The notes below the pieces were generated by a model that was not told the origin of the DNA, did not search any database, and worked only from the letters and a program-made list of their open reading frames with translations. The position numbers were made by a program, and so were the translations under genes. From Hyphomicrobiales bacterium (lineage in GTDB: Bacteria > Pseudomonadota > Alphaproteobacteria > Rhizobiales > Rhizobiaceae): a DNA stretch of 64,000 bases. This document shows, piece by piece, positions 1 through 64,000 of the stretch. Every line of letters begins with the position of its first letter. Positions within the stretch are counted from its first letter, which is position 1. The DNA lies in NCBI GenBank assembly GCA_900467685.1, contig UBQX01000010.1, positions 1 to 64,000 of the forward strand, in the 5' to 3' direction.

Positions 1-207
1 CTGGTGGAGGTCGTGACTTTCTGCGCCTGCGGATGGCGATCCTGTGGAGATTCACCCAGTTGTCAGCTTGCATCGCAGCGTCAGGCTTTTAAACATTGCC
101 AAGAATTCACTATCCAAAGCCATAGAAGCGGGACTATGGAAAGTATGTATTCCTTACAATAACGCAGCGGCACGCATTTTGTCCGCAACACTCCTTCGGT
201 AACACCC

Positions 208-1596
208 ATGCCTCGCATTGTTCCCATGATCCTCGCCTTCGCCTTCTTCATGGAGATGATGGACTCGACGGTCATTGCCACGTCTCTCCCGGCGATTGCT
301 GCCGACATCGGCGTCAACCCGATCACCCTGAAACTCGCACTTACATCCTATCTCGTGGCGCTGGGTGTCTTCATTCCCATCAGTGGCTGGATGGCCGACA
401 AGTTCGGCGCGAAGAACATTTTCCGGATCGCGTTGCTCGTCTTCATTCTGGGCTCGATAGCCTGCTCCATGTCATCCACCCTGCCGGAATTCGTGATCGC
501 CCGCTTCCTGCAGGGCATTGGCGGATCGATGATGACTCCCGTTGGCCGCCTCGTGCTGGTACGCGCGGTGCCGAAGAGCGAATTCGTCTCTGCCATGACG
601 TGGCTCACCATTCCGGGCCTTGTCGGCCCCATGGCCGGCCCGCCGCTCGGCGGCTTCATCACCACCTATTTCTCGTGGCACTGGATATTCCTGATCAACG
701 TGCCGATCGGCCTGCTTGGGATATGGCTGTCGTCAATCTACCTGCCGGAGGTGCCCCCGCGCGAAACGCCCAGGCTGGACTGGCCGGGCTTCTTCCTCAG
801 CGGCATTGCCGCCGCCGGCATAGTCTTTGGCCTCTCGGTCATCAGCCTTCCGGCGCTGCCGCCCGTAGTCGGCATTGGTGCCACCGCGCTTGGTGTGGTT
901 ACGCTCGTGCTTTACATCCGCCATGCCCGTCGCGTGCCGAACCCGATCCTGACACTGAAGCTCTTCCGCGATCCGGTCTTCCGCCTCTCGATCATGGGGG
1001 GCACGATTTTCCGGATTGCGAATGGGGCGCAACCGTTCCTCATGCCGCTGATGCTGCAGATGGGCTTTGGCCTCAACCCGTTCCATTCGGGCCTCATCAC
1101 CTTTGCCGGCGCCTTTGGCGCGATGTCGACGAAGTTCCTCGCCTCCCGCGCGCTGGCTGCTTATGGCTTCCGCGACACCATGATCATGGCCGCCGCCGGC
1201 GGCGCCGCGATGATCGGCATCGCCGTCTTCTTCACGCCTGAAACTCCGATCTGGCTGATCATCGGCTCGCTCTATCTGGCCGGCTTCACGCGGTCATTCC
1301 TGTTCACCTCGTCGAACAGCCTGAACTTCACCTCGATCGCCGAAAACGACGCCAGTCAGGCGACCTCCATCAGCTCGGTCTTTCAGCAGATCGCAAGCGC
1401 TCTGGGAGTGGCCGTCGCCGGTCTCATTCTGGAAACGGGCGGATGGTGGAGTGGCGAGACGCTCTCGCTCTTCTCCTTCCACCTGGCCTTCGGCCTGACG
1501 GCGCTGCTTTCGGCCGCCTCGCTCTTCTTCATCGTGCCCCTCCCGCGCGATGCCGGGGCGGATGTGTCGGGGCACAGGGCCTATCAGGCGGGGTGA
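208..1596 (+). CDS. MFS multidrug-type efflux transporter (DHA2/EmrB-QacA-like)
   Basis: Inner-membrane proton-driven exporter of 462 residues made almost entirely of hydrophobic segments. The first helix carries the DSTVIATSLP signature of the DHA2 drug:proton antiporter group (residues about 13-22). The loop 2-3 MFS motif reads GWMADKFGAK, and the antiporter motif C region reads GPMAGPPLGG. The length fits a 13-14 helix member. The stop lies 6 bp from the convergent rlmE stop, with no obvious terminator between. The start ATG has only a weak ribosome site (GGTAAC), so a slightly later start is possible. The substrate cannot be read from the sequence. Confidence 0.85.
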   Translation: MPRIVPMILAFAFFMEMMDSTVIATSLPAIAADIGVNPITLKLALTSYLVALGVFIPISGWMADKFGAKNIFRIALLVFILGSIACSMSSTLPEFVIARFLQGIGGSMMTPVGRLVLVRAVPKSEFVSAMTWLTIPGLVGPMAGPPLGGFITTYFSWHWIFLINVPIGLLGIWLSSIYLPEVPPRETPRLDWPGFFLSGIAAAGIVFGLSVISLPALPPVVGIGATALGVVTLVLYIRHARRVPNPILTLKLFRDPVFRLSIMGGTIFRIANGAQPFLMPLMLQMGFGLNPFHSGLITFAGAFGAMSTKFLASRALAAYGFRDTMIMAAAGGAAMIGIAVFFTPETPIWLIIGSLYLAGFTRSFLFTSSNSLNFTSIAENDASQATSISSVFQQIASALGVAVAGLILETGGWWSGETLSLFSFHLAFGLTALLSAASLFFIVPLPRDAGADVSGHRAYQAG

Positions 1597-1602
1597 GGGC
1601 AA

Positions 1603-2322
1603 TCAGCCTTCCGCCTCGGCCTCATCCTGTGCCCGGCCCTTGAAACCCTTGGCGAGCAGGAACATTTCGACGGACTCGGCGCGCGATGCGCCGGGCTTGA
1701 CGTGGATGACCTGCCGGAAATTCTGCTTCAGCAGCGTCAGCAGGTCGTTCTCCGTACCGCCCTGGAAGGTCTTGGCGAGGAAATGCCCGCCTTCCGCCAG
1801 AACCTCTATGGCGAAATGGGCCGCCACCTCGCACAGATGCATGGTGCGCAGATGGTCCGTGCGCTTGTGGCCGGTCGTCGGCGCTGCCATGTCCGACATG
1901 ACCAGATCCGGCGCGCCGCCCAGCGCATCCATCAGCAGGCGAGGGGCCTCGTCCTGCAAGAAATCCATCTGTAGGAAATGAACGCCCGGCAGCGTGTCCA
2001 TTTCCAGAAAGTCGATGGCCGCGACGCGGATCTCGCTATCCGTCGAGTTTGTCACCTTCGCGGCGATCTGCGACCAGCTGCCCGGCGCCGAACCCAGGTC
2101 AATGATGCGTTTGGCACCCTTCAGGATCTGATGCTTGTCATCGATCTCCAGGAGCTTGAATGCCGCGCGGGCGCGATAGCCCTCAAGCTTCGCCCGCTGC
2201 ACGTAAGGGTCGTTGATATGGCGCTCCAGCCAGCGGCGCGAAGAGGCCTTGAGCTTCCCCTTCTTCACCTTCTGGCCGATCTTGCGGCCGGTTCTGTTCG
2301 GCGTGGATGGCGGTTTCGTCAT
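1603..2322 (-). CDS. rlmE: 23S rRNA (uridine-2'-O)-methyltransferase RlmE/FtsJ
   Basis: SAM-dependent methyltransferase that modifies the ribose of U2552 in the A-loop of 23S rRNA late in 50S assembly. It has a basic N-terminal tail, then RAAFKLLEI with the catalytic Lys56. The SAM motif is [10 protein letters not shown], the catalytic Asp lies in [12 protein letters not shown], the second Lys is in FLAKTFQGG and the Glu is in [10 protein letters not shown], so the K-D-K-E tetrad is complete. At 239 residues it is slightly longer than the enterobacterial protein because of the N-terminal tail. Its start overlaps the ppx stop by 4 bp (ATGA), so the two genes are probably translationally coupled. 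Confidence 0.93.
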
Positions 2323-3848
2323 GTCTTGTCTCCGGGCCGTCCACGCCAGTTGCCAGGACCGCCGCTGCCGCCGCGATGGCGCAGCCGTCGCCAGACGCCG
2401 TCGTCGGCCATCATGTCTGTCAGAAGTCCTTCGCGCAGCCCGCGATCTGCCACCCGCATGCGCGGCGAGGGCCAGCGTCGGCGAATCGCTTCAAGGATCG
2501 CGCAGCCTGCCAGGACGAGATCGGCGCGATCCGGCCCGATGCAGGGATTGGCGGCCCGCCCGGCGAAATCCCAGGAGAGGAGCTTCGCCTGCATGGCGCT
2601 GACTTCGGCATCCGAAAGCCAGACCCCATCCACCCTGCGGCGATCGTATTTCTGCAGTCCGAGATGCACGCCCGCAAGCGTCGTGACCGTCCCGGATGTG
2701 CCGATCAGGTGGAAACCTGAATCCGGATCGTCAGCCAGTTCGTTGACATCGGGACTTTCGAATGCGGCCAGCATGCCTTCCACTTCGCGCACCATCGCAT
2801 CGAAGACAGCCGGCGTCACATCCCGTCCGCCGTGCCGCTCCGACAAGGTGACGACGCCGACAGGCAGCGATGTCCAGTGCGTGATGTGATTGGCAAGCCG
2901 CGCGGAGCGGCTCTCACCCGTCTTGATGACCGCGATTTCCGACGAGCCGCCGCCGATGTCGAACAAAACGACAGAGCGTGTCTCGCGTCCGACCAGCGAC
3001 GAACAACCCGATACGGCCAGACGCGCTTCTGTCTCACGATTGATGATTTCGAGCTCCAACCCGGTCTGGGCCGTGACTCGGGCAAGAAACTCCTCGCCAT
3101 TTTCCGCCGCGCGGCAGGCTTCGGTCGCAATCAGCCGGCGCTTGCGGATATTGCGGGTCGAAAGCTTCGAGGCGCAGATCTTCAATGCCTCGATGGAACG
3201 CTCCATCGCATCCTCGGAAAGCCGGCCGCTGGAGCCCAAGCCCTCGCCAAGGCGAACGATTCGCGAAAAGGCATCCACGACCCGGAACTGACCCGGCCGA
3301 GTCGGCTGTGCGATCAGCAGGCGGCAATTGTTGGTTCCGAGGTCGAGCGCTGCATAGAGATCACTCGGCGGCGAGGCGGCGACACGCTCGCTCTGCGCAT
3401 GCGGGCGCAGTTCCGCAGCAGGTTGGGGCCTAGCGATCGCCGGCGCGGCCCGATCGGCCGGGGATGCCAAAGGCCGTCCCTGCAAGGAACGACGATTGCG
3501 CTGATGCTTCTTCTTGGAGTTGGGGCCGCGATTTTCCTGCGGCTGCACCTGGCCGGAGGCCGCCTGTTGCGGCACCTGTGGACGAGCCTGCCCCGGCTTC
3601 TTGCGCCGGCGCTTCCGCTTGCGCGATCCATCTGCACCCGCCGGATGATCCGGACCGGCCAGTTTCTCAGGACGTTCGGCGTCGCCGGTTTTCACCGGCG
3701 GCTGGCCTTTTACCGGGCTCAACGCCGCCGCGCGGCTCTTGCCGCTACGTCTGCGCTTGCCACGACGGGAGTTTGGCTTTCCCGGGCTGCCAGTACGGTC
3801 GAACGCCCCATCGAATGCCGGCTTTGAGCCGTTCGAAGGGTCTTCCAC
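2319..3848 (-). CDS. ppx: Exopolyphosphatase / pppGpp phosphohydrolase family (Ppx/GppA) with long basic N-terminal extension
   Basis: ASKHA-fold phosphatase acting on polyphosphate or pppGpp. The family domain starts near residue 163 with [15 protein letters not shown], followed by the phosphate-2 motif FDIGGGSSE and the adenosine-type motif IGTSGTVTT. The first ~160 residues are low-complexity, rich in Arg, Lys, Pro and Gln, and probably disordered. I place the start at a GTG (residues V-E-D-P-S); the frame is open further upstream, but that stretch reads as intergenic sequence. It lies upstream of and overlaps rlmE, a pairing common in Rhizobiales. The substrate choice (poly-P versus pppGpp) cannot be decided here. 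Confidence 0.85.
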
Positions 3849-4098
3849 GTTCAATATCCATGTCGCCGCGCAAAAAACTCTAGTGTCAGAGTTGCAGCAG
3901 GCTTGTTCAAGTTTCGTTGACACGATTGTAACAGCGGCCGCCCCATTCGCCAACCATTTTTCACGCCACGCCCGCCAAACCCGCTGAACCTCACATCAAC
4001 AAAAAAATTTCGCATTGGGTATTTGCACCGGCCAATCTTTTAGTTATAAGCCGCCACACCGACGCGGTCGAAAGACAGCGTGACCGACGCAAGGCTGT

Positions 4099-4172
4099 TG
4101 GGGAATAGTTCAACGGTAGAACGACGGACTCTGACTCCGTTAATCTTGGTTCGAATCCAGGTTCCCCAGCCA
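4099..4172 (+). tRNA. tRNA-Gln (anticodon CTG), also an integration site
   Basis: The cloverleaf is readable. The acceptor TGGGGAA pairs with TTCCCCA, the D-arm lies around AGTTCAACGGTAGAAC, the anticodon stem is ACGGA/TCCGT with loop CTCTGAC (anticodon CTG), and the T-loop is GGTTCGAATCC. G73 and an encoded CCA end at 4172. The last ~17 bases (from ATCCAGGTTCCCCAGCCA) recur at 6743-6760, directly ahead of a second copy of the following sequence, as expected for an attachment site of a tRNA-targeting integrase. Confidence 0.97.
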
Positions 4173-4440
4173 ATCTCACTAAATTCCTGAATAGTTTGCT
4201 TTTTCTGCCCGTTGTGGATCACGTTTTGGCATCATTGGCGACCTGATGCCCAGAACTGATGTCCAAAGGTGATGCCCACGCTGTTTTTTCGCAGCGGCAT
4301 CGCCCTTGGCAAAACAGGGTGTCCTTGCCATGGCCGTACGCCACGAGGTCGAAAATCTGGTCCGCCGCGGAAATATCTTTTACTGGCGGCCGCGTATCCC
4401 AAGCTGCTTCATGTCCTGCCCATCCGGCAGTCGGCTTTCA
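4156..4440 (+). repeat. Direct repeat copy A: tRNA-Gln 3' end plus integrase upstream region and 5' coding part
   Basis: This ~285-bp segment is repeated in the same orientation at 6743-7028 at well over 90 percent identity by eye. It contains the tRNA 3' end, an intergenic stretch (TTCCTGAATA and TTTGCTTTTTCTGCCCGTT are conserved) and the first ~37 codons of the integrase frame. The arrangement matches two related elements inserted one after the other at the same tRNA, each rebuilding the tRNA end. Confidence 0.85.
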
Positions 4441-6555
4441 CTCAGTCTTCAGCTTTCCGATCATAAAAAGGCTCAGGTGATCGCGCGGCGGCTCAACCTC
4501 CGCCTGGCAGAACTGAAGCAGGAACGACGGGAATTCATGAGCACGAGAGAACAGCTTCAAAAGCTCTTCAGCCATATCCGCGATCAGTTCCTCGATGATC
4601 TCGAGAACATCAGCATCATGGCCAAGCGCCACGGTCGCGCGGGCGATGTCATCGAGATGGAACTCGATCTTGAGGCAGGCTGGGCCTATGAACTGCTCGC
4701 GAAATTCGGAACGCGCGATCTGACACTGGAGGGTGATTGTCCGGGTCTCGCGTTTCTCCTGACACATGACGTGCCTCTCTCCCACGTTGCGGCCATCAAG
4801 TCGAATTTTCTCGGCGAGTTGAAGATCGCCCGCAGCGCCGGATTTGAGGAGCGTATTCGGGTGCTGATGTCGAGCTTCGACATCCCCGATACCGTGCTTA
4901 ACCGCGAGAAGGCGATGACGCAGTTCTTCGAGGCGCGTGCGGCCGCTCTCCTGACAATCGACGAACGCCACGCGCTCGTGGACAAGAGCAAAAGCGAATT
5001 CACGCGAGAGCGGCACACCGAGGCTGTTCCGGTCGCTCCCGTTAAGGCCGCACAGCCTGCGCCGTTATCGGCCACGGTTGTGGAACAGCTTCCTTTCTCG
5101 AGCGAACCTGTCCTGGTCGATGGACCCGAAGGCTCACTTCCGTACCTCGATCTCACCCCCAGACAGAAGGAAAACAATTCGAAGATCCAGCCAGAAGACG
5201 ACAGGAAGCCACAGCGGGTGGTTCCGGTCGCTGATTTCGAAGAGGAATGCGAAAAGCTGATCAAGAACATGGGAACGGAATGGGAGCCCACAACCGCGAG
5301 CGACGCGATGGCTCTTGTGCGCATGTTCAAAACTGTCCTCGAAGAGCACGGCGTTCAGCATTCAGGCCAGATTGAACAGTTCCACATCGGCAAACTACGT
5401 TTGCATTTCAACGACATTCCGGTCAACTGGGGCAAGAGCCCACGCATGCGGGCAATGTCGGCTCCTGATTTGCGCGACGAGGGACGTAAGCTTAGGGAGG
5501 CCGCTGAACGTAGTGGTGAGAAGGCAAAGGTAGGGTTGAGTGCGGCGACGATCCGCAAGCACTTCGGCAACCTTCAGCATTTCCTCAAACACCTGCGTGG
5601 GCACGGCTTCGAAATCGAGAGCTGGACTTTCGAGGGCTTGCGTCCCCGCAAGCCCAAGGCCGGGGAAGTTCGTCTGCAGCAGTACAAGCCGTCACCCCAG
5701 GATCTCGCTTCAGTCTTTTCAAGTCCGATCTATACCGGATCGTTGAATTTTGATCGGGGCCGGAAAAAGCCCGGACCGCACGTGTTCCATGATGCTGTAT
5801 ATTTCCTACCGCTCATGTTCACCTATCTTGGGGCGCGGCGCAGCGAATTTGCCGGGCTGGCAATCGACGACATCGCCCGCGATGAGCATGGTGTTGTCGT
5901 TTTGGTGAGAAACAATGATCTGCGAAGGCTGAAGAACGTTCAGTCGGATCGCAAACTCCCTTTGCCGGACGAGCTAATCCGTCTCGGTTTCCTCGAATAC
6001 TATTCGGCCATCAAGAGCCTTGGCTATAAGGCGCTCTTTCCGGATTTATTCTCGGACAAGACGGATAACGATCCGGGCGATCGTTTCTACGACGTATTCA
6101 TACCCATTATGCAGGAAGCGCTTGGCGAGAGAATGTGGGGAAGGGCGCTCCATGCATTTCGCCATGGAATGGCAGATACGCTGAAACAGGCTGGCGTTTC
6201 GGAAGCTGTGATCGATGATATGTTTGGTGTTCAAGAACTCGCAACGGCCGTCCAGCACAATATTGCGGTTGTCGCAATCGTCTTCAACAACAACGCCTAC
6301 GGCAACGTGCTCCGCGACCAGAAGCAGACCTATTCGGGCCGATATATCGGCTCCGATCTCACGAACCCCGATTTCGTCAAACTGGGCGAAAGCTTCGGCG
6401 CAAAGTCCTATCGGGCCACTTCGCCGTCCGAGTTGAAGGCAATGCTCACCGAGGCTCTTGAGCTGAACGCGCCCGTCCTGATCGAAGTGCCGATCGAGAA
6501 GGGGTCCGAAGCAAGCCCGTGGCCTTTCATTCATCCGGCACCGCCCGTCGCATAA
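4330..6555 (+). CDS. Chimeric ORF: truncated tyrosine recombinase fused to C-terminus of a thiamine-diphosphate (acetolactate-synthase-like) enzyme
   Basis: This 741-residue frame is in two parts. Residues 1 to about 632 are a site-specific recombinase of the long tRNA-targeting type: an N-terminal NIFYWRPRIP motif (DUF6538-like), a SAM-like core-binding region around GLSAATIRKHFGNLQHF, and the catalytic domain with the first Arg in YLGARRSEFAGL and the box-II motif HAFRHGMAD. The expected His/Trp box III and the nucleophilic Tyr are absent. At IDDMFGVQ the frame passes into ELATAVQHN, IVFNNNAYGN and APVLIEVP, which is the C-terminal ~106 residues of a ThDP decarboxylase/carboligase; the NNNAYG motif is part of the ThDP/Mg site. 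Neither half is complete, so recombinase and carboligase activity are both unlikely. I chose the ATG at 4330; a TTG at 4306 is also open. Confidence 0.8.
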   Translation: MAVRHEVENLVRRGNIFYWRPRIPSCFMSCPSGSRLSLSLQLSDHKKAQVIARRLNLRLAELKQERREFMSTREQLQKLFSHIRDQFLDDLENISIMAKRHGRAGDVIEMELDLEAGWAYELLAKFGTRDLTLEGDCPGLAFLLTHDVPLSHVAAIKSNFLGELKIARSAGFEERIRVLMSSFDIPDTVLNREKAMTQFFEARAAALLTIDERHALVDKSKSEFTRERHTEAVPVAPVKAAQPAPLSATVVEQLPFSSEPVLVDGPEGSLPYLDLTPRQKENNSKIQPEDDRKPQRVVPVADFEEECEKLIKNMGTEWEPTTASDAMALVRMFKTVLEEHGVQHSGQIEQFHIGKLRLHFNDIPVNWGKSPRMRAMSAPDLRDEGRKLREAAERSGEKAKVGLSAATIRKHFGNLQHFLKHLRGHGFEIESWTFEGLRPRKPKAGEVRLQQYKPSPQDLASVFSSPIYTGSLNFDRGRKKPGPHVFHDAVYFLPLMFTYLGARRSEFAGLAIDDIARDEHGVVVLVRNNDLRRLKNVQSDRKLPLPDELIRLGFLEYYSAIKSLGYKALFPDLFSDKTDNDPGDRFYDVFIPIMQEALGERMWGRALHAFRHGMADTLKQAGVSEAVIDDMFGVQELATAVQHNIAVVAIVFNNNAYGNVLRDQKQTYSGRYIGSDLTNPDFVKLGESFGAKSYRATSPSELKAMLTEALELNAPVLIEVPIEKGSEASPWPFIHPAPPVA

Positions 6556-6603
6556 TTTCTAGCCCGCTACCGGTTCGGATCGAGCGCCTCTGAAATCTCC
6601 GAG

Positions 6604-6739
6604 CGGAAATTATTTCCGCTCGGCGGCCCATATTGACTGATGCCCGAACCCAGGGCACAACTATGGTATCCACGGTCGCTCGTGGCGGAAAAATACAACG
6701 AATTCAAAGGCGATTTCGATAAGTCATTGAAATTGTTAG
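6604..6739 (+). repeat. Direct repeat R1 (partner at 15866-16000)
   Basis: About 135 bp, roughly 85 percent identical by eye to 15866-16000 in the same orientation. Shared blocks include ATTATTTCCGCTCG, CCGAACCCAGGGCACAA, TCGCTCGTGG, AATTCAAAGG and GATTTCGATAAGT. R1 begins inside a perfect 21-bp palindrome (6601-6621: GAGCGGAAAT, T, ATTTCCGCTC). It lies between the chimeric integrase and repeat copy B. No long reading frame covers both copies. The two copies bracket the amide locus. Confidence 0.8.
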
Positions 6740-6742
6740 GGG

Positions 6743-7028
6743 ATCCAGGTTCCCCAGCCATTCGCCTTAAATTCCTGAATAATTTGCTTTTTCTGCCCGT
6801 TATGGATCCCGTTTTGGCATCATTGGCGACCTGATGCCCAAAACTGATGTCCAAAGGTGATGCCCACGCTGTTTTTTCACAGCCGCATCGCCCTTGGCAA
6901 AACAGGGTGTCCTTGCCATGGCCGTTCGCCACGAGGTCGAAAATCTGGTCCGCCGCGTAAACATTTTCTACTGGCGGCCGCGCATCCCAAGCTGCTTCAT
7001 GTCCTGCCGATCCGGCAGTCGCCTTTCA
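6743..7028 (+). repeat. Direct repeat copy B: second tRNA-Gln 3'-end/integrase 5' segment
   Basis: Second copy of 4156-4440 with scattered substitutions, for example AATAGTTTG versus AATAATTTG. It begins with the 18-bp tRNA-Gln 3' sequence including CCA. Divergence between the copies argues against a recent duplication or assembly artefact and for two separate, related insertions. Confidence 0.85.
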
Positions 7029-7110
7029 CGGGCGGGCCTGTCCAGGTCGACGGAACACCCGAAGGTTCTCTTCCGTACCTCGATCTCAATCCCAGACCTA
7101 AGGAAATCAT
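6918..7110 (+). pseudogene. Remnant of a second integrase gene
   Basis: The frame matches the N-terminus of the integrase at 4330 (AVRHEVENLVRR, IFYWRPRIPSCF). Near 7028 it jumps to sequence matching 5104-5170 of the intact copy (CTGTCC-GGTCGA, then TTCCGTACCTCGATCTCA). About 665 bp are therefore missing relative to copy A. Similarity ends around 7110, and everything coding for the catalytic domain is gone. The rest of the 6556-7182 interval holds R1, this remnant and no other gene I can see. Confidence 0.8.
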
Positions 7111-7182
7111 GGCCCGAGCCCCAATCTCCCTCCAGTTCTCGGGGATCAGAGCATTTCAATCTGGCCTTATGGGGTGCCGCTC

Positions 7183-8337
7183 TTAGGTGGCAATGGTCTT
7201 CATGACTGAGCAAAGTTGAAAGTCATTGCCCTCGGTAGCAAGCAAAGAGATCGAAGCGAGCTCTGTCCCGACAGTCAGCGGTGCAGTCAACTGCGGGAAC
7301 CCGCTCAGTCCGGATAGGCAAAGAAGTTCGATGGACCGAGTTCTAAAATGTTGAAGATCCTCCGCGCTGGCATCACGTTTGGGAACGACTACCGGTAGGG
7401 TCGGCATGATGAGAATTTTGTTCCTGAGCCGCGCGCTGGCTTCATTCTTAAATGCGATCCTTATCTGCTTTGCCGCAATAACCTCGTCGTCCGACAGGTG
7501 CGCGCCCTTTGCCAGACGCTCGGCAATGCTTGGCTCGATGCTCGCGCCGTATCTGAGGAAAAGGTCGGCATTGGAAAGCCAGGCTTCTCTTTGCAGGATC
7601 GTTGTGAAGGCCCGGCCCAAATTGGATAAGGAAAACGAAGAGACGGAGCTCACTCTTTCGAACCGGATGGCCCGTCGATCCAGCATGGCGAGGAAGCCCT
7701 CGTTGATGTCGCTGGAGCAATGTGCCAGAATATCGTCCGCAACGATGAAAGAGGCCTCCTGCGCATTTTTTGTCTCAATACCCAGGCTGACCATCGCACG
7801 CTCAAGATGAGCCAGGTCGGCCGTGATCAATCCCGGCGTGTCGAAACTCGGTGCCAGAGGGCGGACACCTGCCGGATTGAGAATGCCGTGCGTGGGTCGC
7901 CAGCCAAAAAGCCCGTTGGCGGCCGCCGGGAGGCGAATGGAACCTGACGTGTCGGTGCCGACACCGATTTCGGCGAGTCCTGCGGCAACCGCAACCGCCG
8001 ATCCCGATGAGGAGCCACCGGGGATTCTATCCGGTCGGCGGGGGTTGATCGGCATCCCGAAATGCATGTTCCGACCGATCAGCGAATAGGCGAGTTCGTC
8101 TGTATTTGTCTTGCCCACAAATTCTGCCCCTGCGTGCAGCAAGGTCTGGATAACCGGAGCCGTTTCGCGCTTTATTCCGGAGGCCGCAAGGAGAACGGGG
8201 TTGCCTGCAGCCGTGGGGTAGCCCGCCACATCAAACAGATCCTTTACGGCGATCCGCAGTCCTGCCAGCGGGCCATCTGCGCGCGAGGGCACGATAGACG
8301 GAGGGTAGGGCACAAATGCATTCCATCGGTCTTGCAT
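7183..8337 (-). CDS. Amidase-signature family amidase
   Basis: Cytoplasmic amide hydrolase of the Ser-cisSer-Lys family (GatA/amidase/allophanate hydrolase relatives). Catalytic Lys32 lies in AVKDLFDVAG, the Gly/Ser-rich segment GGSSSGSA (107-114) supplies the cis-Ser, and the nucleophile is Ser133 in TDTSGSIR. At 384 residues it is shorter than GatA (about 480) and lacks a GatA-type C-terminal extension. It is the last gene of the minus-strand amide operon, starting 3 bp after livF. The context suggests it hydrolyses the amide brought in by the transporter, or an intermediate made by the nitrilase-type enzyme. The substrate is unknown. Confidence 0.85.
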   Translation of the reverse strand: MQDRWNAFVPYPPSIVPSRADGPLAGLRIAVKDLFDVAGYPTAAGNPVLLAASGIKRETAPVIQTLLHAGAEFVGKTNTDELAYSLIGRNMHFGMPINPRRPDRIPGGSSSGSAVAVAAGLAEIGVGTDTSGSIRLPAAANGLFGWRPTHGILNPAGVRPLAPSFDTPGLITADLAHLERAMVSLGIETKNAQEASFIVADDILAHCSSDINEGFLAMLDRRAIRFERVSSVSSFSLSNLGRAFTTILQREAWLSNADLFLRYGASIEPSIAERLAKGAHLSDDEVIAAKQIRIAFKNEASARLRNKILIMPTLPVVVPKRDASAEDLQHFRTRSIELLCLSGLSGFPQLTAPLTVGTELASISLLATEGNDFQLCSVMKTIAT

Positions 8338-8340
8338 GGA

Positions 8341-9048
8341 TCAGATCTTCAGGTGCTGCAGCACGCGGGAGCGGCTATCGGGGCCATTCGTGTCCTGGTC
8401 GTCGATCGCTCCCAGCTTCAGCACGGCCCAACGATCGGCAATGGAAAGGGCAAAATCGAGATTTTGCTCGACCAGCAGGATCGTTGTCCCGTTCGATGCC
8501 GCCTCGTGTTTGAGGACATCGGCAATCTTGCTGACGACAGACGGCTGAAGCCCCTCCGAGATTTCATCAATCAGAAGCAGCTTGGGCTGGAGCATCAGCG
8601 CGCGTGCAAGGATCAGCATTTTCTGTTCCCCGCCGGACAGGGTGCCTGCCTTCTGCGAGAGCCTTTCCTTCAGAAACGGAAAATATCCGTAGACGCGCTC
8701 CTGCGCCGCAGCGAGCTTCCGATCGCTGGTGAGAGCCAGGCGCAGGTTGTCGCGGATGGAGAGGTCCTGGAAAAGTGGCTGCTCCTGTGGCGCATATCCA
8801 ATGCCGCAGGCAATAAGCTCGGATGGCTTTCTGCCAGCAATGGATTTCTCATCGACCGCGACGGATCCACGTGTCAGTTTGATCAAGCCGAGAATGCTCT
8901 TCAGGAGGGTCGTTTTGCCCATGCCGTTCTTGCCCATAAGGGCAAAGATTTCGCCGCTGCGGACGGACAAAGTGACCTCGTTGATCACATCGACCGCGCC
9001 GTAACCGCTCGATATTCCGTTCAGCTGAAGCTTCGCTGCGTCAGACAT
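8341..9048 (-). CDS. livF: ABC transporter ATPase, LivF/UrtE type
   Basis: 235-residue ATPase of a branched-chain-amino-acid/amide/urea importer, acting on the cytoplasmic face with the LivG domain. Walker A is ALMGKNGMGKTTLLK, the signature is LSGGEQKMLILARAL and Walker B is LLIDEISEGL followed by QPSVV, typical of LivF rather than LivG. The ATG at 9048 overlaps the livM-livG stop by 8 bp (ATGTCTGA), favouring this start over one 48 bp upstream. Walker A has Met in place of the more usual Ala (GMGKTT), which is common in LivF proteins. Confidence 0.9.
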   Translation of the reverse strand: MSDAAKLQLNGISSGYGAVDVINEVTLSVRSGEIFALMGKNGMGKTTLLKSILGLIKLTRGSVAVDEKSIAGRKPSELIACGIGYAPQEQPLFQDLSIRDNLRLALTSDRKLAAAQERVYGYFPFLKERLSQKAGTLSGGEQKMLILARALMLQPKLLLIDEISEGLQPSVVSKIADVLKHEAASNGTTILLVEQNLDFALSIADRWAVLKLGAIDDQDTNGPDSRSRVLQHLKI

Positions 9049-10798
9049 GAGCGCCTCCCGAATAGATGGTTCGCACGATTTCGGAATGGATGACATCCTC
9101 GACAGTGCCGTCGAGCACGAGCTTTCCGTGATGCAGGACGACGATGCGGCTGGAAATATCTCTCACGAAATCCAGATCGTGCTCGACGAGGATCGCTGCA
9201 AAGCCAAGTTTGGCCGTCAATGTCTTCAGAACGGTCCCGATCGTCGTTCGCTCGGCCTTCGTCAGGCCGGCGGTCGGCTCATCCAGGAGGATGAGTTTCG
9301 GTTCGAGTGCAACGACCATGGCAAGCTCAAGTGCCTGCCGCTGGCCATGAGAGAGGAGGGACACCGGGCGATCCATGATCTCGGCAATGCCGGTCAGTTG
9401 CAGGATTTCGGCTGCGGGTCCGGGCAGGGCGATTTCTGTTTCCGATCGCGTAAAGCTCGGGGTGACATGACGCAGACGCGCCATCCGCAGGCACTCCGCA
9501 ACTGTCATCGTGTCGAAAATGCTCGCGACCTGGAACTTGCGGCCCACGCCGAGCGACACCACGCCTTCGGGAGCAAGACCCGCGATATTGTGCCCGTTGA
9601 TGGTCACGGTGCCTTCGATCGGCTCAGTGCCGTCAGAAAGGCAGCGCATCATCGTTGTCTTGCCTGCGCCGTTCGGGCCCACAATGCTGACGAGTTCACC
9701 CGGCCGGATATCGAGATTGATCCCCTTCAGAACGGCAAGGCTGCCATAGGACTTGCCCAGGTTCTCAATCGAGACAAAAACGTCCTCGCGACGGTCCGTG
9801 CCATTTGCATCGGCTGTCGTAGGCATTGCCTTGAGGGATTGCTGGCCCTTGCCGCGCGGGAAGTGGCGCGTGACGAGTGACGCAAGCCCACCAGGCAGGA
9901 CAATGATCATGACGACGAACAGGCCGCCGATTACCAATTGCCACAGGAATGGCAGATCTCCGGAAAGGCTGGCGCTGAGATAGTCGATACCGATTGCACC
10001 CAAGACGGGGCCGATGATCGTGCCGCGGCCGCCAAGGGCAGTCCAGACCACGATTTCCGTGCCGAAGACAAAGCCGGTATTTTCAGGTGCGACGACACCG
10101 GAGGCGTTCGCATAGAGAAAGCCCGCAAGGCCTGCCACGCCGGCGAGCGTGGCGGTCAACAGGATTTTCACGCGCGCGGGATTGATGCCCAGATAGGCAA
10201 CCCGAGCCTCGTTGTCGCGGATGGCGACCAACAGCCGACCCGCGTCGGAGCGCACGAAAACGATGGCAAGGACGGCGAGCACCAGAAGGCAGAAGCCTGT
10301 CAGCCGGAAGAAACCCGTGAGCCCGAGTGGCAATACGTCATACCCGACGAGACCACTGGATGAGCCCGTCCAAACACCCCCCGAAAAGACAATCTGGGTC
10401 ATGACGATCGGCACGACCAGCGAGATCACGGTGGCATAGAGCGGCGTGGAGCCATGGTAGAACGAAAGCCAGCCGACGATCAGCCCAAGGACGACCGGCA
10501 CTATGATGGCGGCCACGAAGGCGAGCAGCAGCAACGAAGGGCTTGCGCCGATATGCATGAGTACCATCGCGGTTGCATAAGCCCCCACGCCGAAAAATGC
10601 GGCCTGCCCAAATGTCAGTATGCCGGTATAGCCCCACAGCAGGTCGACGGTCAGCGCCAGCATGGCGTAGATCATCGAACGGGTCAGAACGTTGAGGCTG
10701 AAGCGCCCCAGCACGGCGGGGCCGAAGACCACGAGCAGCAAAGCGACAACGGCCAGGCCGACAAGCAGAAAAAGTCTCAGTTTTTGACTGTCACGCAC
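9041..10798 (-). CDS. Fused ABC permease-ATPase (LivM-LivG)
   Basis: 585-residue fusion. Residues 1 to ~325 are a LivM-type permease: about ten hydrophobic helices, with LTVDLLWGYTGILTFGQAAF and the conserved FGTEIVVWTALGGRGTIIGP region. Then comes a linker rich in polar residues, and from about residue 345 a LivG-type ATPase with Walker A VGPNGAGKTTMM, signature LLSHGQRQALELAM and Walker B LILLDEPTAGL. I start it at GTG 10798, which overlaps the livH stop by 8 bp; the upstream open frame is a shadow of livH. The fusion fixes one permease to one ATPase in the complex. Such fusions occur in other Rhizobiales importers but are not the usual five-gene liv layout. Confidence 0.88.
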   Translation of the reverse strand: MRDSQKLRLFLLVGLAVVALLLVVFGPAVLGRFSLNVLTRSMIYAMLALTVDLLWGYTGILTFGQAAFFGVGAYATAMVLMHIGASPSLLLLAFVAAIIVPVVLGLIVGWLSFYHGSTPLYATVISLVVPIVMTQIVFSGGVWTGSSSGLVGYDVLPLGLTGFFRLTGFCLLVLAVLAIVFVRSDAGRLLVAIRDNEARVAYLGINPARVKILLTATLAGVAGLAGFLYANASGVVAPENTGFVFGTEIVVWTALGGRGTIIGPVLGAIGIDYLSASLSGDLPFLWQLVIGGLFVVMIIVLPGGLASLVTRHFPRGKGQQSLKAMPTTADANGTDRREDVFVSIENLGKSYGSLAVLKGINLDIRPGELVSIVGPNGAGKTTMMRCLSDGTEPIEGTVTINGHNIAGLAPEGVVSLGVGRKFQVASIFDTMTVAECLRMARLRHVTPSFTRSETEIALPGPAAEILQLTGIAEIMDRPVSLLSHGQRQALELAMVVALEPKLILLDEPTAGLTKAERTTIGTVLKTLTAKLGFAAILVEHDLDFVRDISSRIVVLHHGKLVLDGTVEDVIHSEIVRTIYSGGAHV

Positions 10799-11624
10799 GG
10801 GCAAACCACTTTGGACGGATGCGCAGGGTGATCGCGCAAAGGACAGCGACGGTGATCCCGCCGAGAATGGGACTGAGGAATGTCGAGACGACAACCTGTG
10901 CCGCCCCGAACAGCAGGCAGGCGACGGCAAGGGCTCCGAAAGACGTGCCCGCGACCATGACCAGCATGAAGGCTCCGGTGAGCCACGGCACACCCATGTT
11001 GGGATCGACGCTGGTCATGGGCGCAAGCAGGACCCCTGCAAGTGCTGCAAGCCCGGCTCCAGCCATGAAGGTCGCAAGCCGTACCTTTTCCGTGTCGATG
11101 CCAAGCGCGCGCGCAAGGGCTTCGTTCATGATGACCGCCTGTGCGGAAAGTCCAAGGCGTGTTCCGTCCAGCAGAAAGGCGAAACCGAGACCGATCGCCA
11201 GCGCGGCCAGTACGGCAAACAGGCGGTAGAACGAATAGCTCGTTCCCAGCACATCAACCGTTCCCTGCATGAGAGCCGTGGTAAAATGTACGTCCCGGCC
11301 AAACCAGAGGGTAATCAACTGCCCGATGACAATGCCGAGACCCCATGTCGCCAGGATCGCGTCGAGCGGGCGGCGATATAGGGGGCGGACAATGAAGCGT
11401 TCGGTCAACCCGCCCAGCAGTGCCCCGAGAATGAAGGCGAGGGGCAGGGCGAACCAGGGATTAAGTCCCAGCTCCGTGGTGACGACGGCACAGTATGCGC
11501 CCACTGTCAGCCATGCGCCGTGGGCGAAATTGATGATTTTCAGAACGCCGAATATGGCGAGCAATCCGGCCGCAACGATAAACAGGATCGCAGCCGTGCT
11601 GATGATGTCGAGGAGGAGCGTCAT
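10791..11624 (-). CDS. livH: ABC transporter permease, LivH type
   Basis: 277-residue inner-membrane permease with about eight hydrophobic segments. It opens with LLLDIISTAAILFIVAAGL and contains the family landmarks FGVLKIINFAHGAW and RFIVRPLYRRPLDAI. The ATG at 11624 has GGAAAG upstream; a GTG further upstream would run the frame back through the hairpin at 11645-11668 and is unlikely. It pairs with the LivM domain of the next gene. It is separated from the binding-protein gene by a strong hairpin, so it is probably transcribed at a lower level than the binding protein. Confidence 0.9.
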   Translation of the reverse strand: MTLLLDIISTAAILFIVAAGLLAIFGVLKIINFAHGAWLTVGAYCAVVTTELGLNPWFALPLAFILGALLGGLTERFIVRPLYRRPLDAILATWGLGIVIGQLITLWFGRDVHFTTALMQGTVDVLGTSYSFYRLFAVLAALAIGLGFAFLLDGTRLGLSAQAVIMNEALARALGIDTEKVRLATFMAGAGLAALAGVLLAPMTSVDPNMGVPWLTGAFMLVMVAGTSFGALAVACLLFGAAQVVVSTFLSPILGGITVAVLCAITLRIRPKWFARA

Positions 11625-11644
11625 AGCGTCTTTCCGTTGAGAAT

Positions 11645-11668
11645 GGCGGGGCGCTTTTTCGCCCCGCC
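11645..11668 (-). promoter_or_regulatory. Intercistronic hairpin between binding-protein gene and livH
   Basis: GGCGGGGCG pairs perfectly with CGCCCCGCC (9 bp, 6-nt loop). On the transcribed strand there is no U-run after the stem, so it is more likely an mRNA-stabilising or partial-attenuation hairpin protecting the upstream binding-protein message than a full terminator. Confidence 0.65.
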
Positions 11669-11680
11669 TGGAAACCCGTT

Positions 11681-12829
11681 TCAGAGGTTGGGGCACTGGT
11701 TGCCGGGATCGACATCCTTGTAGCTCTGGACGACGCTGACGCTTCCATCCTTCTGCACTTGGCCGAGATACATCGTCAGCGGGGCATGATGCTGCTTGCT
11801 CATCGAAATCACCCCGCGCGGCCCGGTATAGGACACGGTCGGCAGTGCTTTCAGAACTGCGGCTGTGTCGACCGATCCGGCCTTCTCCACGGCGGCCTTG
11901 TAGAGATAGATGGCCTCGTATTGCGGAACCGAGAGATCGTTCGGCGTGCGCAGTTCTGCGCCGAATTTCTTGGTCATGGCCGCGAGAAAGGCCTTGTTTT
12001 CGGGGCTGTCGATCCCCGTGACATAGGATGCGGAAATGAAGATGCCGTTTGCGTCACCGCCCATGCTCTTTGCCGTGCCTTCATCGACTGCGAGGTTGCC
12101 GTAGGGGAGGTTCACGCCTGCGGACCGAAGCTGCTTGGTCAGCGTTACGTTCGGGGCGCCGCCGGCCGTCGAGGTGATGATCGCATCGGCACCCGCCGAC
12201 TTGACCTTGGAGATGATCGCCGTCCAGTCGCTGCCATCCATCGGAAGGTATTCTTCTCCAACGACGGTCGCCCCGGCCTTCTCGATGTAGGACTTTGCGA
12301 AACTCAACATCCCGCGGCCGAAGGAGTAATCGGAACCGATCAGGAAGAATTTCTTGGCACCCTGCTTGCCGATGAAATTGTCGACCACCGGCGGAACCTG
12401 CTGTTCGGGAACCCAGGCGTTGACGAAGAGGTTCTTGTTGCAGGAGCGGCCCTCGTAAAATGACGTGTAGATGTACGGAACGTTACCCTTGGAGACGATG
12501 GGAAGACCCGCATTGCGCGCCGCGCTCGTTTCCATCGAGATGACGGCGTTGACTTCCTTCTGGAAGATGAGGCTGTCGAAGGCCTTCTGGGCACCGGCAG
12601 CACCCGATGCATCGTCCGCGATTTCCAGGGCCAGCGGCCGGCCGAGCACGCCGCCCTTTGCGTTGATCTCTTCCACGGCAAGTTCTGCCGCCTGAACGAC
12701 GGACGGTGCAACCACGCTGTTGGCTCCGGAGAGACCGACCGGAACGCCGATCTTGATCGGGTCGGCGGCGTGCGCCGTTGTGGCCAGCATGATCGAGGTG
12801 ATGGTGAGAAGTATGGCTTTGCTGTTCAT
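11681..12829 (-). CDS. Periplasmic amide/branched-chain amino acid-type substrate-binding protein
   Basis: 382-residue ABC solute receptor with a clear Sec signal peptide (MNSKAILLTITSIMLATTAHA, cleavage before ADPIKIG). The mature part is a Leu/Ile/Val-binding-protein fold: IGVPVGLSGANSV, AVEEINAKGGVLGRP, FFLIGSDYSFGRG and the conserved PQYEAIYLYKAAVEKAG. It belongs to the same superfamily as AmiC encoded upstream, so this locus reads its ligand twice: outside for import and inside for regulation. The gene lies 39 bp after the nitrilase-type gene and upstream of livH. The predicted ligand is a small amide, inferred from context. Confidence 0.88.
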   Translation of the reverse strand: MNSKAILLTITSIMLATTAHAADPIKIGVPVGLSGANSVVAPSVVQAAELAVEEINAKGGVLGRPLALEIADDASGAAGAQKAFDSLIFQKEVNAVISMETSAARNAGLPIVSKGNVPYIYTSFYEGRSCNKNLFVNAWVPEQQVPPVVDNFIGKQGAKKFFLIGSDYSFGRGMLSFAKSYIEKAGATVVGEEYLPMDGSDWTAIISKVKSAGADAIITSTAGGAPNVTLTKQLRSAGVNLPYGNLAVDEGTAKSMGGDANGIFISASYVTGIDSPENKAFLAAMTKKFGAELRTPNDLSVPQYEAIYLYKAAVEKAGSVDTAAVLKALPTVSYTGPRGVISMSKQHHAPLTMYLGQVQKDGSVSVVQSYKDVDPGNQCPNL

Positions 12830-12868
12830 TGTGTTCCCTTTTCTTTGCTTATGAATATGGACTGATTT

Positions 12869-13714
12869 TCAGCCGTAGACATCGGCACGGCGATCGCCGA
12901 GCAGATGATTGAAGCTGTTGAGCGTGCGGCTTGCGGACACGCTCGACAGGTCTATCCTCGCGAGCAGGATTTCTTCCCGATCCGGACTGGCCGGACCCGC
13001 CAGGGGCCAACCGTCCGGACCGACAATGAGGCTGCGGCCGATGAAGGGTTGCCCTCGTTCTTCACCGATCCGGTCTGCGCAGGCGATGTAGATCCCGTTC
13101 GAATGTGCGGCAGCCTTTGTCAGGATATTGGCCATTGCATCCGCCTGTGCTTCTGCACCCGCCATTGGCACCCAATTGGTGGGTACGCAGACGAGTTCAG
13201 CCCCTGCCAGCGCAAGCTTTCGATAGGTTTCGGGAAACCAGCCATCGTAGCAGATCGCAAGACCGATCCGGCCGAGCCCGGTCTCGAAAACCGGAAGACC
13301 GAGATCGCCTTCGTTGAACAGGGTGTTTTCTGCGTTCCACAAATGCAATTTGCGGTATTTGCCGATGAAGCCGTCCGGTCCACAGAGCAGCGCAGTGTTG
13401 TAGACGTTCTCGCCATCCTGTTCGGCGATGCCCGAGACAAGGTGAATGCCAAGGTCTCTTGCAAGCGCGATCAGGCGCAGAGCGCTCTCTCCGCCGGGAA
13501 CGGGCCCAGCCATCTGCTTGAGTTCCGTTGCGTCGGCAAAGACATAGCCGGAGACCGCCAGTTCGGGCAGGACGACGAAATGCGCGCCTTGATTGACCGC
13601 GGAGGTAACCAGCCGCTCTATGGCAGCAAGGTTTTGCTCGCGTTCTCCAACCTTCGGCTGGAACTGGATGGAGGCGAGAAGGAACGGTTCCGCCGCATGT
13701 GCCGTGTCAGTCAA
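12869..13714 (-). CDS. Carbon-nitrogen hydrolase (nitrilase superfamily)
   Basis: 281-residue enzyme of the nitrilase fold with the full Glu-Lys-Cys triad: Glu51 in VLPELAVSGY, Lys122 in KYRKLHLWN and Cys155 in GLAICYDGWFPE. It could be an aliphatic amidase, an omega-amidase or an N-carbamoyl-type hydrolase. It is not the ~345-residue AmiE amidase that AmiR controls in Pseudomonas, but it sits in the equivalent place as first gene after the antitermination leader. It is first in the hydrolase/transporter operon, followed by the binding protein. Confidence 0.88.
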   Translation of the reverse strand: MTDTAHAAEPFLLASIQFQPKVGEREQNLAAIERLVTSAVNQGAHFVVLPELAVSGYVFADATELKQMAGPVPGGESALRLIALARDLGIHLVSGIAEQDGENVYNTALLCGPDGFIGKYRKLHLWNAENTLFNEGDLGLPVFETGLGRIGLAICYDGWFPETYRKLALAGAELVCVPTNWVPMAGAEAQADAMANILTKAAAHSNGIYIACADRIGEERGQPFIGRSLIVGPDGWPLAGPASPDREEILLARIDLSSVSASRTLNSFNHLLGDRRADVYG

Positions 13715-13731
13715 CTTCTATCTCCAAACGC

Positions 13732-13771
13732 AAAAAACCTCTGGCACGGAAATCAATCCGTGAACCAGAGG
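13732..13771 (-). terminator. Leader intrinsic terminator ahead of the amide operon (AmiR target)
   Basis: On the minus strand CCTCTGG-TT-CACGG, an 8-nt loop, then CCGTG-CCAGAGG and six Ts. This is a full Rho-independent terminator placed 17 bp before the first structural gene, where it would block the operon unless prevented. The gene just upstream encodes the ANTAR antiterminator AmiR. Confidence 0.85.
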
Positions 13772-13792
13772 CTGCTTAGCCGTGATGTAAAT

Positions 13793-13823
13793 GCGGCAAC
13801 CTTGCCGCTGGGCAAACCTGCCC
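13793..13823 (-). promoter_or_regulatory. Tandem hexaloop hairpins: candidate ANTAR (AmiR) RNA-binding site
   Basis: On the minus strand GGGC-AGGTTT-GCCC (13823-13810), a single A, then GCGGC-AAGGTT-GCCGC (13808-13793). Two adjacent short stems with six-base loops starting with A, directly upstream of a terminator, are the known layout of ANTAR antitermination sites. The second loop has A at position 1 and G at position 4 as in the consensus; the first fits less well. Confidence 0.65.
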
Positions 13824-13907
13824 GTTAGCGAAGAAATTTCATGGGAACGGGCCCCGTGTCAAGCCACGAAATTAGGCAAGCGGAAAATTTGTCCAGACTT
13901 TAGGCAG

Positions 13908-13927
13908 CAGGGCCCTTTAGGGCCCTG
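13908..13927 (-). promoter_or_regulatory. Hairpin just after amiR
   Basis: CAGGGCCC-TAAA-GGGCCCTG on the minus strand, an 8-bp perfect stem 14 bp after the amiR stop, with no U-run. It may set the 3' end of the amiC-amiR message or be part of the leader fold. Confidence 0.5.
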
Positions 13928-13940
13928 GCCCCGAAAACGC

Positions 13941-14564
13941 TTAAGTCTCCGTCCGCCCGGCCATCGGCACGCCGAGGCTTCGCATCGTTTCGTGCGCGGC
14001 AATGATAGCCTCCGCGACCTGTGCCATCGCGACGCGCTTGGTGGTCGCCTGCTCGCGCAGCAACTTATAGGCGGCCTCTTCGTCAAGCCCGTTCATGTTG
14101 CGCAATGCCCAGACAGCCTTTTCGACGAGCCTGCGTCCTTTGAGAGTCTCCTCAAGCTTGAGCACTTTTCCGGCGAGGCGCTTTTCGTAGCCATGCCGAT
14201 ATCTTGCAAGCGCAAATTGCGTGAGGATGCCGAGCGGTCTGAGCGGTTTCGAGATCACACCATGGGCATTGAGATCAATGATGGCCTGAAGCACCGTTGG
14301 ACTTTCGTAAGTCACGATTGCGATGATGGCAGGCTTTTGCGATTCCAGAACCTGCAAGGCCTGTTCAACCTGCGTTTCCTCGACGTGCAAAAAGAGTGTA
14401 TCGACATCTGCCGGAAGCGTTGGAGGCAGGGGCCATGTTGCGCGGACCTCGCAGCCCAATCTCTTCAGGTGGGCGACGAGCACATCGCCGTCTTCATCTC
14501 TGGGGTGGACAACCATGGCGCGTGCGCGACGAAGGTCCTCTATGATCCTGTTCGGTCCTGCCAT
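13941..14564 (-). CDS. amiR: AmiR-type ANTAR-domain transcription antiterminator
   Basis: 207-residue RNA-binding regulator. The N-terminal half is a pseudo-receiver domain without a clear phospho-Asp site (RAMVVHPRDEDGDVLVAHL). A coiled-coil follows (EKRLAGKVLKLEETLKGRR), then the C-terminal ANTAR three-helix domain with the hallmark RLVEKAVWALRNMNGLDEEAAYKLLREQA split around residues 150-180. In Pseudomonas aeruginosa AmiR is held inactive by AmiC and, when freed by amide, stops termination in the amidase leader. The ATG lies 2 bp after the amiC stop, so the pair is translationally coupled. The target leader (terminator plus hexaloops) lies immediately downstream. Confidence 0.9.
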   Translation of the reverse strand: MAGPNRIIEDLRRARAMVVHPRDEDGDVLVAHLKRLGCEVRATWPLPPTLPADVDTLFLHVEETQVEQALQVLESQKPAIIAIVTYESPTVLQAIIDLNAHGVISKPLRPLGILTQFALARYRHGYEKRLAGKVLKLEETLKGRRLVEKAVWALRNMNGLDEEAAYKLLREQATTKRVAMAQVAEAIIAAHETMRSLGVPMAGRTET

Positions 14565-14566
14565 GG

Positions 14567-15724
14567 TCAGCCCTCCAGCCAGGCATCTTCGAAACGGGAT
14601 GCGGTCAGGTAGGGGTCGGGCCGGATAGGGCCGGGGGCTTGCCAGACGATATCGAACAACCCGTCCTCTCTTGCCACGCCGATACGTGGATGCAACCAAA
14701 GGTGGCGCGTGTCCGGGTCGAAACTCAGACGCCCCTCGGGGGCGAGGTAATCCTCTGCCAGGATCTCTTCCGAGATGCGGTGTGTTTCGAGCGAGCCTGC
14801 CCGCTCGAGGGCGCGCGCGAAGAGATGCACCTGTGCATAGGCAGGCTGTGACCACACGCTGGTCGTCATATCCCGGCCGAACCTGCGTTTGAACGCTTCC
14901 ACGAAACGTTCGTTGCTCGCGCCCTCAACGGTCTGGAAGTAGGTTGCGGATAGAATATGGCCCGAGCAAATCTGCGGTCCGATTTCCCGGATTTCCGTTT
15001 CTGCCATTGTGAGACTGGCTATGGGGTAACGGGTGCGGTCTATCCCCGCTTCGGCATACATTCGATAAAAGCGCTGTGCGGGCTTGCCCACGATGGTGGA
15101 AAAAATAGCGTCCGGCTTTAGCCGCTGGATCTCTGCCAGTGCCGAACGGAGCGTGTCTTCGTCGGCGTTGAGCGGAATATAGCGTTCGCTGACAACCTCC
15201 CCACCTTTGGATTCGACGATATCGCGCATGACCCGGTTCGACTCGCGGGGATAGATATAGTCTGCGCCGATGAAATAGATTTTCGGGCCGTAATGCCGCA
15301 GGAGATACTCCGCCAAGGCGAATGTGTTCTGATTGAGCGTTGCCCCCGTGTAGACCACGTTTTCCGAATATTCGAACCCTTCGTACATGGAGGGGTAGAA
15401 CAGCAGCCCGTTGTGCCGCTCGACGATCGGCAATACAGCCTTGCGGCTCGCCGACATCGAACAGCCGAAGATGACCGTCACATCGTCGTCCGTCAGCAGA
15501 CGGCGTGCCAGATTCCGGTAGGCGGTATGGTCTCCACCGGGATCATAGGCGACAGGCGCGATCGGTTTGCCGAGCACGCCGCCGGAGGCATTGATCTCTT
15601 CCACAGCCAGAGCCGTACCGAAGAAATGTTCGGACTCCGTCACCTCCGTTATCCCGCTTCGGGAGAACATAACTCCCACCCGCCATTCTTCGCTCATCTT
15701 GCTACCGCTGTTGTGGACTGCCAT
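14567..15724 (-). CDS. amiC: AmiC-type cytoplasmic amide sensor / negative regulator
   Basis: 385-residue periplasmic-binding-protein fold without a signal peptide, so it stays in the cytoplasm. It shares with Pseudomonas AmiC the segments VVERHNGLLFYP, PSMYEGFEYSENVVY, FIGADYIYPRESN and the C-terminal PIRPDPYL. The known role is to bind amide or the anti-inducer and to sequester AmiR. It is encoded directly upstream of and coupled to amiR. A start 27 bp later (MSEEWRVG) is possible. Together with the periplasmic receptor downstream, it gives the locus an intracellular and an extracellular sensor of related fold. Confidence 0.9.
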   Translation of the reverse strand: MAVHNSGSKMSEEWRVGVMFSRSGITEVTESEHFFGTALAVEEINASGGVLGKPIAPVAYDPGGDHTAYRNLARRLLTDDDVTVIFGCSMSASRKAVLPIVERHNGLLFYPSMYEGFEYSENVVYTGATLNQNTFALAEYLLRHYGPKIYFIGADYIYPRESNRVMRDIVESKGGEVVSERYIPLNADEDTLRSALAEIQRLKPDAIFSTIVGKPAQRFYRMYAEAGIDRTRYPIASLTMAETEIREIGPQICSGHILSATYFQTVEGASNERFVEAFKRRFGRDMTTSVWSQPAYAQVHLFARALERAGSLETHRISEEILAEDYLAPEGRLSFDPDTRHLWLHPRIGVAREDGLFDIVWQAPGPIRPDPYLTASRFEDAWLEG

Positions 15725-15865
15725 TGCCCGTTCTGCCGGGAGGCGAGCATACCGAATAGTCCGATCTGGTCAATTTACGTGATCGACCACCGAATCCCGC
15801 CCTTGGCTGGAGTCGCAGTGTTTAGTCTCATATCCAAAAGCTCGACAAGTACGCACGATCAAAAC

Positions 15866-16000
15866 CGGAGATTATTTCCGCTCGCCCTTCCATATTGGCT
15901 GATATCCGAACCCAGGGCACAAATATGATACCCACGTTCGCTCGTGGCTGAAAAAGATAAGGAATTCAAAGGTGATTTCGATAAGTAATTGAAATCTTTA
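15866..16000 (+). repeat. Direct repeat R2 (partner R1 at 6604-6739)
   Basis: Second copy of the ~135-bp repeat, about 85 percent identical by eye to R1. The palindrome at its start is imperfect here. The repeat ends exactly where similarity to an ABC ATPase begins (16001), i.e. at a junction. Between the amiC start (15725) and R2 I see only the amiC upstream region. Confidence 0.8.
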
Positions 16001-16452
16001 GTTGCGGCGCTGGCAGAGGTAGGCCTCGAAGCCCAAACTGACAGATATCGCGGCCAGTTGTCGGAGGCATGAAGCAGCGTGTCGGGATTGCCCGGACGCT
16101 GGCATATGAACCCAAACTGCTATTGATGGATGAGCCTTCGGCGCGCTCGACGCGCAGACCCGCCGCGTGATGCATGAACTGCTACTGCGGGTCTGGGAGA
16201 AGCACCGCGCCACTGTTCTTTTCGTCGCCCATGATGTCGATGAAGCGCTGCTTCTCGCCGGCCACGTTCATGTCATGTCGCGCGCGCCGGGTCGCATCAT
16301 CAGAAGCTATGACCTCACCCCGCCCGCGCGCCATCCCGCGCGAAAATCCGGTGCTGCTCGACACGCGGGAGGAAATTCTGGCGCTCCTCAAGTCCGGCCC
16401 GGCAGACCCCGCTAGTCGACGTATCCAGGGCGAAGGGCTATTTCTTTCCTGA
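16001..16452 (+). pseudogene. 5'-truncated, frameshifted ABC ATPase (SsuB/TauB/NitD-like)
   Basis: Three frames in turn encode the C-terminal two thirds of a nitrate/sulfonate-type ATPase. They read [19 protein letters not shown], then [23 protein letters not shown], then [33 protein letters not shown] and VMSRAPGRII, and finally PVLLDTREEILALLK. Single-base losses near 16064 (in the LSGG signature) and 16138 (after MDEP) and a shift near 16335 break it, and the Walker A half is missing. It faces opposite to the neighbouring operons and is not the ATPase of the 19.6-22.4 kb transporter, which has its own. Confidence 0.85.
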
Positions 16453-16502
16453 GAGCCGCGAATTCCAGGGCGGGCCACCATTTCTCCGCTGCGGATAATA
16501 TA

Positions 16503-18017
16503 TTATCGAAAAGCCGGAACGCGCCGCTCCATGCCGACATCCTGCTCCATCGCTTGCAAATACATTTGTCGATAATAGGCAAGACGATCGTCCATTGCCG
16601 CGCTCGCATCCGCAAGCGCCTTGCTTCGGGACTGAAACAATGACCTTGCCTCGGCCATGATTGCTTTTCTGTCGATCCGCAAGGCGTGTCCGTCCTTCGC
16701 AACGACTTCGCCTGCGACCATGGTCAGTCGAACGGAGCGACCGTTTTCACAATGCACCAATTGGCGCGGCAAATTGTTGAGGGGCAGGAATGTCAAACTG
16801 TCGAGCGACAATAAAATGAGGTCGGCTGGTGCGCCGGTTTCCAGCGTTCCCAGCCCCGCGACACGCATGGCCCTGCCGCCGCCCGTGGTTGCTGCCTCCA
16901 GCACTTCCTTCGCCTGCGGCCAATGCGCGAAATCCGTCGCGGTCAGCGAGTGAATCATTCCGGCCGTCTTCATGACACTCCACATGTTGATCGCATCATC
17001 CGCTATGGCCTCGTCGACGCCCAGGCAAATGGGAATTCCACGATCCCGAATAGCGCGAAACGGCATGATGCCACTGCCGAGCCTGAGATTGCTGTTCGGA
17101 TTGTGCGCGATCTGCGCACCACTGGCGGCGATAAGATCCAGATCGTCATCATCCACCCAAATTGCATGAATGATGTTCATCCGCTCGCTGAGCAAGCCGA
17201 GGTCGGCCGTATAACGGACCAGCGAACGCCCGCCGAGGCGCTCATTGCCGAAAACCCTCTGCAGGCGGGTCTCCAGAATGTGGACATAAAATGGTAGGTC
17301 GTGCTTCCGGCTAAGTTCGTCCAGAGAACGAAAATATTCTGGCGTGACACGCTGCGGCGCCGAACAGGAAACCGCTGCCTGCACCCTGCCTGCCGCCTGA
17401 CCATGCCATTTTGAAATCAGATGATCGTAGAGCGCCAGAAGGTCTTCTGCCGTAGACCCGGAACGTTTGGAAAGCTCAGCCTTCAGATCAGGCGGCACGA
17501 GATCGCCCAGATAGGGCAGCTTTTCGAGCTCTGCCACTTCCGGCTGATCGAGCGCCACACGCGCCCGTATGCCACTATCGACATAGGCTTGCATGACGGC
17601 ATCGATGATGTCGGGTTCAGGTTCCGGTACGAAGAAGCAATCGTCCTGAACCGCGGTCGTGCCGTTTTCCAGCATTTCAATGCAGCCCAGCATGGTACGC
17701 AGATAGGCCTCACGCGGCGTGGGTCGCAGGATATCAAGCTCCGGGCACTCGTAGAGCATGAATATTTCAAGCGGCAGCCCCGGCAGGCGCCCCTTCATAT
17801 GATTGACCGAGGAGTGGAAATGGCCATTGATCAGACCCGGCATCAACAGGTCGCCATGGCCCTCGATGAGCGCTTCATCCGACCCCACGGCAAGATCCGC
17901 CCCGATCTCCGCAATCCTTCCGTCGCGAACGCGCAGGTCACACGGGGCGCTCACGCCATCCTCCCGAGAAAGGTCAAGCAGGCATACGTTCCGAAAAAGA
18001 GTATTCGGCATCATCAC
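16503..18017 (-). CDS. Amidohydrolase-superfamily deaminase/hydrolase (TrzA/AtzA-like)
   Basis: 504-residue metal-dependent hydrolase of the amidohydrolase fold. The N-terminal metal motif is PGLINGHFHSS, a later His is in IIHAIWVDDDD, the ANPN-like strand reads IAHNPNSNLRLGSG and the catalytic Asp is in CLGVDEAIADD. Family members deaminate or dechlorinate N-heterocycles (s-triazines, guanine, cytosine, adenosine analogues). It is the last gene of the importer/hydrolase operon, 60 bp downstream of a second amidohydrolase to which it is only distantly similar, suggesting two consecutive steps on one imported compound. The substrate is unknown. Confidence 0.82.
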   Translation of the reverse strand: MMMPNTLFRNVCLLDLSREDGVSAPCDLRVRDGRIAEIGADLAVGSDEALIEGHGDLLMPGLINGHFHSSVNHMKGRLPGLPLEIFMLYECPELDILRPTPREAYLRTMLGCIEMLENGTTAVQDDCFFVPEPEPDIIDAVMQAYVDSGIRARVALDQPEVAELEKLPYLGDLVPPDLKAELSKRSGSTAEDLLALYDHLISKWHGQAAGRVQAAVSCSAPQRVTPEYFRSLDELSRKHDLPFYVHILETRLQRVFGNERLGGRSLVRYTADLGLLSERMNIIHAIWVDDDDLDLIAASGAQIAHNPNSNLRLGSGIMPFRAIRDRGIPICLGVDEAIADDAINMWSVMKTAGMIHSLTATDFAHWPQAKEVLEAATTGGGRAMRVAGLGTLETGAPADLILLSLDSLTFLPLNNLPRQLVHCENGRSVRLTMVAGEVVAKDGHALRIDRKAIMAEARSLFQSRSKALADASAAMDDRLAYYRQMYLQAMEQDVGMERRVPAFR

Positions 18018-18077
18018 TCCAGGGTATCGTTGAGTTATCGGAACTTCCCCAAAGCGGGGGCGGTTATGGTCCGATGC

Positions 18078-19619
18078 TTAAATCCGGGAAGAAGCCCCGT
18101 AGAACGGCCGTCGCGGCGGCTCGGTCTTGAGATAATCCGCGTAGAACGCCTCGACATGGGCAAATACCTCGTGACTCAGCTTGAGGCGTGCCTGCTCGTC
18201 TGCGTTGCGGGGTTTTGCGAGGGCCGCTGCGATCTGGGCGAGAATTTCATCTCGATCCACCTTCAGAAAACGTCCGTCCTGATAGATGATTTCGCCGTCC
18301 ACCAGAACGGCATGCACATCCTTGCTTTTTGCGCGGTAAATCATCGCATCAAGCGGCGGTATATCAGTATCCTGATAGGGATATGTCGCACTGTCATAAT
18401 CAAGAATGACGGCATCGAGACGGAGACCCGCATCCAGCCGCCCGATTTCACCGGCAAAGGCGGTGGTGTTGGCTCCATGTTCAGAAGCCATGCGGAAAAC
18501 CTGCGTGGCACTTGGAACGGCGTTACGATCCATGCCGGGAATGCGATGGACAGTCATTGCCATCCGCATTTCCTGTAGCATGTCGCGGTCTTCGTTGATG
18601 CCGGCCTCGTCAAGACCAAGCCCCACGGTCATGCCGCGCCTTTCGAGCTCCATCAGCGGCAAAACACCCGAGCGAAGGCGGAAATTCGAGGAGCAGTTGT
18701 GGCAGACGCAGGTTCCCGTGCCCGCACAAATCTCGATATCCTCCTCCGTCATCCACACGCCGTGGCCCAGCGTGAGCTTCGGCCCCAACAGGCCCAACCT
18801 CTCCAGATGCTTCACCGCAGTTGTGCCGGTGCGACGACGGGCATATTCCTTCTGATAGGCCGTTTCCAGCAAATGCATGTGCATCGGGCGGCCGGACTTG
18901 TCGGAGCGCTCCTTCATGGCCAGCAATCCGTCATCGGTCATCCAGTGAAGATTGGCGGGTGCAAGCTGAATACGGGCACGCGGATTAACCGTGGTTTTGG
19001 TCAAGTCATCGAACAGCCGCATGAATTCGCCGAAGCTCATGGTTTGGCGCGCAAGCTGTGCAGCCATTGCCTGCCCGAGTTCCGACGGAAGGCGGGCGCA
19101 GAAGTCCTCATCCGCCTCATAGACGAAGCGGTTCTGTTCGCGAACGGCGTAGCAGTAGGAAACCCGCATGCCCACGGCCTCATAGCCTGCCAGCACACCT
19201 TGCGCCGAGGCGCGCACCTCGTCGTAATGGCCTGCTGCCCAGCCCTGGATATGCTGCACCGTGGTAATGCCCGATGAAATCATCTCGAAAGCCGAGAAAA
19301 GCGTATCGAGCTTCGGATCGATGTTACGCATTTTCAGCCGGGCAGCGAACCACAGTTCAAGCGGATAATCCGGTGCGCCATGCTGCAGCGGCGTAACGCC
19401 AAGGTGGTGATGGCTGTTGACCAGGCCGGGCATGACGAGGTGATGCCCGTAGCTGGTTTCTTCCGCATGAGGATAGGCGGCGCGAATTTCCGCAGCGGTA
19501 CCTGTCGCCAGAATCAGGCCGTCCTCATGAGCAATGGCGCCGTTTTCAACAATTTCGGGCTCGTGTGCGTTCAATGCGCCTGAAACGACCCAGCGGGCAG
19601 AGATGATTTTGATGGTCAT
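18078..19619 (-). CDS. Amidohydrolase-superfamily protein (AtzB / 8-oxoguanine deaminase-like)
   Basis: 513-residue amidohydrolase with metal motif PGLVNSHHHLG, a further His in LTLGHGVWMTEED, a Cys-rich segment GTCVCHNCSSNFRLRSG where many members have NPxSN, and the Asp motif GLGLDEAGINED. The H-H-H at the first metal site and the CHNC insert distinguish it from the downstream paralogue. It overlaps the ATPase gene start by 4 bp. The role is inferred as hydrolysis or deamination of the ligand carried by the adjoining importer. Confidence 0.82.
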   Translation of the reverse strand: MTIKIISARWVVSGALNAHEPEIVENGAIAHEDGLILATGTAAEIRAAYPHAEETSYGHHLVMPGLVNSHHHLGVTPLQHGAPDYPLELWFAARLKMRNIDPKLDTLFSAFEMISSGITTVQHIQGWAAGHYDEVRASAQGVLAGYEAVGMRVSYCYAVREQNRFVYEADEDFCARLPSELGQAMAAQLARQTMSFGEFMRLFDDLTKTTVNPRARIQLAPANLHWMTDDGLLAMKERSDKSGRPMHMHLLETAYQKEYARRRTGTTAVKHLERLGLLGPKLTLGHGVWMTEEDIEICAGTGTCVCHNCSSNFRLRSGVLPLMELERRGMTVGLGLDEAGINEDRDMLQEMRMAMTVHRIPGMDRNAVPSATQVFRMASEHGANTTAFAGEIGRLDAGLRLDAVILDYDSATYPYQDTDIPPLDAMIYRAKSKDVHAVLVDGEIIYQDGRFLKVDRDEILAQIAAALAKPRNADEQARLKLSHEVFAHVEAFYADYLKTEPPRRPFYGASSRI

Positions 19620-20401
19620 AGCAGCTCCTGCTCGGCGAAGGCCTTGGTGACCTCTTCTGCCAGCAGCGCTTCACATTCGCGCCCCAGCTCTATCATTTCA
19701 GGTGAACGCAGATCGCGCGGCCGCGGGGCATCGATGTGCAGCTCAGCCTTGATCTGCCCGGGGCGGGCGGTAAACACGACGATACGGTCGGCAAGGGCCA
19801 GCGCTTCATCGATGGAGTGGGTCACGAGCATGACCGAAGCACCCGAACTCTTCCAGATTTCCAGCAGATGCTCCTGCATGCGGGCGCGGGTCTGAATGTC
19901 GAGCGCAGCAAAGGGCTCATCCATCAACAGAAGTTCGGGGTTCATTGCCAATGCGCGAGCCAGCGCAACTCTTTGCCGCATGCCGCCGGAAAGCTGCTCG
20001 GGCCGCCGGTCACCAATACCGCCGAGACCCACGCGCTTCATCAGCGCATCCACGCGTTCGGCCCGCTCCTGCGGCTGGCCGCCCCTGATGCTCAGGCCGA
20101 AACCCACATTGTCGCGAACCGAGAGCCATGGAAACAAGGCTGCCTCCTGGAAGATGAGGCTGCGTTCCGGTGCCGGTTCTGTAATCGCCAGGCCATCGAA
20201 GGTTATGGTGCCGGAGGTCGCCTGCTCCAGACCCGCTGCGATGTAGAGCAGAGAGCTTTTTCCGCAACCCGAAGGCCCCAGCAGCACGACGAACTCTCCC
20301 CGCGCGACGTTCAGCGACAGACTGTTGACGGCTGGCACGGGAGCCGGGCCATCGGCATTCCAGACCTTCGTCAGGTTGGTGATGGAAAGACCAAGGGCCA
20401 T
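19616..20401 (-). CDS. ABC transporter ATPase, NitT/TauT (SsuB) family
   Basis: 261-residue ATPase. Walker A is LLGPSGCGKSSLL, the Q-loop region is LIFQEAALFPWLSVRDNV, the signature is LSGGMRQRVALARALA, Walker B is LLLMDEPFAALD and the H-loop is LVTHSIDEALALAD. The FPWLSVRDN segment and the C-terminal ARPGQI are typical of sulfonate/taurine/nitrate-type importers. Its stop overlaps the amidohydrolase start, and it lies 1 bp after the permease stop, so it is tightly operonic. Confidence 0.9.
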   Translation of the reverse strand: MALGLSITNLTKVWNADGPAPVPAVNSLSLNVARGEFVVLLGPSGCGKSSLLYIAAGLEQATSGTITFDGLAITEPAPERSLIFQEAALFPWLSVRDNVGFGLSIRGGQPQERAERVDALMKRVGLGGIGDRRPEQLSGGMRQRVALARALAMNPELLLMDEPFAALDIQTRARMQEHLLEIWKSSGASVMLVTHSIDEALALADRIVVFTARPGQIKAELHIDAPRPRDLRSPEMIELGRECEALLAEEVTKAFAEQELL

Positions 20402-20402
20402 G

Positions 20403-21299
20403 TCAGGCTCCTTTCACGGTTGAAGGGCCAACCCACCAGAGCACCTTGCGCTGAATGAGGCCAAGCGTCTGGTCGAAGGCAAAGCCGGTCAGGCCGATCA
20501 GTGTCATTGTGAAGAAGACGAGGCTGGCGTTGAAGGTGTTGCGTGCCATCATGGTGACCTGACCGAGACCGGACCCAACGCCCACAGCCTCGGCAATGAG
20601 CACGACCATCCAGGCGGCAAACAGGTTCATTCGCAGCGTCACGAACAGTCCCGGCAAGATTGCGGGCAGGATAACCCGCAGATAGATCTGGCGTTTGGAA
20701 GCGCCCATGACGCGGGCAAGCTGGATATAGTGCTTTGGCACCGCATCCACCTGCGCAAGCGTGGCCAGGACCATGATGAAAAACACGGCGATGAATACGA
20801 GAAAAATCGCCGGAGGGTTGCCGATGCCAAAGAAAAACACGGCCACCGGCAGCCACGCAACCGGCGAGATGGGCGCAAGCATGGTCACAAGCGGCAGCAC
20901 AAGCTTGCCGAAGATTTCAAAATAACGAATAGCAAGCCCCACCACCAAGGAGATGGCAAAGCCCAGCACCAGCCCCACGAACACCCGAAGCGAGGACCAG
21001 CCGATGACACCGAGGACAGACCAGATGGAGCCGCCCGCATTCAGCGCCCCGGCCCTTGCCCCTGTCGGGTCAAAAAAGCGGAACTGATCCGGCAGGTTGG
21101 TAAGAAAGATATGCGGCGGCGGCAGCAGAAGCGGATTTGCCCACTTCTGCCACCAGGCCAGTTCCCAGATGCCGACAAACAGGCTCAGCGATGCCAATAC
21201 CCAGGCTGTTGCAACAATCCTGCGACGTGCCTTTGCAAGCGCGGCGTGAAGACGCGGGTTCGGCCCCGCCGGGGCGGATGAAAGTATCATGTCGGTCAT
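20403..21299 (-). CDS. ABC transporter permease, NitT/TauT (SsuC) family
   Basis: 298-residue inner-membrane permease with about six helices. The cytoplasmic EAA loop reads ARVMGASKRQIYLRVILPAI. The N-terminal ~40 residues are cytoplasmic and polar. I choose the ATG at 21299, with CGGAAG upstream, over a GTG at 21314 that abuts the preceding stop. It probably works as a homodimer with the adjacent ATPase. Confidence 0.88.
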   Translation of the reverse strand: MTDMILSSAPAGPNPRLHAALAKARRRIVATAWVLASLSLFVGIWELAWWQKWANPLLLPPPHIFLTNLPDQFRFFDPTGARAGALNAGGSIWSVLGVIGWSSLRVFVGLVLGFAISLVVGLAIRYFEIFGKLVLPLVTMLAPISPVAWLPVAVFFFGIGNPPAIFLVFIAVFFIMVLATLAQVDAVPKHYIQLARVMGASKRQIYLRVILPAILPGLFVTLRMNLFAAWMVVLIAEAVGVGSGLGQVTMMARNTFNASLVFFTMTLIGLTGFAFDQTLGLIQRKVLWWVGPSTVKGA

Positions 21300-21314
21300 G
21301 GGATCTTCCGTCAC

Positions 21315-22382
21315 TTAGGCCGTCTTGAGCTTCAGGGAGCTGTACAGATCGGAATTGGCGGCAATGACGGACTCAAGCAGCGACCAGTCGATCGCATTGT
21401 CCGGCAGGACATTTTTCACATAGCCCATGCTCTTCATGGACTCAGAGCGAGCCTTGAAGAATGCGGTGTTGTTGCGCTGATCGATCATCACCGGCTGGCG
21501 GGATTGCGCCAGTTTCAACGCCTCGAGCGAGGTTTTGTAATAGGTGCCCGCAGTCAGTTCGAGCGCATCGTTGACATTGGTTTCCGACTGGGACTGGGCG
21601 GTCATCATCGCCTTGATGAGCGCCTTGAGGGCCTCCGGTTTGGATTCGATCAGCGGCACGGCGGCAGCGAGAACGCAATCGGAATAGCGTGCGCCGTAAA
21701 TGTCCTTCCCGTCGGTCAGAACGGTCGAACCGGCCCGCTCCTTCAGGCATTGCGTGGCATAGGGCTCGATATGGCAAACCGCATCGATGGCGCCATTGAC
21801 GAAAGCTGCAGCAAGCTCGGGAGACGTGTTGAAATACTTGACCTCAACATCCTTGAACGAAAGCCCCGCCTTGGCAAGATAATCATAGGGAAGCACTTCA
21901 AGCGTATCGGCCTGGAAGGTGCCGATTGTCTTTCCCTTCAGATCCGCAGCCTTGGTTATGCCCTGGGCACCGATGAGCACGCAGCCTTCAACACCGGCCC
22001 CGGCAATGATCCGGACAGGCGCACCTTGATCGACAAGCGTAATGAAGTTCGAATAGGGAATGACCGAAACGTCAACGATTCCAGCGCCGAACAGCGTGAC
22101 GACATCAGTGGTGGTCGGCGTTACGACGAATTCGAGATCGACGCCGTCAGCTGCGGCCAGGTTGCGTTCCTTGGCAAGAAAGATGCCGAGATTGCAAAGG
22201 CCTGCGCCATGCGTGGCCTTGAGCGTCGTATTTCCGGCCGCCAGAACGCTACCGGGAGAAAGCAGGCCGCCGAACGACATTGCCGCCGCCAGGCCGGCAA
22301 ATGCGCCTGCACTGCCTTTCAGAAAGCCTCTGCGCGAAGCTTCCATAATCATTTCATGGGAATTACCACACCGTTCGCACAT
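21315..22382 (-). CDS. NitT/TauT-type substrate-binding protein with Cys-rich N-terminus and Tat signal
   Basis: 355-residue NMT1/THI5-like solute receptor. The start ATG at 22382 has GAAGGA upstream. It begins MCERCGNSHEM, then a twin-arginine signal ASRRGFLKGSAG with a hydrophobic core, and AGNTTLKATHG begins the mature domain. Family features are GIFLAKERNLAAADGVDLEF, GAGIVDVSVIPYSNF and LKGKTIGTFQ. Tat export implies folding, possibly with a cofactor, before secretion; the two Cys ahead of the Tat motif would be removed with the signal. First gene of the importer/amidohydrolase operon. The ligand is unknown, probably a nitrogen heterocycle or other small polar molecule given the two hydrolases. 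Confidence 0.83.
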   Translation of the reverse strand: MCERCGNSHEMIMEASRRGFLKGSAGAFAGLAAAMSFGGLLSPGSVLAAGNTTLKATHGAGLCNLGIFLAKERNLAAADGVDLEFVVTPTTTDVVTLFGAGIVDVSVIPYSNFITLVDQGAPVRIIAGAGVEGCVLIGAQGITKAADLKGKTIGTFQADTLEVLPYDYLAKAGLSFKDVEVKYFNTSPELAAAFVNGAIDAVCHIEPYATQCLKERAGSTVLTDGKDIYGARYSDCVLAAAVPLIESKPEALKALIKAMMTAQSQSETNVNDALELTAGTYYKTSLEALKLAQSRQPVMIDQRNNTAFFKARSESMKSMGYVKNVLPDNAIDWSLLESVIAANSDLYSSLKLKTA

Positions 22383-22485
22383 GTCATCGTCCTTCGTTGC
22401 GGTCCCGCATGACGACGATGGAATATGGACCACTCAAGATGGGCCGGTCGTCAAACGTGACAAGCTCGGCACGCCAACCTTGAGA

Positions 22486-22563
22486 AGAGGGTTTAAACCT
22501 CAGGGCTGCTTAACCCTCTCTGCGCTGTTCGTAAACTTATCTTCAAATATAAAACGGTGTCAA
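22486..22563 (-). promoter_or_regulatory. Candidate promoter and leader hairpin of the NitT/TauT operon
   Basis: On the minus strand a perfect -35 box TTGACA (22563-22558) is followed after 17-18 bp by TAAGTT/ATAAGT. Some 20 bp further downstream AGAGGGTT and AACCCTCT (22519-22512 and 22493-22486) form an 8-bp inverted repeat with an 18-nt spacer, within a ~150-nt untranslated leader. It could be an operator or a leader RNA fold; I do not recognise a riboswitch class. Confidence 0.5.
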
Positions 22564-23028
22564 TAAGCTGATTTATATTTAAGAATCAAAAGCTTAATTG
22601 ATTATTTTTCAGGCAGAAACGAGAGAATTTTGCACAATAAAATTGCTTTTTGCCTATATTTGGCACTCCGAGCGGAAGGCCGCAAAGGCACATGCGTATC
22701 CAAGAAAGTATGCTGCTGCTGGGGGGCGACCTAACCGGCCGCCAATCGACCGGACGACTGCCGTTTGCCAAAGGAGGGTACGGCCCCTTCGTCAAACACA
22801 GCCCCTTCAGCGAGCAAGTCGACCTTCCGTCCGAACAGGGGAAGATCGAGCAATCATTGGCGGGATGATGGGCAGCTTGGTCGCTGCTGCGCCGGCAACC
22901 GCGAGCCTGCCTGATCTGCACATTGTCTGCCTTCATCCGGTCCCCGCGTGGAACCATCCCGGTCTCGTCCTGTTAGGCAGATGATGAGACGAACAGGGAG
23001 CCGTGCTTCGGCAGGCGGAATGATCGAC
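22564..23028 (+). other. Intergenic region without a recognisable gene
   Basis: About 465 bp; the first ~100 bp are AT-rich (22564-22670). Short open frames here have no ribosome site or recognisable sequence. I see no RNA gene. Confidence 0.5.
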
Positions 23029-23379
23029 ATGGCAAGACACGAAGACGCCCCGCCGGTGAGCGGCAGCGACGATGCCCGTTCAGATGAAGGTCGCGCGGCA
23101 GCTGAAAGAGCAGATGCCGCCCGCCGGGCGGAGCGTAACCTTCCGGACATCGCCCCGCAGGATGATGATCTGGAGACCCGTAGCCACCAACTCGCCGAAA
23201 CCTATCTGCACCTCGGCGGTCACCGCCGCGCCGTGATGGATGACAACATCACCGACACGCGCAAGTGGGAACCGGATGAGCCGGAGGCGGAAGCCTTCTG
23301 GCAGGAGAACATTGCCACGCTGCCGAAGGCTGAGCGCAAGCAGGTGGAGCAACACCTGCCCAGCGTCAACGAGGATTGA
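23029..23379 (+). CDS. Small acidic hypothetical protein
   Basis: 116 residues, highly charged with many Ala, Asp, Glu and Arg, and no membrane segment. The C-terminal half (ETRSHQLAETYLHLGGH and EAFWQENIATLPKAERKQ) looks structured; the N-terminal half looks disordered. The start at 23029 is set by AGGCGGA 9 bp upstream; the frame is open further 5'. It lies 27 bp ahead of the Cys-rich copper-storage-type gene and is likely co-transcribed with it. I do not recognise the family. Confidence 0.6.
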   Translation: MARHEDAPPVSGSDDARSDEGRAAAERADAARRAERNLPDIAPQDDDLETRSHQLAETYLHLGGHRRAVMDDNITDTRKWEPDEPEAEAFWQENIATLPKAERKQVEQHLPSVNED

Positions 23380-23406
23380 AACCAAACCTGCATGAGGAGA
23401 TGACCG

Positions 23407-23739
23407 ATGCATGAGATGGACCCAAAGATGCGCGCCTGTGTGGAAGCCTGCCTGCGCTGCTACAGCACATGCCTTCATTCCGCGATGAACCACTGCCTCG
23501 AAGCCGGTGGAGAACATACCCGGCCAGCGCATTTTCGGCTGATGATGGCCTGCGCCGAAATGTGCCGGACGTCGGCCCATTTCATGGTGATCGGCACCGA
23601 GCACCACCGGCACACGTGTCGGGAATGCGCGGAAATCTGCGAGCAGTGCGCAGCCGATTGCGAGAGGGTAGGCGACATGCAGTCCTGTGTTGACGCCTGC
23701 CGGGAATGTGCCGAAAGCTGCCGGTCGATGGCGGCTTGA
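23407..23739 (+). CDS. Four-helix-bundle cysteine-rich protein (DUF326 / copper storage protein Csp-like)
   Basis: 110 residues with 15 Cys spaced for the inside of a four-helix bundle: CVEACLRCYSTC, CAEMCR, CRECAEICEQCAADC, CVDACRECAESC. There are also His pairs (EHHRHTC). Csp proteins bind many Cu(I) ions. There is no signal peptide, so a cytosolic Csp3-like store is most likely. It has a good ribosome site (GAGGAGA) and is followed by a strong terminator at 23772. It is convergent with dabA. No copper ATPase or CueR-like gene is nearby. Confidence 0.85.
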   Translation: MHEMDPKMRACVEACLRCYSTCLHSAMNHCLEAGGEHTRPAHFRLMMACAEMCRTSAHFMVIGTEHHRHTCRECAEICEQCAADCERVGDMQSCVDACRECAESCRSMAA

Positions 23740-23771
23740 AGTGTTGCCAGCTGTAGCCCGACATCTTTTAG

Positions 23772-23805
23772 GCGGCGGCCGCCTGATGGGCGGCCGCCGC
23801 TTTCT
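23772..23805 (+). terminator. Rho-independent terminator after the Cys-rich gene
   Basis: GCGGCGGCCGC-7 nt-GCGGCCGCCGC followed by TTTCTT, an 11-bp GC stem. It sits exactly between convergent genes. Confidence 0.8.
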
Positions 23806-26220
23806 TCATGCGTGTCCGGCAGCGCGTGCGGTCCGGATGGATGCCCCGTCTGCAGATGACCATTTGAGATCGCCGTCGTACCGCCAGGCCATCTGCCCCT
23901 GATCGTCCAGCGAAAAGAGATGCAGCCAGCCATTGTCGAACAGGGCGCGCACATGAGCGTGCCGCCTCAGGACATCGCTGATCGCCTCCTTGGGCGCTTC
24001 TACCGCCACCGTCAGCCGCAACGGCTCGTGGACAAAATCGGCGCCGTCGTGAACCGATTGCCAGGGCAGACCGGCGCGCAGGTTGCCGCCGTTGCCTTCC
24101 ACGACGCCGATGCCGCCGACAACGTTATGCAGCAGCTTGTTGCCCGCGCCGAACAGCGAGGGTGCAACGGAAGAGCCGAAATACTGCAGACTGATCCAGC
24201 TTGCGACGACGACAGGCGCAGTCAGGATCAGTTCCAGCACCTTGAAGTCCTGATCCCTCCGCCAGACATAATCGTGCAGAAAGACTTGCCCCTCCAGAGA
24301 CCCTCCGGCCGTCCGGTTGCGGGGCGCGGCAATGAAGGCCCGGCAGCCGGCCAGACCGAGTTCGGGGCGGACCTCTGCCCAATCGCGGCTCCGCTCCAGC
24401 ATCGTCTCGGCACTGGCGCGCGGCAGGCGCTGCGCCCGTTCCGCGCGCGTCAGTCTTCCGGCCTGGGCCAGCCACTGCTGCAACCGGCTGATATCGCCCG
24501 CGGGGATCTCCACCTCCAGATCGTCCTCGAACATCGTCACGGAGTCGGTGGTCGTATCGTGAAGACCTGCCAGGAACACGGTATCCTCGGGAATGACGAT
24601 GCTCTTGTCGAGCAAGGCCTTACGCACCACCCTGTCATTCAGCAGATCGGCAAGCAGCCGCGCGTTCACATCGCCGGCATATCCGCCGCAGGCGCCGCAA
24701 TGCAGCGCACTGGCATAGGGATTGTTCACGACGTTCGCGCCATGGCCGCAGATAAGCACGAAGCGCGCAAAGCCTTCGGTGAGCGACATGGCCTTCAGCA
24801 CCGTCTGCGCCATCGCTGACTTCGTTTCGAGATCGAGGCCGCCGGCAAAGCTGGGCTTGGCCGCGTCTGCCGCCTTGCCCTTGCCGAACCCGAGGCCGTC
24901 GCGCAGCAGCTTGCCGGCATAGACCGGACCCATCGCTTCGACGAAGGCAAATGAAGACACGGCGGCGAGCTTGAACCTCCCCCAGGCGCGAACCGCGCGT
25001 GCGCCGAACCGGGCCTGCCGGTCTGCTTCCGCGTCATGATCGACGGCGCTGCAGGTAAACACGGAAGGCTTCAGCAGCACCGGCAGCCGGTTCTCGGCGA
25101 CGTCGGATGCAAAACCCTTGTGACTGGCACCAAGCCCGAAGAAACCGGCAAAGCCAAGCGTCCTGATGCCCGGATCGACGCTTTCCAGCGACCGCCGGAA
25201 AACCTCCGACCGAACGTCGATGCAGAAGGCCGCCTGCAGCACCGGCCGCATCTCCGCAACCTTGGTAGCAGAAGGCCGGGAGAGCGTGGCGGCAAGCTTG
25301 CGCTGGGCGGCACGTTCGGCGGCGAGCTGCAAGACACCGTCGGTGGCCGTGTCGAGGTCTACCGAGATGGGTGCGTTATGCGCCCTCCGGATTTTCATCC
25401 ACTGGCTTTCGATGGCCCCCTTGTGGCGCGCGTACAGCGCCTCTTCGAAGACGAGCCGGACGGCAAGCAGTTCCAGCGCTGTCGTATCGGTCCGCCCCTC
25501 GATTTCCGCTTTGAACTGGATGTGGCGCGCAAGCTGCGCCCAGCCGCCGAGGGTGAGCAGAAGCTGGTGAAAATAGGTTCCGGGTTCGCCGCCAAGGCCC
25601 AGCGAAACAGCGGCCCTTTCAATGGCGGCCTCCGGCGTTTCGGGCGTATCGGCAACATGTATGCCGAACCCCTTCAGCCCCAGAATTTCCGGTGTCAGGT
25701 CGTGGCTGGCAAAGGCGCGCCATGCAGCATAGAGCCCGTTGCGCCGGGAAGCCGCCCAAAGCGCCTGGCCCTCATCGAAGAAGCCGGCAGCGAAAGTTCC
25801 GATCCGCTCGCCGATGAGGCCCGCCCAGTCTTTGCCCGTGGCGCTGGCCGCCAGATCGGCAACCGTCGGCAGGGCAGGGGCCGGTGGCAAGTTTGTCGCA
25901 ACGGCCGCCTTCAGCGTGGTGAGATCGAGACCTGCTGACTTGGGAGTCGAGCGAAGAGCCGCAAGCAGATCCTCCTCGGTGATCTCGCCCGCTGCGATCT
26001 TCCGGGCGTAATGCGTGCGTGGCAGCGCGAGCCGCACGCCGCCGATCCGGGCGAGCAGGGCGGCGGTCTGGTCCCGCGTCTCAGTCGTCTGGCCGAGAAA
26101 GGGATTGACGGCAACGGTCGCGCTCAGCGGCCAGGCGGGAGGAATGGCGCGCACCGCCTGATCTGCCGCTTGCGCCAAGGCGTCGCCAAACAGCGTGTCG
26201 ATGGTGGTCATATCGGTCAT
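23806..26220 (-). CDS. dabA: DabA, carbonic-anhydrase-like subunit of the DAB inorganic-carbon pump (DUF2309)
   Basis: 804-residue cytoplasmic subunit that associates with DabB and is thought to convert CO2 to bicarbonate vectorially, driven by the membrane ion gradient. The beta-carbonic-anhydrase-like zinc site is visible: CIDVRSE (Cys-x-Asp, about residue 335) and, further on, [24 protein letters not shown] with His and Cys, split over two motifs. I start it at ATG 26220, 4 bp after the dabB stop; an ATG 57 bp upstream would lie inside dabB. Length is typical for the family. Confidence 0.9.
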
Positions 26221-26224
26221 CGGT

Positions 26225-27805
26225 TCAATCCTTGGAAGAGAGGGACGCGGCAGGGGCCTGCGGAACGGTCCAGCCACCGAGCAGGCGGTCGAAAAGGGCG
26301 TTCACGTAGAGGCCATTGGCGAGATGCACCCGCAGCCCTGCTGCTGCCGGATGATAGGCCCAGAGCGGGAAGAGCGATTGCGCAACCGCGACGACACCGA
26401 AGGTAACGACAGCGAGCAGCATCAGCGCCCACTCCAGCGGGCCCGGCTGCGGCGTGGCGGGCAACGCGCCATGCATCAGCGCCTCGGCGATCCTCTGCAG
26501 CGCGAAATAGGCTGTTGCAGCGGAGATCGAGTAAAGCGAGGTTCGCCAGGTCAAGGCCCAGGGCGCCGCGTCCGCCAGCCCTTGGGCAATGAGATAGGCG
26601 ACGCCGAAGATGAGGATTGCGCCGAGCGCCATTGCCTGCGGTGGCTTGTCGGCAAAGCCGAACAGCAGGCCGATCGCCGCATAGATCGCAAGCGCCAGCA
26701 GGAAAGCCCGGCCGACGGCCTTGGCGCTGGGAATGGCGACCGGCCCCGGCCGCCGGATGGAGGCGACGGTCTCGACCGCCGATCCGGAGGACAGAAAGGC
26801 ATGCGCCTTGTAGAGCGAGTGAGCGACGATGTGCAGGAGCGCAATGGGGAAGAGTGCCAACCCGCATTGCAGGATCATGAAGCCCATCTGCGCGACCGTC
26901 GACCACGCGAGTGAGGTCTTCACCGCCGGCTGGGTCAGCATGACGACGCTGCCGAAAACCGCCGTAAAGCCGCCGATCATGACCAGCACGGCCAGCACGA
27001 TTGGAGCCTGCAGCATGACGTCGGCAAAGCGGATGAGGAGGAAACCACCCGCATTGACGACGCCGGCATGCAGCAGCGCCGACACTGGCGTTGGCGTTTC
27101 CATGACTTCCGTCAGCCAGCCATGGGTCGGGAACTGCGCCGATTTCAACAGGGCCGCGACTGCCAGCAGTGCAGCAGCGGCGAGGGTGAGCGGGAGGCCA
27201 TGCCCCTCGCGAGCCGCGGCAAGGATCGTCGCGATGTCGCCGGTCCCGAACGAAACGGCCAGCAGGATCAGCGCGCCGATGAGTGCGACATCGCCCGTGC
27301 GGGAGACGATGAATTTCTTGCGGGCCGCCCGCCCTGCTGCAATCCGTTCCGGATAGAAGAGCAGAAGCTGATGGAGGAGGAGACTGACCGCCACCCAGGA
27401 CAGCGCAAGCTGCAAAAGCGTGCCTGACTGCACGAGCAGAAGGACCGCCGCGAGCGTCGCCGTCATCCAGCCGGTAAACGGCCCCTGCCGCGCCTCGCCG
27501 TCCAGAAACGTCCCGGCGTAGCGCAACACGATCCAGCCGATGAAGGAGACGAGCAGGAGCATCGTCAGGCTGACCGGATCGACCCGCGAGGCGAATGTCA
27601 GGACGCCAAAGCCGATCGCCGGGCTGGTCCCGGAGCCGTGGACCGCGAACGCGATGCCGGAAACGAGTACTGCACCGATCGACCCGAGAGCAGACCATTC
27701 GGCCACGCGGATCGCGAGGCGCGGCCGAAGCCCGGGTGACAGAAAGGCAAAGGCGGAAGCACCGGCGAGAAGAAGCGGTGCGAGAAGCGGCAGGGCATGG
27801 ATCAC
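26225..27805 (-). CDS. dabB: DabB, proton/cation-channel subunit of the DAB inorganic-carbon pump (NuoL-like)
   Basis: 526-residue membrane protein with about 13-14 helices, related to the NuoL/MrpA antiporter-like subunits: [67 protein letters not shown] in separate segments. The key Lys ([10 protein letters not shown]) and the His of [14 protein letters not shown] are kept. I choose GTG 27805 with GGAG 7 bp upstream. It forms an operon with dabA. A divergent LysR gene starts 125 bp away and probably controls it. Confidence 0.9.
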
Positions 27806-27913
27806 GGGACATCTCCGATCTGGAAGCACGGCCTGGGAGGTGGCCGCAGCAATCTGCGGAAGGTGTTAGCAGCGCGATTGAATTAAAGAAAATTCATTGT
27901 TTATCAGAAATCG

Positions 27914-27928
27914 TTCTATAAAATAGAA
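27914..27928. promoter_or_regulatory. Candidate LysR operator between dabB and its divergent regulator
   Basis: Perfect palindrome TTCTAT-AAA-ATAGAA, a T-N11-A type site, ending 2 bp before the LysR start codon. Its position favours autoregulation. The 27830-27900 region would hold the dabB promoter. Confidence 0.5.
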
Positions 27929-27930
27929 GA

Positions 27931-28872
27931 ATGGCCGAGCTCAATTATCACCATCTCCGCTACTTTCGCGCCGTCGCCCATGACGGCAATCTGACGCGTG
28001 CAGCCGAGCGCCTGAACCTTTCGCAATCGGCCCTCTCGATCCAGATCAAGCAGTTGGAAGAGCGCCTCGGACACCCGCTTTTCGAGCGTCGCGGCCGCCA
28101 GCTCTATCTGACGGAGGCCGGGCGTATCGCGCTCGATCACGCCGACACCATCTTCTCGACGGGTGAGGAACTTGTTGAAACGCTGAAGGAAACCGGCCGA
28201 ACGCGACGCGCCATCCGCATCGGAGCCCTGGCAACGCTCTCGCGCAACTTCCAGCTCGAATTCCTGCGCCCGATCCTTGGCCGGCTGGATGTCGACATGA
28301 TCCTGCGCTCCGGCAGCACAAGCGAATTGCTGGCTGCACTCGAGGCGCTGAACCTCGATATCGTGCTGCTCAATCAGGCGCCTGTTGCGGATTCATTGAC
28401 CCCCTTCATCGCCCAGCATGTCTATCAGCAACGGGTGAGCCTCGTCGGCAAGCCATCATACGGAACGCCGGGCGCGGGGCTGGCAGAGCTTCTGGGTGCA
28501 CATCCGGTCATTCTTCCCACCCTCGAAAGCGGGGTGCGGGCGCAGTTCGAGGCACTGGTGGCGCGCCTCGGGATCACTCCACAGATCGCGGCCGAAGTGG
28601 ACGACATGGCGATGATGCGCCTTCTGGCGCGTGAAGGCGCAGGCCTCGCCGTTCTGCCGCCCATCGTCGTCAAGGGTGAGCTGGATTCGGGAGCCCTTGT
28701 CGAGTTCGACGCGCTCCCCGGCATGGTCGAGAGTTTCTACGCGGTGACGGTCAAGCGCCGCTTTCCCAATCCACTCGTCCGGCCCCTTCTGGAGCCCGGC
28801 GCTACAGGCGATATCGAAGGCCAGGCGAGCGCGGACCGGGTTGCCGCCTCAGATGTCCTCGTCAAACGGTAG
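27931..28872 (+). CDS. LysR-family regulator (likely regulator of dabBA)
   Basis: 313 residues. The N-terminal winged helix (YHHLRYFRAVAHDGNLTRAAERLNLSQSALS) starts at residue 4 and is followed by the usual effector-binding domain. It is transcribed divergently from dabB with 125 bp between, the classic layout for a LysR activator and its target. Its 3' end overlaps the convergent receiver gene by 24 bp. The co-inducer is unknown; in autotrophs, regulators next to dab genes can respond to carbon status, which here is only an inference. Confidence 0.82.
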   Translation: MAELNYHHLRYFRAVAHDGNLTRAAERLNLSQSALSIQIKQLEERLGHPLFERRGRQLYLTEAGRIALDHADTIFSTGEELVETLKETGRTRRAIRIGALATLSRNFQLEFLRPILGRLDVDMILRSGSTSELLAALEALNLDIVLLNQAPVADSLTPFIAQHVYQQRVSLVGKPSYGTPGAGLAELLGAHPVILPTLESGVRAQFEALVARLGITPQIAAEVDDMAMMRLLAREGAGLAVLPPIVVKGELDSGALVEFDALPGMVESFYAVTVKRRFPNPLVRPLLEPGATGDIEGQASADRVAASDVLVKR

Positions 28873-29283
28873 CGAATTGTCGCGCGTAAACTCGTTGAAG
28901 ATATAGCGCAGACTGCGCGCGTCGACTTCCTGCTTCGACATGCGGAAATCCGCTCCGAATTCGCCGAACGACTGGAAATAGTTGCTGGAAATGTCGCTGG
29001 AGATGATCCCGATCGGCCCGATATAGCGGGCCTTGCGGATGAGAGGCACGGTCTGCCGGAAATCGTTGTGCGGCGGTAGCATGTTGTCGATCAGGATCAT
29101 GTCATAGCTGCGCTCGGCGAGCTTCTCCAGCCCTGCATCCAGCGTCGACACGAAATCGACGGCAACATCGTGGCTGTCCACCTTCTTCAGCTTGTACTGG
29201 ATAATCTCGAATTCGGTCGGGTCGTCGTCGATCAAGAGGACGTCTATGACCTTTTGCTGTCCGTCCACTCCGCCCGCCATCAA
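28849..29283 (-). CDS. Stand-alone response-regulator receiver protein, module 1
   Basis: 144 residues, a single REC domain without output domain. The acidic pocket is LLIDDDP, the phospho-acceptor Asp is in DMILIDNMLPP, the switch Ser is in IGIISSD and the Lys is in RMSKQEV, so phosphorylation is possible. It overlaps the LuxR gene upstream by 4 bp (ATGA). It shares with the receiver at 34438 an unusual tail, YIGPIG-ISS and YFQSF-E-GADFR, marking both as one subfamily. No kinase gene is close by. Confidence 0.8.
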   Translation of the reverse strand: MMAGGVDGQQKVIDVLLIDDDPTEFEIIQYKLKKVDSHDVAVDFVSTLDAGLEKLAERSYDMILIDNMLPPHNDFRQTVPLIRKARYIGPIGIISSDISSNYFQSFGEFGADFRMSKQEVDARSLRYIFNEFTRDNSLPFDEDI

Positions 29284-29960
29284 CTAATGATCCCGACCCT
29301 GATTGCCTTGGTTACAAGATGAATCCGGTTGAGCGCATCAAGCTTCCTCATCGCGGAACTAATATATTCGTTCACGGTATACTCCGAAAGTCCCAGAATG
29401 AGGGCTATTTCGCTTGAGTTCTTGCCCTCGGCCGTCCACTCCACGACCTCGATCTCCCGTCTCCGGAAGCGCGGAGCATCCGCATCCAGACCCTCGGCGA
29501 CCGCCAGTTTCTGCAGGGCCTGCAAAAAGTCGAAGACCGCACCCGCGACATCTGCCTCCGTGCGCGCCTCCTTCTCGTCAGACAGGACAAGGACAAGGCG
29601 CTCGCCTGTCGGCGCGGTCATCGGGATCAGGATGGCGCGGTGGGAGCTCATGTAGGGTTTGAGTGCCTCTGGTGGCTCCGGCACGATCGCCGGCCGGCGC
29701 AGGCCCGCAAGCTGGCCCAGAAGGGCCTGGCTCTCCTCCGATCCGACCGCTGCCAGACTGCCACGCCCGCGTGGAAAGTCTGCCAGCAGGCAGATGCGAT
29801 CAAGCCGCGGCTCGACCTTGACGCCCGTCAATTCAAACACTGCAAACGACAGGAAACCGTAGCGGTCTGCAAGCATTCGGAACACACGGAAAAAGTCTGT
29901 CCGGTTGATCGCCCGGTTCAGCTCCGCTTCGATGCTCTCGTCTGTCAGATCCAGGGTCAT
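29280..29960 (-). CDS. LuxR-family transcriptional regulator, module 1
   Basis: 226 residues. The N-terminal ~150 residues have the shape of an autoinducer-binding domain (INRTDFFRVFRMLADRYGF) but lack clear acyl-homoserine-lactone pocket residues such as the conserved Trp/Asp-Pro set. The C-terminal HTH reads FRRREIEVVEWTAEGK, then SSEIALILGLSEYTVNEYISS. It is the first gene of a coupled pair with the receiver gene. Paralogous to 34964-35665. A LuxR solo is the best description; the ligand is unknown. Confidence 0.8.
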   Translation of the reverse strand: MTLDLTDESIEAELNRAINRTDFFRVFRMLADRYGFLSFAVFELTGVKVEPRLDRICLLADFPRGRGSLAAVGSEESQALLGQLAGLRRPAIVPEPPEALKPYMSSHRAILIPMTAPTGERLVLVLSDEKEARTEADVAGAVFDFLQALQKLAVAEGLDADAPRFRRREIEVVEWTAEGKNSSEIALILGLSEYTVNEYISSAMRKLDALNRIHLVTKAIRVGIIS

Positions 29961-30062
29961 GTCATAATACCAAATGCTCCGGGCGATGCTGTGGCTTGCG
30001 CAACAGTCTCACGAATCTCTTAACCAGCATCTTGCGGTCGTGAAGACAGTCAAGCGCAATCT

Positions 30063-30686
30063 TCATGTCAGGTCAAACTCTGCGAGCTGGCTGCGGATAA
30101 GCCGCTTGAAGTCCGCCATGATACGCTCTCCGTCCTCAGCGCCCTGCAGGAGCGCGAGGCGCACCGCGCCGCCTGCCAGCTGGAAGAGCAGATAGACCGA
30201 GCGCGTGTAATCCTCGCGATATCGCTCTTCGACGAGTTGCTGCGTTCGGGCCGAGAAGGCCGCCGCCTGCGCGCGGGTATGCGCTATGTCCAGATTGAGC
30301 GTTTCCTTGTCCGCCGGCAGTGCATTCAACAGGTCCTGAATGGCAGGCTCACCCTTCAGCATGTCGAAATAGGCGTCGATGATCGTATCCGTAGAACGGC
30401 GGATGTCGGGCGCCGTTTCGATCGATCTCAATATATCCTTCAGCCTCTCCTGAAACCTGCCTGAGAAGCGCCGATAAAGCTCGGCAATCACCGCCGTACG
30501 GTTGGGGAAGTAGTGATAGACGCTCGCCAGCGGCATGCTGCTCGCCGACGCGATATCCACCATCGCAAGGGCCGCCAGCCCCTTCTCCCCGATCAGCCGC
30601 TGCGCGGTCGAAAGGATCTGGTCGACGCGCTCACGGCTGCGATCCTGGCGCGGCTGACGGCGCAGGGCTCTGGCAGGTTTTTTCAT
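30063..30686 (-). CDS. TetR-family repressor
   Basis: 207 residues. The HTH is at the N-terminus after a basic tail (RERVDQILSTAQRLIGEKGLAALAMVDIASASSMPLASVYHYFPNR, in parts residues 20-65), followed by a TetR_C-type ligand domain. It is divergent from the MFS gene at 30807 with a perfect palindrome in between (30737-30751), so it very likely represses itself and the exporter cassette. Confidence 0.83.
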   Translation of the reverse strand: MKKPARALRRQPRQDRSRERVDQILSTAQRLIGEKGLAALAMVDIASASSMPLASVYHYFPNRTAVIAELYRRFSGRFQERLKDILRSIETAPDIRRSTDTIIDAYFDMLKGEPAIQDLLNALPADKETLNLDIAHTRAQAAAFSARTQQLVEERYREDYTRSVYLLFQLAGGAVRLALLQGAEDGERIMADFKRLIRSQLAEFDLT

Positions 30687-30736
30687 GCGCGGCTCCGGAT
30701 TGACAATTGCGTGACAACACTATCATGTTTCAAAAG

Positions 30737-30751
30737 CTGATAGTCTATCAG
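30737..30751. promoter_or_regulatory. Candidate TetR operator
   Basis: CTGATAG-T-CTATCAG, a perfect 15-bp palindrome 55 bp before the MFS start and 50 bp from the tetR start. A TTGACA box (30700-30705) with TATCAT 15 bp later lies just upstream on the plus strand, so a bound repressor would block the MFS promoter. Confidence 0.6.
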
Positions 30752-30806
30752 TTTCTGCGGAATTTGCTGCCGGACCTTGGTTGGCAGGGATCGGGTTGGA
30801 GGGGAA

Positions 30807-31964
30807 ATGAACACAGAATGGGTAACCGGCGACCTTTCCCGCGTAAACATGTGGGCCGCTCTCTGGGTCGGTTCGGTGGGGCTTCTCGTTCTCGGGCTTC
30901 AACCCATTCTGCTCGGCGCGCTTCTCACCGAGCAACGCGTCAACTTTGACCAGCTTGCCCTTGCCGCGACTGTTGAAATTCTGGCAATCGGCATCGGCTC
31001 GATCCTGTCCGCCTTCCTGCTTGGCAGCGGCGCGATCCGCATCAAGGCTTCCGTCTTCCTCGTTCTCACTGCGGCCTTCAATCTTGCCACGGCGGCAACC
31101 TATGGCGCGACGACGCTTGTCATCACGCGCGCCTTCGCGGGTCTGGTCGAGGGCGGGCTTGTCGCCTTTGCGGTGGAACTCATTGCGCGCTCGCGTCATC
31201 CGGGGCGCATCGGCGGGTATTTCGTGACACTTCAGACCCTGGCCCAGGCGGGGATTGCCGTTTTCCTGGCACTCTGGATCGTTTCACGCTGGGGAGCGGC
31301 CGGCGGGTTCGGGGCTCTAGCTCTGATTTCCGTTGCCAGTCTCGCAGCCGTTGCCGTTCTGCCGGCCAGCTATGGCGCACTGCCGAAGCCTGTCGACCAG
31401 TCATCTTCCGGTCTCTGGCGACCCGCGCCGCTCATGGCCTTGCTCGCCATTTTCAGCTTCTACATGTTTCTCGGCGCGCTCTGGGCCTTTCTGGAGCCGC
31501 TAGGCGCCGATGCCGGCATCACGGCCGATATCGTCGGGCTCATGGTCTCCGTCAGCCTCGTGGTGCAGATTCTCGGCGCAACGATTTCGACTGCCATCGA
31601 GGCGCGGCTGCCGTTTCGTCCCGTTCTGGCCGTGGCCGGCGTGCTGTCCATGTTCATCGCGCTCGCCATCTCCCTGCATCCGCCTGCGTTGATCTTCTGG
31701 TGCCTGGCTATGGCCATCGGCTTCATCTGGCTGTTCGTGGTGCCGTTCCAGATCCGCATGGCGGTCGATGCCGATGCGTCGCGCGGCGCTGCCCTTGTCG
31801 TTCCGGCTGCCCAGCTTTTCGGGGCTGCTCTCGGACCGGCCGGTGCGTCGGCATTTGTTGAAAGTGGATCGTCTGTTGGCGTCGCTTATTTTGCGGCAGC
31901 CAGTGCGGCCGCTTCTGTCGTGCTGGTGCTGGCCGGCGCTCTCGCGCGGTATCGCGGAAATTGA
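30807..31964 (+). CDS. MFS transporter
   Basis: 385-residue major facilitator with 12 hydrophobic segments (GSVGLLVLGLQPILLGALL in helix 1; a long Ala/Val-rich C-terminus). The start ATG at 30807 follows GGAGGGG. First gene of a three-gene unit with a flavin lactone oxidase 16 bp downstream and a PLP-fold protein after it. It may import the oxidase substrate or export its product. Confidence 0.8.
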   Translation: MNTEWVTGDLSRVNMWAALWVGSVGLLVLGLQPILLGALLTEQRVNFDQLALAATVEILAIGIGSILSAFLLGSGAIRIKASVFLVLTAAFNLATAATYGATTLVITRAFAGLVEGGLVAFAVELIARSRHPGRIGGYFVTLQTLAQAGIAVFLALWIVSRWGAAGGFGALALISVASLAAVAVLPASYGALPKPVDQSSSGLWRPAPLMALLAIFSFYMFLGALWAFLEPLGADAGITADIVGLMVSVSLVVQILGATISTAIEARLPFRPVLAVAGVLSMFIALAISLHPPALIFWCLAMAIGFIWLFVVPFQIRMAVDADASRGAALVVPAAQLFGAALGPAGASAFVESGSSVGVAYFAAASAAASVVLVLAGALARYRGN

Positions 31965-31980
31965 GGGGAGTGAAGATTTG

Positions 31981-33267
31981 ATGTCGAATATCGCTACATC
32001 CACCTGGTCCAACTGGTCCGGCAATGTCCGCGCGACCCCGCGCCAGATCGCCCGGCCCCAAGACGAGGCAGAACTGGGCGACATCATCCGTACCGGGCCG
32101 GGCCCTGTGCGCATCATTGGCTCCGGCCACTCCTTCACGCCACTGGTGGCGAGCGAGGGGACAATTCTCGATCTCGGCAACTTTTCGGGATTGAAGGCAC
32201 ATGACGCGACACGCATGACCGCCACCATCGGTGCCGGTACGCCACTGGGGCAACTCACCCAATTGCTGCATGCCGCCGGGCAGGGGCTGCCCAACATGGG
32301 CGATATCGACCGCCAGACGATCGGCGGTGCGCTCGGCACCGCGACCCACGGCTCCGGGCTCGGACTGGGCGCCTATCACACGCAGCTGCTCAAGGTCCGC
32401 ATCGCCGATGGGCGCGGGCAGATACGCGAATTCTCGAAAGACAGCCAGCCTGAGATGGTTCAGGCCGTCGGGGTCAATCTCGGTGCGTTCGGGGCGATGA
32501 CCGAAGTGACCTTCCAGAACATGCCCTCCTATCGCCTGCGCCGCCGCCGCCGGGCACTGCCATTGGAACAGGTGTTGCAGGACTTCGACAGCCTGCTTCG
32601 ATCGCATCGCTCTGCCGAATTCTTCGTCATTCCGTTCTCCGGCCACGCGCTGCACCTGAGCTACGACATTGCAGAAGAACCGGCAGGCAAGCATCCGCCG
32701 GAACAGGATGAAGACGGCCTCAAGACGCTGAAGACGCTGCGGAACGTGCTGAAGCGCGTGCCGTGGCTGCGCCGGAAGCTGATCGGCTCGGCGCTCGCCA
32801 AGGTCAAGCCGGAGGATTTCGTGGATGTCTGGTTCGGCGCCTATGTCAGCGAAAGGCGCACCCGCTTCAACGAGATGGAATATCACCTTCCGTTCGAGGT
32901 TGGCGCCAAGGCCCTGCGCGAGGTGATCACGGTGCTGGAGCGCGATTTTCCGGAGGTCTACTTCCCTCTCGAAATCCGCTCCGTCATGGCGGATGAAATC
33001 TGGCTCAGTCCCTTCTACCGGCGCGCGACCTGTTCCATCGCCGTGCATCATGATGCAGCGGAGGATCCGGCAGCCTTCTTCCGCGCCGTCGAGCCGATCT
33101 TCCGCAAATATGACGGCCGACCTCATTGGGGCAAGATGCACAGCCTCACCGCGCGCGATTTCGCGACCATCTATCCCCGCTTCAAGGATGCCATGGAAGT
33201 GCGTCGCGATATCGATCCGGAAAACCGCTTCATCTCGCCCTATCTCGCCAAGATACTGGACGTGTGA
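31981..33267 (+). CDS. FAD-dependent sugar-lactone oxidase (D-arabinono-1,4-lactone / L-gulono-1,4-lactone oxidase family)
   Basis: 428-residue flavoenzyme of the VAO/PCMH fold. The FAD-binding region reads VRIIGSGHSFTPL (the His is the usual covalent flavin attachment site), then QTIGGALGTATHGSG. The C-terminal ALO domain has the family signature PHWGKMHSLT near the end. There is no membrane anchor or signal peptide. Members oxidise aldonolactones or alditols with O2, releasing H2O2. It lies between the MFS gene and the PLP-fold gene (2 bp gap to the latter). The substrate is unknown. Confidence 0.87.
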   Translation: MSNIATSTWSNWSGNVRATPRQIARPQDEAELGDIIRTGPGPVRIIGSGHSFTPLVASEGTILDLGNFSGLKAHDATRMTATIGAGTPLGQLTQLLHAAGQGLPNMGDIDRQTIGGALGTATHGSGLGLGAYHTQLLKVRIADGRGQIREFSKDSQPEMVQAVGVNLGAFGAMTEVTFQNMPSYRLRRRRRALPLEQVLQDFDSLLRSHRSAEFFVIPFSGHALHLSYDIAEEPAGKHPPEQDEDGLKTLKTLRNVLKRVPWLRRKLIGSALAKVKPEDFVDVWFGAYVSERRTRFNEMEYHLPFEVGAKALREVITVLERDFPEVYFPLEIRSVMADEIWLSPFYRRATCSIAVHHDAAEDPAAFFRAVEPIFRKYDGRPHWGKMHSLTARDFATIYPRFKDAMEVRRDIDPENRFISPYLAKILDV

Positions 33268-33268
33268 G

Positions 33269-34435
33269 ATGAGTGACCGCGACTACTTTCGCAGCCTCGC
33301 GACGGCCCTCCACGATGCCGGCCGGCATCGTCCGACTCTGGTCATCGATCTCGACCGACTGGATGCCAACCTTGAGATCGTCCGATCCGGGATTGCCCCC
33401 GGCGTCGCGCTGCGCGTCGTCGACAAGTCGCTCCCTTCGATCCCTTTATTGGCCCATGTCATGGAAAGGCTCGGCACACGACGGATCATGAGCTTCGATC
33501 TCGGCATTACGTGTGTGGTTCTTCAGGCCTTCCACGACGTTGACATCCTGTTCGGCAAGCCGATGCCGACAGCCGCCCTCGGGACGCAGTTTGCCGACAT
33601 GACCGCGGAGGCGATCGCCGACTTCGCCGCCCGAACCGTATTGCTCGCCGACGGAGTGCCGAGAGTGGAGCAGTTGGCGGCGCTCGCAGAGACATACGGA
33701 CTACGACTGCGGATTGCGCTTGAGGTCGATGTCGGCATGCATCGCGGCGGGCTGGCGACTCCGGCCGAAGTGCGGCACGTCTCGGCGGAGGCGTTGCGAT
33801 CCGGTTCCCTGATGCTGGAAGGTATCATGGGTTACGAGGCTCACATTCCCGCCATTCCAGGTTTTGCAGGCGGATCTGTTGGTGAGGCAAAGGCGGTGAA
33901 GGCGAGGCTCGCTGCCTTTGCCGAAGCCCTGCCGACTGCCTGCCGCCGGATCATCAACAGCGGTGGCAGCAAGACGGTTCTCACCTATGCCGATCCGGGC
34001 GCGGCAACGGAACTCTCGGTCGGCTCCGCCTTCGTGAAGCCAACGGATTTCGATGTCGAGGCGCTTTCCAGCCTCAAGCCAGCCGTCTTCATTTCGACGC
34101 CGGCCGTGAAGGTAGTTGATGCCCTGTTGCCGGGCCCGGTATGGATGACCAAGGTGTTTCAGGCGTTTGGCCTGTTCGGCAAGCGCGGCTGTTTTCTTTA
34201 CGGCGGTCACTGGATGGCCAAGCCCGCGTTCCCGCAAGGCATGCGCGAGAGCAGGCTTTGGGGGCATTCCTCCAACCAGCAATTCATGGCACTGCCCGAC
34301 ACCTGCGATTTGCGCGAAGACGACCTCGTGTTCTTCCGTCCGACGCAAAGCGAGGCCGTGCTTTGGCAGTTTGGCGAGATACAGCTGTTCTCGCAGGGCA
34401 AGATCGTCGGCAAATGGCCGCCGATCACGCCTTGA
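33269..34435 (+). CDS. PLP-dependent alanine-racemase-fold protein (D-threonine aldolase / amino-acid deaminase-like)
   Basis: 388 residues. The N-terminal TIM barrel starts LVIDLDRLDANLEIV with the expected PLP Lys in VVDKSLPS. The mid-domain reads LEVDVGMHRGGL and RRIINSGGSKT, both typical of D-threonine aldolase/D-serine dehydratase relatives. At the C-terminus, where metal-dependent members have an H-x-C motif, this protein reads FFRPTQSEAV, so the metal site may be absent. It starts 2 bp after the oxidase stop. A divergent member whose reaction I cannot name. Confidence 0.78.
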   Translation: MSDRDYFRSLATALHDAGRHRPTLVIDLDRLDANLEIVRSGIAPGVALRVVDKSLPSIPLLAHVMERLGTRRIMSFDLGITCVVLQAFHDVDILFGKPMPTAALGTQFADMTAEAIADFAARTVLLADGVPRVEQLAALAETYGLRLRIALEVDVGMHRGGLATPAEVRHVSAEALRSGSLMLEGIMGYEAHIPAIPGFAGGSVGEAKAVKARLAAFAEALPTACRRIINSGGSKTVLTYADPGAATELSVGSAFVKPTDFDVEALSSLKPAVFISTPAVKVVDALLPGPVWMTKVFQAFGLFGKRGCFLYGGHWMAKPAFPQGMRESRLWGHSSNQQFMALPDTCDLREDDLVFFRPTQSEAVLWQFGEIQLFSQGKIVGKWPPITP

Positions 34436-34437
34436 GG

Positions 34438-34824
34438 TCAGCGGGGTGCGTATTCCTGGATGAGGAAGCTGATCGCGGTCGGGTCAAACTCCGCCTTGTC
34501 GATGCGGAAGTCCGCGCCATATTCGGCGAAGGACTGGAAATAAGGGTCCGTCAGCGACGATGAGATCACACCGATCGGGCCGATATAGCCGCTCTGGCGC
34601 AGGCGCGGAACGCTCTCGCGGAAGTCTTCGCCCGGCCCCAGACGATTGTCGAGAAGCACGATATCCACGGCTGCGCCCTTGCCGAACAGCGCAACGGCAT
34701 CGTCGATGCCTGCCGCATACAGCATGTTGATGTCGTAATTCACGACCTTCTTCATCTGGGCCCGGAAGATCAGTTCTTCCGCCGGGTCGTCATCGATCAG
34801 CATGATATTGACGACAGTCGCCAT
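34438..34824 (-). CDS. Stand-alone response-regulator receiver protein, module 2
   Basis: 128 residues from ATG 34824 (GGAG upstream; the frame is open to 34914). REC domain with IMLIDDDP, phospho-Asp in DIVLLDNRLGP, switch Ser in IGVISSS and Lys in RIDKAEF. It shares with the module 1 receiver the C-terminal YIGPIG, YFQSF and GADFR pattern. Its stop is 2 bp from the convergent PLP-fold gene. No output domain, so it presumably acts through a partner protein; the adjacent LuxR is the obvious candidate. Confidence 0.8.
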   Translation of the reverse strand: MATVVNIMLIDDDPAEELIFRAQMKKVVNYDINMLYAAGIDDAVALFGKGAAVDIVLLDNRLGPGEDFRESVPRLRQSGYIGPIGVISSSLTDPYFQSFAEYGADFRIDKAEFDPTAISFLIQEYAPR

Positions 34825-34963
34825 TATCTTCGCCACTCCGTTTCGCCTCCAGGCAACTCTCTGTTCGGCTCTGAAGCCGCAAATGTCAACAGAGCCGAGG
34901 CCCACTCCAATCAAAGATGATACACATTGCCAAAGGCTGAATCCGCCCAGGGTATTCTAGGGA

Positions 34964-35665
34964 TCAGGGAATGATCTGCTCCCGAATTGCCTTGGCCACC
35001 ATCTGCGTCCGGTTCACTACGTCGAGCTTCTTCAAAATTGTTGCCGTGTGAGAATTCACGGTATGCTCCGACACAGAGACGATCAGCGCGATCTCGCCGG
35101 CCGTCTTCCCGTGCGAAATCCATTTGAGGATCTCAAGCTCGCGAGGTGTCAGCCCCATGCCCTTCTTGTTGGCAAGGATTTCACGAAAATAGAAGTCGAA
35201 GGCATAGGCCGCGTCGTAATAGATCGAGTGCAGCAGTTCCATGTTGGGGACATCGCGATCGCCGACGAAGATGATGGCATGCCGGCTGCCATTGAGCCCC
35301 TGAACCGGGATGCAAAGCGCCAGCTCGAAGCCCATTTGCCGCATCAGCTCGTCCTGCGTGCCGTCGGCATCGATCCAATATGTCGGAAGCGTCGTCTCCT
35401 GCAGCATCTTGAAGAGACCGGATTCAGAGAACGCGAAGCGCCCGTCATAGGCCTCGGCGAGACCCGCCGGCAGATCATGCAGCTCCAGCTGCGTGGACAG
35501 CGTCGGCGATGGCACATCGGCGAAAAGCCGCATCAGGCAGAAATGTTCAAAGCCTGCGCGCAAGGCCATCGAGTGAAAGATGCGGAAAAAGTCTACGCGG
35601 TTGACGGCCTTGGCCAGTTCATTCTGATAACTGCCCGGACATTGATTTTTCAATTGCAACGTCAA
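34964..35665 (-). CDS. LuxR-family transcriptional regulator, module 2
   Basis: 233 residues. The N-terminal autoinducer-binding-like domain (AVNRVDFFRIFHSMALRAGF) is followed by a C-terminal LuxR HTH: LTPRELEILKWISHGK and ALIVSVSEHTVNSHTATILKKLD. The HTH is canonical. The opening RVDFFRIF mirrors RTDFFRVF in the module 1 LuxR, so the two are paralogues. The receiver gene lies 139 bp downstream. Upstream 35666-35912 contains no gene I can see. Confidence 0.82.
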   Translation of the reverse strand: MTLQLKNQCPGSYQNELAKAVNRVDFFRIFHSMALRAGFEHFCLMRLFADVPSPTLSTQLELHDLPAGLAEAYDGRFAFSESGLFKMLQETTLPTYWIDADGTQDELMRQMGFELALCIPVQGLNGSRHAIIFVGDRDVPNMELLHSIYYDAAYAFDFYFREILANKKGMGLTPRELEILKWISHGKTAGEIALIVSVSEHTVNSHTATILKKLDVVNRTQMVAKAIREQIIP

Positions 35666-35912
35666 AAGCCCGTCCCTTGAACCTTATGGAAATCCAGCGC
35701 TATGGAGAAGATTCACCCGACGATGACCGGCCAGAACTCGACGCTTCGAGTTTCACCCCTCCGGCCTATCCTCCGAACTCACCCGGTCTTCAAGTAGAAG
35801 TCCCCACATGGTACTCAACCGGAAATCGGGCCAGTGACAATCGGCGAATCCAACTATTGCTTTTTCCAATAACGGCCAACGACTCAGTGGCGGGCTCAGA
35901 AGTAAAGGCCAA

Positions 35913-36377
35913 TCACGCCGATGCGCTTGCCTTTGCAGGCATGTCTTCAAGGCCGAGCAGGAAGTTGATCTGCGGACGCGCCACGACCAGATCGTGGATG
36001 GAATACTGGGCCAGAACCTCGAAGAACGCGTTCAAAGCCTTGCGCAGGGCGGAGTTCAGGCCGCAACTGTCGACCAGCGGGCACTCGGTGACATCGGAAT
36101 CGAAGCACTCCGCCATCGAGAAATTATCCTCGGTGACCCTGACGACATCGAACAGCGTAATCTTGTCGGCCGGTCGACCCAGGCGAATCCCGCCATTGCG
36201 GCCGCGGACGGTGTCGACGATTCCCGCCTTGTGCAGCGGCTGCAGGATCTTGAACAGGAACAGTTCGGACACGCCATAGGCCTTGGCAATTTCCGGGATC
36301 CGGCTCAGATTATCGGCATTCGCCGCGCAATACATCAGCATCCGCACCGCGTAGTTGGTCTGCTTTGTCAGCCGCAT
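35913..36377 (-). CDS. rirA: RirA, Rrf2-family [Fe-S] iron-responsive repressor
   Basis: 154 residues starting MRLTKQTNYAVRMLMYCAAN. The winged helix contains IPEIAKAYGVSELFLFKILQPL and the wing RGRNGGIRLGRP. The three Fe-S-ligating cysteines are in CFDSDVTECPLVDSCG, the hallmark that separates RirA from other Rrf2 proteins. RirA represses iron uptake genes when iron is sufficient. The start at 36377 is preferred over an in-frame upstream ATG at 36440, which would run through the operator region. It is divergent from a ferric-iron binding protein gene. Confidence 0.92.
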   Translation of the reverse strand: MRLTKQTNYAVRMLMYCAANADNLSRIPEIAKAYGVSELFLFKILQPLHKAGIVDTVRGRNGGIRLGRPADKITLFDVVRVTEDNFSMAECFDSDVTECPLVDSCGLNSALRKALNAFFEVLAQYSIHDLVVARPQINFLLGLEDMPAKASASA

Positions 36378-36424
36378 TCGAAAACCTCGATTGTTCGATG
36401 GGGCCGTTATAGACCCGTTTGCAG

Positions 36425-36441
36425 TTTGGAACAATTCCAAA
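36425..36441. promoter_or_regulatory. Irr-type ICE box upstream of rirA
   Basis: TTTGGAA-CAA-TTCCAAA, a perfect 7-3-7 inverted repeat. The published Irr operator is TTTAGAA-N3-TTCTAAA; this differs by one symmetrical base in each arm. It lies 48-64 bp upstream of the rirA start codon, consistent with Irr control of rirA as reported in Agrobacterium. Confidence 0.65.
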
Positions 36442-36444
36442 ATA

Positions 36445-36459
36445 TGAACGAACCACTCA
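36445..36459. promoter_or_regulatory. RirA-type IRO box upstream of the ferric-iron binding protein gene
   Basis: TGA-N9-TCA flanked by TA on each side (TATGA...TCATA). It matches the iron-responsive operator pattern recognised by RirA. It lies 3 bp from the Irr-like box and ~85 bp ahead of the iron-binding-protein start. Confidence 0.6.
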
Positions 36460-36541
36460 TATTTCTAGGTTCGTGTTGACGCAGAAGAGTGATCCTTTTA
36501 AAAGATGAGCGAAAATGTCAAGAAAGATACTGGAGGTATCA

Positions 36542-37579
36542 TTGTCGAACGTCGCGAAGAATTCCGTCCTTGCCGCAGCCCTGCTTGCCGGAACGGCTTT
36601 CCCTGCTTTCGCCGATGGCGAGGTCAACATCTATTCCTATCGCCAGCCAGACCTGATCAAGCCAGTCCTTGACGCCTTCACGAAGGAAACAGGCATCAAG
36701 ACCAACGTGCTTTTCCTGGACAAGGGCCTTGTCGAGCGGATCAAGGCCGAAGGCGAAAACTCGCCTGCCGACGTCATCATGACGGTCGATATCGCCCGCC
36801 TGACCGAAGCCAAGGAAGGCGGCGTCGTGCAGCCGCTGAAGGATGCGAAGATCGAAGGCAACATCCCGGCGAACTTCCGGGATGCAGACGGTGAATGGTT
36901 CGGCCTCACCACCCGCGGCCGCGTTGTCTATGCCTCCAAGGAGCGCGTTGCCCAGAACGAGATCACCTATGAAGAGCTTGCCGACCCCAAGTGGAAGGGC
37001 AAGATCTGCATGCGCGACGGCCAGCATTCCTACAATATCGGCCTAATCGCCTCGATGATCGCGAATGACGGCGCCGAAGCGACCGAGAAGTGGCTGACAG
37101 GCCTCAAGAACAATCTCGTCCGCAAGCCGGACGGCAACGACCGCAGCCAGGCCAAGGCCATCTGGGCCGGCGAATGCGATCTGGCTCTCGGCAATACCTA
37201 TTATGTCGGCCTGATGCTGACTGATACGAAGGAGCCGGAGCAGAAGGAATGGGCCGGCGCCATCAAGGTGCTCTTCCCCAACGCCAAGGATCGCGGCACG
37301 CATGTGAACGTTTCCGGCATGGCGCTCGCCAAATATGCCCCCGACAAGGAAAACGCCATCAAGCTGATGGAATTCCTGTCGTCCAAGGAAGCCCAGCAGA
37401 TCTATGCCGAGCAGGTCTTCGAATATCCGGTCCTGCCGGGTGCCGAACCGTCGGCCGTGGTAAAATCCTTCGGCGAAATCCACCCGGACAAGCTGGCGCT
37501 GACCGATGTCGCGAAATACCGCAAGCAGGCCTCCGAACTGGTCGACAAGGTCGGCCTCAACGACGGTCCGGCGAAGTAA
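36542..37579 (+). CDS. fbpA: Ferric-iron ABC transporter periplasmic binding protein (FbpA/AfuA/FutA type)
   Basis: 345 residues with a Sec signal peptide ending AFPAFA before DGEVNIYSYR. The metal-binding tyrosine pair is in LGNTYYVGLM; KEAQQIYAEQVFEYPV and an N-terminal NIYSYRQPDL are family features. I choose TTG 36542 because GGAGG lies 5 bp ahead; ATG 36515 is in frame but has no ribosome site. It is preceded by IRO- and ICE-like boxes and followed by a terminator, so it is a single-gene unit. The permease candidate is 9 kb away at 46329 and no FbpC-type ATPase is in the window. Confidence 0.88.
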   Translation: MSNVAKNSVLAAALLAGTAFPAFADGEVNIYSYRQPDLIKPVLDAFTKETGIKTNVLFLDKGLVERIKAEGENSPADVIMTVDIARLTEAKEGGVVQPLKDAKIEGNIPANFRDADGEWFGLTTRGRVVYASKERVAQNEITYEELADPKWKGKICMRDGQHSYNIGLIASMIANDGAEATEKWLTGLKNNLVRKPDGNDRSQAKAIWAGECDLALGNTYYVGLMLTDTKEPEQKEWAGAIKVLFPNAKDRGTHVNVSGMALAKYAPDKENAIKLMEFLSSKEAQQIYAEQVFEYPVLPGAEPSAVVKSFGEIHPDKLALTDVAKYRKQASELVDKVGLNDGPAK

Positions 37580-37612
37580 GCGTCGAGCGTCGGCGATAGA
37601 TCAGCAAAGAAG

Positions 37613-37639
37613 AAGGCCGGGTGCATGACCCGGCCTTTT
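37613..37639. terminator. Bidirectional terminator between fbpA and mmsA
   Basis: AAGGCCGGGT-GCATG-ACCCGGCCTT, with TT and a T-rich run on the plus strand. It serves two convergent genes. Confidence 0.8.
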
Positions 37640-37660
37640 GCATTTTATACGTGCCGATGC

Positions 37661-39157
37661 TTACTTCATCGTCGGCATGGAGAATTCCGCGCCGTCCTTG
37701 ATGCCGGACGGCCAGCGGGACGTGATCGTCTTGGTGCGGGTCCAGAACTTGATGGAGTCCGGGCCATGCTGGTTCAGGTCGCCGAAGGACGAGGCCTTCC
37801 AGCCGCCGAAGGAGTGGTAGGCGAGCGGAACCGGAACCGGCACGTTGATGCCGACCATGCCGATATTGATGCGCGAGGCGAAGTCGCGGGCGGCATCGCC
37901 GTCGCGGGTGAAGATGGCGGTGCCGTTGCCGTATTCGTGCTTCATCGGCAAGGCGAGCGCGTCCTCGTAGTTCTTGGCGCGAACGACCGAGAGAACCGGC
38001 CCGAAGATTTCCGTCTTGTAGATGTCCATGTCCGGCGTGACATTGTCGAACAGCGTGCCGCCGACGAAGAAGCCGTTTTCATAGCCCTGCAGCTTGAAAT
38101 CGCGACCGTCGACGACGAGCTTGGCGCCTTCCTCGACGCCGCTCGAGATCAGGCCCTTGATCTTGGCCTGGGCTTCCTTGGTGACAACCGGGCCCATGTC
38201 GGCCTTGTCATCGGTATAGGGGCCGATGCGCAGCGACTCGACCTTGGGGATCAGCTTTTCGATCAGGCGGTTTGCCGTCTCTTCGCCGACCGGGACGGCA
38301 ACCGAGATCGCCATGCAGCGCTCGCCGGCCGAGCCGTAGCCAGCACCCATGAGTGCGTTGACGGCCTGGTCCATATCGGCGTCCGGCATGATGATCATGT
38401 GGTTCTTGGCGCCGCCGAAGCACTGCGCGCGCTTGCCGTTCATCGCCGCGGTGCCATAGACATAGCGGGCGATCGGCGTGGAACCGACGAAGGTCACGGC
38501 GCTGATGTCCGGGTTCGTCAGGATTGCATCGACGGCGGCCTTGTCACCGTTGACGACATTGAGAACGCCAGCCGGCAGGCCGGCCTCGATCATCAGTTCG
38601 GCGAGACGCAGCGGCACGGACGGGTCGCGCTCGGACGGCTTCAGGATGAAGGCATTGCCGGTTGCGATTGCCGGGGCAAACATCCACATCGGGATCATGG
38701 CCGGGAAGTTGAAGGGTGTGATGCCGGCGCCGATACCGACCGGCTGGCGCATGGAATACATGTCGATGCCCGGACCTGCGCCCTCGGTGAATTCGCCCTT
38801 CTGCAGGTGCGGAATGCCGATGACGAATTCGCAGACTTCGAGCCCTCGAATGACGTCGCCCTTGGCGTCCTCGATCGTCTTGCCATGCTCGCGCGACAGC
38901 ATTTCGGCGATCTCGTCCATGTTCTGGTTGAGGAGGTCGACGAACTTCATGAAGACGCGGGCGCGGCGCTGCGGGTTGGTCGCGGCCCAGCCGGGCTGTG
39001 CAGCCTTGGCGCTGGCAACGGCGGCGGCAAGCTCGGCTTCCGTGGCGAGTGCGACGCGTGCCTGCACTTCGCCGGTGGCCGGATTGAAGACGTCAGCGAA
39101 ACGACCGCTCTTGCCGGCAACGTGCTTGCCGTCGATGTAATGACCGATTTCCTTCAT
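37661..39157 (-). CDS. mmsA: Methylmalonate-semialdehyde dehydrogenase (CoA-acylating)
   Basis: 498-residue NAD- and CoA-dependent aldehyde dehydrogenase of valine and myo-inositol catabolism, making propionyl-CoA or acetyl-CoA. Catalytic Cys is in GYGSAGERCMAIS, the nucleotide fold contains TFVGSTPIARYVY and the CoA-type motif is GGAKNHMIIMPDAD. It lacks the general-base Glu of ordinary ALDHs, as expected. The start at 39157 has a perfect AGGAGG 6 bp upstream, so the ~30 additional upstream codons are not used. No other valine or inositol catabolic gene lies in the window. Confidence 0.92.
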   Translation of the reverse strand: MKEIGHYIDGKHVAGKSGRFADVFNPATGEVQARVALATEAELAAAVASAKAAQPGWAATNPQRRARVFMKFVDLLNQNMDEIAEMLSREHGKTIEDAKGDVIRGLEVCEFVIGIPHLQKGEFTEGAGPGIDMYSMRQPVGIGAGITPFNFPAMIPMWMFAPAIATGNAFILKPSERDPSVPLRLAELMIEAGLPAGVLNVVNGDKAAVDAILTNPDISAVTFVGSTPIARYVYGTAAMNGKRAQCFGGAKNHMIIMPDADMDQAVNALMGAGYGSAGERCMAISVAVPVGEETANRLIEKLIPKVESLRIGPYTDDKADMGPVVTKEAQAKIKGLISSGVEEGAKLVVDGRDFKLQGYENGFFVGGTLFDNVTPDMDIYKTEIFGPVLSVVRAKNYEDALALPMKHEYGNGTAIFTRDGDAARDFASRINIGMVGINVPVPVPLAYHSFGGWKASSFGDLNQHGPDSIKFWTRTKTITSRWPSGIKDGAEFSMPTMK

Positions 39158-39267
39158 GGGGATCCTCCTTGAGAAATTTTGAGGCATAGTGACACCGGAA
39201 TTTGTCGATATCAATGACATGCTTTCCGTACCCGATGTGCAAATTTGCACAACGTTCGCCGGAAATG

Positions 39268-39295
39268 AAAAGGCCTCGGAGCGTCACTCCGAGGC
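39268..39295 (-). terminator. Terminator after the coiled-coil gene
   Basis: On the minus strand GCCTCGGAG-TGACG-CTCCGAGGC followed by CTTTTC, 35 bp downstream of the coiled-coil gene stop. Confidence 0.8.
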
Positions 39296-39329
39296 TTGAT
39301 TTCAATGCTCTGTCTTGAGCGGCTAACGC

Positions 39330-40883
39330 TTATTCGCCGTCGCGGGGCGTGTCGACAGGACGCGGGCGATTGCGCGGACGAAGTTCCTCGACGGTGGCGC
39401 TGCTGCGCGGCGAACCGTCTTCGTTGAACTCGCTTTCCTGCGCATCAGGCTCGAAGTCTAGCGTGAGCCCGGCGGGCTGTTCTTCCGGCTTGCCCTTGAT
39501 CTTGATGAGCTGGCTCTGCAGGAAGTTGCGCTCGCGGCGGGCGGAATTGAGGGCTCCTTCGAGATAGGTGCGGTCGGCGCGTTCGTTTTCAAGCTGCTCG
39601 TTGAGCTTGCGGCTCTGGTCCTCGACCTGCTGCAGATATTCGGCGTGACGCTTGTGCAGCGCCTCGATGACTTCCTGCTGCATGCGGATCTTTTCGCTCG
39701 ACTGTTCGGAGGAGCGGACATGACCGCGAAGCTGGATGCTGAGTTCTTCCACGCGGGCCTGAAGCTGCGTTTCCGACTTTTCCAGTTCCTTGTTGCGGCG
39801 TGCGGTATCCTGAAGCTCCTGTTTGAGGCCTTCCACTTCGGACTCGAGACGGCGCATGTGACGCTGCGTCTCGGCCTGTGCGGTCTGGTCGCGGAAGTTC
39901 GAGCGCTGTTCGTCGCGAGCCTTTTCCAGCAGATGCTCGGCAAGCCGTGCGCGCGAGGTCAGCGCCTCAAGGCGGATTTCGTAGTTCTTGGCGTCGGTCT
40001 CGCGCAGCGTTTCGGCCGTCTGCAGGCTTGCCTGCAGCTCTTCGCGCTCGCCGAGAAGTTCCGACTGGCGGGCTTCCAGCTTCATGACACGGTCGCGCGC
40101 CTTGTCGAGTTCGTCCGTGGCGGAGCTGAGTGCGCGGCGCTGCGACTGCATGCTGGTCACGACTTCGTCATGCAGCTTGGAGAAGCGGATGCGTTCGGCA
40201 ACTTCGAAGTCGACGCTCGACTGCAAGAGCTTCCGCTCTTCGCGCAGTTCATGCAGCTGCTTTTCGTTCTCGCCGACGATGACCGAGAGATGATCGGCCT
40301 TCTCCGTCAGGTTTTCGATCGTCGAGCGCATCGCGCTCATCTCGTTGTCGAGAACCTTGGCGCGGGCATCGGCCTCGCGCAGCGCGATCTGGTCGGACTT
40401 GTGCGCATCCGAAAGCTCGTTGCGCATGCGCAGCAACAGGTCGCGTTCGGAGGAAATCTCATCGAGCTGGCTCTGCAGGCGCAAAAGCGAGGCCTGCGAG
40501 GAGGAGAGCTTGGCGCGCAGCTCCTCGTTCAGCTTCCGCGACGACACATAAGCGGTTTTGATTTCGGAAAGCTCGCGCTTGTTCAGGTGCAGCTGGCGGG
40601 CAATCTCGCCGAACTCGGTGAACAGGCCTTCCATTTCTTCGGCAGCGCTGCGCAGCGATTTCAGCGAATTCAACGCGGTTTCGCTGCGATTACGCAGGCC
40701 CTCGTGATAGGTGCCGAGCGCACGAACGGCCTCTACGGTATCTACGGGCTCGGAGCGCTCAGGTCTTTCGGTCTGTTCGCGGATCATGGGCACATCGCTC
40801 TGCATGGGTTCGGGCATATCACCATCTCCGGACTCGCCGCCGCTGCCTTTTCGCTTTCTGAGCAGTGAAAAATTGGAAATCAT
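39330..40883 (-). CDS. Long coiled-coil protein of unknown function
   Basis: 517 residues. Residues ~55-450 are an almost continuous heptad-rich coiled coil (for example LRLQSQLDEISSERDLLLRM and LKQELQDTARRNKELEKS). The N-terminal ~50 residues are polar and the C-terminal ~60 are acidic and Pro/Arg rich (ELRPRNRPRPVDTP). There is no signal peptide, ATP-binding site or membrane segment, so it is not an SMC protein. Cytoskeletal, polar-growth or scaffold roles are possible for such proteins in Rhizobiales, but nothing in the sequence proves one. It is monocistronic with its own terminator. Confidence 0.8.
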   Translation of the reverse strand: MISNFSLLRKRKGSGGESGDGDMPEPMQSDVPMIREQTERPERSEPVDTVEAVRALGTYHEGLRNRSETALNSLKSLRSAAEEMEGLFTEFGEIARQLHLNKRELSEIKTAYVSSRKLNEELRAKLSSSQASLLRLQSQLDEISSERDLLLRMRNELSDAHKSDQIALREADARAKVLDNEMSAMRSTIENLTEKADHLSVIVGENEKQLHELREERKLLQSSVDFEVAERIRFSKLHDEVVTSMQSQRRALSSATDELDKARDRVMKLEARQSELLGEREELQASLQTAETLRETDAKNYEIRLEALTSRARLAEHLLEKARDEQRSNFRDQTAQAETQRHMRRLESEVEGLKQELQDTARRNKELEKSETQLQARVEELSIQLRGHVRSSEQSSEKIRMQQEVIEALHKRHAEYLQQVEDQSRKLNEQLENERADRTYLEGALNSARRERNFLQSQLIKIKGKPEEQPAGLTLDFEPDAQESEFNEDGSPRSSATVEELRPRNRPRPVDTPRDGE

Positions 40884-41265
40884 GAATGCCCCAAATCCTG
40901 ACGGACCAACCGTCGCGGTTCCTGGTCTGCTGCGCGCCCCGCCTGCAAGGTCGCCTTGTTCCCGTTCATCGGCCGAACCCCGTCAAAGGTCTTGCCAAAG
41001 CCTTGCGCAAAGACTTCCCCGTCTACGAAATGTGGGCTGCAAGCCTGTCCACACGCCGCATACATCTATACGCACCTATGTAATTAACCAAACGTAGCAG
41101 TTGGCCCCGCCTATTGCAATCGGCCCGCCTGTGCAAAGCGGGGTGTTGCGGCATATGAAAGACGTTGTGGCGCGGGTGCAATAGCTCTCTTTGACTAAAC
41201 GAACCCGCTCGGCCACGATAAGTTCATGAGAACAGGCCGGATTCGGTGTTGGGAATGGCATTTCG
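40884..41265. other. Intergenic region between divergent genes
   Basis: 382 bp that must hold the promoters of the coiled-coil gene (minus) and the LysR gene (plus). Small frames inside lack ribosome sites. I see no RNA gene or repeat. Confidence 0.5.
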
Positions 41266-42147
41266 ATGAACTGGGACGATGTCCGCATATTTCTGGCCGT
41301 GGCGCGGGCAGGGCAGATCCTGTCCGCCGCCCGCACGCTCGGCGTCAACCACGCGACCGTCGGCCGCCGCGTCAGCGCGCTCGAAGAGGCCTTGCAGACA
41401 AGGCTTCTGGTGCGCCGCACCAATGGCTGTGAGCTGACCCCCGAAGGCGAAATCTTCCTGCATGCCGCCGAGCGCATGGAAACCGAAATGCTCGCCGCCC
41501 AGGCCAATGTCGGCAATGTTGACGCGGCGCTCGCCGGGACCGTGCGCATCGGCGCGCCCGACGGGTTCGGCGTCTCGTTCCTCGCCCCACGCCTCGGCGC
41601 GTTGATCGCCCGTCATTCGGCTTTGAAGGTTCAGCTCGTGCCGGTCCCCCGCGCGTTTTCGCTGTCACAGCGCGAGGCGGATGTCGCCATCACCATCGAG
41701 CGCCCCGTCGAAGGCCGGCTGGTCTCGTCCAAGCTCACCGACTACACGCTCGGCATCTACGCCTCGCGCGCCTATCTGCAGGCGAATGGCACCCCGGCTG
41801 ATATTGAAGCGCTCAAGGCACACCGGCTGATCGGCTATGTGGAAGACCTGCTCTTCACGCCGTCGCTGAATTTCGCGCATGAAGTCTTCAAGGGCGTCGA
41901 CACGGCCTTTGAAATTTCATCGGCCATCGGCCAGACGGAAGCCGTGCGCTCAGGCGCGGGCATCGGCATTTTGCATGATTATATTGCGCGCAACGACGAA
42001 AGCCTTGTCCGCATCCTGCCTGAGACGGCGTTGCGCCGGACCTATTGGACGATCATCCACGAAAGCGCGCGCGAGCTTGCTCGTGTCCGCGCTGTCGTCA
42101 GCTTCCTGCAGGAAATCGTCGAGGCGGACCGCGCGATTTTCCTGTAA
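41266..42147 (+). CDS. LysR-family transcriptional regulator
   Basis: 293 residues. N-terminal HTH: WDDVRIFLAVARAGQILSAA, then LGVNHATVGRRVSALEEAL. The effector domain is of ordinary length. It has no tightly linked target: the neighbours are a coiled-coil gene on one side and tRNA-His on the other. Function unknown. Confidence 0.85.
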   Translation: MNWDDVRIFLAVARAGQILSAARTLGVNHATVGRRVSALEEALQTRLLVRRTNGCELTPEGEIFLHAAERMETEMLAAQANVGNVDAALAGTVRIGAPDGFGVSFLAPRLGALIARHSALKVQLVPVPRAFSLSQREADVAITIERPVEGRLVSSKLTDYTLGIYASRAYLQANGTPADIEALKAHRLIGYVEDLLFTPSLNFAHEVFKGVDTAFEISSAIGQTEAVRSGAGIGILHDYIARNDESLVRILPETALRRTYWTIIHESARELARVRAVVSFLQEIVEADRAIFL

Positions 42148-42175
42148 GTTCTGGAAATCTCGAAAAGAAGAGAAG

Positions 42176-42252
42176 TGGTACGGTTGGGGGGTCTCGAACC
42201 TCCGACCTCAGGAGCCACAATCCTGCGCTCTAACCAACTGAGCTACAACCGC
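42176..42252 (-). tRNA. tRNA-His (anticodon GTG)
   Basis: Acceptor GCGGTTG pairs with CAACCGT, giving a G1:U72 wobble and discriminator A73, with CCA encoded. The anticodon stem is CAGGA/TCCTG with loop TTGTGGC. There is no sign of the extra G-1 opposite C73 used in most bacteria; G1:U72 with A73 is the documented alphaproteobacterial variant. Confidence 0.97.
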
Positions 42253-42333
42253 TTGAGGCACGTCTTGAAAGGCGTGTGACGCTCACATACGGGCGTCGGG
42301 ATTTTTTTTCAAGCACAATCCGCATGAAAATCA

Positions 42334-42362
42334 TAAAAAAGGCCGGGATGACCCGGCCTTTT
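42334..42362 (-). terminator. Terminator after the phasin gene
   Basis: On the minus strand AAGGCCGGG-TCAT-CCCGGCCTT followed by TTTT, 20 bp after the phasin stop. The stem is nearly the same as that at 37613. Confidence 0.85.
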
Positions 42363-42382
42363 CGTCGCAAAACCTTGAAAAA

Positions 42383-42832
42383 TCAGGCGGCCTTGAAGAT
42401 CGAAGCAACCTTCTGGGCGGCTTCCTTGGAGGGCTGCGAGACCTCTTCGGCAACCTTGCGCGAGGTTTCCTGCATCGCCTTGATCTGTTCGACGGCAACT
42501 TCAGCCTGCTTGCGGGCAAAGGCGGTCTGCAGTTCAATCAGCTCGGAAACCGACTTGACGCCGAGAAGGGCTTCCATGTGAGAGAAGGTGCTTTCGGCAT
42601 TGCTGCGAACGGCGTCGATAGCCTTGAGGCCGAGTTCGACCGTGCCGGCCTGCGCCTTTTCAAGCGTGGATTCGATCGTCTTCGTCGCATCTTCGGACGC
42701 TTCCTTCACCTTGGCGAAGGCATCCTTGGACTGGTTAACGCTCTTTTCAGCAAGCTCGCGGAAAGACTCGGAAAACTTGGACGGATCGAAGGCCGAGAAC
42801 GAGAAAACGTCGTCGAGTTTCGGGGTAGCCAT
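42383..42832 (-). CDS. Phasin-family protein (PHB granule-associated)
   Basis: 149 residues, mostly helical and amphipathic, with the phasin core: ELAEKSVNQSKDAFAKVKEA, TLEKAQAGTVELGLKAID and FARKQAEVAVEQIKAMQE. Phasins coat polyhydroxybutyrate granules and affect their number and size. Start at ATG 42832 with GGAGCG upstream. It has its own terminator. The acetoacetyl-CoA synthetase and 3-hydroxybutyrate dehydrogenase further on fit a PHB-producing cell. The PHB synthase is not in the window. Confidence 0.85.
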   Translation of the reverse strand: MATPKLDDVFSFSAFDPSKFSESFRELAEKSVNQSKDAFAKVKEASEDATKTIESTLEKAQAGTVELGLKAIDAVRSNAESTFSHMEALLGVKSVSELIELQTAFARKQAEVAVEQIKAMQETSRKVAEEVSQPSKEAAQKVASIFKAA

Positions 42833-43012
42833 GATATGCGCTCCTTGGGTCGGTGGCCCTCTCATGAGGCGCCAGCTTTGTTGATGACCAGTATATAGCA
42901 CCTCTTATTGTGCAGTGCAACATGATTGTGCGATGCACCCAAATTAACCGTGCCGCGTGATAGGTTTGGAGTAGGTGGCTGTTTTTGTAGACCCTGCCGG
43001 GCTGCAGGGTTA

Positions 43013-43027
43013 TTAATAATCTGTTAA
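43013..43027 (+). promoter_or_regulatory. CtrA box upstream of pdhS
   Basis: TTAA-N7-TTAA (followed by G), the full consensus of the cell-cycle regulator CtrA, 46-60 bp before the kinase start codon. An ACCCTG...CAGGGT inverted repeat lies just 5' of it. Confidence 0.65.
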
Positions 43028-43072
43028 GACTTGGCGACGGGGGTCCGCCGGGTTCGTAAAGTGTGAGTACCC

Positions 43073-46000
43073 ATGAGCCAGTATCCATTCATCGACATCG
43101 CAGTTCACGAGAAGGTTCGCGAACGCTTTGCGCGCGGAGAGGCTCTTGTTGTCTTCACGGAAGATCTTTCCGGCGTGCTCTGGGCCAATGGCGCAGGTGC
43201 GCGCATGTTTGGCAATGCTTCGGTTTACGATTTCATCGACCAGGGTCCGGATATTCGCGATCTCGCCTGGCGCCAGATGACCACCACCGCCGGCCAGCTC
43301 GGCGAGCCTTTCGGGCCGCGCAGCTTCCTGATGCGCGTTGCATCCGGTTTCGAACGCATCACCGTCCAGGCCAGCGTAGAGAAGATCGTCGTCGGCACTG
43401 AAATGGCGGTGCTTTTTGCAGCGCCGACCGGCGTTCGCTCCAATGCTCTTCGTGATGTCGCCCGCCGCCTGATCGAAGGTTTCGATGATCCCGAAACCCA
43501 TGTCGCGGTGATCGGGGACAGTGGTGAAATTCTCTCGTCGACACCTGGCTTCGGCGCGCTGGCGCTGCCGGCCCATGTCATTTCCATGTTGCAGGAAGGT
43601 GTGCGCGGCAAGCCCGGCCACGTGCTGAAGCGTCCCATCCACGTTGGCGAAGCCGTCTATCCCGCCGCCATTGCGCAATTGGCCGCGAAACCGGCGCTGA
43701 ACCTGCTCTTCATCATTGGCGAGGATTTTGCCGGTTCGACGGCTGCTGCCGACGCCGACGAAGTGGCCGAAACGGCCCCGCAGGAGGAGCCGGCTGTTGC
43801 GCAGGAAGCGAGGCTTCCCAAAGCTGCTGCGTTGCCCGAAACGTTGGCCGCGGACTTCGTCTTCGACCGCGAAAGCCGACCGGCTCGCTTCGTCTGGCGC
43901 ATAGACGCCGATGGCGTCTTCCACGATGTCTCGCCCGAGCTTGCCGGCGCAGTCGGCCCGCGTGCTGCGGAAATCGACGGCCAGACGTTTGAAGAGGTTG
44001 CGCGCCGCTTCGAGCTCGATCCCGATGGCCGCATCGCCGCGCTGCTTGCCAAGCGGAACACCTGGTCCGGCCGCACCGTCTACTGGCCGGTCGAGGGAAT
44101 GGCGCTGAAGGTCCCGGTCGACCTCGCGGCACTGCCCACCTATTCGCGCGATCATCAGTTTGAAGGCTTTCGCGGCTTCGGCATCGTCCGTGTCGGCGAT
44201 GTCGTTGAGGATAAGGCGGGGACGGGCGTGAAGCTTCTGAACGTCGAAGCGCCCGCACCCGATGCCGCGCCATTGCCTGAAAGCGCAGCACCATCGCTCC
44301 CTGAGCCGCGCAATGAGCCGCCTGCGCTGAAATTCGAAGATACGCCGATGCGGCGCTACTCCGACAAGGTCATCCGCTTCGAGGAGCGCCGCCAGAGCGC
44401 GCTTCCCGAAACGCTCTCCTCGGACGAGCAGGCGGCCTTCCGCGAGATCGCCCGCAAACTCGGCGGTCGTATCGATGAGACGACAGGCGAGAAGGCGGAT
44501 GAAAAGGCCGCCGCAGGGCCGCAGCCGGAAAAGCCGCGCACCGAGCGGACCCCGGCGCGATCCTCCGTTCTTTCGAGCGACAATCCGCCGCTGCTGCGGC
44601 TGGTCAGGACGAGCGAGGAGCAGGCCGCCGAAGACCTGAAGGATGACCTTGCCGCCATCAAGTCCTTCCGTTCGGAAGGCGAGGGGCTGACGACACTCGT
44701 GGCGCAGCAATTGCCGATGGCCATGCTGGTGCATGTCGGCGACAGGCTGATCTACGCCAATCCGGAATTCTTCCGCCTGACCGGAGACCGGACGCTTCGC
44801 GATCTCGAGGCACGCGGCGGCATCGATGCGCTGCTGGAGCGCGACGAGAGCATGAACCCCGATGGCCCCGGCATGATCCTCGTGCAGGCCAAGGGCGACC
44901 GTGTCGCCGTCACTGCCAAGCTGCAGTCGGTCCGCTGGGAAGGCCGCGCGGCTCTGCTGCTGGCCCTGAACCCCATGCCTTCCGTGCCGGTTCCGGCGAA
45001 GGCCGAAGAGCCGGTTGCCTCCGCTGCAGAACCTGTCGCCGACACCAATCCGGCCGCATCTTCCGAGCTCGCAAGTCTGCGCGCCGAAGTGGGCGAACTG
45101 CGTTCCATTCTGGAAACCGCCACCGATGGCGTTGTCGTGCTGTCGGGCGAGGGCGAGATCCGCTCGATGAACCGCTCGGCCTCCGCGCTCTTCAATTACG
45201 ATGAGGCGGAAGTGCGCGGCAAACCCTTTGCCATGCTATTCGCGCATGAAAGCCAGCGCGCGGTTGCCGATTACCTGGCAGGGCTCGCCGGCCATGGCGT
45301 GGCGAGCGTGCTGAACGATGGCCGCGAGGTTATCGGTCGCGAAGCCTCCGGCGGTCGCCTGCCGCTCTTCATGACGCTCGGTCGGCTATCCTCCTCGGCA
45401 AGCTACTGCGCGGTGATCCGCGATATCACGCAATGGAAGCGCACCGAGGACGAGCTGAAAAACGCCAAGCGTGCCGCCGAGACGGCCAACGCCCACAAGA
45501 GCGATTTTCTCGCCAAAGTGAGCCACGAAATCCGCACGCCGCTCAATGCCATCATCGGTTTTTCCGAGATGATGTCGAATGAGCGCTTCGGTCCGATCGG
45601 CAATCAGCGCTACATCGAATATGCCAACGACATCAGCCGTTCCGGCCGTCATGTCCTCGACATCGTCAACGACCTGCTCGATATCTCCAAGATCGAGGCG
45701 GGCGAGATGGATCTCGACTTTACCGCCGTGCGCCTGAACGCAACGGTCATGGAGGCGATCTCGCTCTTGCAGCCGCAGGCCAACACGCAGCGCGTCATCG
45801 TTCGCACGGCGTTGTCCGAGCGGGTGCCGGACGTCGTGGCGGATACGCGCTCGGTCAAGCAGATCCTCATCAACATCATTGCCAACGCCATCAAGTTCAC
45901 GCCGTCCGGCGGCCAGATCGTCGTTTCGACCTCCTACGAGCCGAATGGCTGCGTCGTGCTGCGCATCCGCGACACCGGCATCGGTATGTCGCGCGAGGAG

Positions 46001-46198
46001 CTGGAACAGGCGATGAAGCCCTTCAAGCAGGCCCCATCCGGTGCAGCCCGCCAGCGCGGCGAGGGCACGGGTCTCGGTCTGCCGCTGACCAAGGCGATGA
46101 CGGAAGCCAACCGCGCGACCTTCTCCGTCAGTTCGACGCCCAACGAGGGCACGCTGGTGGAAATCTCATTCCCGTCGCAGCGGGTGCTCGCGAACTGA
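43073..46198 (+). CDS. pdhS: PdhS-type PAS sensor histidine kinase (PleC/DivJ homologue)
   Basis: 1041-residue soluble histidine kinase. The long N-terminal part (1-270) is followed by PAS-like domains around 270-380, 545-640 and 675-780 (for example GDRLIYANPEFFRLTG and LSGEGEIRSMNRSASALF). The H-box SHEIRTPLNAIIGFSEMM is of the PleC/DivJ class, and the ATPase has RDTGIGMSREE and GEGTGLGLPLTKAM. No membrane segment is seen. Size and plan fit Brucella/rhizobial PdhS, which acts on DivK at the cell pole. Residues 390-530 are charged and probably disordered. A CtrA box sits in the promoter. Confidence 0.85.
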   Translation: MSQYPFIDIAVHEKVRERFARGEALVVFTEDLSGVLWANGAGARMFGNASVYDFIDQGPDIRDLAWRQMTTTAGQLGEPFGPRSFLMRVASGFERITVQASVEKIVVGTEMAVLFAAPTGVRSNALRDVARRLIEGFDDPETHVAVIGDSGEILSSTPGFGALALPAHVISMLQEGVRGKPGHVLKRPIHVGEAVYPAAIAQLAAKPALNLLFIIGEDFAGSTAAADADEVAETAPQEEPAVAQEARLPKAAALPETLAADFVFDRESRPARFVWRIDADGVFHDVSPELAGAVGPRAAEIDGQTFEEVARRFELDPDGRIAALLAKRNTWSGRTVYWPVEGMALKVPVDLAALPTYSRDHQFEGFRGFGIVRVGDVVEDKAGTGVKLLNVEAPAPDAAPLPESAAPSLPEPRNEPPALKFEDTPMRRYSDKVIRFEERRQSALPETLSSDEQAAFREIARKLGGRIDETTGEKADEKAAAGPQPEKPRTERTPARSSVLSSDNPPLLRLVRTSEEQAAEDLKDDLAAIKSFRSEGEGLTTLVAQQLPMAMLVHVGDRLIYANPEFFRLTGDRTLRDLEARGGIDALLERDESMNPDGPGMILVQAKGDRVAVTAKLQSVRWEGRAALLLALNPMPSVPVPAKAEEPVASAAEPVADTNPAASSELASLRAEVGELRSILETATDGVVVLSGEGEIRSMNRSASALFNYDEAEVRGKPFAMLFAHESQRAVADYLAGLAGHGVASVLNDGREVIGREASGGRLPLFMTLGRLSSSASYCAVIRDITQWKRTEDELKNAKRAAETANAHKSDFLAKVSHEIRTPLNAIIGFSEMMSNERFGPIGNQRYIEYANDISRSGRHVLDIVNDLLDISKIEAGEMDLDFTAVRLNATVMEAISLLQPQANTQRVIVRTALSERVPDVVADTRSVKQILINIIANAIKFTPSGGQIVVSTSYEPNGCVVLRIRDTGIGMSREELEQAMKPFKQAPSGAARQRGEGTGLGLPLTKAMTEANRATFSVSSTPNEGTLVEISFPSQRVLAN

Positions 46199-46328
46199 AC
46201 AGGATCGGGTGATCGAGCGGTTTGACGCCCGGCCAGGGAAAATGTGACGCGAAAACCTGCCTCGATCTCTCAAGTCTTGCATCCGTCTGCACCCGCCGGT
46301 ATCGAAGGCCGACGATAAGGAAGGCGAG

Positions 46329-48008
46329 ATGCAGGCAGGGATGAATGCCGGAACGGCAGAGGGTGGTCGTGTGACAAAGGTGGACGAGGGGCGCTTGCTG
46401 CGTGCTGTCGCAATGCTGGTCGCCCTTGCTGCCATTCTCCCCATCATCGCCATCATCTGGATCGCGCTGGCCGGCAGCTTTGGCGCCTGGCCGCATCTCA
46501 TTGCCAATGTCATTCCGCGCTCGGCCTCGACGACCGCCCTGCTGCTCGCAGAGGTCTGCGCCTGCACCCTGGTGACAGGTGTCGCGACGGCGTGGCTGAC
46601 ATCAACCTGCGAATTCCCGTTCCGGCGGACACTCACCGTGGCGCTCGTCCTGCCGCTTGCCATGCCCGCCTATCTCTCGGCCTATGCCTTCGGCGAGTTC
46701 TTCGACTATAGCGGCCCGCTGCAATCTGCCATCCGGGCACTCACCGGCCTGCGCTCCGCCCGCGATTACTGGTCGCCGGATATCCGCACGACCACCGGGG
46801 CGGCCTTCGTGCTCGGCTCGGTGCTCTATCCCTATATATTCCTGACGGCGCGAACCATGTTCCTGATGCAAGGGCGCAATGCGGCGGAAGTGGCGCGGAC
46901 TCTGGGGGCAGGGCCTGTGCGCACTTTCTTCCGCGTGCAGCTTCCCATGGCCCGCCCCGCCATTGTCGTGGGACTGACGCTGGTCATCATGGAAACGCTG
47001 AATGATATCGGCGCGGTCGAATATCTGGGCGTCAAGACGCTGACCTTCTCGATCTACGAGACCTGGCTGAACCGCAATGACCTTGCCGGCGCAGCGCAGA
47101 TCGCCCTGGTCATGCTGGCCATCGTTATCCTGCTGGCCTTTGTCGAACGCCACGCGCGCGGTCGCCAGCGCTTTGCCGGTTCGAAGCCTGCGTCAGCACA
47201 GAATGTCAGCCGTATCGCCCTCAGCGGCCCGTGGCGCGCGCTCGCGGTTCTTCTTTGCGTGGCGCCGCCGCTCGTCGGCTTTTTCATTCCGGCCTGGATC
47301 ATGGCGGGTTATGCGATGAAGCGGCTGGATGCCTTTGCCTCGCCTGTTCTGCTCTCGGCGCTGGGGCATACTGTGATGGTGTCCGCCGGCGCTGCCGTCG
47401 TTGCGACGCTTGCCGGTTTCGTGCTGGCCTACTCGATCCGCCACGGCGGGACACGCGCAGTGCGCTCCGCCAATCGTCTGGCATCGTTCGGCTATGGCGT
47501 GCCCGGCACGGTGCTGGCGATCGGCGTCCTGATCCCGCTCGCCGCATTCGACAATGCGCTCTCGTCGTTCACGAAATCGCTCTTCGGCGTCTCAGCCGGC
47601 CTTCTGCTCTCCGGCACCGGCTTTGCCATCGTCTATGCCAGCGCGGTGCGCTTCCTGACGATGGCGGAAGGCAATGTGGCGGCAGGCTTCGACAAGCTCT
47701 CCCCCAATCTCGACTGGGCGGCCCGCACGCTCGGGCGCACGCGGGGTGGCGCCTTGCGCGAAGTCCTCATGCCGATGATGCGGCCGGCGACGCTGACCGC
47801 CGCCCTTCTCGTCTTCATCGAAACCTCGAAGGAACTCTCGGCCACGATCCTGCTTCGCCCGTTCAATTTCAACACGCTGGCAACGCTGGTCTACGAAGAC
47901 GCCTCGCGCTCCCAGGTCGCCGATGCCTCGGTGCCCTCGGTCATCATCATTCTGGCGGGGCTTGTCCCGGTGATCGTGGTGTCGCGACTGCTGGAGAAGG
48001 GGCGCTGA
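46329..48008 (+). CDS. fbpB: Iron(III) ABC transporter permease, fused double-domain (FbpB/SfuB/AfuB type)
   Basis: 559-residue inner-membrane protein with two tandem BPD_transp_1 domains. Each EAA loop is visible: ARTLGAGPVRTFFRVQLPMARPA (first) and ARTLGRTRGGALREVLMPMMRPA (second). The YVEFLGVKT-like segment (VEYLGVKTLTF) and the C-terminal NFNTLATLVYEDAS are typical of ferric-iron permeases. ATG 46329 follows AAGGAAGG. It stands alone: the likely partner binding protein is at 36542, and no ATPase gene lies next to it. Confidence 0.87.
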   Translation: MQAGMNAGTAEGGRVTKVDEGRLLRAVAMLVALAAILPIIAIIWIALAGSFGAWPHLIANVIPRSASTTALLLAEVCACTLVTGVATAWLTSTCEFPFRRTLTVALVLPLAMPAYLSAYAFGEFFDYSGPLQSAIRALTGLRSARDYWSPDIRTTTGAAFVLGSVLYPYIFLTARTMFLMQGRNAAEVARTLGAGPVRTFFRVQLPMARPAIVVGLTLVIMETLNDIGAVEYLGVKTLTFSIYETWLNRNDLAGAAQIALVMLAIVILLAFVERHARGRQRFAGSKPASAQNVSRIALSGPWRALAVLLCVAPPLVGFFIPAWIMAGYAMKRLDAFASPVLLSALGHTVMVSAGAAVVATLAGFVLAYSIRHGGTRAVRSANRLASFGYGVPGTVLAIGVLIPLAAFDNALSSFTKSLFGVSAGLLLSGTGFAIVYASAVRFLTMAEGNVAAGFDKLSPNLDWAARTLGRTRGGALREVLMPMMRPATLTAALLVFIETSKELSATILLRPFNFNTLATLVYEDASRSQVADASVPSVIIILAGLVPVIVVSRLLEKGR

Positions 48009-48039
48009 ACGCCCCCTCGTAGCATCGATCTGCGCCTGA

Positions 48040-49992
<1,953 letters not shown>

Positions 49993-50155
49993 TTCATTCC
50001 TCCAAATAACAGCCGCGTTCTTAAATCATGTTGCATTGCGGAAATAAAGGGCCTCCGACAGGGACTTGTGCAGCCATTTGCATTCCGGCGTCCGAGGGTT
50101 TATCCCCTTCTGCGCATTCGCCGGCAGACATCGCAGGCGAAACGAGTAGCCGAGT

Positions 50156-51991
50156 ATGTCCATACTGTCCCTTGAACGCCTGCAGCACGTCCGGTCTACC
50201 CTGCGCGCCGTCCTGACGTGGCGGATCGCGGTGCTCGCGGCCATCGTGATTGTTGTCTTTGCGGGCGGGCAGCGGCTGCTCGGCTCGCTTTTCGTCTCGT
50301 CCGGCATGGTGCGCCAGCAGATCCATGAGGCGCTGAAACGCCAGACAGGGCTGGACTTCGTGGTCAGGGGGGAGACTTCCGTTTCTTTTTGGCCTTCTCC
50401 GGTGATCACTCTTGAGAATGTGGATGTACTGAAGCCCGGTGCAAATGCCGAGGAACCCATCTTCCATGCCGATGCGATCTCGGGGCGATTTGACGTCGTT
50501 TCGGCGCTTTCCGGCAGCCCGCAATTCGGTTCCGTCGCGCTGACGCGTCCCGTCTTGCGCGTGTCGCGCAGTGCCTCCGGCGCTTTTGCCTGGCAGGAAG
50601 CGGCGGTCATGAAGACGGATAGCGGTTCGACGCTCGACGACCTGCATCTGGGCCGAATCAGGCTGGCAGAGGGGAGCTTAGAGTTCCGCCAGCAGGATGG
50701 AATTCAGGCAGGATTCCGCGACATCACCGGCTCCCTCGAATTCTCATCCCTGTCGCGATCGCTCTCCTTCGATGTCAGCGCAAAAGCGGCCGACCGTCCG
50801 CTGACACTCTCCGGCTCACTGGCCGATCCAGCAAAGCTGATGTCGGGCGGCAATTCCGGATTGACGTTCAAGCTCGTTTCGGACGATCTCGACGCGAATT
50901 TTTCCGGCACCGCGAATATCGGCGAGCAGAGCTTCGTGACCGGCTCTCTGGATGCATCTGCGGCCGATCTGGGAGCTGCGGCGACCTGGATGGGCCTCAA
51001 CTATCCTGTTCTAAACAAGCTGACGGTCGTGGACGTCAAAGCATCGTTGGCCTCCGAAGGCATGAAGTTCACCTTCTCCGACCTCTCGCTTCAACTTCCC
51101 AACCATCAGGCCACCGGCATCGTATCGGTAGGCTGGACCAAGCGCGGTCTCCCGCCATTCTTTTCCGGGACGCTTGCTTTCGACAATTTCGATGCCGGCG
51201 CTTTTGTCACGGCTTTCGTGCCTTCCGCGCTGAACCTGCAGGATATGCCGCTGAAGTTCGACACATCGTTCCTGCGTGATTTCCAGGTCGATTTGCGCCT
51301 CTCCGCCAGCAAGGCCGCCTTCGGTGCGGTCACCGTGGCGGACATGGCGGCGGGCGTGCGCATTGTCGATGGCCATGCGTCCTTTGCCATCGCTTCCGGC
51401 CAGTTGGCCAATGGCAGTCTGTCCGCGGAAGTATCGGTAGATGACGATCCGGAGAAGGGCCCGCTTTGCAAGCTCATGGTCCAGACGCGCAACATCGATC
51501 TGGGTGCGGTGCCTGGCATCCTCGGCCTTTCCGGCCCCTGGCCTCAGGCAAGCGGAAACCTCGAAGTCGATCTGCATTCGCGCCTGCCGTTGGCTCCCTC
51601 GGGCCGCGCCGAGACCAATGGTTCCATCAAGGCCAGCGGCGGTGCCGGCAAGCTTGCCGGGTTCGATCCCGCCGTCTTCCGTGAACTGGCATCGCAAAAG
51701 CGCTTCTTCGACCTGTCGCTGGCCTCTGCCACGCCTCTGCGCTTCGACAGCTTCGAGATCGCGGCTGTCGTCGATAACGGCATTGCCGAGCTCAACACGG
51801 CAAGCTTCAAGAGCAGCTCTGGCAATCTCGATCTGACGGGCGTCATTCCCTACAAGAACAACAGCCTCGCCGTCTCCGGCACGCTCGGCGCTCCTGCCGG
51901 GTCCAACGCGCCCGCAACCCGGTTCTTTGCCGGCGGCGCCTGGCCGAATATCCTGATCTCTCCCTTCTCGGCGATCATTTCCGGTCAATAA
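50156..51991 (+). CDS. AsmA-family protein
   Basis: 611 residues with one N-terminal transmembrane segment (ILVVF-type: IAVLAAIVIVVFAGG, residues ~25-40) and a long periplasmic beta-rich part. The N-terminal AsmA motif FVVRGETSVSFWPSPVITLENVDV and the C-terminal AsmA_2-like domain (GSIKASGGAGKLAGFDPAVF) are visible. Such proteins are linked to outer-membrane assembly and lipid transport between membranes. The patatin gene follows 90 bp downstream; a functional link is only an inference. Confidence 0.82.
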   Translation: MSILSLERLQHVRSTLRAVLTWRIAVLAAIVIVVFAGGQRLLGSLFVSSGMVRQQIHEALKRQTGLDFVVRGETSVSFWPSPVITLENVDVLKPGANAEEPIFHADAISGRFDVVSALSGSPQFGSVALTRPVLRVSRSASGAFAWQEAAVMKTDSGSTLDDLHLGRIRLAEGSLEFRQQDGIQAGFRDITGSLEFSSLSRSLSFDVSAKAADRPLTLSGSLADPAKLMSGGNSGLTFKLVSDDLDANFSGTANIGEQSFVTGSLDASAADLGAAATWMGLNYPVLNKLTVVDVKASLASEGMKFTFSDLSLQLPNHQATGIVSVGWTKRGLPPFFSGTLAFDNFDAGAFVTAFVPSALNLQDMPLKFDTSFLRDFQVDLRLSASKAAFGAVTVADMAAGVRIVDGHASFAIASGQLANGSLSAEVSVDDDPEKGPLCKLMVQTRNIDLGAVPGILGLSGPWPQASGNLEVDLHSRLPLAPSGRAETNGSIKASGGAGKLAGFDPAVFRELASQKRFFDLSLASATPLRFDSFEIAAVVDNGIAELNTASFKSSSGNLDLTGVIPYKNNSLAVSGTLGAPAGSNAPATRFFAGGAWPNILISPFSAIISGQ

Positions 51992-52081
51992 GGTATACTT
52001 ACCATTTTGTCATTTGTGTGCGCTGCACAATGGTGTTAGCAATTGTTCAGCGTTTGACAATTGCCATGAGAACCATTCCCA

Positions 52082-53209
52082 GTGCCCATTCTCTCGGACA
52101 AAAAGATCATTGTTTTTCAAGGTGGCGGTGCGTTGGGTGCCTATCAGGCTGGCGCCTATGAGGCATTGCACGAAGCCGGGATCCGCCCCGAATGGATCGC
52201 CGGCATTTCCATCGGCGCGATCAACTCCGCAATCATCGCCGGCAGCCCGGAAGACCGGCGTGTCGAGAACCTCCGCCGGTTCTGGGAACTTGTCACGTCG
52301 GGACCGCGCACCATTCCGATCGGCGAGGAGCCGCTGCTGCGCCGCTTCTTCAACGAGTTTTCGGCCGCCTTGGCCGCAACCGTTGGCGTCAACGGCTTCT
52401 ACAAGCCGCAACTGCCCAATCCTTTCGCGCTTTTCGGCGGCACCGCACCCATCGCCTTCTACGACACCTCGCCGCTGATCAAGACGCTGGAAGATCTCAT
52501 CGACTTCGAACTTCTTAATCGCGGCCCCACCCGGTTGAGTGTCGGCGCGGTCGAGATCGAAAGCGCCAATTTCCGCTATTTCGATAGCGTCCAGTTGAAG
52601 AACCGTGGCGGCATCAATGCGCTTCACATTGCCGCCTCCGGTGCGCTGCCGCCGGGTTTTCCGCCGATCGAGATCGAGGGCAAGCATTATTGGGATGGCG
52701 GCCTTGTCTCCAACACGCCGCTGCAATGGATCATGGACCGCCGCGACCACAAAGAAGACATCTGCGTCTTCCAGGTCGATCTTTTCAGCGCGTCCGGGCA
52801 CATGCCCCGCGACATGCTGGAGGCAGCAGCGCGCGAGAAGGAAATCCGCTTCTCGAGCCGCACGCGTCTCAACACGCAGATCGCCCGCGAGCAGGAAAAG
52901 ATGCGCAAGGCGCTGAAGCGGGTACTGGCCAAAGTGCCGCAGGAACTGAGCAATGATCCCGACGTTCAATACCTGCTCGGCGAGCAGGATGGCGGCGGCA
53001 CCACGGTCGTGCATCTCATCTATCAGCGCCGCGGTTACGAGACGAGCACGATGGACTTCGAGTTTTCGCGCATCACCATGGAAGACCATTGGCGCGCCGG
53101 CTATGACGATGTGAAGGAGACGCTGGCCTGCGGCCAGTGGATCAACCGCCGCATCCCCGAAGACGGCTTCAAGACCATCGACCGCCGACGAATTTCAAAC
53201 GGCAAGTAA
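52082..53209 (+). CDS. Patatin-like phospholipase
   Basis: 375-residue lipid acyl hydrolase with a Ser-Asp dyad: oxyanion motif FQGGGALGAYQAG, nucleophile elbow GISIGAIN and Asp in WDGGLVSNTPLQ. The C-terminal third contains a helical extension (EAAAREKEIRFSSRTRLNTQ) found in DUF3734-type patatins. GTG start at 52082. It lies 18 bp upstream of bdhA and is probably co-transcribed; in PHB-producing Rhizobiales a patatin next to bdhA recurs and has been suggested to act in PHB or lipid turnover, which I treat as inference. Confidence 0.88.
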   Translation: MPILSDKKIIVFQGGGALGAYQAGAYEALHEAGIRPEWIAGISIGAINSAIIAGSPEDRRVENLRRFWELVTSGPRTIPIGEEPLLRRFFNEFSAALAATVGVNGFYKPQLPNPFALFGGTAPIAFYDTSPLIKTLEDLIDFELLNRGPTRLSVGAVEIESANFRYFDSVQLKNRGGINALHIAASGALPPGFPPIEIEGKHYWDGGLVSNTPLQWIMDRRDHKEDICVFQVDLFSASGHMPRDMLEAAAREKEIRFSSRTRLNTQIAREQEKMRKALKRVLAKVPQELSNDPDVQYLLGEQDGGGTTVVHLIYQRRGYETSTMDFEFSRITMEDHWRAGYDDVKETLACGQWINRRIPEDGFKTIDRRRISNGK

Positions 53210-53227
53210 TCCGAAAGGAAGACCACG

Positions 53228-54010
53228 ATGAATATGAAGGACAAGGTTTGCATCGTCACCGGTTCGGCAGGTGGCATCGGTTATGCGATCGCCAAGCGCT
53301 ATGTTGCTGCCGGCGCCAGGGTCGTGATTGCCGACCTCAAGGCTGATGCAGCAGAAAAGGCGGCCTCCGAACTCAAGGCCATGGGCCCCGGCGATGCGTT
53401 CGCCGTTGAAATGGACGTGACCAGCGAAGAAGCAGTCAATGCCGGCGTTGCGGCGACCATCGAGAAATGGGGCCGCGTCGACGTGCTCGTCTCGAATGCC
53501 GGCATCCAGATCGTCAACAAGATCGAGGATTTCGCCTTTGCCGACTGGAAGAAGATGCTCGCCATCCATCTCGATGGCGCCTTCCTGACCACCAAGGCCT
53601 GCATGCCGCACATGAAGGCGCAGAAGGGCGGGGCGATCATCTACATGGGCTCGGTCCATTCCAAGGAAGCCTCGCCGCTGAAGTCTGCCTATGTCACGGC
53701 CAAGCACGGCCTGCTGGGTCTCGCCCGCGTGGTTGCCAAGGAAGGCGGCAAGTTCGGCGTCCGCGCCAATGTCATCTGCCCCGGCTTCGTCCGCACGCCT
53801 CTCGTCGAAAAACAAATTCCGGAACAAGCCAAGGAGTTGGGGATTTCGGAGGAGGAAGTCGTCTCGAAGGTCATGCTCGGGCAGACCGTCGACGCGGAAT
53901 TCACCACCGTCGAAGACATTGCGGAAGTCGCCTATTTCTTCGCCGGGTTCGAGACGAATGCACTGACCGGGCAATCCATTGTCGCCAGCCACGGCTGGTA
54001 CATGGAGTAA
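53228..54010 (+). CDS. bdhA: 3-hydroxybutyrate dehydrogenase
   Basis: 260-residue short-chain dehydrogenase interconverting (R)-3-hydroxybutyrate and acetoacetate with NAD. Cofactor motif is [12 protein letters not shown], the NAG motif is SNAGIQIV, the active site is Ser in [10 protein letters not shown] with YVTAKHG (Tyr/Lys), and the C-terminus is [16 protein letters not shown]. The substrate-defining features (Gln in AGIQ, the [12 protein letters not shown] lid) fit BdhA. It has GAAAGGAAG upstream and follows the patatin gene. Confidence 0.93.
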
Positions 54011-54093
54011 TCAGTTTTCAGGTCCTTTTGCGACCGTCACAATTTTGCCCGGGATCACGTTAACAAAAGTTAATGGAGACGAGGAGCAAGATC

Positions 54094-54285
54094 ATGACAT
54101 CGCAGCATGTGACCCAGGAAGTGATCGACGCCTATTATGAATACACCCACCTGACGCTTGATCGGCGGAAATTCGCCAACAAACTCAGAGAGATGGCCGA
54201 GGCAGATGCAAAGCCTCGGTCTATCGTGCTGGAGACAGACTGGGCGGAGTTGCGCCTCGATACCGAGAACACGCTTCCGCAATAG
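54094..54285 (+). CDS. Small ORF duplicating the N-terminal motif of the downstream dienelactone hydrolase
   Basis: 63 residues with a good ribosome site (GAGGAG, 7 bp). Its segment VTQEVIDAYYEYTHLTLDRR matches VTQAMINAYDEYTHLTLDRR at the start of the hydrolase encoded at 55611. In the hydrolase the twin Arg is followed by FMRKL and a hydrophobic Tat core; here it reads KFANKLREMAEADAKP, so the signal core is lost. It may be an expressed microprotein with the same docking motif, or the surviving 5' end of a duplicated gene. Confidence 0.6.
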   Translation: MTSQHVTQEVIDAYYEYTHLTLDRRKFANKLREMAEADAKPRSIVLETDWAELRLDTENTLPQ

Positions 54286-54415
54286 CTGCTGTCGCCTGAG
54301 TTAGCGTGTCATAATAAATTCATGCAGCGCGACACGCTTCAGTTGACTTTGGTCAATGCGTCGCCGGCGTCGGTTCCGTCCTATGGAGCTCTATTCGAGC
54401 CCCAGGGAGCATCCG

Positions 54416-55435
54416 ATGACGATGACCATGAAAGCAGCAGTCGTTCGCGACTTCAAAGCCCCACTTGTAATCGAGGAAATGCCGGTCCCGCAGCCGGGCG
54501 AGGGGCAGATCCTCGTCAAGTTCGAGGCGACCGGCGTCTGCCATACCGATCTGCACGCCGCACGCGGTGACTGGCCGGTGAAGCCCAATCCGCCCTTCAT
54601 TCCGGGCCATGAGGGTGTCGGTTTCGTCGCAGCGCTGGGCAAGGGCGTGACCCGCGTCAAGGAAGGCGATCGCGTCGGCGTGCCGTGGCTGCACACGGCC
54701 TGCGGCTATTGCCCGCATTGCCGCACGGGCTGGGAAACGCTTTGCGGTTCGCAGAAGAATACGGGTTACTCCGTCAACGGCAGCTTCGCCCAATACGGCC
54801 TTGCCGATCCGGATTATGTCGGCCTGCTGCCCGCCAAGCTCGAATTTGGCCCGGCCGCGCCCGTGCTCTGCGCCGGCGTGACGGTCTACAAGGGCCTGAA
54901 GGAAACCGAAGTAAAGCCCGGCGAATGGGTTCTCATTTCGGGCATCGGCGGTCTGGGCCACATGGCCGTGCAATATGCCAAGGCCATGGGCATGCACGTC
55001 GCCGCCGTCGATATTTTCCCGGAAAAGCTCGCACTGGCGAAGAAGCTCGGCGCTGACGTGACCATCAATGCACGCGACGAAAAGGCCGTGGCCGAATTCC
55101 AGGCGCATGGGGTGCACGGCGCGCTCGTCACCGCTGTCTCGCCAAAGGCCATGGAGCAGGCCTTCCATCTTCTCCGCTCGCACGGCACGATGGCGCTGGT
55201 CGGTTTGCCGCCGGGCTTCATCAGCCTGCCCGTCTTCGACACGGTGCTGAAGCGCATTACAGTGCGCGGCTCCATCGTCGGCACGCGCCAGGATCTGGAA
55301 GAGTCGCTGGAATTTGCCGGCGAAGGAAAGGTCGCGTCGCACTTCTCTTGGGACAAGCTTGAGAACATCAACGCCATCTTCGAAACGATGGAGAAGGGCG
55401 CCATCGACGGCCGCATCGTTCTCGATCTTCATTGA
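54416..55435 (+). CDS. adhP: Zinc-dependent alcohol dehydrogenase (AdhP-like)
   Basis: 339-residue MDR-family dehydrogenase. Catalytic zinc ligands are Cys in GVCHTDLH and His in PGHEGVG, the structural zinc site is CGYCPHCRTGWETLC and the NAD fold is ISGIGGLGHMAVQ. The short chain and the substrate-loop features resemble propanol-preferring AdhP. The annotated start is the first of three in-frame ATGs (54416, 54422, 54428). It has its own terminator. Confidence 0.9.
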   Translation: MTMTMKAAVVRDFKAPLVIEEMPVPQPGEGQILVKFEATGVCHTDLHAARGDWPVKPNPPFIPGHEGVGFVAALGKGVTRVKEGDRVGVPWLHTACGYCPHCRTGWETLCGSQKNTGYSVNGSFAQYGLADPDYVGLLPAKLEFGPAAPVLCAGVTVYKGLKETEVKPGEWVLISGIGGLGHMAVQYAKAMGMHVAAVDIFPEKLALAKKLGADVTINARDEKAVAEFQAHGVHGALVTAVSPKAMEQAFHLLRSHGTMALVGLPPGFISLPVFDTVLKRITVRGSIVGTRQDLEESLEFAGEGKVASHFSWDKLENINAIFETMEKGAIDGRIVLDLH

Positions 55436-55454
55436 GCAGTTGAAGTGGACGAAA

Positions 55455-55489
55455 GCCGCGCAGACCGGGAACGGTCTGCGCGGCTTTTT
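55455..55489 (+). terminator. Terminator after adhP
   Basis: GCCGCGCAGACC-6 nt-GGTCTGCGCGGC followed by TTTTT: a 12-bp perfect stem. Confidence 0.92.
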
Positions 55490-55610
55490 CGTTGAGGAAA
55501 ACGCCTCACGACTTTGTGTTTTGCCGCATCAGGTCCGGCGGGCCACCATGCGCGTATTGGCAATTGGGGGTGTGGGGACGCCATCCATCGATCCAGAGGA
55601 GACCGACGTC

Positions 55611-56516
55611 ATGACGAAGTCCGATCAAGATAAAGAATCCGCCCAGGCGCCGAAAGTCACGCAGGCCATGATCAATGCGTATGATGAATATACGCATCTG
55701 ACGCTCGACCGCCGCGATTTCATGCGCAAGCTCACCGCCTTGACCGGGTCGGCCGCGACAGCCGCCGCCGTGGCGCCGCTGCTGGCCGCCAACCAGGCGA
55801 AGGCCGAGATGGTTGCCCCAGATGACAATCGCCTTAAGGCTGAGGACGTCACATTCCCCGGCGCGACCGGAGAGATCAAGGCCTACAAGGTGCGCCCCGC
55901 CAATGCGACCGGCAAACTTCCGGCCGTCATCGTCATTCATGAGAACCGGGGCTTGAACCCGCATATCAAGGACATCGCCCGCCGGGTTGCGCTGGAAGGT
56001 TTCGAGGCGCTGGCGCCCGATTATCTCTCTCCGGCCGGCGGCACGCCGTCAGACGAGGACAAGGCACGCGAAATGATCTCGGCCCTGAAGCCGGAGGACG
56101 CGACCGCCAATTCGGTGGCTGCTGTCAAATACCTGGAAAGCGCTTCGGACACGACCGGCAAGGTTGGTGCCATCGGTTTCTGCTGGGGCGGTGGCCTTGC
56201 CAACCAGACCGCGGTGAACTCCCCCGATCTCAAGGCCGCCGTCGCCTATTACGGAGCGCAGCCGAAATTCGAGGATGTCCCGAAGATCAAGGCCGCTCTT
56301 CTGCTTCACTATGCCGGGCTGGATGAGCGCATCAATGCCGGCATCGAGGCCTACAAGAAGGCGCTGACGGATTCCGGCAAGGACTTCCAGATTTACATCT
56401 ATGACGGTGTCAACCACGCCTTCAACAACGACACGTCCGCTGCCCGCTACAACAAGCAGGCCGCCGATCTCGCCTGGAGCCGGACGATCGCCTTCCTGAA
56501 GGAAAAGCTTGCCTGA
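55611..56516 (+). CDS. Tat-exported dienelactone-hydrolase-family protein (YghX-like)
   Basis: 301-residue alpha/beta hydrolase. A polar N-terminus ends in LDRRDFMRKLTALTG, a twin-arginine signal, then an Ala-rich core up to about residue 62 (NQAKAEM). The nucleophile is Cys in GFCWGGGLA, as in dienelactone hydrolases; the His is in DGVNHAF and the Asp in YAGLDERINA. The first motif (NAYDEYTHLTLDRR) recurs in the small ORF at 54094. Start at 55611 with AGAGGAG upstream. Its stop is 2 bp from the convergent oxyR. Periplasmic substrate unknown. Confidence 0.85.
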   Translation: MTKSDQDKESAQAPKVTQAMINAYDEYTHLTLDRRDFMRKLTALTGSAATAAAVAPLLAANQAKAEMVAPDDNRLKAEDVTFPGATGEIKAYKVRPANATGKLPAVIVIHENRGLNPHIKDIARRVALEGFEALAPDYLSPAGGTPSDEDKAREMISALKPEDATANSVAAVKYLESASDTTGKVGAIGFCWGGGLANQTAVNSPDLKAAVAYYGAQPKFEDVPKIKAALLLHYAGLDERINAGIEAYKKALTDSGKDFQIYIYDGVNHAFNNDTSAARYNKQAADLAWSRTIAFLKEKLA

Positions 56517-56518
56517 AC

Positions 56519-57466
56519 TCAGGCGTTCAAGGCTGCGGACGGGCCGGTTTCCGGCTCGTCCACCTTCAGGAGTTCCCCGGCCGCGCGGTTGCAAACGGCC
56601 CCGAAAGCCTCGAAATCCTTCCGCCGCATGGCGCTGCCCTTGCGCCAGATGAGGCCGATCTCGCGATAGGGCTGCGGCTCTGCCATGCGCACGACGCGCA
56701 TGCGGTTGCGGTCGGCCTCGTCCTTGACCGCGATCTCCGGGATCAGCGTGATTCCCATGCCATGGCTCACCATCTGCAAGAGCGTCGTCATTGACGTTGC
56801 GCCGAAATTGGAGACGCGCCGGCCGGAGCCCGCGCCGCAGACGGCGAGCGCCTGTTCGCGCAGGCAGTGGCCCTCGTCGAGCAGAAGCAGTCGCTCCACG
56901 TCCACCTCGTCGACGCTGAGCGGCGACATCAGGATGTCGGTCTCATTGTCGGCGCTGGCGACGAGAAAATGGTCGCGGAAGAGGGGCAGACTTTCGACAT
57001 TACTCGCCTCGGCCGGCAGTGCAATCAGCGCGCAATCCAGCCGCCCGGCTTGCAGTTCATCGAGGCACTGCCGCGTGATCGCCTCGCGCATTTCAAGATT
57101 GAGATCGGGATAGTCCGCCTTCAGGATCGGGATCAGCCGCGGCACGAGATAGGGCGCGACGGTCGGGATCATGCCCAGCCGCAGCCGTCCTTCCAGCGTC
57201 GCGCGCGATTGCCGCGCCCGGTCATGCAGCCTGTCCACGCCGGCCAGGATCGACCGGATTTCCGGCAGCAATCCTTCGCCTTCCTCCGTCAGATAGGTGC
57301 CGGCGCGCGAGCGCTCGACCAGCTTGACGCCGAGCGCCGCCTCCATGTCGGCGATCTGCGCGGAAAGCGCCGGCTGGCTGACATTGACCATCTCGGCCGC
57401 CTTGCCGAAATGGCCGGTGGTCGCAAGAGCCTCGAAATAGCGCATTTGACGGATGGTAATCATCAT
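56519..57466 (-). CDS. oxyR: OxyR, peroxide-sensing LysR regulator
   Basis: 315 residues. N-terminal HTH: MRYFEALATTGHFGKAAEMVNVSQPALS. The redox site is present as DEGHCLREQALAVC with the two cysteines 9 residues apart in sequence, as in OxyR proteins. It is divergent from katG with 243 bp between the start codons and has an OxyR-like half-site over its own start. It would activate katG on H2O2 stress and regulate itself. Confidence 0.92.
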   Translation of the reverse strand: MMITIRQMRYFEALATTGHFGKAAEMVNVSQPALSAQIADMEAALGVKLVERSRAGTYLTEEGEGLLPEIRSILAGVDRLHDRARQSRATLEGRLRLGMIPTVAPYLVPRLIPILKADYPDLNLEMREAITRQCLDELQAGRLDCALIALPAEASNVESLPLFRDHFLVASADNETDILMSPLSVDEVDVERLLLLDEGHCLREQALAVCGAGSGRRVSNFGATSMTTLLQMVSHGMGITLIPEIAVKDEADRNRMRVVRMAEPQPYREIGLIWRKGSAMRRKDFEAFGAVCNRAAGELLKVDEPETGPSAALNA

Positions 57467-57480
57467 AGGTTTTCCTTATC
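57464..57480. promoter_or_regulatory. Candidate OxyR-binding element
   Basis: CATAGGTTTTCCTTATC matches the OxyR consensus GATAGGTTNAACCTATC at 12 of 16 fixed positions. It overlaps the oxyR start codon. AT-rich sequence with further ATA/TAT steps continues to 57510. Confidence 0.45.
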
Positions 57481-57637
57481 GAAAATTTCAAAAAATACAA
57501 TTGGAGACTATGCGAAATTGATGCAAGATTGCCGATGTGTCCGGCCCGTACCGGCAAAAAGAACGTCACTTGAGGGATGGAGGAAAAGGTCGTTCGCGGC
57601 CCGCGCGATGCGGGATGTGCTCGGCGTTCGCAGATGA

Positions 57638-59923
<2,286 letters not shown>

Positions 59924-59945
59924 TCGGATCAAGCAAGTGATCGTG

Positions 59946-59972
59946 AAAAGGCGGGCGCTTTGCCCGCCTTTT
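59946..59972 (+). terminator. Terminator after katG
   Basis: AAAAGGCGGGC-GCTTT-GCCCGCCTTTT: an 11-bp stem with its own T-run. Confidence 0.9.
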
Positions 59973-60110
59973 CTGTTTGAGCGCATGGAGTTGAATTATA
60001 AGTCTCGCGTAGCTTAACCATCCCAGAGATATTTCAGGACAGAAGATAGGTTTTATTGCATAGGTTCGCCCCGTCAGCGCGATGAGACGCGCACTGTTCG
60101 GGGAACGATC

Positions 60111-60461
60111 ATGAAACTGCTTAAGGTTGCGGCCGCTGCCGCGCTCGCATGCGCAATGTCTGCTTCGTCGGCATTCTCTGCCGGCATGGAATTCAAGATC
60201 CACAACAAGTCTGATTACGTCATCAACGGCTTCTACGTTCAGGGCAAAGACGGCTCGCTCAGCGACAACTGGATGAATTTCGAGTTGAACGGCAACGAGA
60301 CGGCGAACATGAAGTTCGACTATGATGGCGACTGTGACATCGTTTTCGTCGTTGCCTGGGCGGCCACCGATGGCTCCGAGATCAAGGGCGATCCGACCTC
60401 CATCGACATCTGCAAGGCTGACAACATCTATTTCGATGGCAAGGAAGCCACCTACGACTGA
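60111..60461 (+). CDS. Small secreted protein of unknown function
   Basis: 116 residues with a Sec signal peptide (MKLLKVAAAAALACAMSASSAFSA) and a mature domain rich in Asp, Asn and aromatic residues: FKIHNKSDYVINGFYVQGKDG and DYDGDCDIVFVVAW with two cysteines (CD and IC) that could form a disulfide. Acidic, perhaps Ca2+ binding. It has its own terminator. A TTAACCAT octamer lies ~95 bp upstream, resembling the Sinorhizobium CtrA motif. I do not recognise the family. Confidence 0.75.
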   Translation: MKLLKVAAAAALACAMSASSAFSAGMEFKIHNKSDYVINGFYVQGKDGSLSDNWMNFELNGNETANMKFDYDGDCDIVFVVAWAATDGSEIKGDPTSIDICKADNIYFDGKEATYD

Positions 60462-60489
60462 TGACCATTTGCAAGGGTCAGGAAAGACG

Positions 60490-60516
60490 AACGCCGGCTC
60501 TGAGGCCGGCGTTTTC
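60490..60516 (+). terminator. Terminator after the secreted protein gene
   Basis: AACGCCGGC-TCTGAG-GCCGGCGTT followed by TTCTTTT. Confidence 0.85.
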
Positions 60517-60535
60517 TTTTCTACGGTCGCAAGGG

Positions 60536-60859
60536 TTAGCGACGGATGATCGGGCAACCCGGGCGATTGGCAACGACCATGCGGTCCATCCGATAGCCGC
60601 GTTTGCCTTCCAGGATCACCCGGTTCGGCGAGCGGCCGATCACCGCAGCACCGCGCATACCGGATCGCGCAGCCCGCCACACGGCCTCCCGATTTGTGCA
60701 GGCACGCTGCTGATGCCAGCGCGGCCGGTGCTGATAATATCCGTCACGGACCTCGACACGCACGCCCACGTCACGGGCAGCCGCCACGGAAGGAACGGTG
60801 GCAATGGAGCCGAGGCCGATCAATGCCGCAAATGCGGCCTTGGTGAAAAGCGAAGTCAT
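60536..60859 (-). CDS. Small exported basic protein of unknown function
   Basis: 107 residues with a signal peptide (MTSLFTKAAFAALIGLGSI, cleavage near VAA-ARD). The mature part is Arg-rich with two Cys (RACTNREA and RPGCPIIRR), and reads AARSGMRGAAVIGRSPNRVILEGKRG. Similar short exported proteins with a C-terminal GCP are widespread in rhizobia without known function. ATG 60859 is chosen because CGGAGGA lies 6 bp upstream; another ATG is at 60877. Convergent with the gene at 60111. Confidence 0.7.
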   Translation of the reverse strand: MTSLFTKAAFAALIGLGSIATVPSVAAARDVGVRVEVRDGYYQHRPRWHQQRACTNREAVWRAARSGMRGAAVIGRSPNRVILEGKRGYRMDRMVVANRPGCPIIRR

Positions 60860-61019
60860 GGGCTTCCTCCGGTTCATTTTGTCGGTTGCTGGATTTTTCG
60901 TTTCGACGATCCCCGAGTGTCGGGAGCCGCCGAGATCAATCGCGGTCAGTAGCGATTGTTCCGAAAATTAGCATCCGCTGACTGAACCAAAGCCAAATCC
61001 TGCATTCATCGACAGTTCA

Positions 61020-61970
61020 TCACCAGCTCGAACCGGAATTGACCGCCACGAGATAGGGGAGCTTCGCCGCTGCCTTAAAGTCCTCGTTGATATCCGCCCC
61101 GAAGGTCGCTGGCGTGATATTGTCGAGACAGGCAGCGATATGGCTGGTGATGGCGTTCATCAGCGAGGGGGCGACACCCGGGCGCTTCATGATGCCGATC
61201 TGGATCGGCGCGAGCGCCGGGAAACCGTCCTGTTGGCTCAGAACCTTCATGCCGGTGCGCAGCGCCGATTCCGGCTGCACCGAAACTGCCATGCCGGCGA
61301 GCACGGCGGCGGCGAGCACCGTCGAGGACCAACTGGTGAACAGGATGTGATAGTCCCGCCCGATCGAATCGAGTGCGGTACACGCCGCCTGCCGCCACTG
61401 GCAATCCGTGCGCCCCAGCGCCAGCGGAACCGGCGCGTTGTCCGGCAGCGGATGGTTCGCCGAGGCGACCCAGCAAAGCGGCTCGGTGCGCACGACTTCC
61501 GAAACCCGCGCGCGTGGATTATGCGTCACGAGTGCGACGTCAAGCTCGCCCCGCTTCATCTTCTCCGCCAGGTCGACCGAGGATTCGCAGATGATGTTGA
61601 GTTCGACGCCGGGATTGGTGCGCGCAAATCGGCTGATGATCTCGGGCATGTAGCGATCGGCATAATCGTCCGGCGTGCCGATGCGAAGGCTGCCTTCGAG
61701 GCGATTGTCATCAAAGGCAGCGATCGCTTCGTTGTTCAGACGCAGCATGCGGCGCGCAAAGATCAGCAGCCGCTCGCCCTCGGGGGTCAATTTGTTACCC
61801 CGGCCGTCCTTGATGAAGAGCTGCTTGCTCAGCCGCTCTTCCAGTCGACGCATCTGCATGGACACGGCAGACTGCGTCTTGAACACGCGATCGGCGGCTT
61901 TCGTGAAGCTTCCCGTGTCCACGATCGCCACGAAAGTTTGCAACTGGTCGATATCAAGGGGTGCAGCCAT
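61020..61970 (-). CDS. LysR regulator of the LsrB/VtlR type
   Basis: 316 residues. HTH: LDIDQLQTFVAIVDTGSFTKAADRVFKTQSAVSMQ, in two parts. The effector domain has several cysteines (NIICESS, EPLCWVAS, TDCQWRQAACT, IAACLDN), as in the redox-responsive LsrB of Sinorhizobium. In Rhizobiales, LsrB/VtlR genes lie beside AbcR-type small RNA genes and LsrB has been linked to glutathione synthesis. Here a structured transcript candidate is divergent from the gene and gshA is 1.3 kb away, so context supports the assignment. Start at 61970 with GGAG 6 bp upstream. Confidence 0.75.
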   Translation of the reverse strand: MAAPLDIDQLQTFVAIVDTGSFTKAADRVFKTQSAVSMQMRRLEERLSKQLFIKDGRGNKLTPEGERLLIFARRMLRLNNEAIAAFDDNRLEGSLRIGTPDDYADRYMPEIISRFARTNPGVELNIICESSVDLAEKMKRGELDVALVTHNPRARVSEVVRTEPLCWVASANHPLPDNAPVPLALGRTDCQWRQAACTALDSIGRDYHILFTSWSSTVLAAAVLAGMAVSVQPESALRTGMKVLSQQDGFPALAPIQIGIMKRPGVAPSLMNAITSHIAACLDNITPATFGADINEDFKAAAKLPYLVAVNSGSSW

Positions 61971-62061
61971 CGCCAACTCCATCAAGCTTGTTGATGGTTA
62001 TCATTAAAAACATTCGATGGACTGATCAATAAAAAATTGCGAACCTTACCATATTCAAAGG

Positions 62062-62244
62062 AAAGAGCACTTTTCGCCAAGACGAAAAGGGTTGAGAAGT
62101 GCATTCATCCTGTCGGCTTTCGAGCGAACCGTCCCTGGGTCGCGATCTTCGAGAGACGATTTGCCTCCAGTTTTCCCCGCAGGGTCCCGCCAATAGACCC
62201 TGCCTCTTGGCCCGGTCCTGCTCCCAAAGCGGCCGGGCTTTTTT
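62062..62244 (+). ncRNA. Candidate small RNA, possibly AbcR/alpha-r15-like
   Basis: No ORF here has coding character, yet the plus strand ends in a terminator: GCCCGG (62210-62215), a 17-nt loop containing CTCCC, CCGGGC (62233-62238) and six Ts. Upstream are a perfect 7-bp hairpin, CAGGGTC-9 nt-GACCCTG (62180-62202), a C/T-rich single-stranded stretch (GCCTCCAGTTTTCCCC) and a larger fold closed by GCACTT/AAGTGC (62067-62102). The 5' end is uncertain; a shorter ~110-nt form is possible. CU-rich loops and the adjacent LsrB/VtlR-like gene suggest the AbcR family, which I could not verify. Confidence 0.5.
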
Positions 62245-62257
62245 CTTGGCCGAAGTG

Positions 62258-63121
62258 CTACTTCGACTCGCTGCCGCCGAAGCCCTTCATGTAGCCGTCG
62301 AAAATCTGCTCCATGCTTTTCTGGTAGGATTTCTGCACCTCGAGCCCGCTGTCGAAGAGCGAACCGACAAGCTCGGAATATTGCGAAAGATCGACCGTCT
62401 TCGGCATGTCTACGGCTTCCGGCTTGGCGGCGGGCTTCGGTGCTTCGGGCTGCGCGTTCGGCGGCGTCATGAAGCCTTGCATCATCTTCATGAAGGCGCC
62501 CGCGCCAAAGGGATCCGCCTGCTCGGGTGCCGGCTTGGCCGCACCACCGCCCATCATCATCTGCATCATTTGCAGGAAGGGATTTTCGATGGGCTCCGGC
62601 TTCTTCGGCTTGGGCGCGAAGCCGGCAGCCTCCATCCATTGCGTCATCGCGCCCATCATCGGGTTAGAGGCCGTCCACTGGTCGGTCATGGTCTTGTACT
62701 GGCCGGTCATTTCCTTGATCAGGCCGCCCGCCATGGCGCTGGCCATCGCCGGCATCATGGCACGCAGCATGTCCTGGCCAACGCCGGTCACCTTGGCGGC
62801 CTGCTCGGCAATCGCCTTCTGCACGTCCACCGGGCCGAAGATGGTGCCCATGAAGTTCTGCCCGTCGGCAATGCCCTGCGGCGAGAAGGCGGCGTTCACG
62901 TCCTCGAAATACTTGGCATAGTTGCCGCTCATGAGCGAGGACATCAGTGTGCTGAAATCGTAAGGATTGGCAGCGCTGCGCTTGAGGCCGGTCGAAAAAG
63001 CCGGTGTCAGGGCAGCCATGGCCTTCGCCATCTGCTCCTGCGCAAGCCCGAATTGCGCGGAAAAGGCTTCCAGCGCCTTCCCGTTTTGAGCCTGCATCAT
63101 CAAGTCAAAAAGCGGCAGCAT
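62258..63121 (-). CDS. DUF937-like protein of unknown function
   Basis: 287 residues. The N-terminal half (LFDLMMQAQNGKALEAFSAQFGLAQEQ, in parts, and ALTPAFSTGLKR) resembles the DUF937 helical repeat. The middle is Met-rich (MMQMMMGGG, MKMMQGFM), with Pro/Ala/Lys linkers, and the C-terminal ~60 residues are helical (YSELVGSLFDSGLEVQKSYQ) and somewhat phasin-like. There is no signal peptide. ATG 63121 has GGGG upstream. A granule- or polymer-associated role is possible but unproven. Confidence 0.75.
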   Translation of the reverse strand: MLPLFDLMMQAQNGKALEAFSAQFGLAQEQMAKAMAALTPAFSTGLKRSAANPYDFSTLMSSLMSGNYAKYFEDVNAAFSPQGIADGQNFMGTIFGPVDVQKAIAEQAAKVTGVGQDMLRAMMPAMASAMAGGLIKEMTGQYKTMTDQWTASNPMMGAMTQWMEAAGFAPKPKKPEPIENPFLQMMQMMMGGGAAKPAPEQADPFGAGAFMKMMQGFMTPPNAQPEAPKPAAKPEAVDMPKTVDLSQYSELVGSLFDSGLEVQKSYQKSMEQIFDGYMKGFGGSESK

Positions 63122-63235
63122 GCGAATCCCCTTCAATCAGTTGTGGGGATCACTATATCGGTGAAATCGTGAAGGAAAACTCCCGAAGCCTCACCCATTT
63201 GCAATTTTGCTGAATTGGGCTAGCCCGAGTGGACC

Positions 63236-64000
63236 TCAATACTGCCAGGCTTCGAAGGCCGGTTCGACGCTTTCCTTCCAGGCGCCCCGGTACTCGGCCA
63301 GCATGTCCTCGGCCAGAACCTTGCCCTTGGCCAGCATCTCGTCGAGCGGATCTAGGTAGATCGCTTCGTTCTGACCGGCCGCATTGAGGCGCGCGCGGTT
63401 CTTGAGACCCAGCCGGCTGATGGCCAGCACGTCCTTGGCCACGTCCGCAAGCCGTCCGCCACGGAAGGGCGCATTCAACCCCTGTGTCGGCACGGCATTG
63501 CGCAGTGCTTGAACCTCTTCAAACGTCCAGTCGCGCGTCAGCGTCTCAGCAGCGGCAAGCGCCTGCGCGTCATAGAGCAGCCCGACCCAGAAGGCGGGAA
63601 GGGCGGCAATGCGCGAGAGAGGGCCACCATCAGCGCCGCGCATCTCGAGGAAACGCTTGAGCCGCACGTCCGGGAAGAGCGTGGAAAGATGGTTCGCCCA
63701 GTCGCCCATATTGGGCTCCCAGTCGGCAACCTCACCCTTCAGCGCGCCATCGAGAGCTTGGCTGAACGTGATGTGCGTGCAATCGTGATACTTGCCGTCG
63801 CGCACGACGAAATACATCGGCACGTCGAGCGCCCATTTCACATAGTCCTTGAACCCGAAATCCGGATTGAAGGTGAAGGGCAGGAGGCCGGAGCGGGCGT
63901 TGTCCGTGTCGCGCCAGATCTCGCCGCGCCAGGAGAGATACCCATTCGGCTTGCCCTCGGTGAAAGGCGAGGCGGCAAAGAGCGCCGTTGCCAGCGACTG
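63236..64000 (-). CDS. gshA: Glutamate-cysteine ligase, plant/alphaproteobacterial type (partial, 5' end beyond window)
   Basis: C-terminal ~254 residues of the enzyme for the first step of glutathione synthesis. The frame runs to the window edge: YLSWRGEIWRDTDNARSGLL, FTFNPDFGFKDYVKWALDVPMYF in pieces, then HITFSQALDGA, RFLEMRGADGGP and LPAFWVGLLYD, which are characteristic of the GCS2/plant-like class. A GTG at 63841 is internal and not the start. Total length of the family is ~455 residues, so about 200 are outside. It lies near the LsrB-like regulator and katG-oxyR. Confidence 0.92.
   Translation of the reverse strand, partial: QSLATALFAASPFTEGKPNGYLSWRGEIWRDTDNARSGLLPFTFNPDFGFKDYVKWALDVPMYFVVRDGKYHDCTHITFSQALDGALKGEVADWEPNMGDWANHLSTLFPDVRLKRFLEMRGADGGPLSRIAALPAFWVGLLYDAQALAAAETLTRDWTFEEVQALRNAVPTQGLNAPFRGGRLADVAKDVLAISRLGLKNRARLNAAGQNEAIYLDPLDEMLAKGKVLAEDMLAEYRGAWKESVEPAFEAWQY

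Follow-up and report, generated by a model that had tools for sequence, protein, structure and literature searches.

Analysis of a 64,000-nucleotide stretch of DNA (the window) points, with a probability of roughly 0.8, to an AmiC/AmiR system that controls an uptake and hydrolysis operon by antitermination, acting through two leader hairpins, P1 and P2, and an intrinsic terminator. The nitrogen-scavenging genes of this soil bacterium appear to be held off by an RNA stop signal, which the sensor pair would cancel in the presence of an amide-like nutrient. We regard antitermination by AmiC/AmiR as the best-supported reading because the family membership of the regulators, the conservation of the leader, compensatory base changes and a promoter-like box all agree.

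All genes of the system lie on the minus strand. An amiC-like gene for a cytoplasmic amide sensor (14567-15724; 385 aa; Pfam Peripla_BP_5, 1.1e-128) is followed, after a gap of 2 bp, by amiR, which encodes an antiterminator with a pseudo-receiver and an ANTAR domain (13941-14564; 207 aa; AmiR_N PF21332, 3.6e-37; ANTAR PF03861, 4.2e-13). A leader of 226 bp (13940-13715) runs from the amiR stop to the operon start. The operon encodes a nitrilase-superfamily hydrolase with a TTG start at 13714 (12869-13714; CN_hydrolase, 4.5e-55), a periplasmic receptor of the HAAT/urea type (11681-12829; Peripla_BP_6, 2.6e-86), a LivH-type permease (10791-11624; BPD_transp_2, 1.3e-33), a LivM-LivG fusion of permease and ATPase with a tentative start (9041-10789; BPD_transp_2 and ABC_tran in a single frame), a LivF-type ATPase (8341-9048; ABC_tran, 5.8e-31) and an amidase-signature hydrolase (7183-8337; Amidase, 2.7e-50; PRK08310, 381.4 bits, below the cut-off of 391). 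A previous sequence-only reading had described coupled amiC-amiR genes, a 226-bp leader with two hairpins and a terminator, and the same list of genes, all of which we found at the places it had given.

The nitrilase-fold hydrolase has archaeal nitrilases as its nearest solved structures (3ivz, 1.2e-60) and carries PEL, KYRK and CYDG motifs, which we take to be the catalytic positions of a nitrilase-superfamily hydrolase; the E, K and C motif positions are present, and both hydrolases retain the expected motif positions. The periplasmic receptor, with a signal-peptide-like start by eye, matched the solved structure 8tg1 at 3.3e-57 and urea receptors at about 1e-50. A urea importer (Urt) label was considered and rejected, as UrtA, UrtB, UrtC, UrtD and UrtE all scored under their curated NCBIfam cut-offs, including UrtB, the top NCBIfam model for the LivH-type permease.

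Residues 12-380 of the 385 in AmiC match Pseudomonas aeruginosa AmiC (1pea/1qnl, 5e-92), and residues 4-188 of the 207 in AmiR match the AmiR chain 1qo0_D (2.7e-24), with EutV (6wsh) at 1.2e-7; both proteins align with chains of the solved AmiC-AmiR complex (1QO0). No signal peptide was seen by eye in AmiC. The features by which we recognize an AmiC-type sensor, namely a full-length match, a cytoplasmic location and an adjoining amiR, are all present, as are those of the AmiR type, an AmiR_N domain and a C-terminal ANTAR domain, both over the cut-off. The ligand sensed appears to be amide-like, which is as fine an assignment as the sequence gives. At AmiC positions 83, 106 and 107, which are presumably ligand-pocket sites, the loci of the Thr-type AmiR group described below carry S (42/47), S (46/47) and M, I or L (47/47), respectively; position 106 is the one that differs between 1pea and 1qnl. 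A look through the literature for inducers of such transporters brought up nothing specific among the matches listed.

The leader, also on the minus strand, begins with a promoter-like box (13834-13862), in which TTGACA (13862-13857) and AAATTT (13839-13834) are separated by 17 nt; the -10 element is weak, and a promoter scan did not list the box. Then follow an extra hairpin, P0 (GGGC-AGGUUU-GCCC; 13810-13823), a putative recruitment hairpin, P1 (GCGGC-AAGGUU-GCCGC, with A1 and G4 in the loop; 13793-13808), and a putative antiterminator mini-hairpin, P2 (GGC-UAAGCA-GCC, with G4; 13770-13781), which overlaps the base of the terminator (13732-13772). The terminator, which is supported by the fold and by changes on both sides of the stem, has a stem from 13772 to 13737 of 14 pairs, including one G-U, and a U6 tract at 13737-13732; it ends 17 bp ahead of the TTG start. 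A simple terminator scan did not list it, probably because the stem holds a 2-nt bulge, and an Rfam scan of the 64-kb window at the gathering threshold returned two tRNAs only. The leader fold was more stable than 200/200 dinucleotide shuffles (z -3.89). Its minimum-energy form includes P0 and P1 and excludes P2. A GGAG sequence, judged by eye to be the ribosome site, is not part of P0-P2 or of the terminator.

ANTAR targets are described in passages of Ramesh 2012 (PMC3369931) as two hexaloop hairpins, the second overlapping a terminator, with linkers of 5-12 nt in eut leaders and a drastic loss of induction when the linker is 3 nt. P1 and P2 have this dual-hexaloop architecture, with a linker of 11 nt and with P2 occupying the bottom of the terminator stem, from 13772. 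Under a strict definition that asks for A1 and G4 in both loops, P1 has both, while the P2 loop has G4 but U in place of the canonical A at position 1; the leader is therefore filed as a variant of the dual-hexaloop target and not as a strict member. Of 20,000 shuffled leaders, 2,356 contained a terminator by the rule used and 335 a terminator with an overlapping G4 hexaloop hairpin, while the full pattern, which adds a hexaloop hairpin with A1/G4 lying 5-12 nt ahead of it, occurred in 3.

We then compared 43 distinct leaders of the AmiR subfamily, with a script that picked hairpins by stem and not by loop sequence. P1, P2 and the terminator were present in 42/43, the registers of L063 and L064 being doubtful; in L005 (the same locus as L097) no P1 was found by the criteria used. 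P1-P2 linkers measured 8-12 nt, except for 15 in the doubtful L063. P1 loops had A1 in 40/42, G4 in 32/42 and G3 in 38/42, and P2 loops had G4 in 39/42 and A1 in 1/42, with exceptions in L051 (P2 without G4) and in L063 and L064 (altered P2 loops). The strict pattern of A1/G4 in P1, G4 in P2 and a linker of 5-12 nt occurred in 30/43. In L038 the predicted terminator lacks its base pairs, and the same genome shows several broken frames.

In an alignment of 27 leaders, 95% of the cells in P0, P1 and P2 were paired, with 17 both-side changes; for the terminator base the values were 94% and 18. In each set, 0/500 shuffles reached either value. Since relatedness alone can lift sequences above shuffles, the slid controls carry weight here: pairing fell from 95% in register to 29-62% out of register. 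Both-side changes were found in 4/8 counted pairs of the terminator, in 3/5 pairs of P1 and in one pair of P0 (A-U/G-C, 8 changes). Because P2 is nearly invariant, its covariation comes down to one both-side change (AGC/GCU, in L072), and its 3' half, being shared with the terminator, is constrained in any case. Further pair types for the hairpins were not above chance, with 366/500 shuffles as high. The P1 top pair was C-G in 27/27 aligned leaders, a pair that excerpts of PMC7496416 report as preferred in NasR SELEX. Stem variation among 23 close leaders is slight, with both-side changes in one pair (two cells). Forming P2 with a shortened terminator would cost 3.3-3.4 kcal/mol in 19/23 of these and 6.3-7.9 kcal/mol in L051-L053, and the terminator is therefore predicted to be the default state in those leaders.

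The sequence-only reading had likewise proposed AmiC/AmiR antitermination of this operon, and that part stands as the best-supported reading, but it had named the hairpins at 13823-13793, our P0 and P1, as the ANTAR pair and had missed P2. P0 and P1 lie 1 nt apart, against the 5-12 nt expected, and neither contacts the terminator; the P0 loop AGGUUU also lacks G at position 4. P1 and P2 fit as the pair, and P2 is the sole one of the three hairpins that competes with the terminator. In the version that keeps the P0-P1 pair, AmiR would bind there and block termination at a distance, and the hairpin at 13781-13770 would be a by-product of the terminator base. The compensatory changes in P0, its retention in 37/42 leaders and the minimum-energy fold, which holds P0 and P1 and leaves P2 outside, speak for this version. 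We nevertheless consider it unlikely, as neither hairpin is able to exclude the terminator, the gaps of 0-2 nt fall outside the 5-12 nt of the Enterococcus faecalis eut leaders, and the GGCU half of P2, which lies outside the terminator, is conserved in 23/23 close leaders. In addition, a GRGC-type P0 is missing from six subfamily members that do not belong to the P0 clade, of which all except L097 have P1, P2 and the terminator.

P0 itself seems to have been added later, to a P1-P2 switch that already existed, since it is confined to one clade. It sits 0-2 nt ahead of P1 across leaders and is of GRGC type in the 37/42, one of which (L052) has a 7-nt loop; a lax script rule also takes short unrelated stems as P0 in L071-L073. 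The 37 rows with P0 correspond, with names matched by eye, to the 37 AmiR rows of a single clade (support 100/99). The other six Thr-type rows (L086, L070-L073 and L097/L005, the last by eye) have no GRGC-type P0, although L086 and L070-L073 carry P1, P2 and the terminator. Partial precedent for a third hexaloop is given by the EutX RNA in excerpts of PMC8934654.

In the P1-P2 mechanism that we propose, cytoplasmic AmiC would hold AmiR inactive until an amide-like ligand frees it. A promoter just 3' of amiR would start a short leader containing P0, P1, P2/terminator, the ribosome site and little else. Without free AmiR, the terminator would fold and the operon would stay off. Free AmiR dimer may be captured by P0 and/or P1 and then handed to P2, which would pair GGC(U) with (A)GCC and take the bottom pairs of the terminator, leaving a stem that is shorter and detached from the U-tract, and polymerase would read through into the operon. 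For ANTAR leaders, passages of PMC3369936 give a model of this type, in which P2 cuts the terminator stem short and parts it from the poly-U. The amiC-amiR genes would escape their own terminator, being upstream of it, with the leader transcribed from a separate start.

Such a start is suggested by a -35-like TTGA/TTGC located 51-57 nt before P1 in 41/42 leaders (TTGAC in 29, a raw count); as the position of this box is near-fixed, transcription probably starts just before P0. It also bears on the idea that the terminator is constitutive or independent of AmiR, as in plain attenuation or as the 3' end of amiCR, with the operon driven from elsewhere. The weak -10 box would suit that idea, which we consider quite improbable: the -35-like box that follows amiR and precedes P0 keeps a near-fixed distance, the terminator ends 17 bp ahead of the first start codon, P1-P2 precede that terminator in 42/43 leaders, and the leader set travels with AmiR across families. 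Control by the ANTAR protein through translation or RNA stability instead of transcriptional read-through, for which Mycobacterium tuberculosis stem-loops overlapping ribosome sites offer a parallel (in excerpts of PMC8934654), is very improbable, since the ribosome site here is outside P0-P2 and the terminator, and the terminator covaries.

The Thr that AmiR carries at the equivalent of EutV Met172 is the most unusual feature of the system. In EutV, according to excerpts of PMC8934654, Tyr164 stacks on G4 of the loop, while Met172 serves as a plug of the loop and RNA binding requires it; we took Tyr166 and Met174 of the solved EutV chain as these residues, with an offset of two. The AmiR of the window has Tyr166 and Thr174 at the equivalent sites. 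Thr is found at the Met172 equivalent in 48/48 loci of at least 40% identity and Met in 38/39 loci of 24-40% identity (some loci repeat a gene), and alignments place Met there in EutV, Rv1626 and P. aeruginosa AmiR. Of the EutV contacts, which also include Lys149, Asn173 and Arg177, the comparison covered Arg142, Tyr164 and Arg175, whose counterparts R144, Y166 and R177 are kept in all 48 loci of at least 40% identity. We did not treat the Met plug as defining AmiR, and the Thr therefore does not exclude AmiR-type membership. A tree built from 99 AmiRs placed all 43 Thr-type rows in one group (support 98/88), with a single change.

Bases 1 and 6 of the loop can pair in 41/42 P1 loops and 40/42 P2 loops of Thr-type leaders. 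At Met-type loci, the script pattern occurred in 18/59 distinct downstream stretches, many of these loci having other genes directly behind amiR, and the P1 calls, which are often out of register, had G4 in 15/18 and 1-6 pairing in 1/18. Placement by eye gave 22 P1 loops, 22 with G4 and six with pairable bases 1 and 6, the registers being biased as they were chosen knowing the A1/G4 rule; the loop contrast with Thr-type leaders is therefore weaker than the script implies. As the Thr change is one event in the tree, the association with loop type counts as one case and does not amount to a correlation. We can put forward only tentatively a distinct mode of ANTAR recognition, in which Thr would have replaced the Met plug in one AmiR lineage and the protein might read 1-6-pairable, tetraloop-like loops, tolerating G3 for G4 in P1, and in which a sub-lineage might have added P0 as a second recruitment site beside P1, making a three-site antiterminator.

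The arrangement recurs in Rhizobiaceae and beyond, the set travelling with AmiR across families. Similar DNA was found on 42 plasmid records, mostly of Rhizobium, with Agrobacterium vitis closest; none covered 80% of the 12.4-kb query. The gene order was the same in the three records mapped (Agrobacterium vitis and two Rhizobium), in which LivM-LivG is also one CDS of similar length. A scan of genome contigs with the AmiR alignment gave 20 loci, with amiC, amiR and nitrilase in order at 19/20, while L055 shows a partial amiR only. The amidase was nearly full length in 15 of 21 long loci (L033-L050 and L052-L054), while the other six had a broken, partial or distant copy or yielded none; we therefore regard it as accessory. 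AmiR was detected in 38/397 genomes of the order sample and 4/385 of the class sample at E<=1e-30, and in 13/398 of the phylum sample at E<=1e-25, the own genome included each time; five same-genus genomes in the relatives sample had distant AmiR matches only (best E about 1e-8).

Searching the own genome for the leader (150/2,215 first-look candidates scored) gave one strong match, in the position just after amiR (E 6.7e-23), followed by matches at E 0.40 and 0.76. A wider regulon in this genome was considered and is not supported, as the amiR-adjoining match was the only significant one. Weak leader matches within the window had E-values of 0.11 and up. With stricter filters, 6 of 101 relatives matched the leader model at E<=0.01, only two of them strongly.

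This ANTAR leader is compact and conserved and belongs to tractable rhizobia, and its natural variants (P0-less, with changed P1 loops or with the Met plug kept) could test how ANTAR proteins read hexaloops, as well as the model of recruitment at one hairpin and action at the next. The system also points to an amide-like nutrient for which the cell may have related receptors, one sensing it inside and the other collecting it outside.

The Rhizobium operon, the three-hairpin leader and the Met-to-Thr subfamily were not found in the titles and abstract starts of open-licence literature, among the matches listed. The sequence-only reading had seen here an extension of ANTAR control to a full uptake-and-hydrolysis system, for which there are precedents of the same kind. 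In 2012, ANTAR RNAs had already been described upstream of transporters for urea and nitrate (in passages of PMC3369931), actinobacterial ABC transporters were linked to ANTAR RNAs in 2021 (in part of PMC8164766), and a Klebsiella plasmid, pKOS9W-1, with an operon of amiE, amiC, amiR and four ABC transporter genes is described in excerpts of a 2026 report (PMC13209695). As ANTAR-controlled transporters and AmiCR beside ABC importers are already in print, we class the system as a variant.

Like this locus, the P. aeruginosa amiEBCRS operon has AmiC-AmiR, an ANTAR leader with a terminator and an amide hydrolase (in passages of PMC5259723 and PMC3369936). In gene order, amiC and amiR there lie downstream of amiE and the leader, whereas in this locus they come first and the leader has its own promoter-like box, an order in which the regulators would escape their own terminator; the operon here also includes an ABC importer, and its two hydrolases are different. 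In locus L133, on a K. grimontii plasmid, AmiCR likewise adjoins an ABC importer and hydrolases, but the importer and amidase precede amiC-amiR and a nitrilase-related gene comes after, whereas here all follow amiC-amiR. On Agrobacterium tumefaciens pAspH13-3a (L134) the regulators come first, as here, with amiC-amiR followed by a 249-bp gap, a receptor, urtBCDE and a CN-hydrolase; its AmiR match is 35% identical, its permease and ATPase are annotated separately, and the hydrolase is last in the stretch shown. Finally, the E. faecalis EutV/eut system shares the P1-linker-P2 hexaloops with P2 overlapping the terminator (in passages of PMC3369931). Both eut loops have A1/G4, whereas here P2 has U1 and P1 is without G4 in 10/42 leaders, an extra P0 precedes P1, and the Met172 equivalent is Thr.

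The entire AmiCR operon, from amiC-amiR through the leader to the amidase gene, is enclosed between the two copies of a 136-nt direct repeat (85% identity; window 6604-6739 and 15866-16001), which lie 9.26 kb apart. The position of the repeat on both sides of the whole operon suggests a tRNA-linked island, now decayed, that carries the operon as its cargo. Just outside the repeat, at ~16059-16420, a fragment resembling a broken ABC-transporter ATPase gene was noticed by eye.

The tRNA is located at ~4099-4172 and was read by eye as tRNA-Gln (CTG). Its 3' end occurs as an exact second copy at 6744-6760, and searching the genome for a 19-base form of this end with up to two mismatches returned only the tRNA itself and that copy. 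A longer direct repeat of 287 nt (94% identity; 4155-4441 and 6743-7029) spans the tRNA 3'-end site together with the start of an integrase-like gene. Comparison with five genomes of the same genus revealed that the flank up to the tRNA is common, over its length, to four of them. In three of these the match stops just behind the tRNA, and in the fourth it continues into the integrase-like gene. Positions 4306-6555 form a single open frame in which a weak integrase domain (DUF6538, Phage_integrase) is fused with the C-terminal portion of a thiamine-pyrophosphate enzyme; this fusion may have arisen by chance where recombination joined two sequences.

Further along the window, an NMT1-type ABC importer is adjoined by two TRZ/ATZ-type amidohydrolases (16503-22433), a possible second uptake set for nitrogen compounds, and 23806-26277 encodes a DabA-like subunit of an inorganic carbon transporter (Pfam match at E 2.4e-247).

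At L086, a more distant AmiR locus from the same phylum, the leader (L086:2132-2229) carries the hairpins P1 and P2 and the terminator without P0, the extra hairpin directly before P1 in the AmiCR leader. There, the leader stands directly 5' of the receptor gene, with no nitrilase between them.
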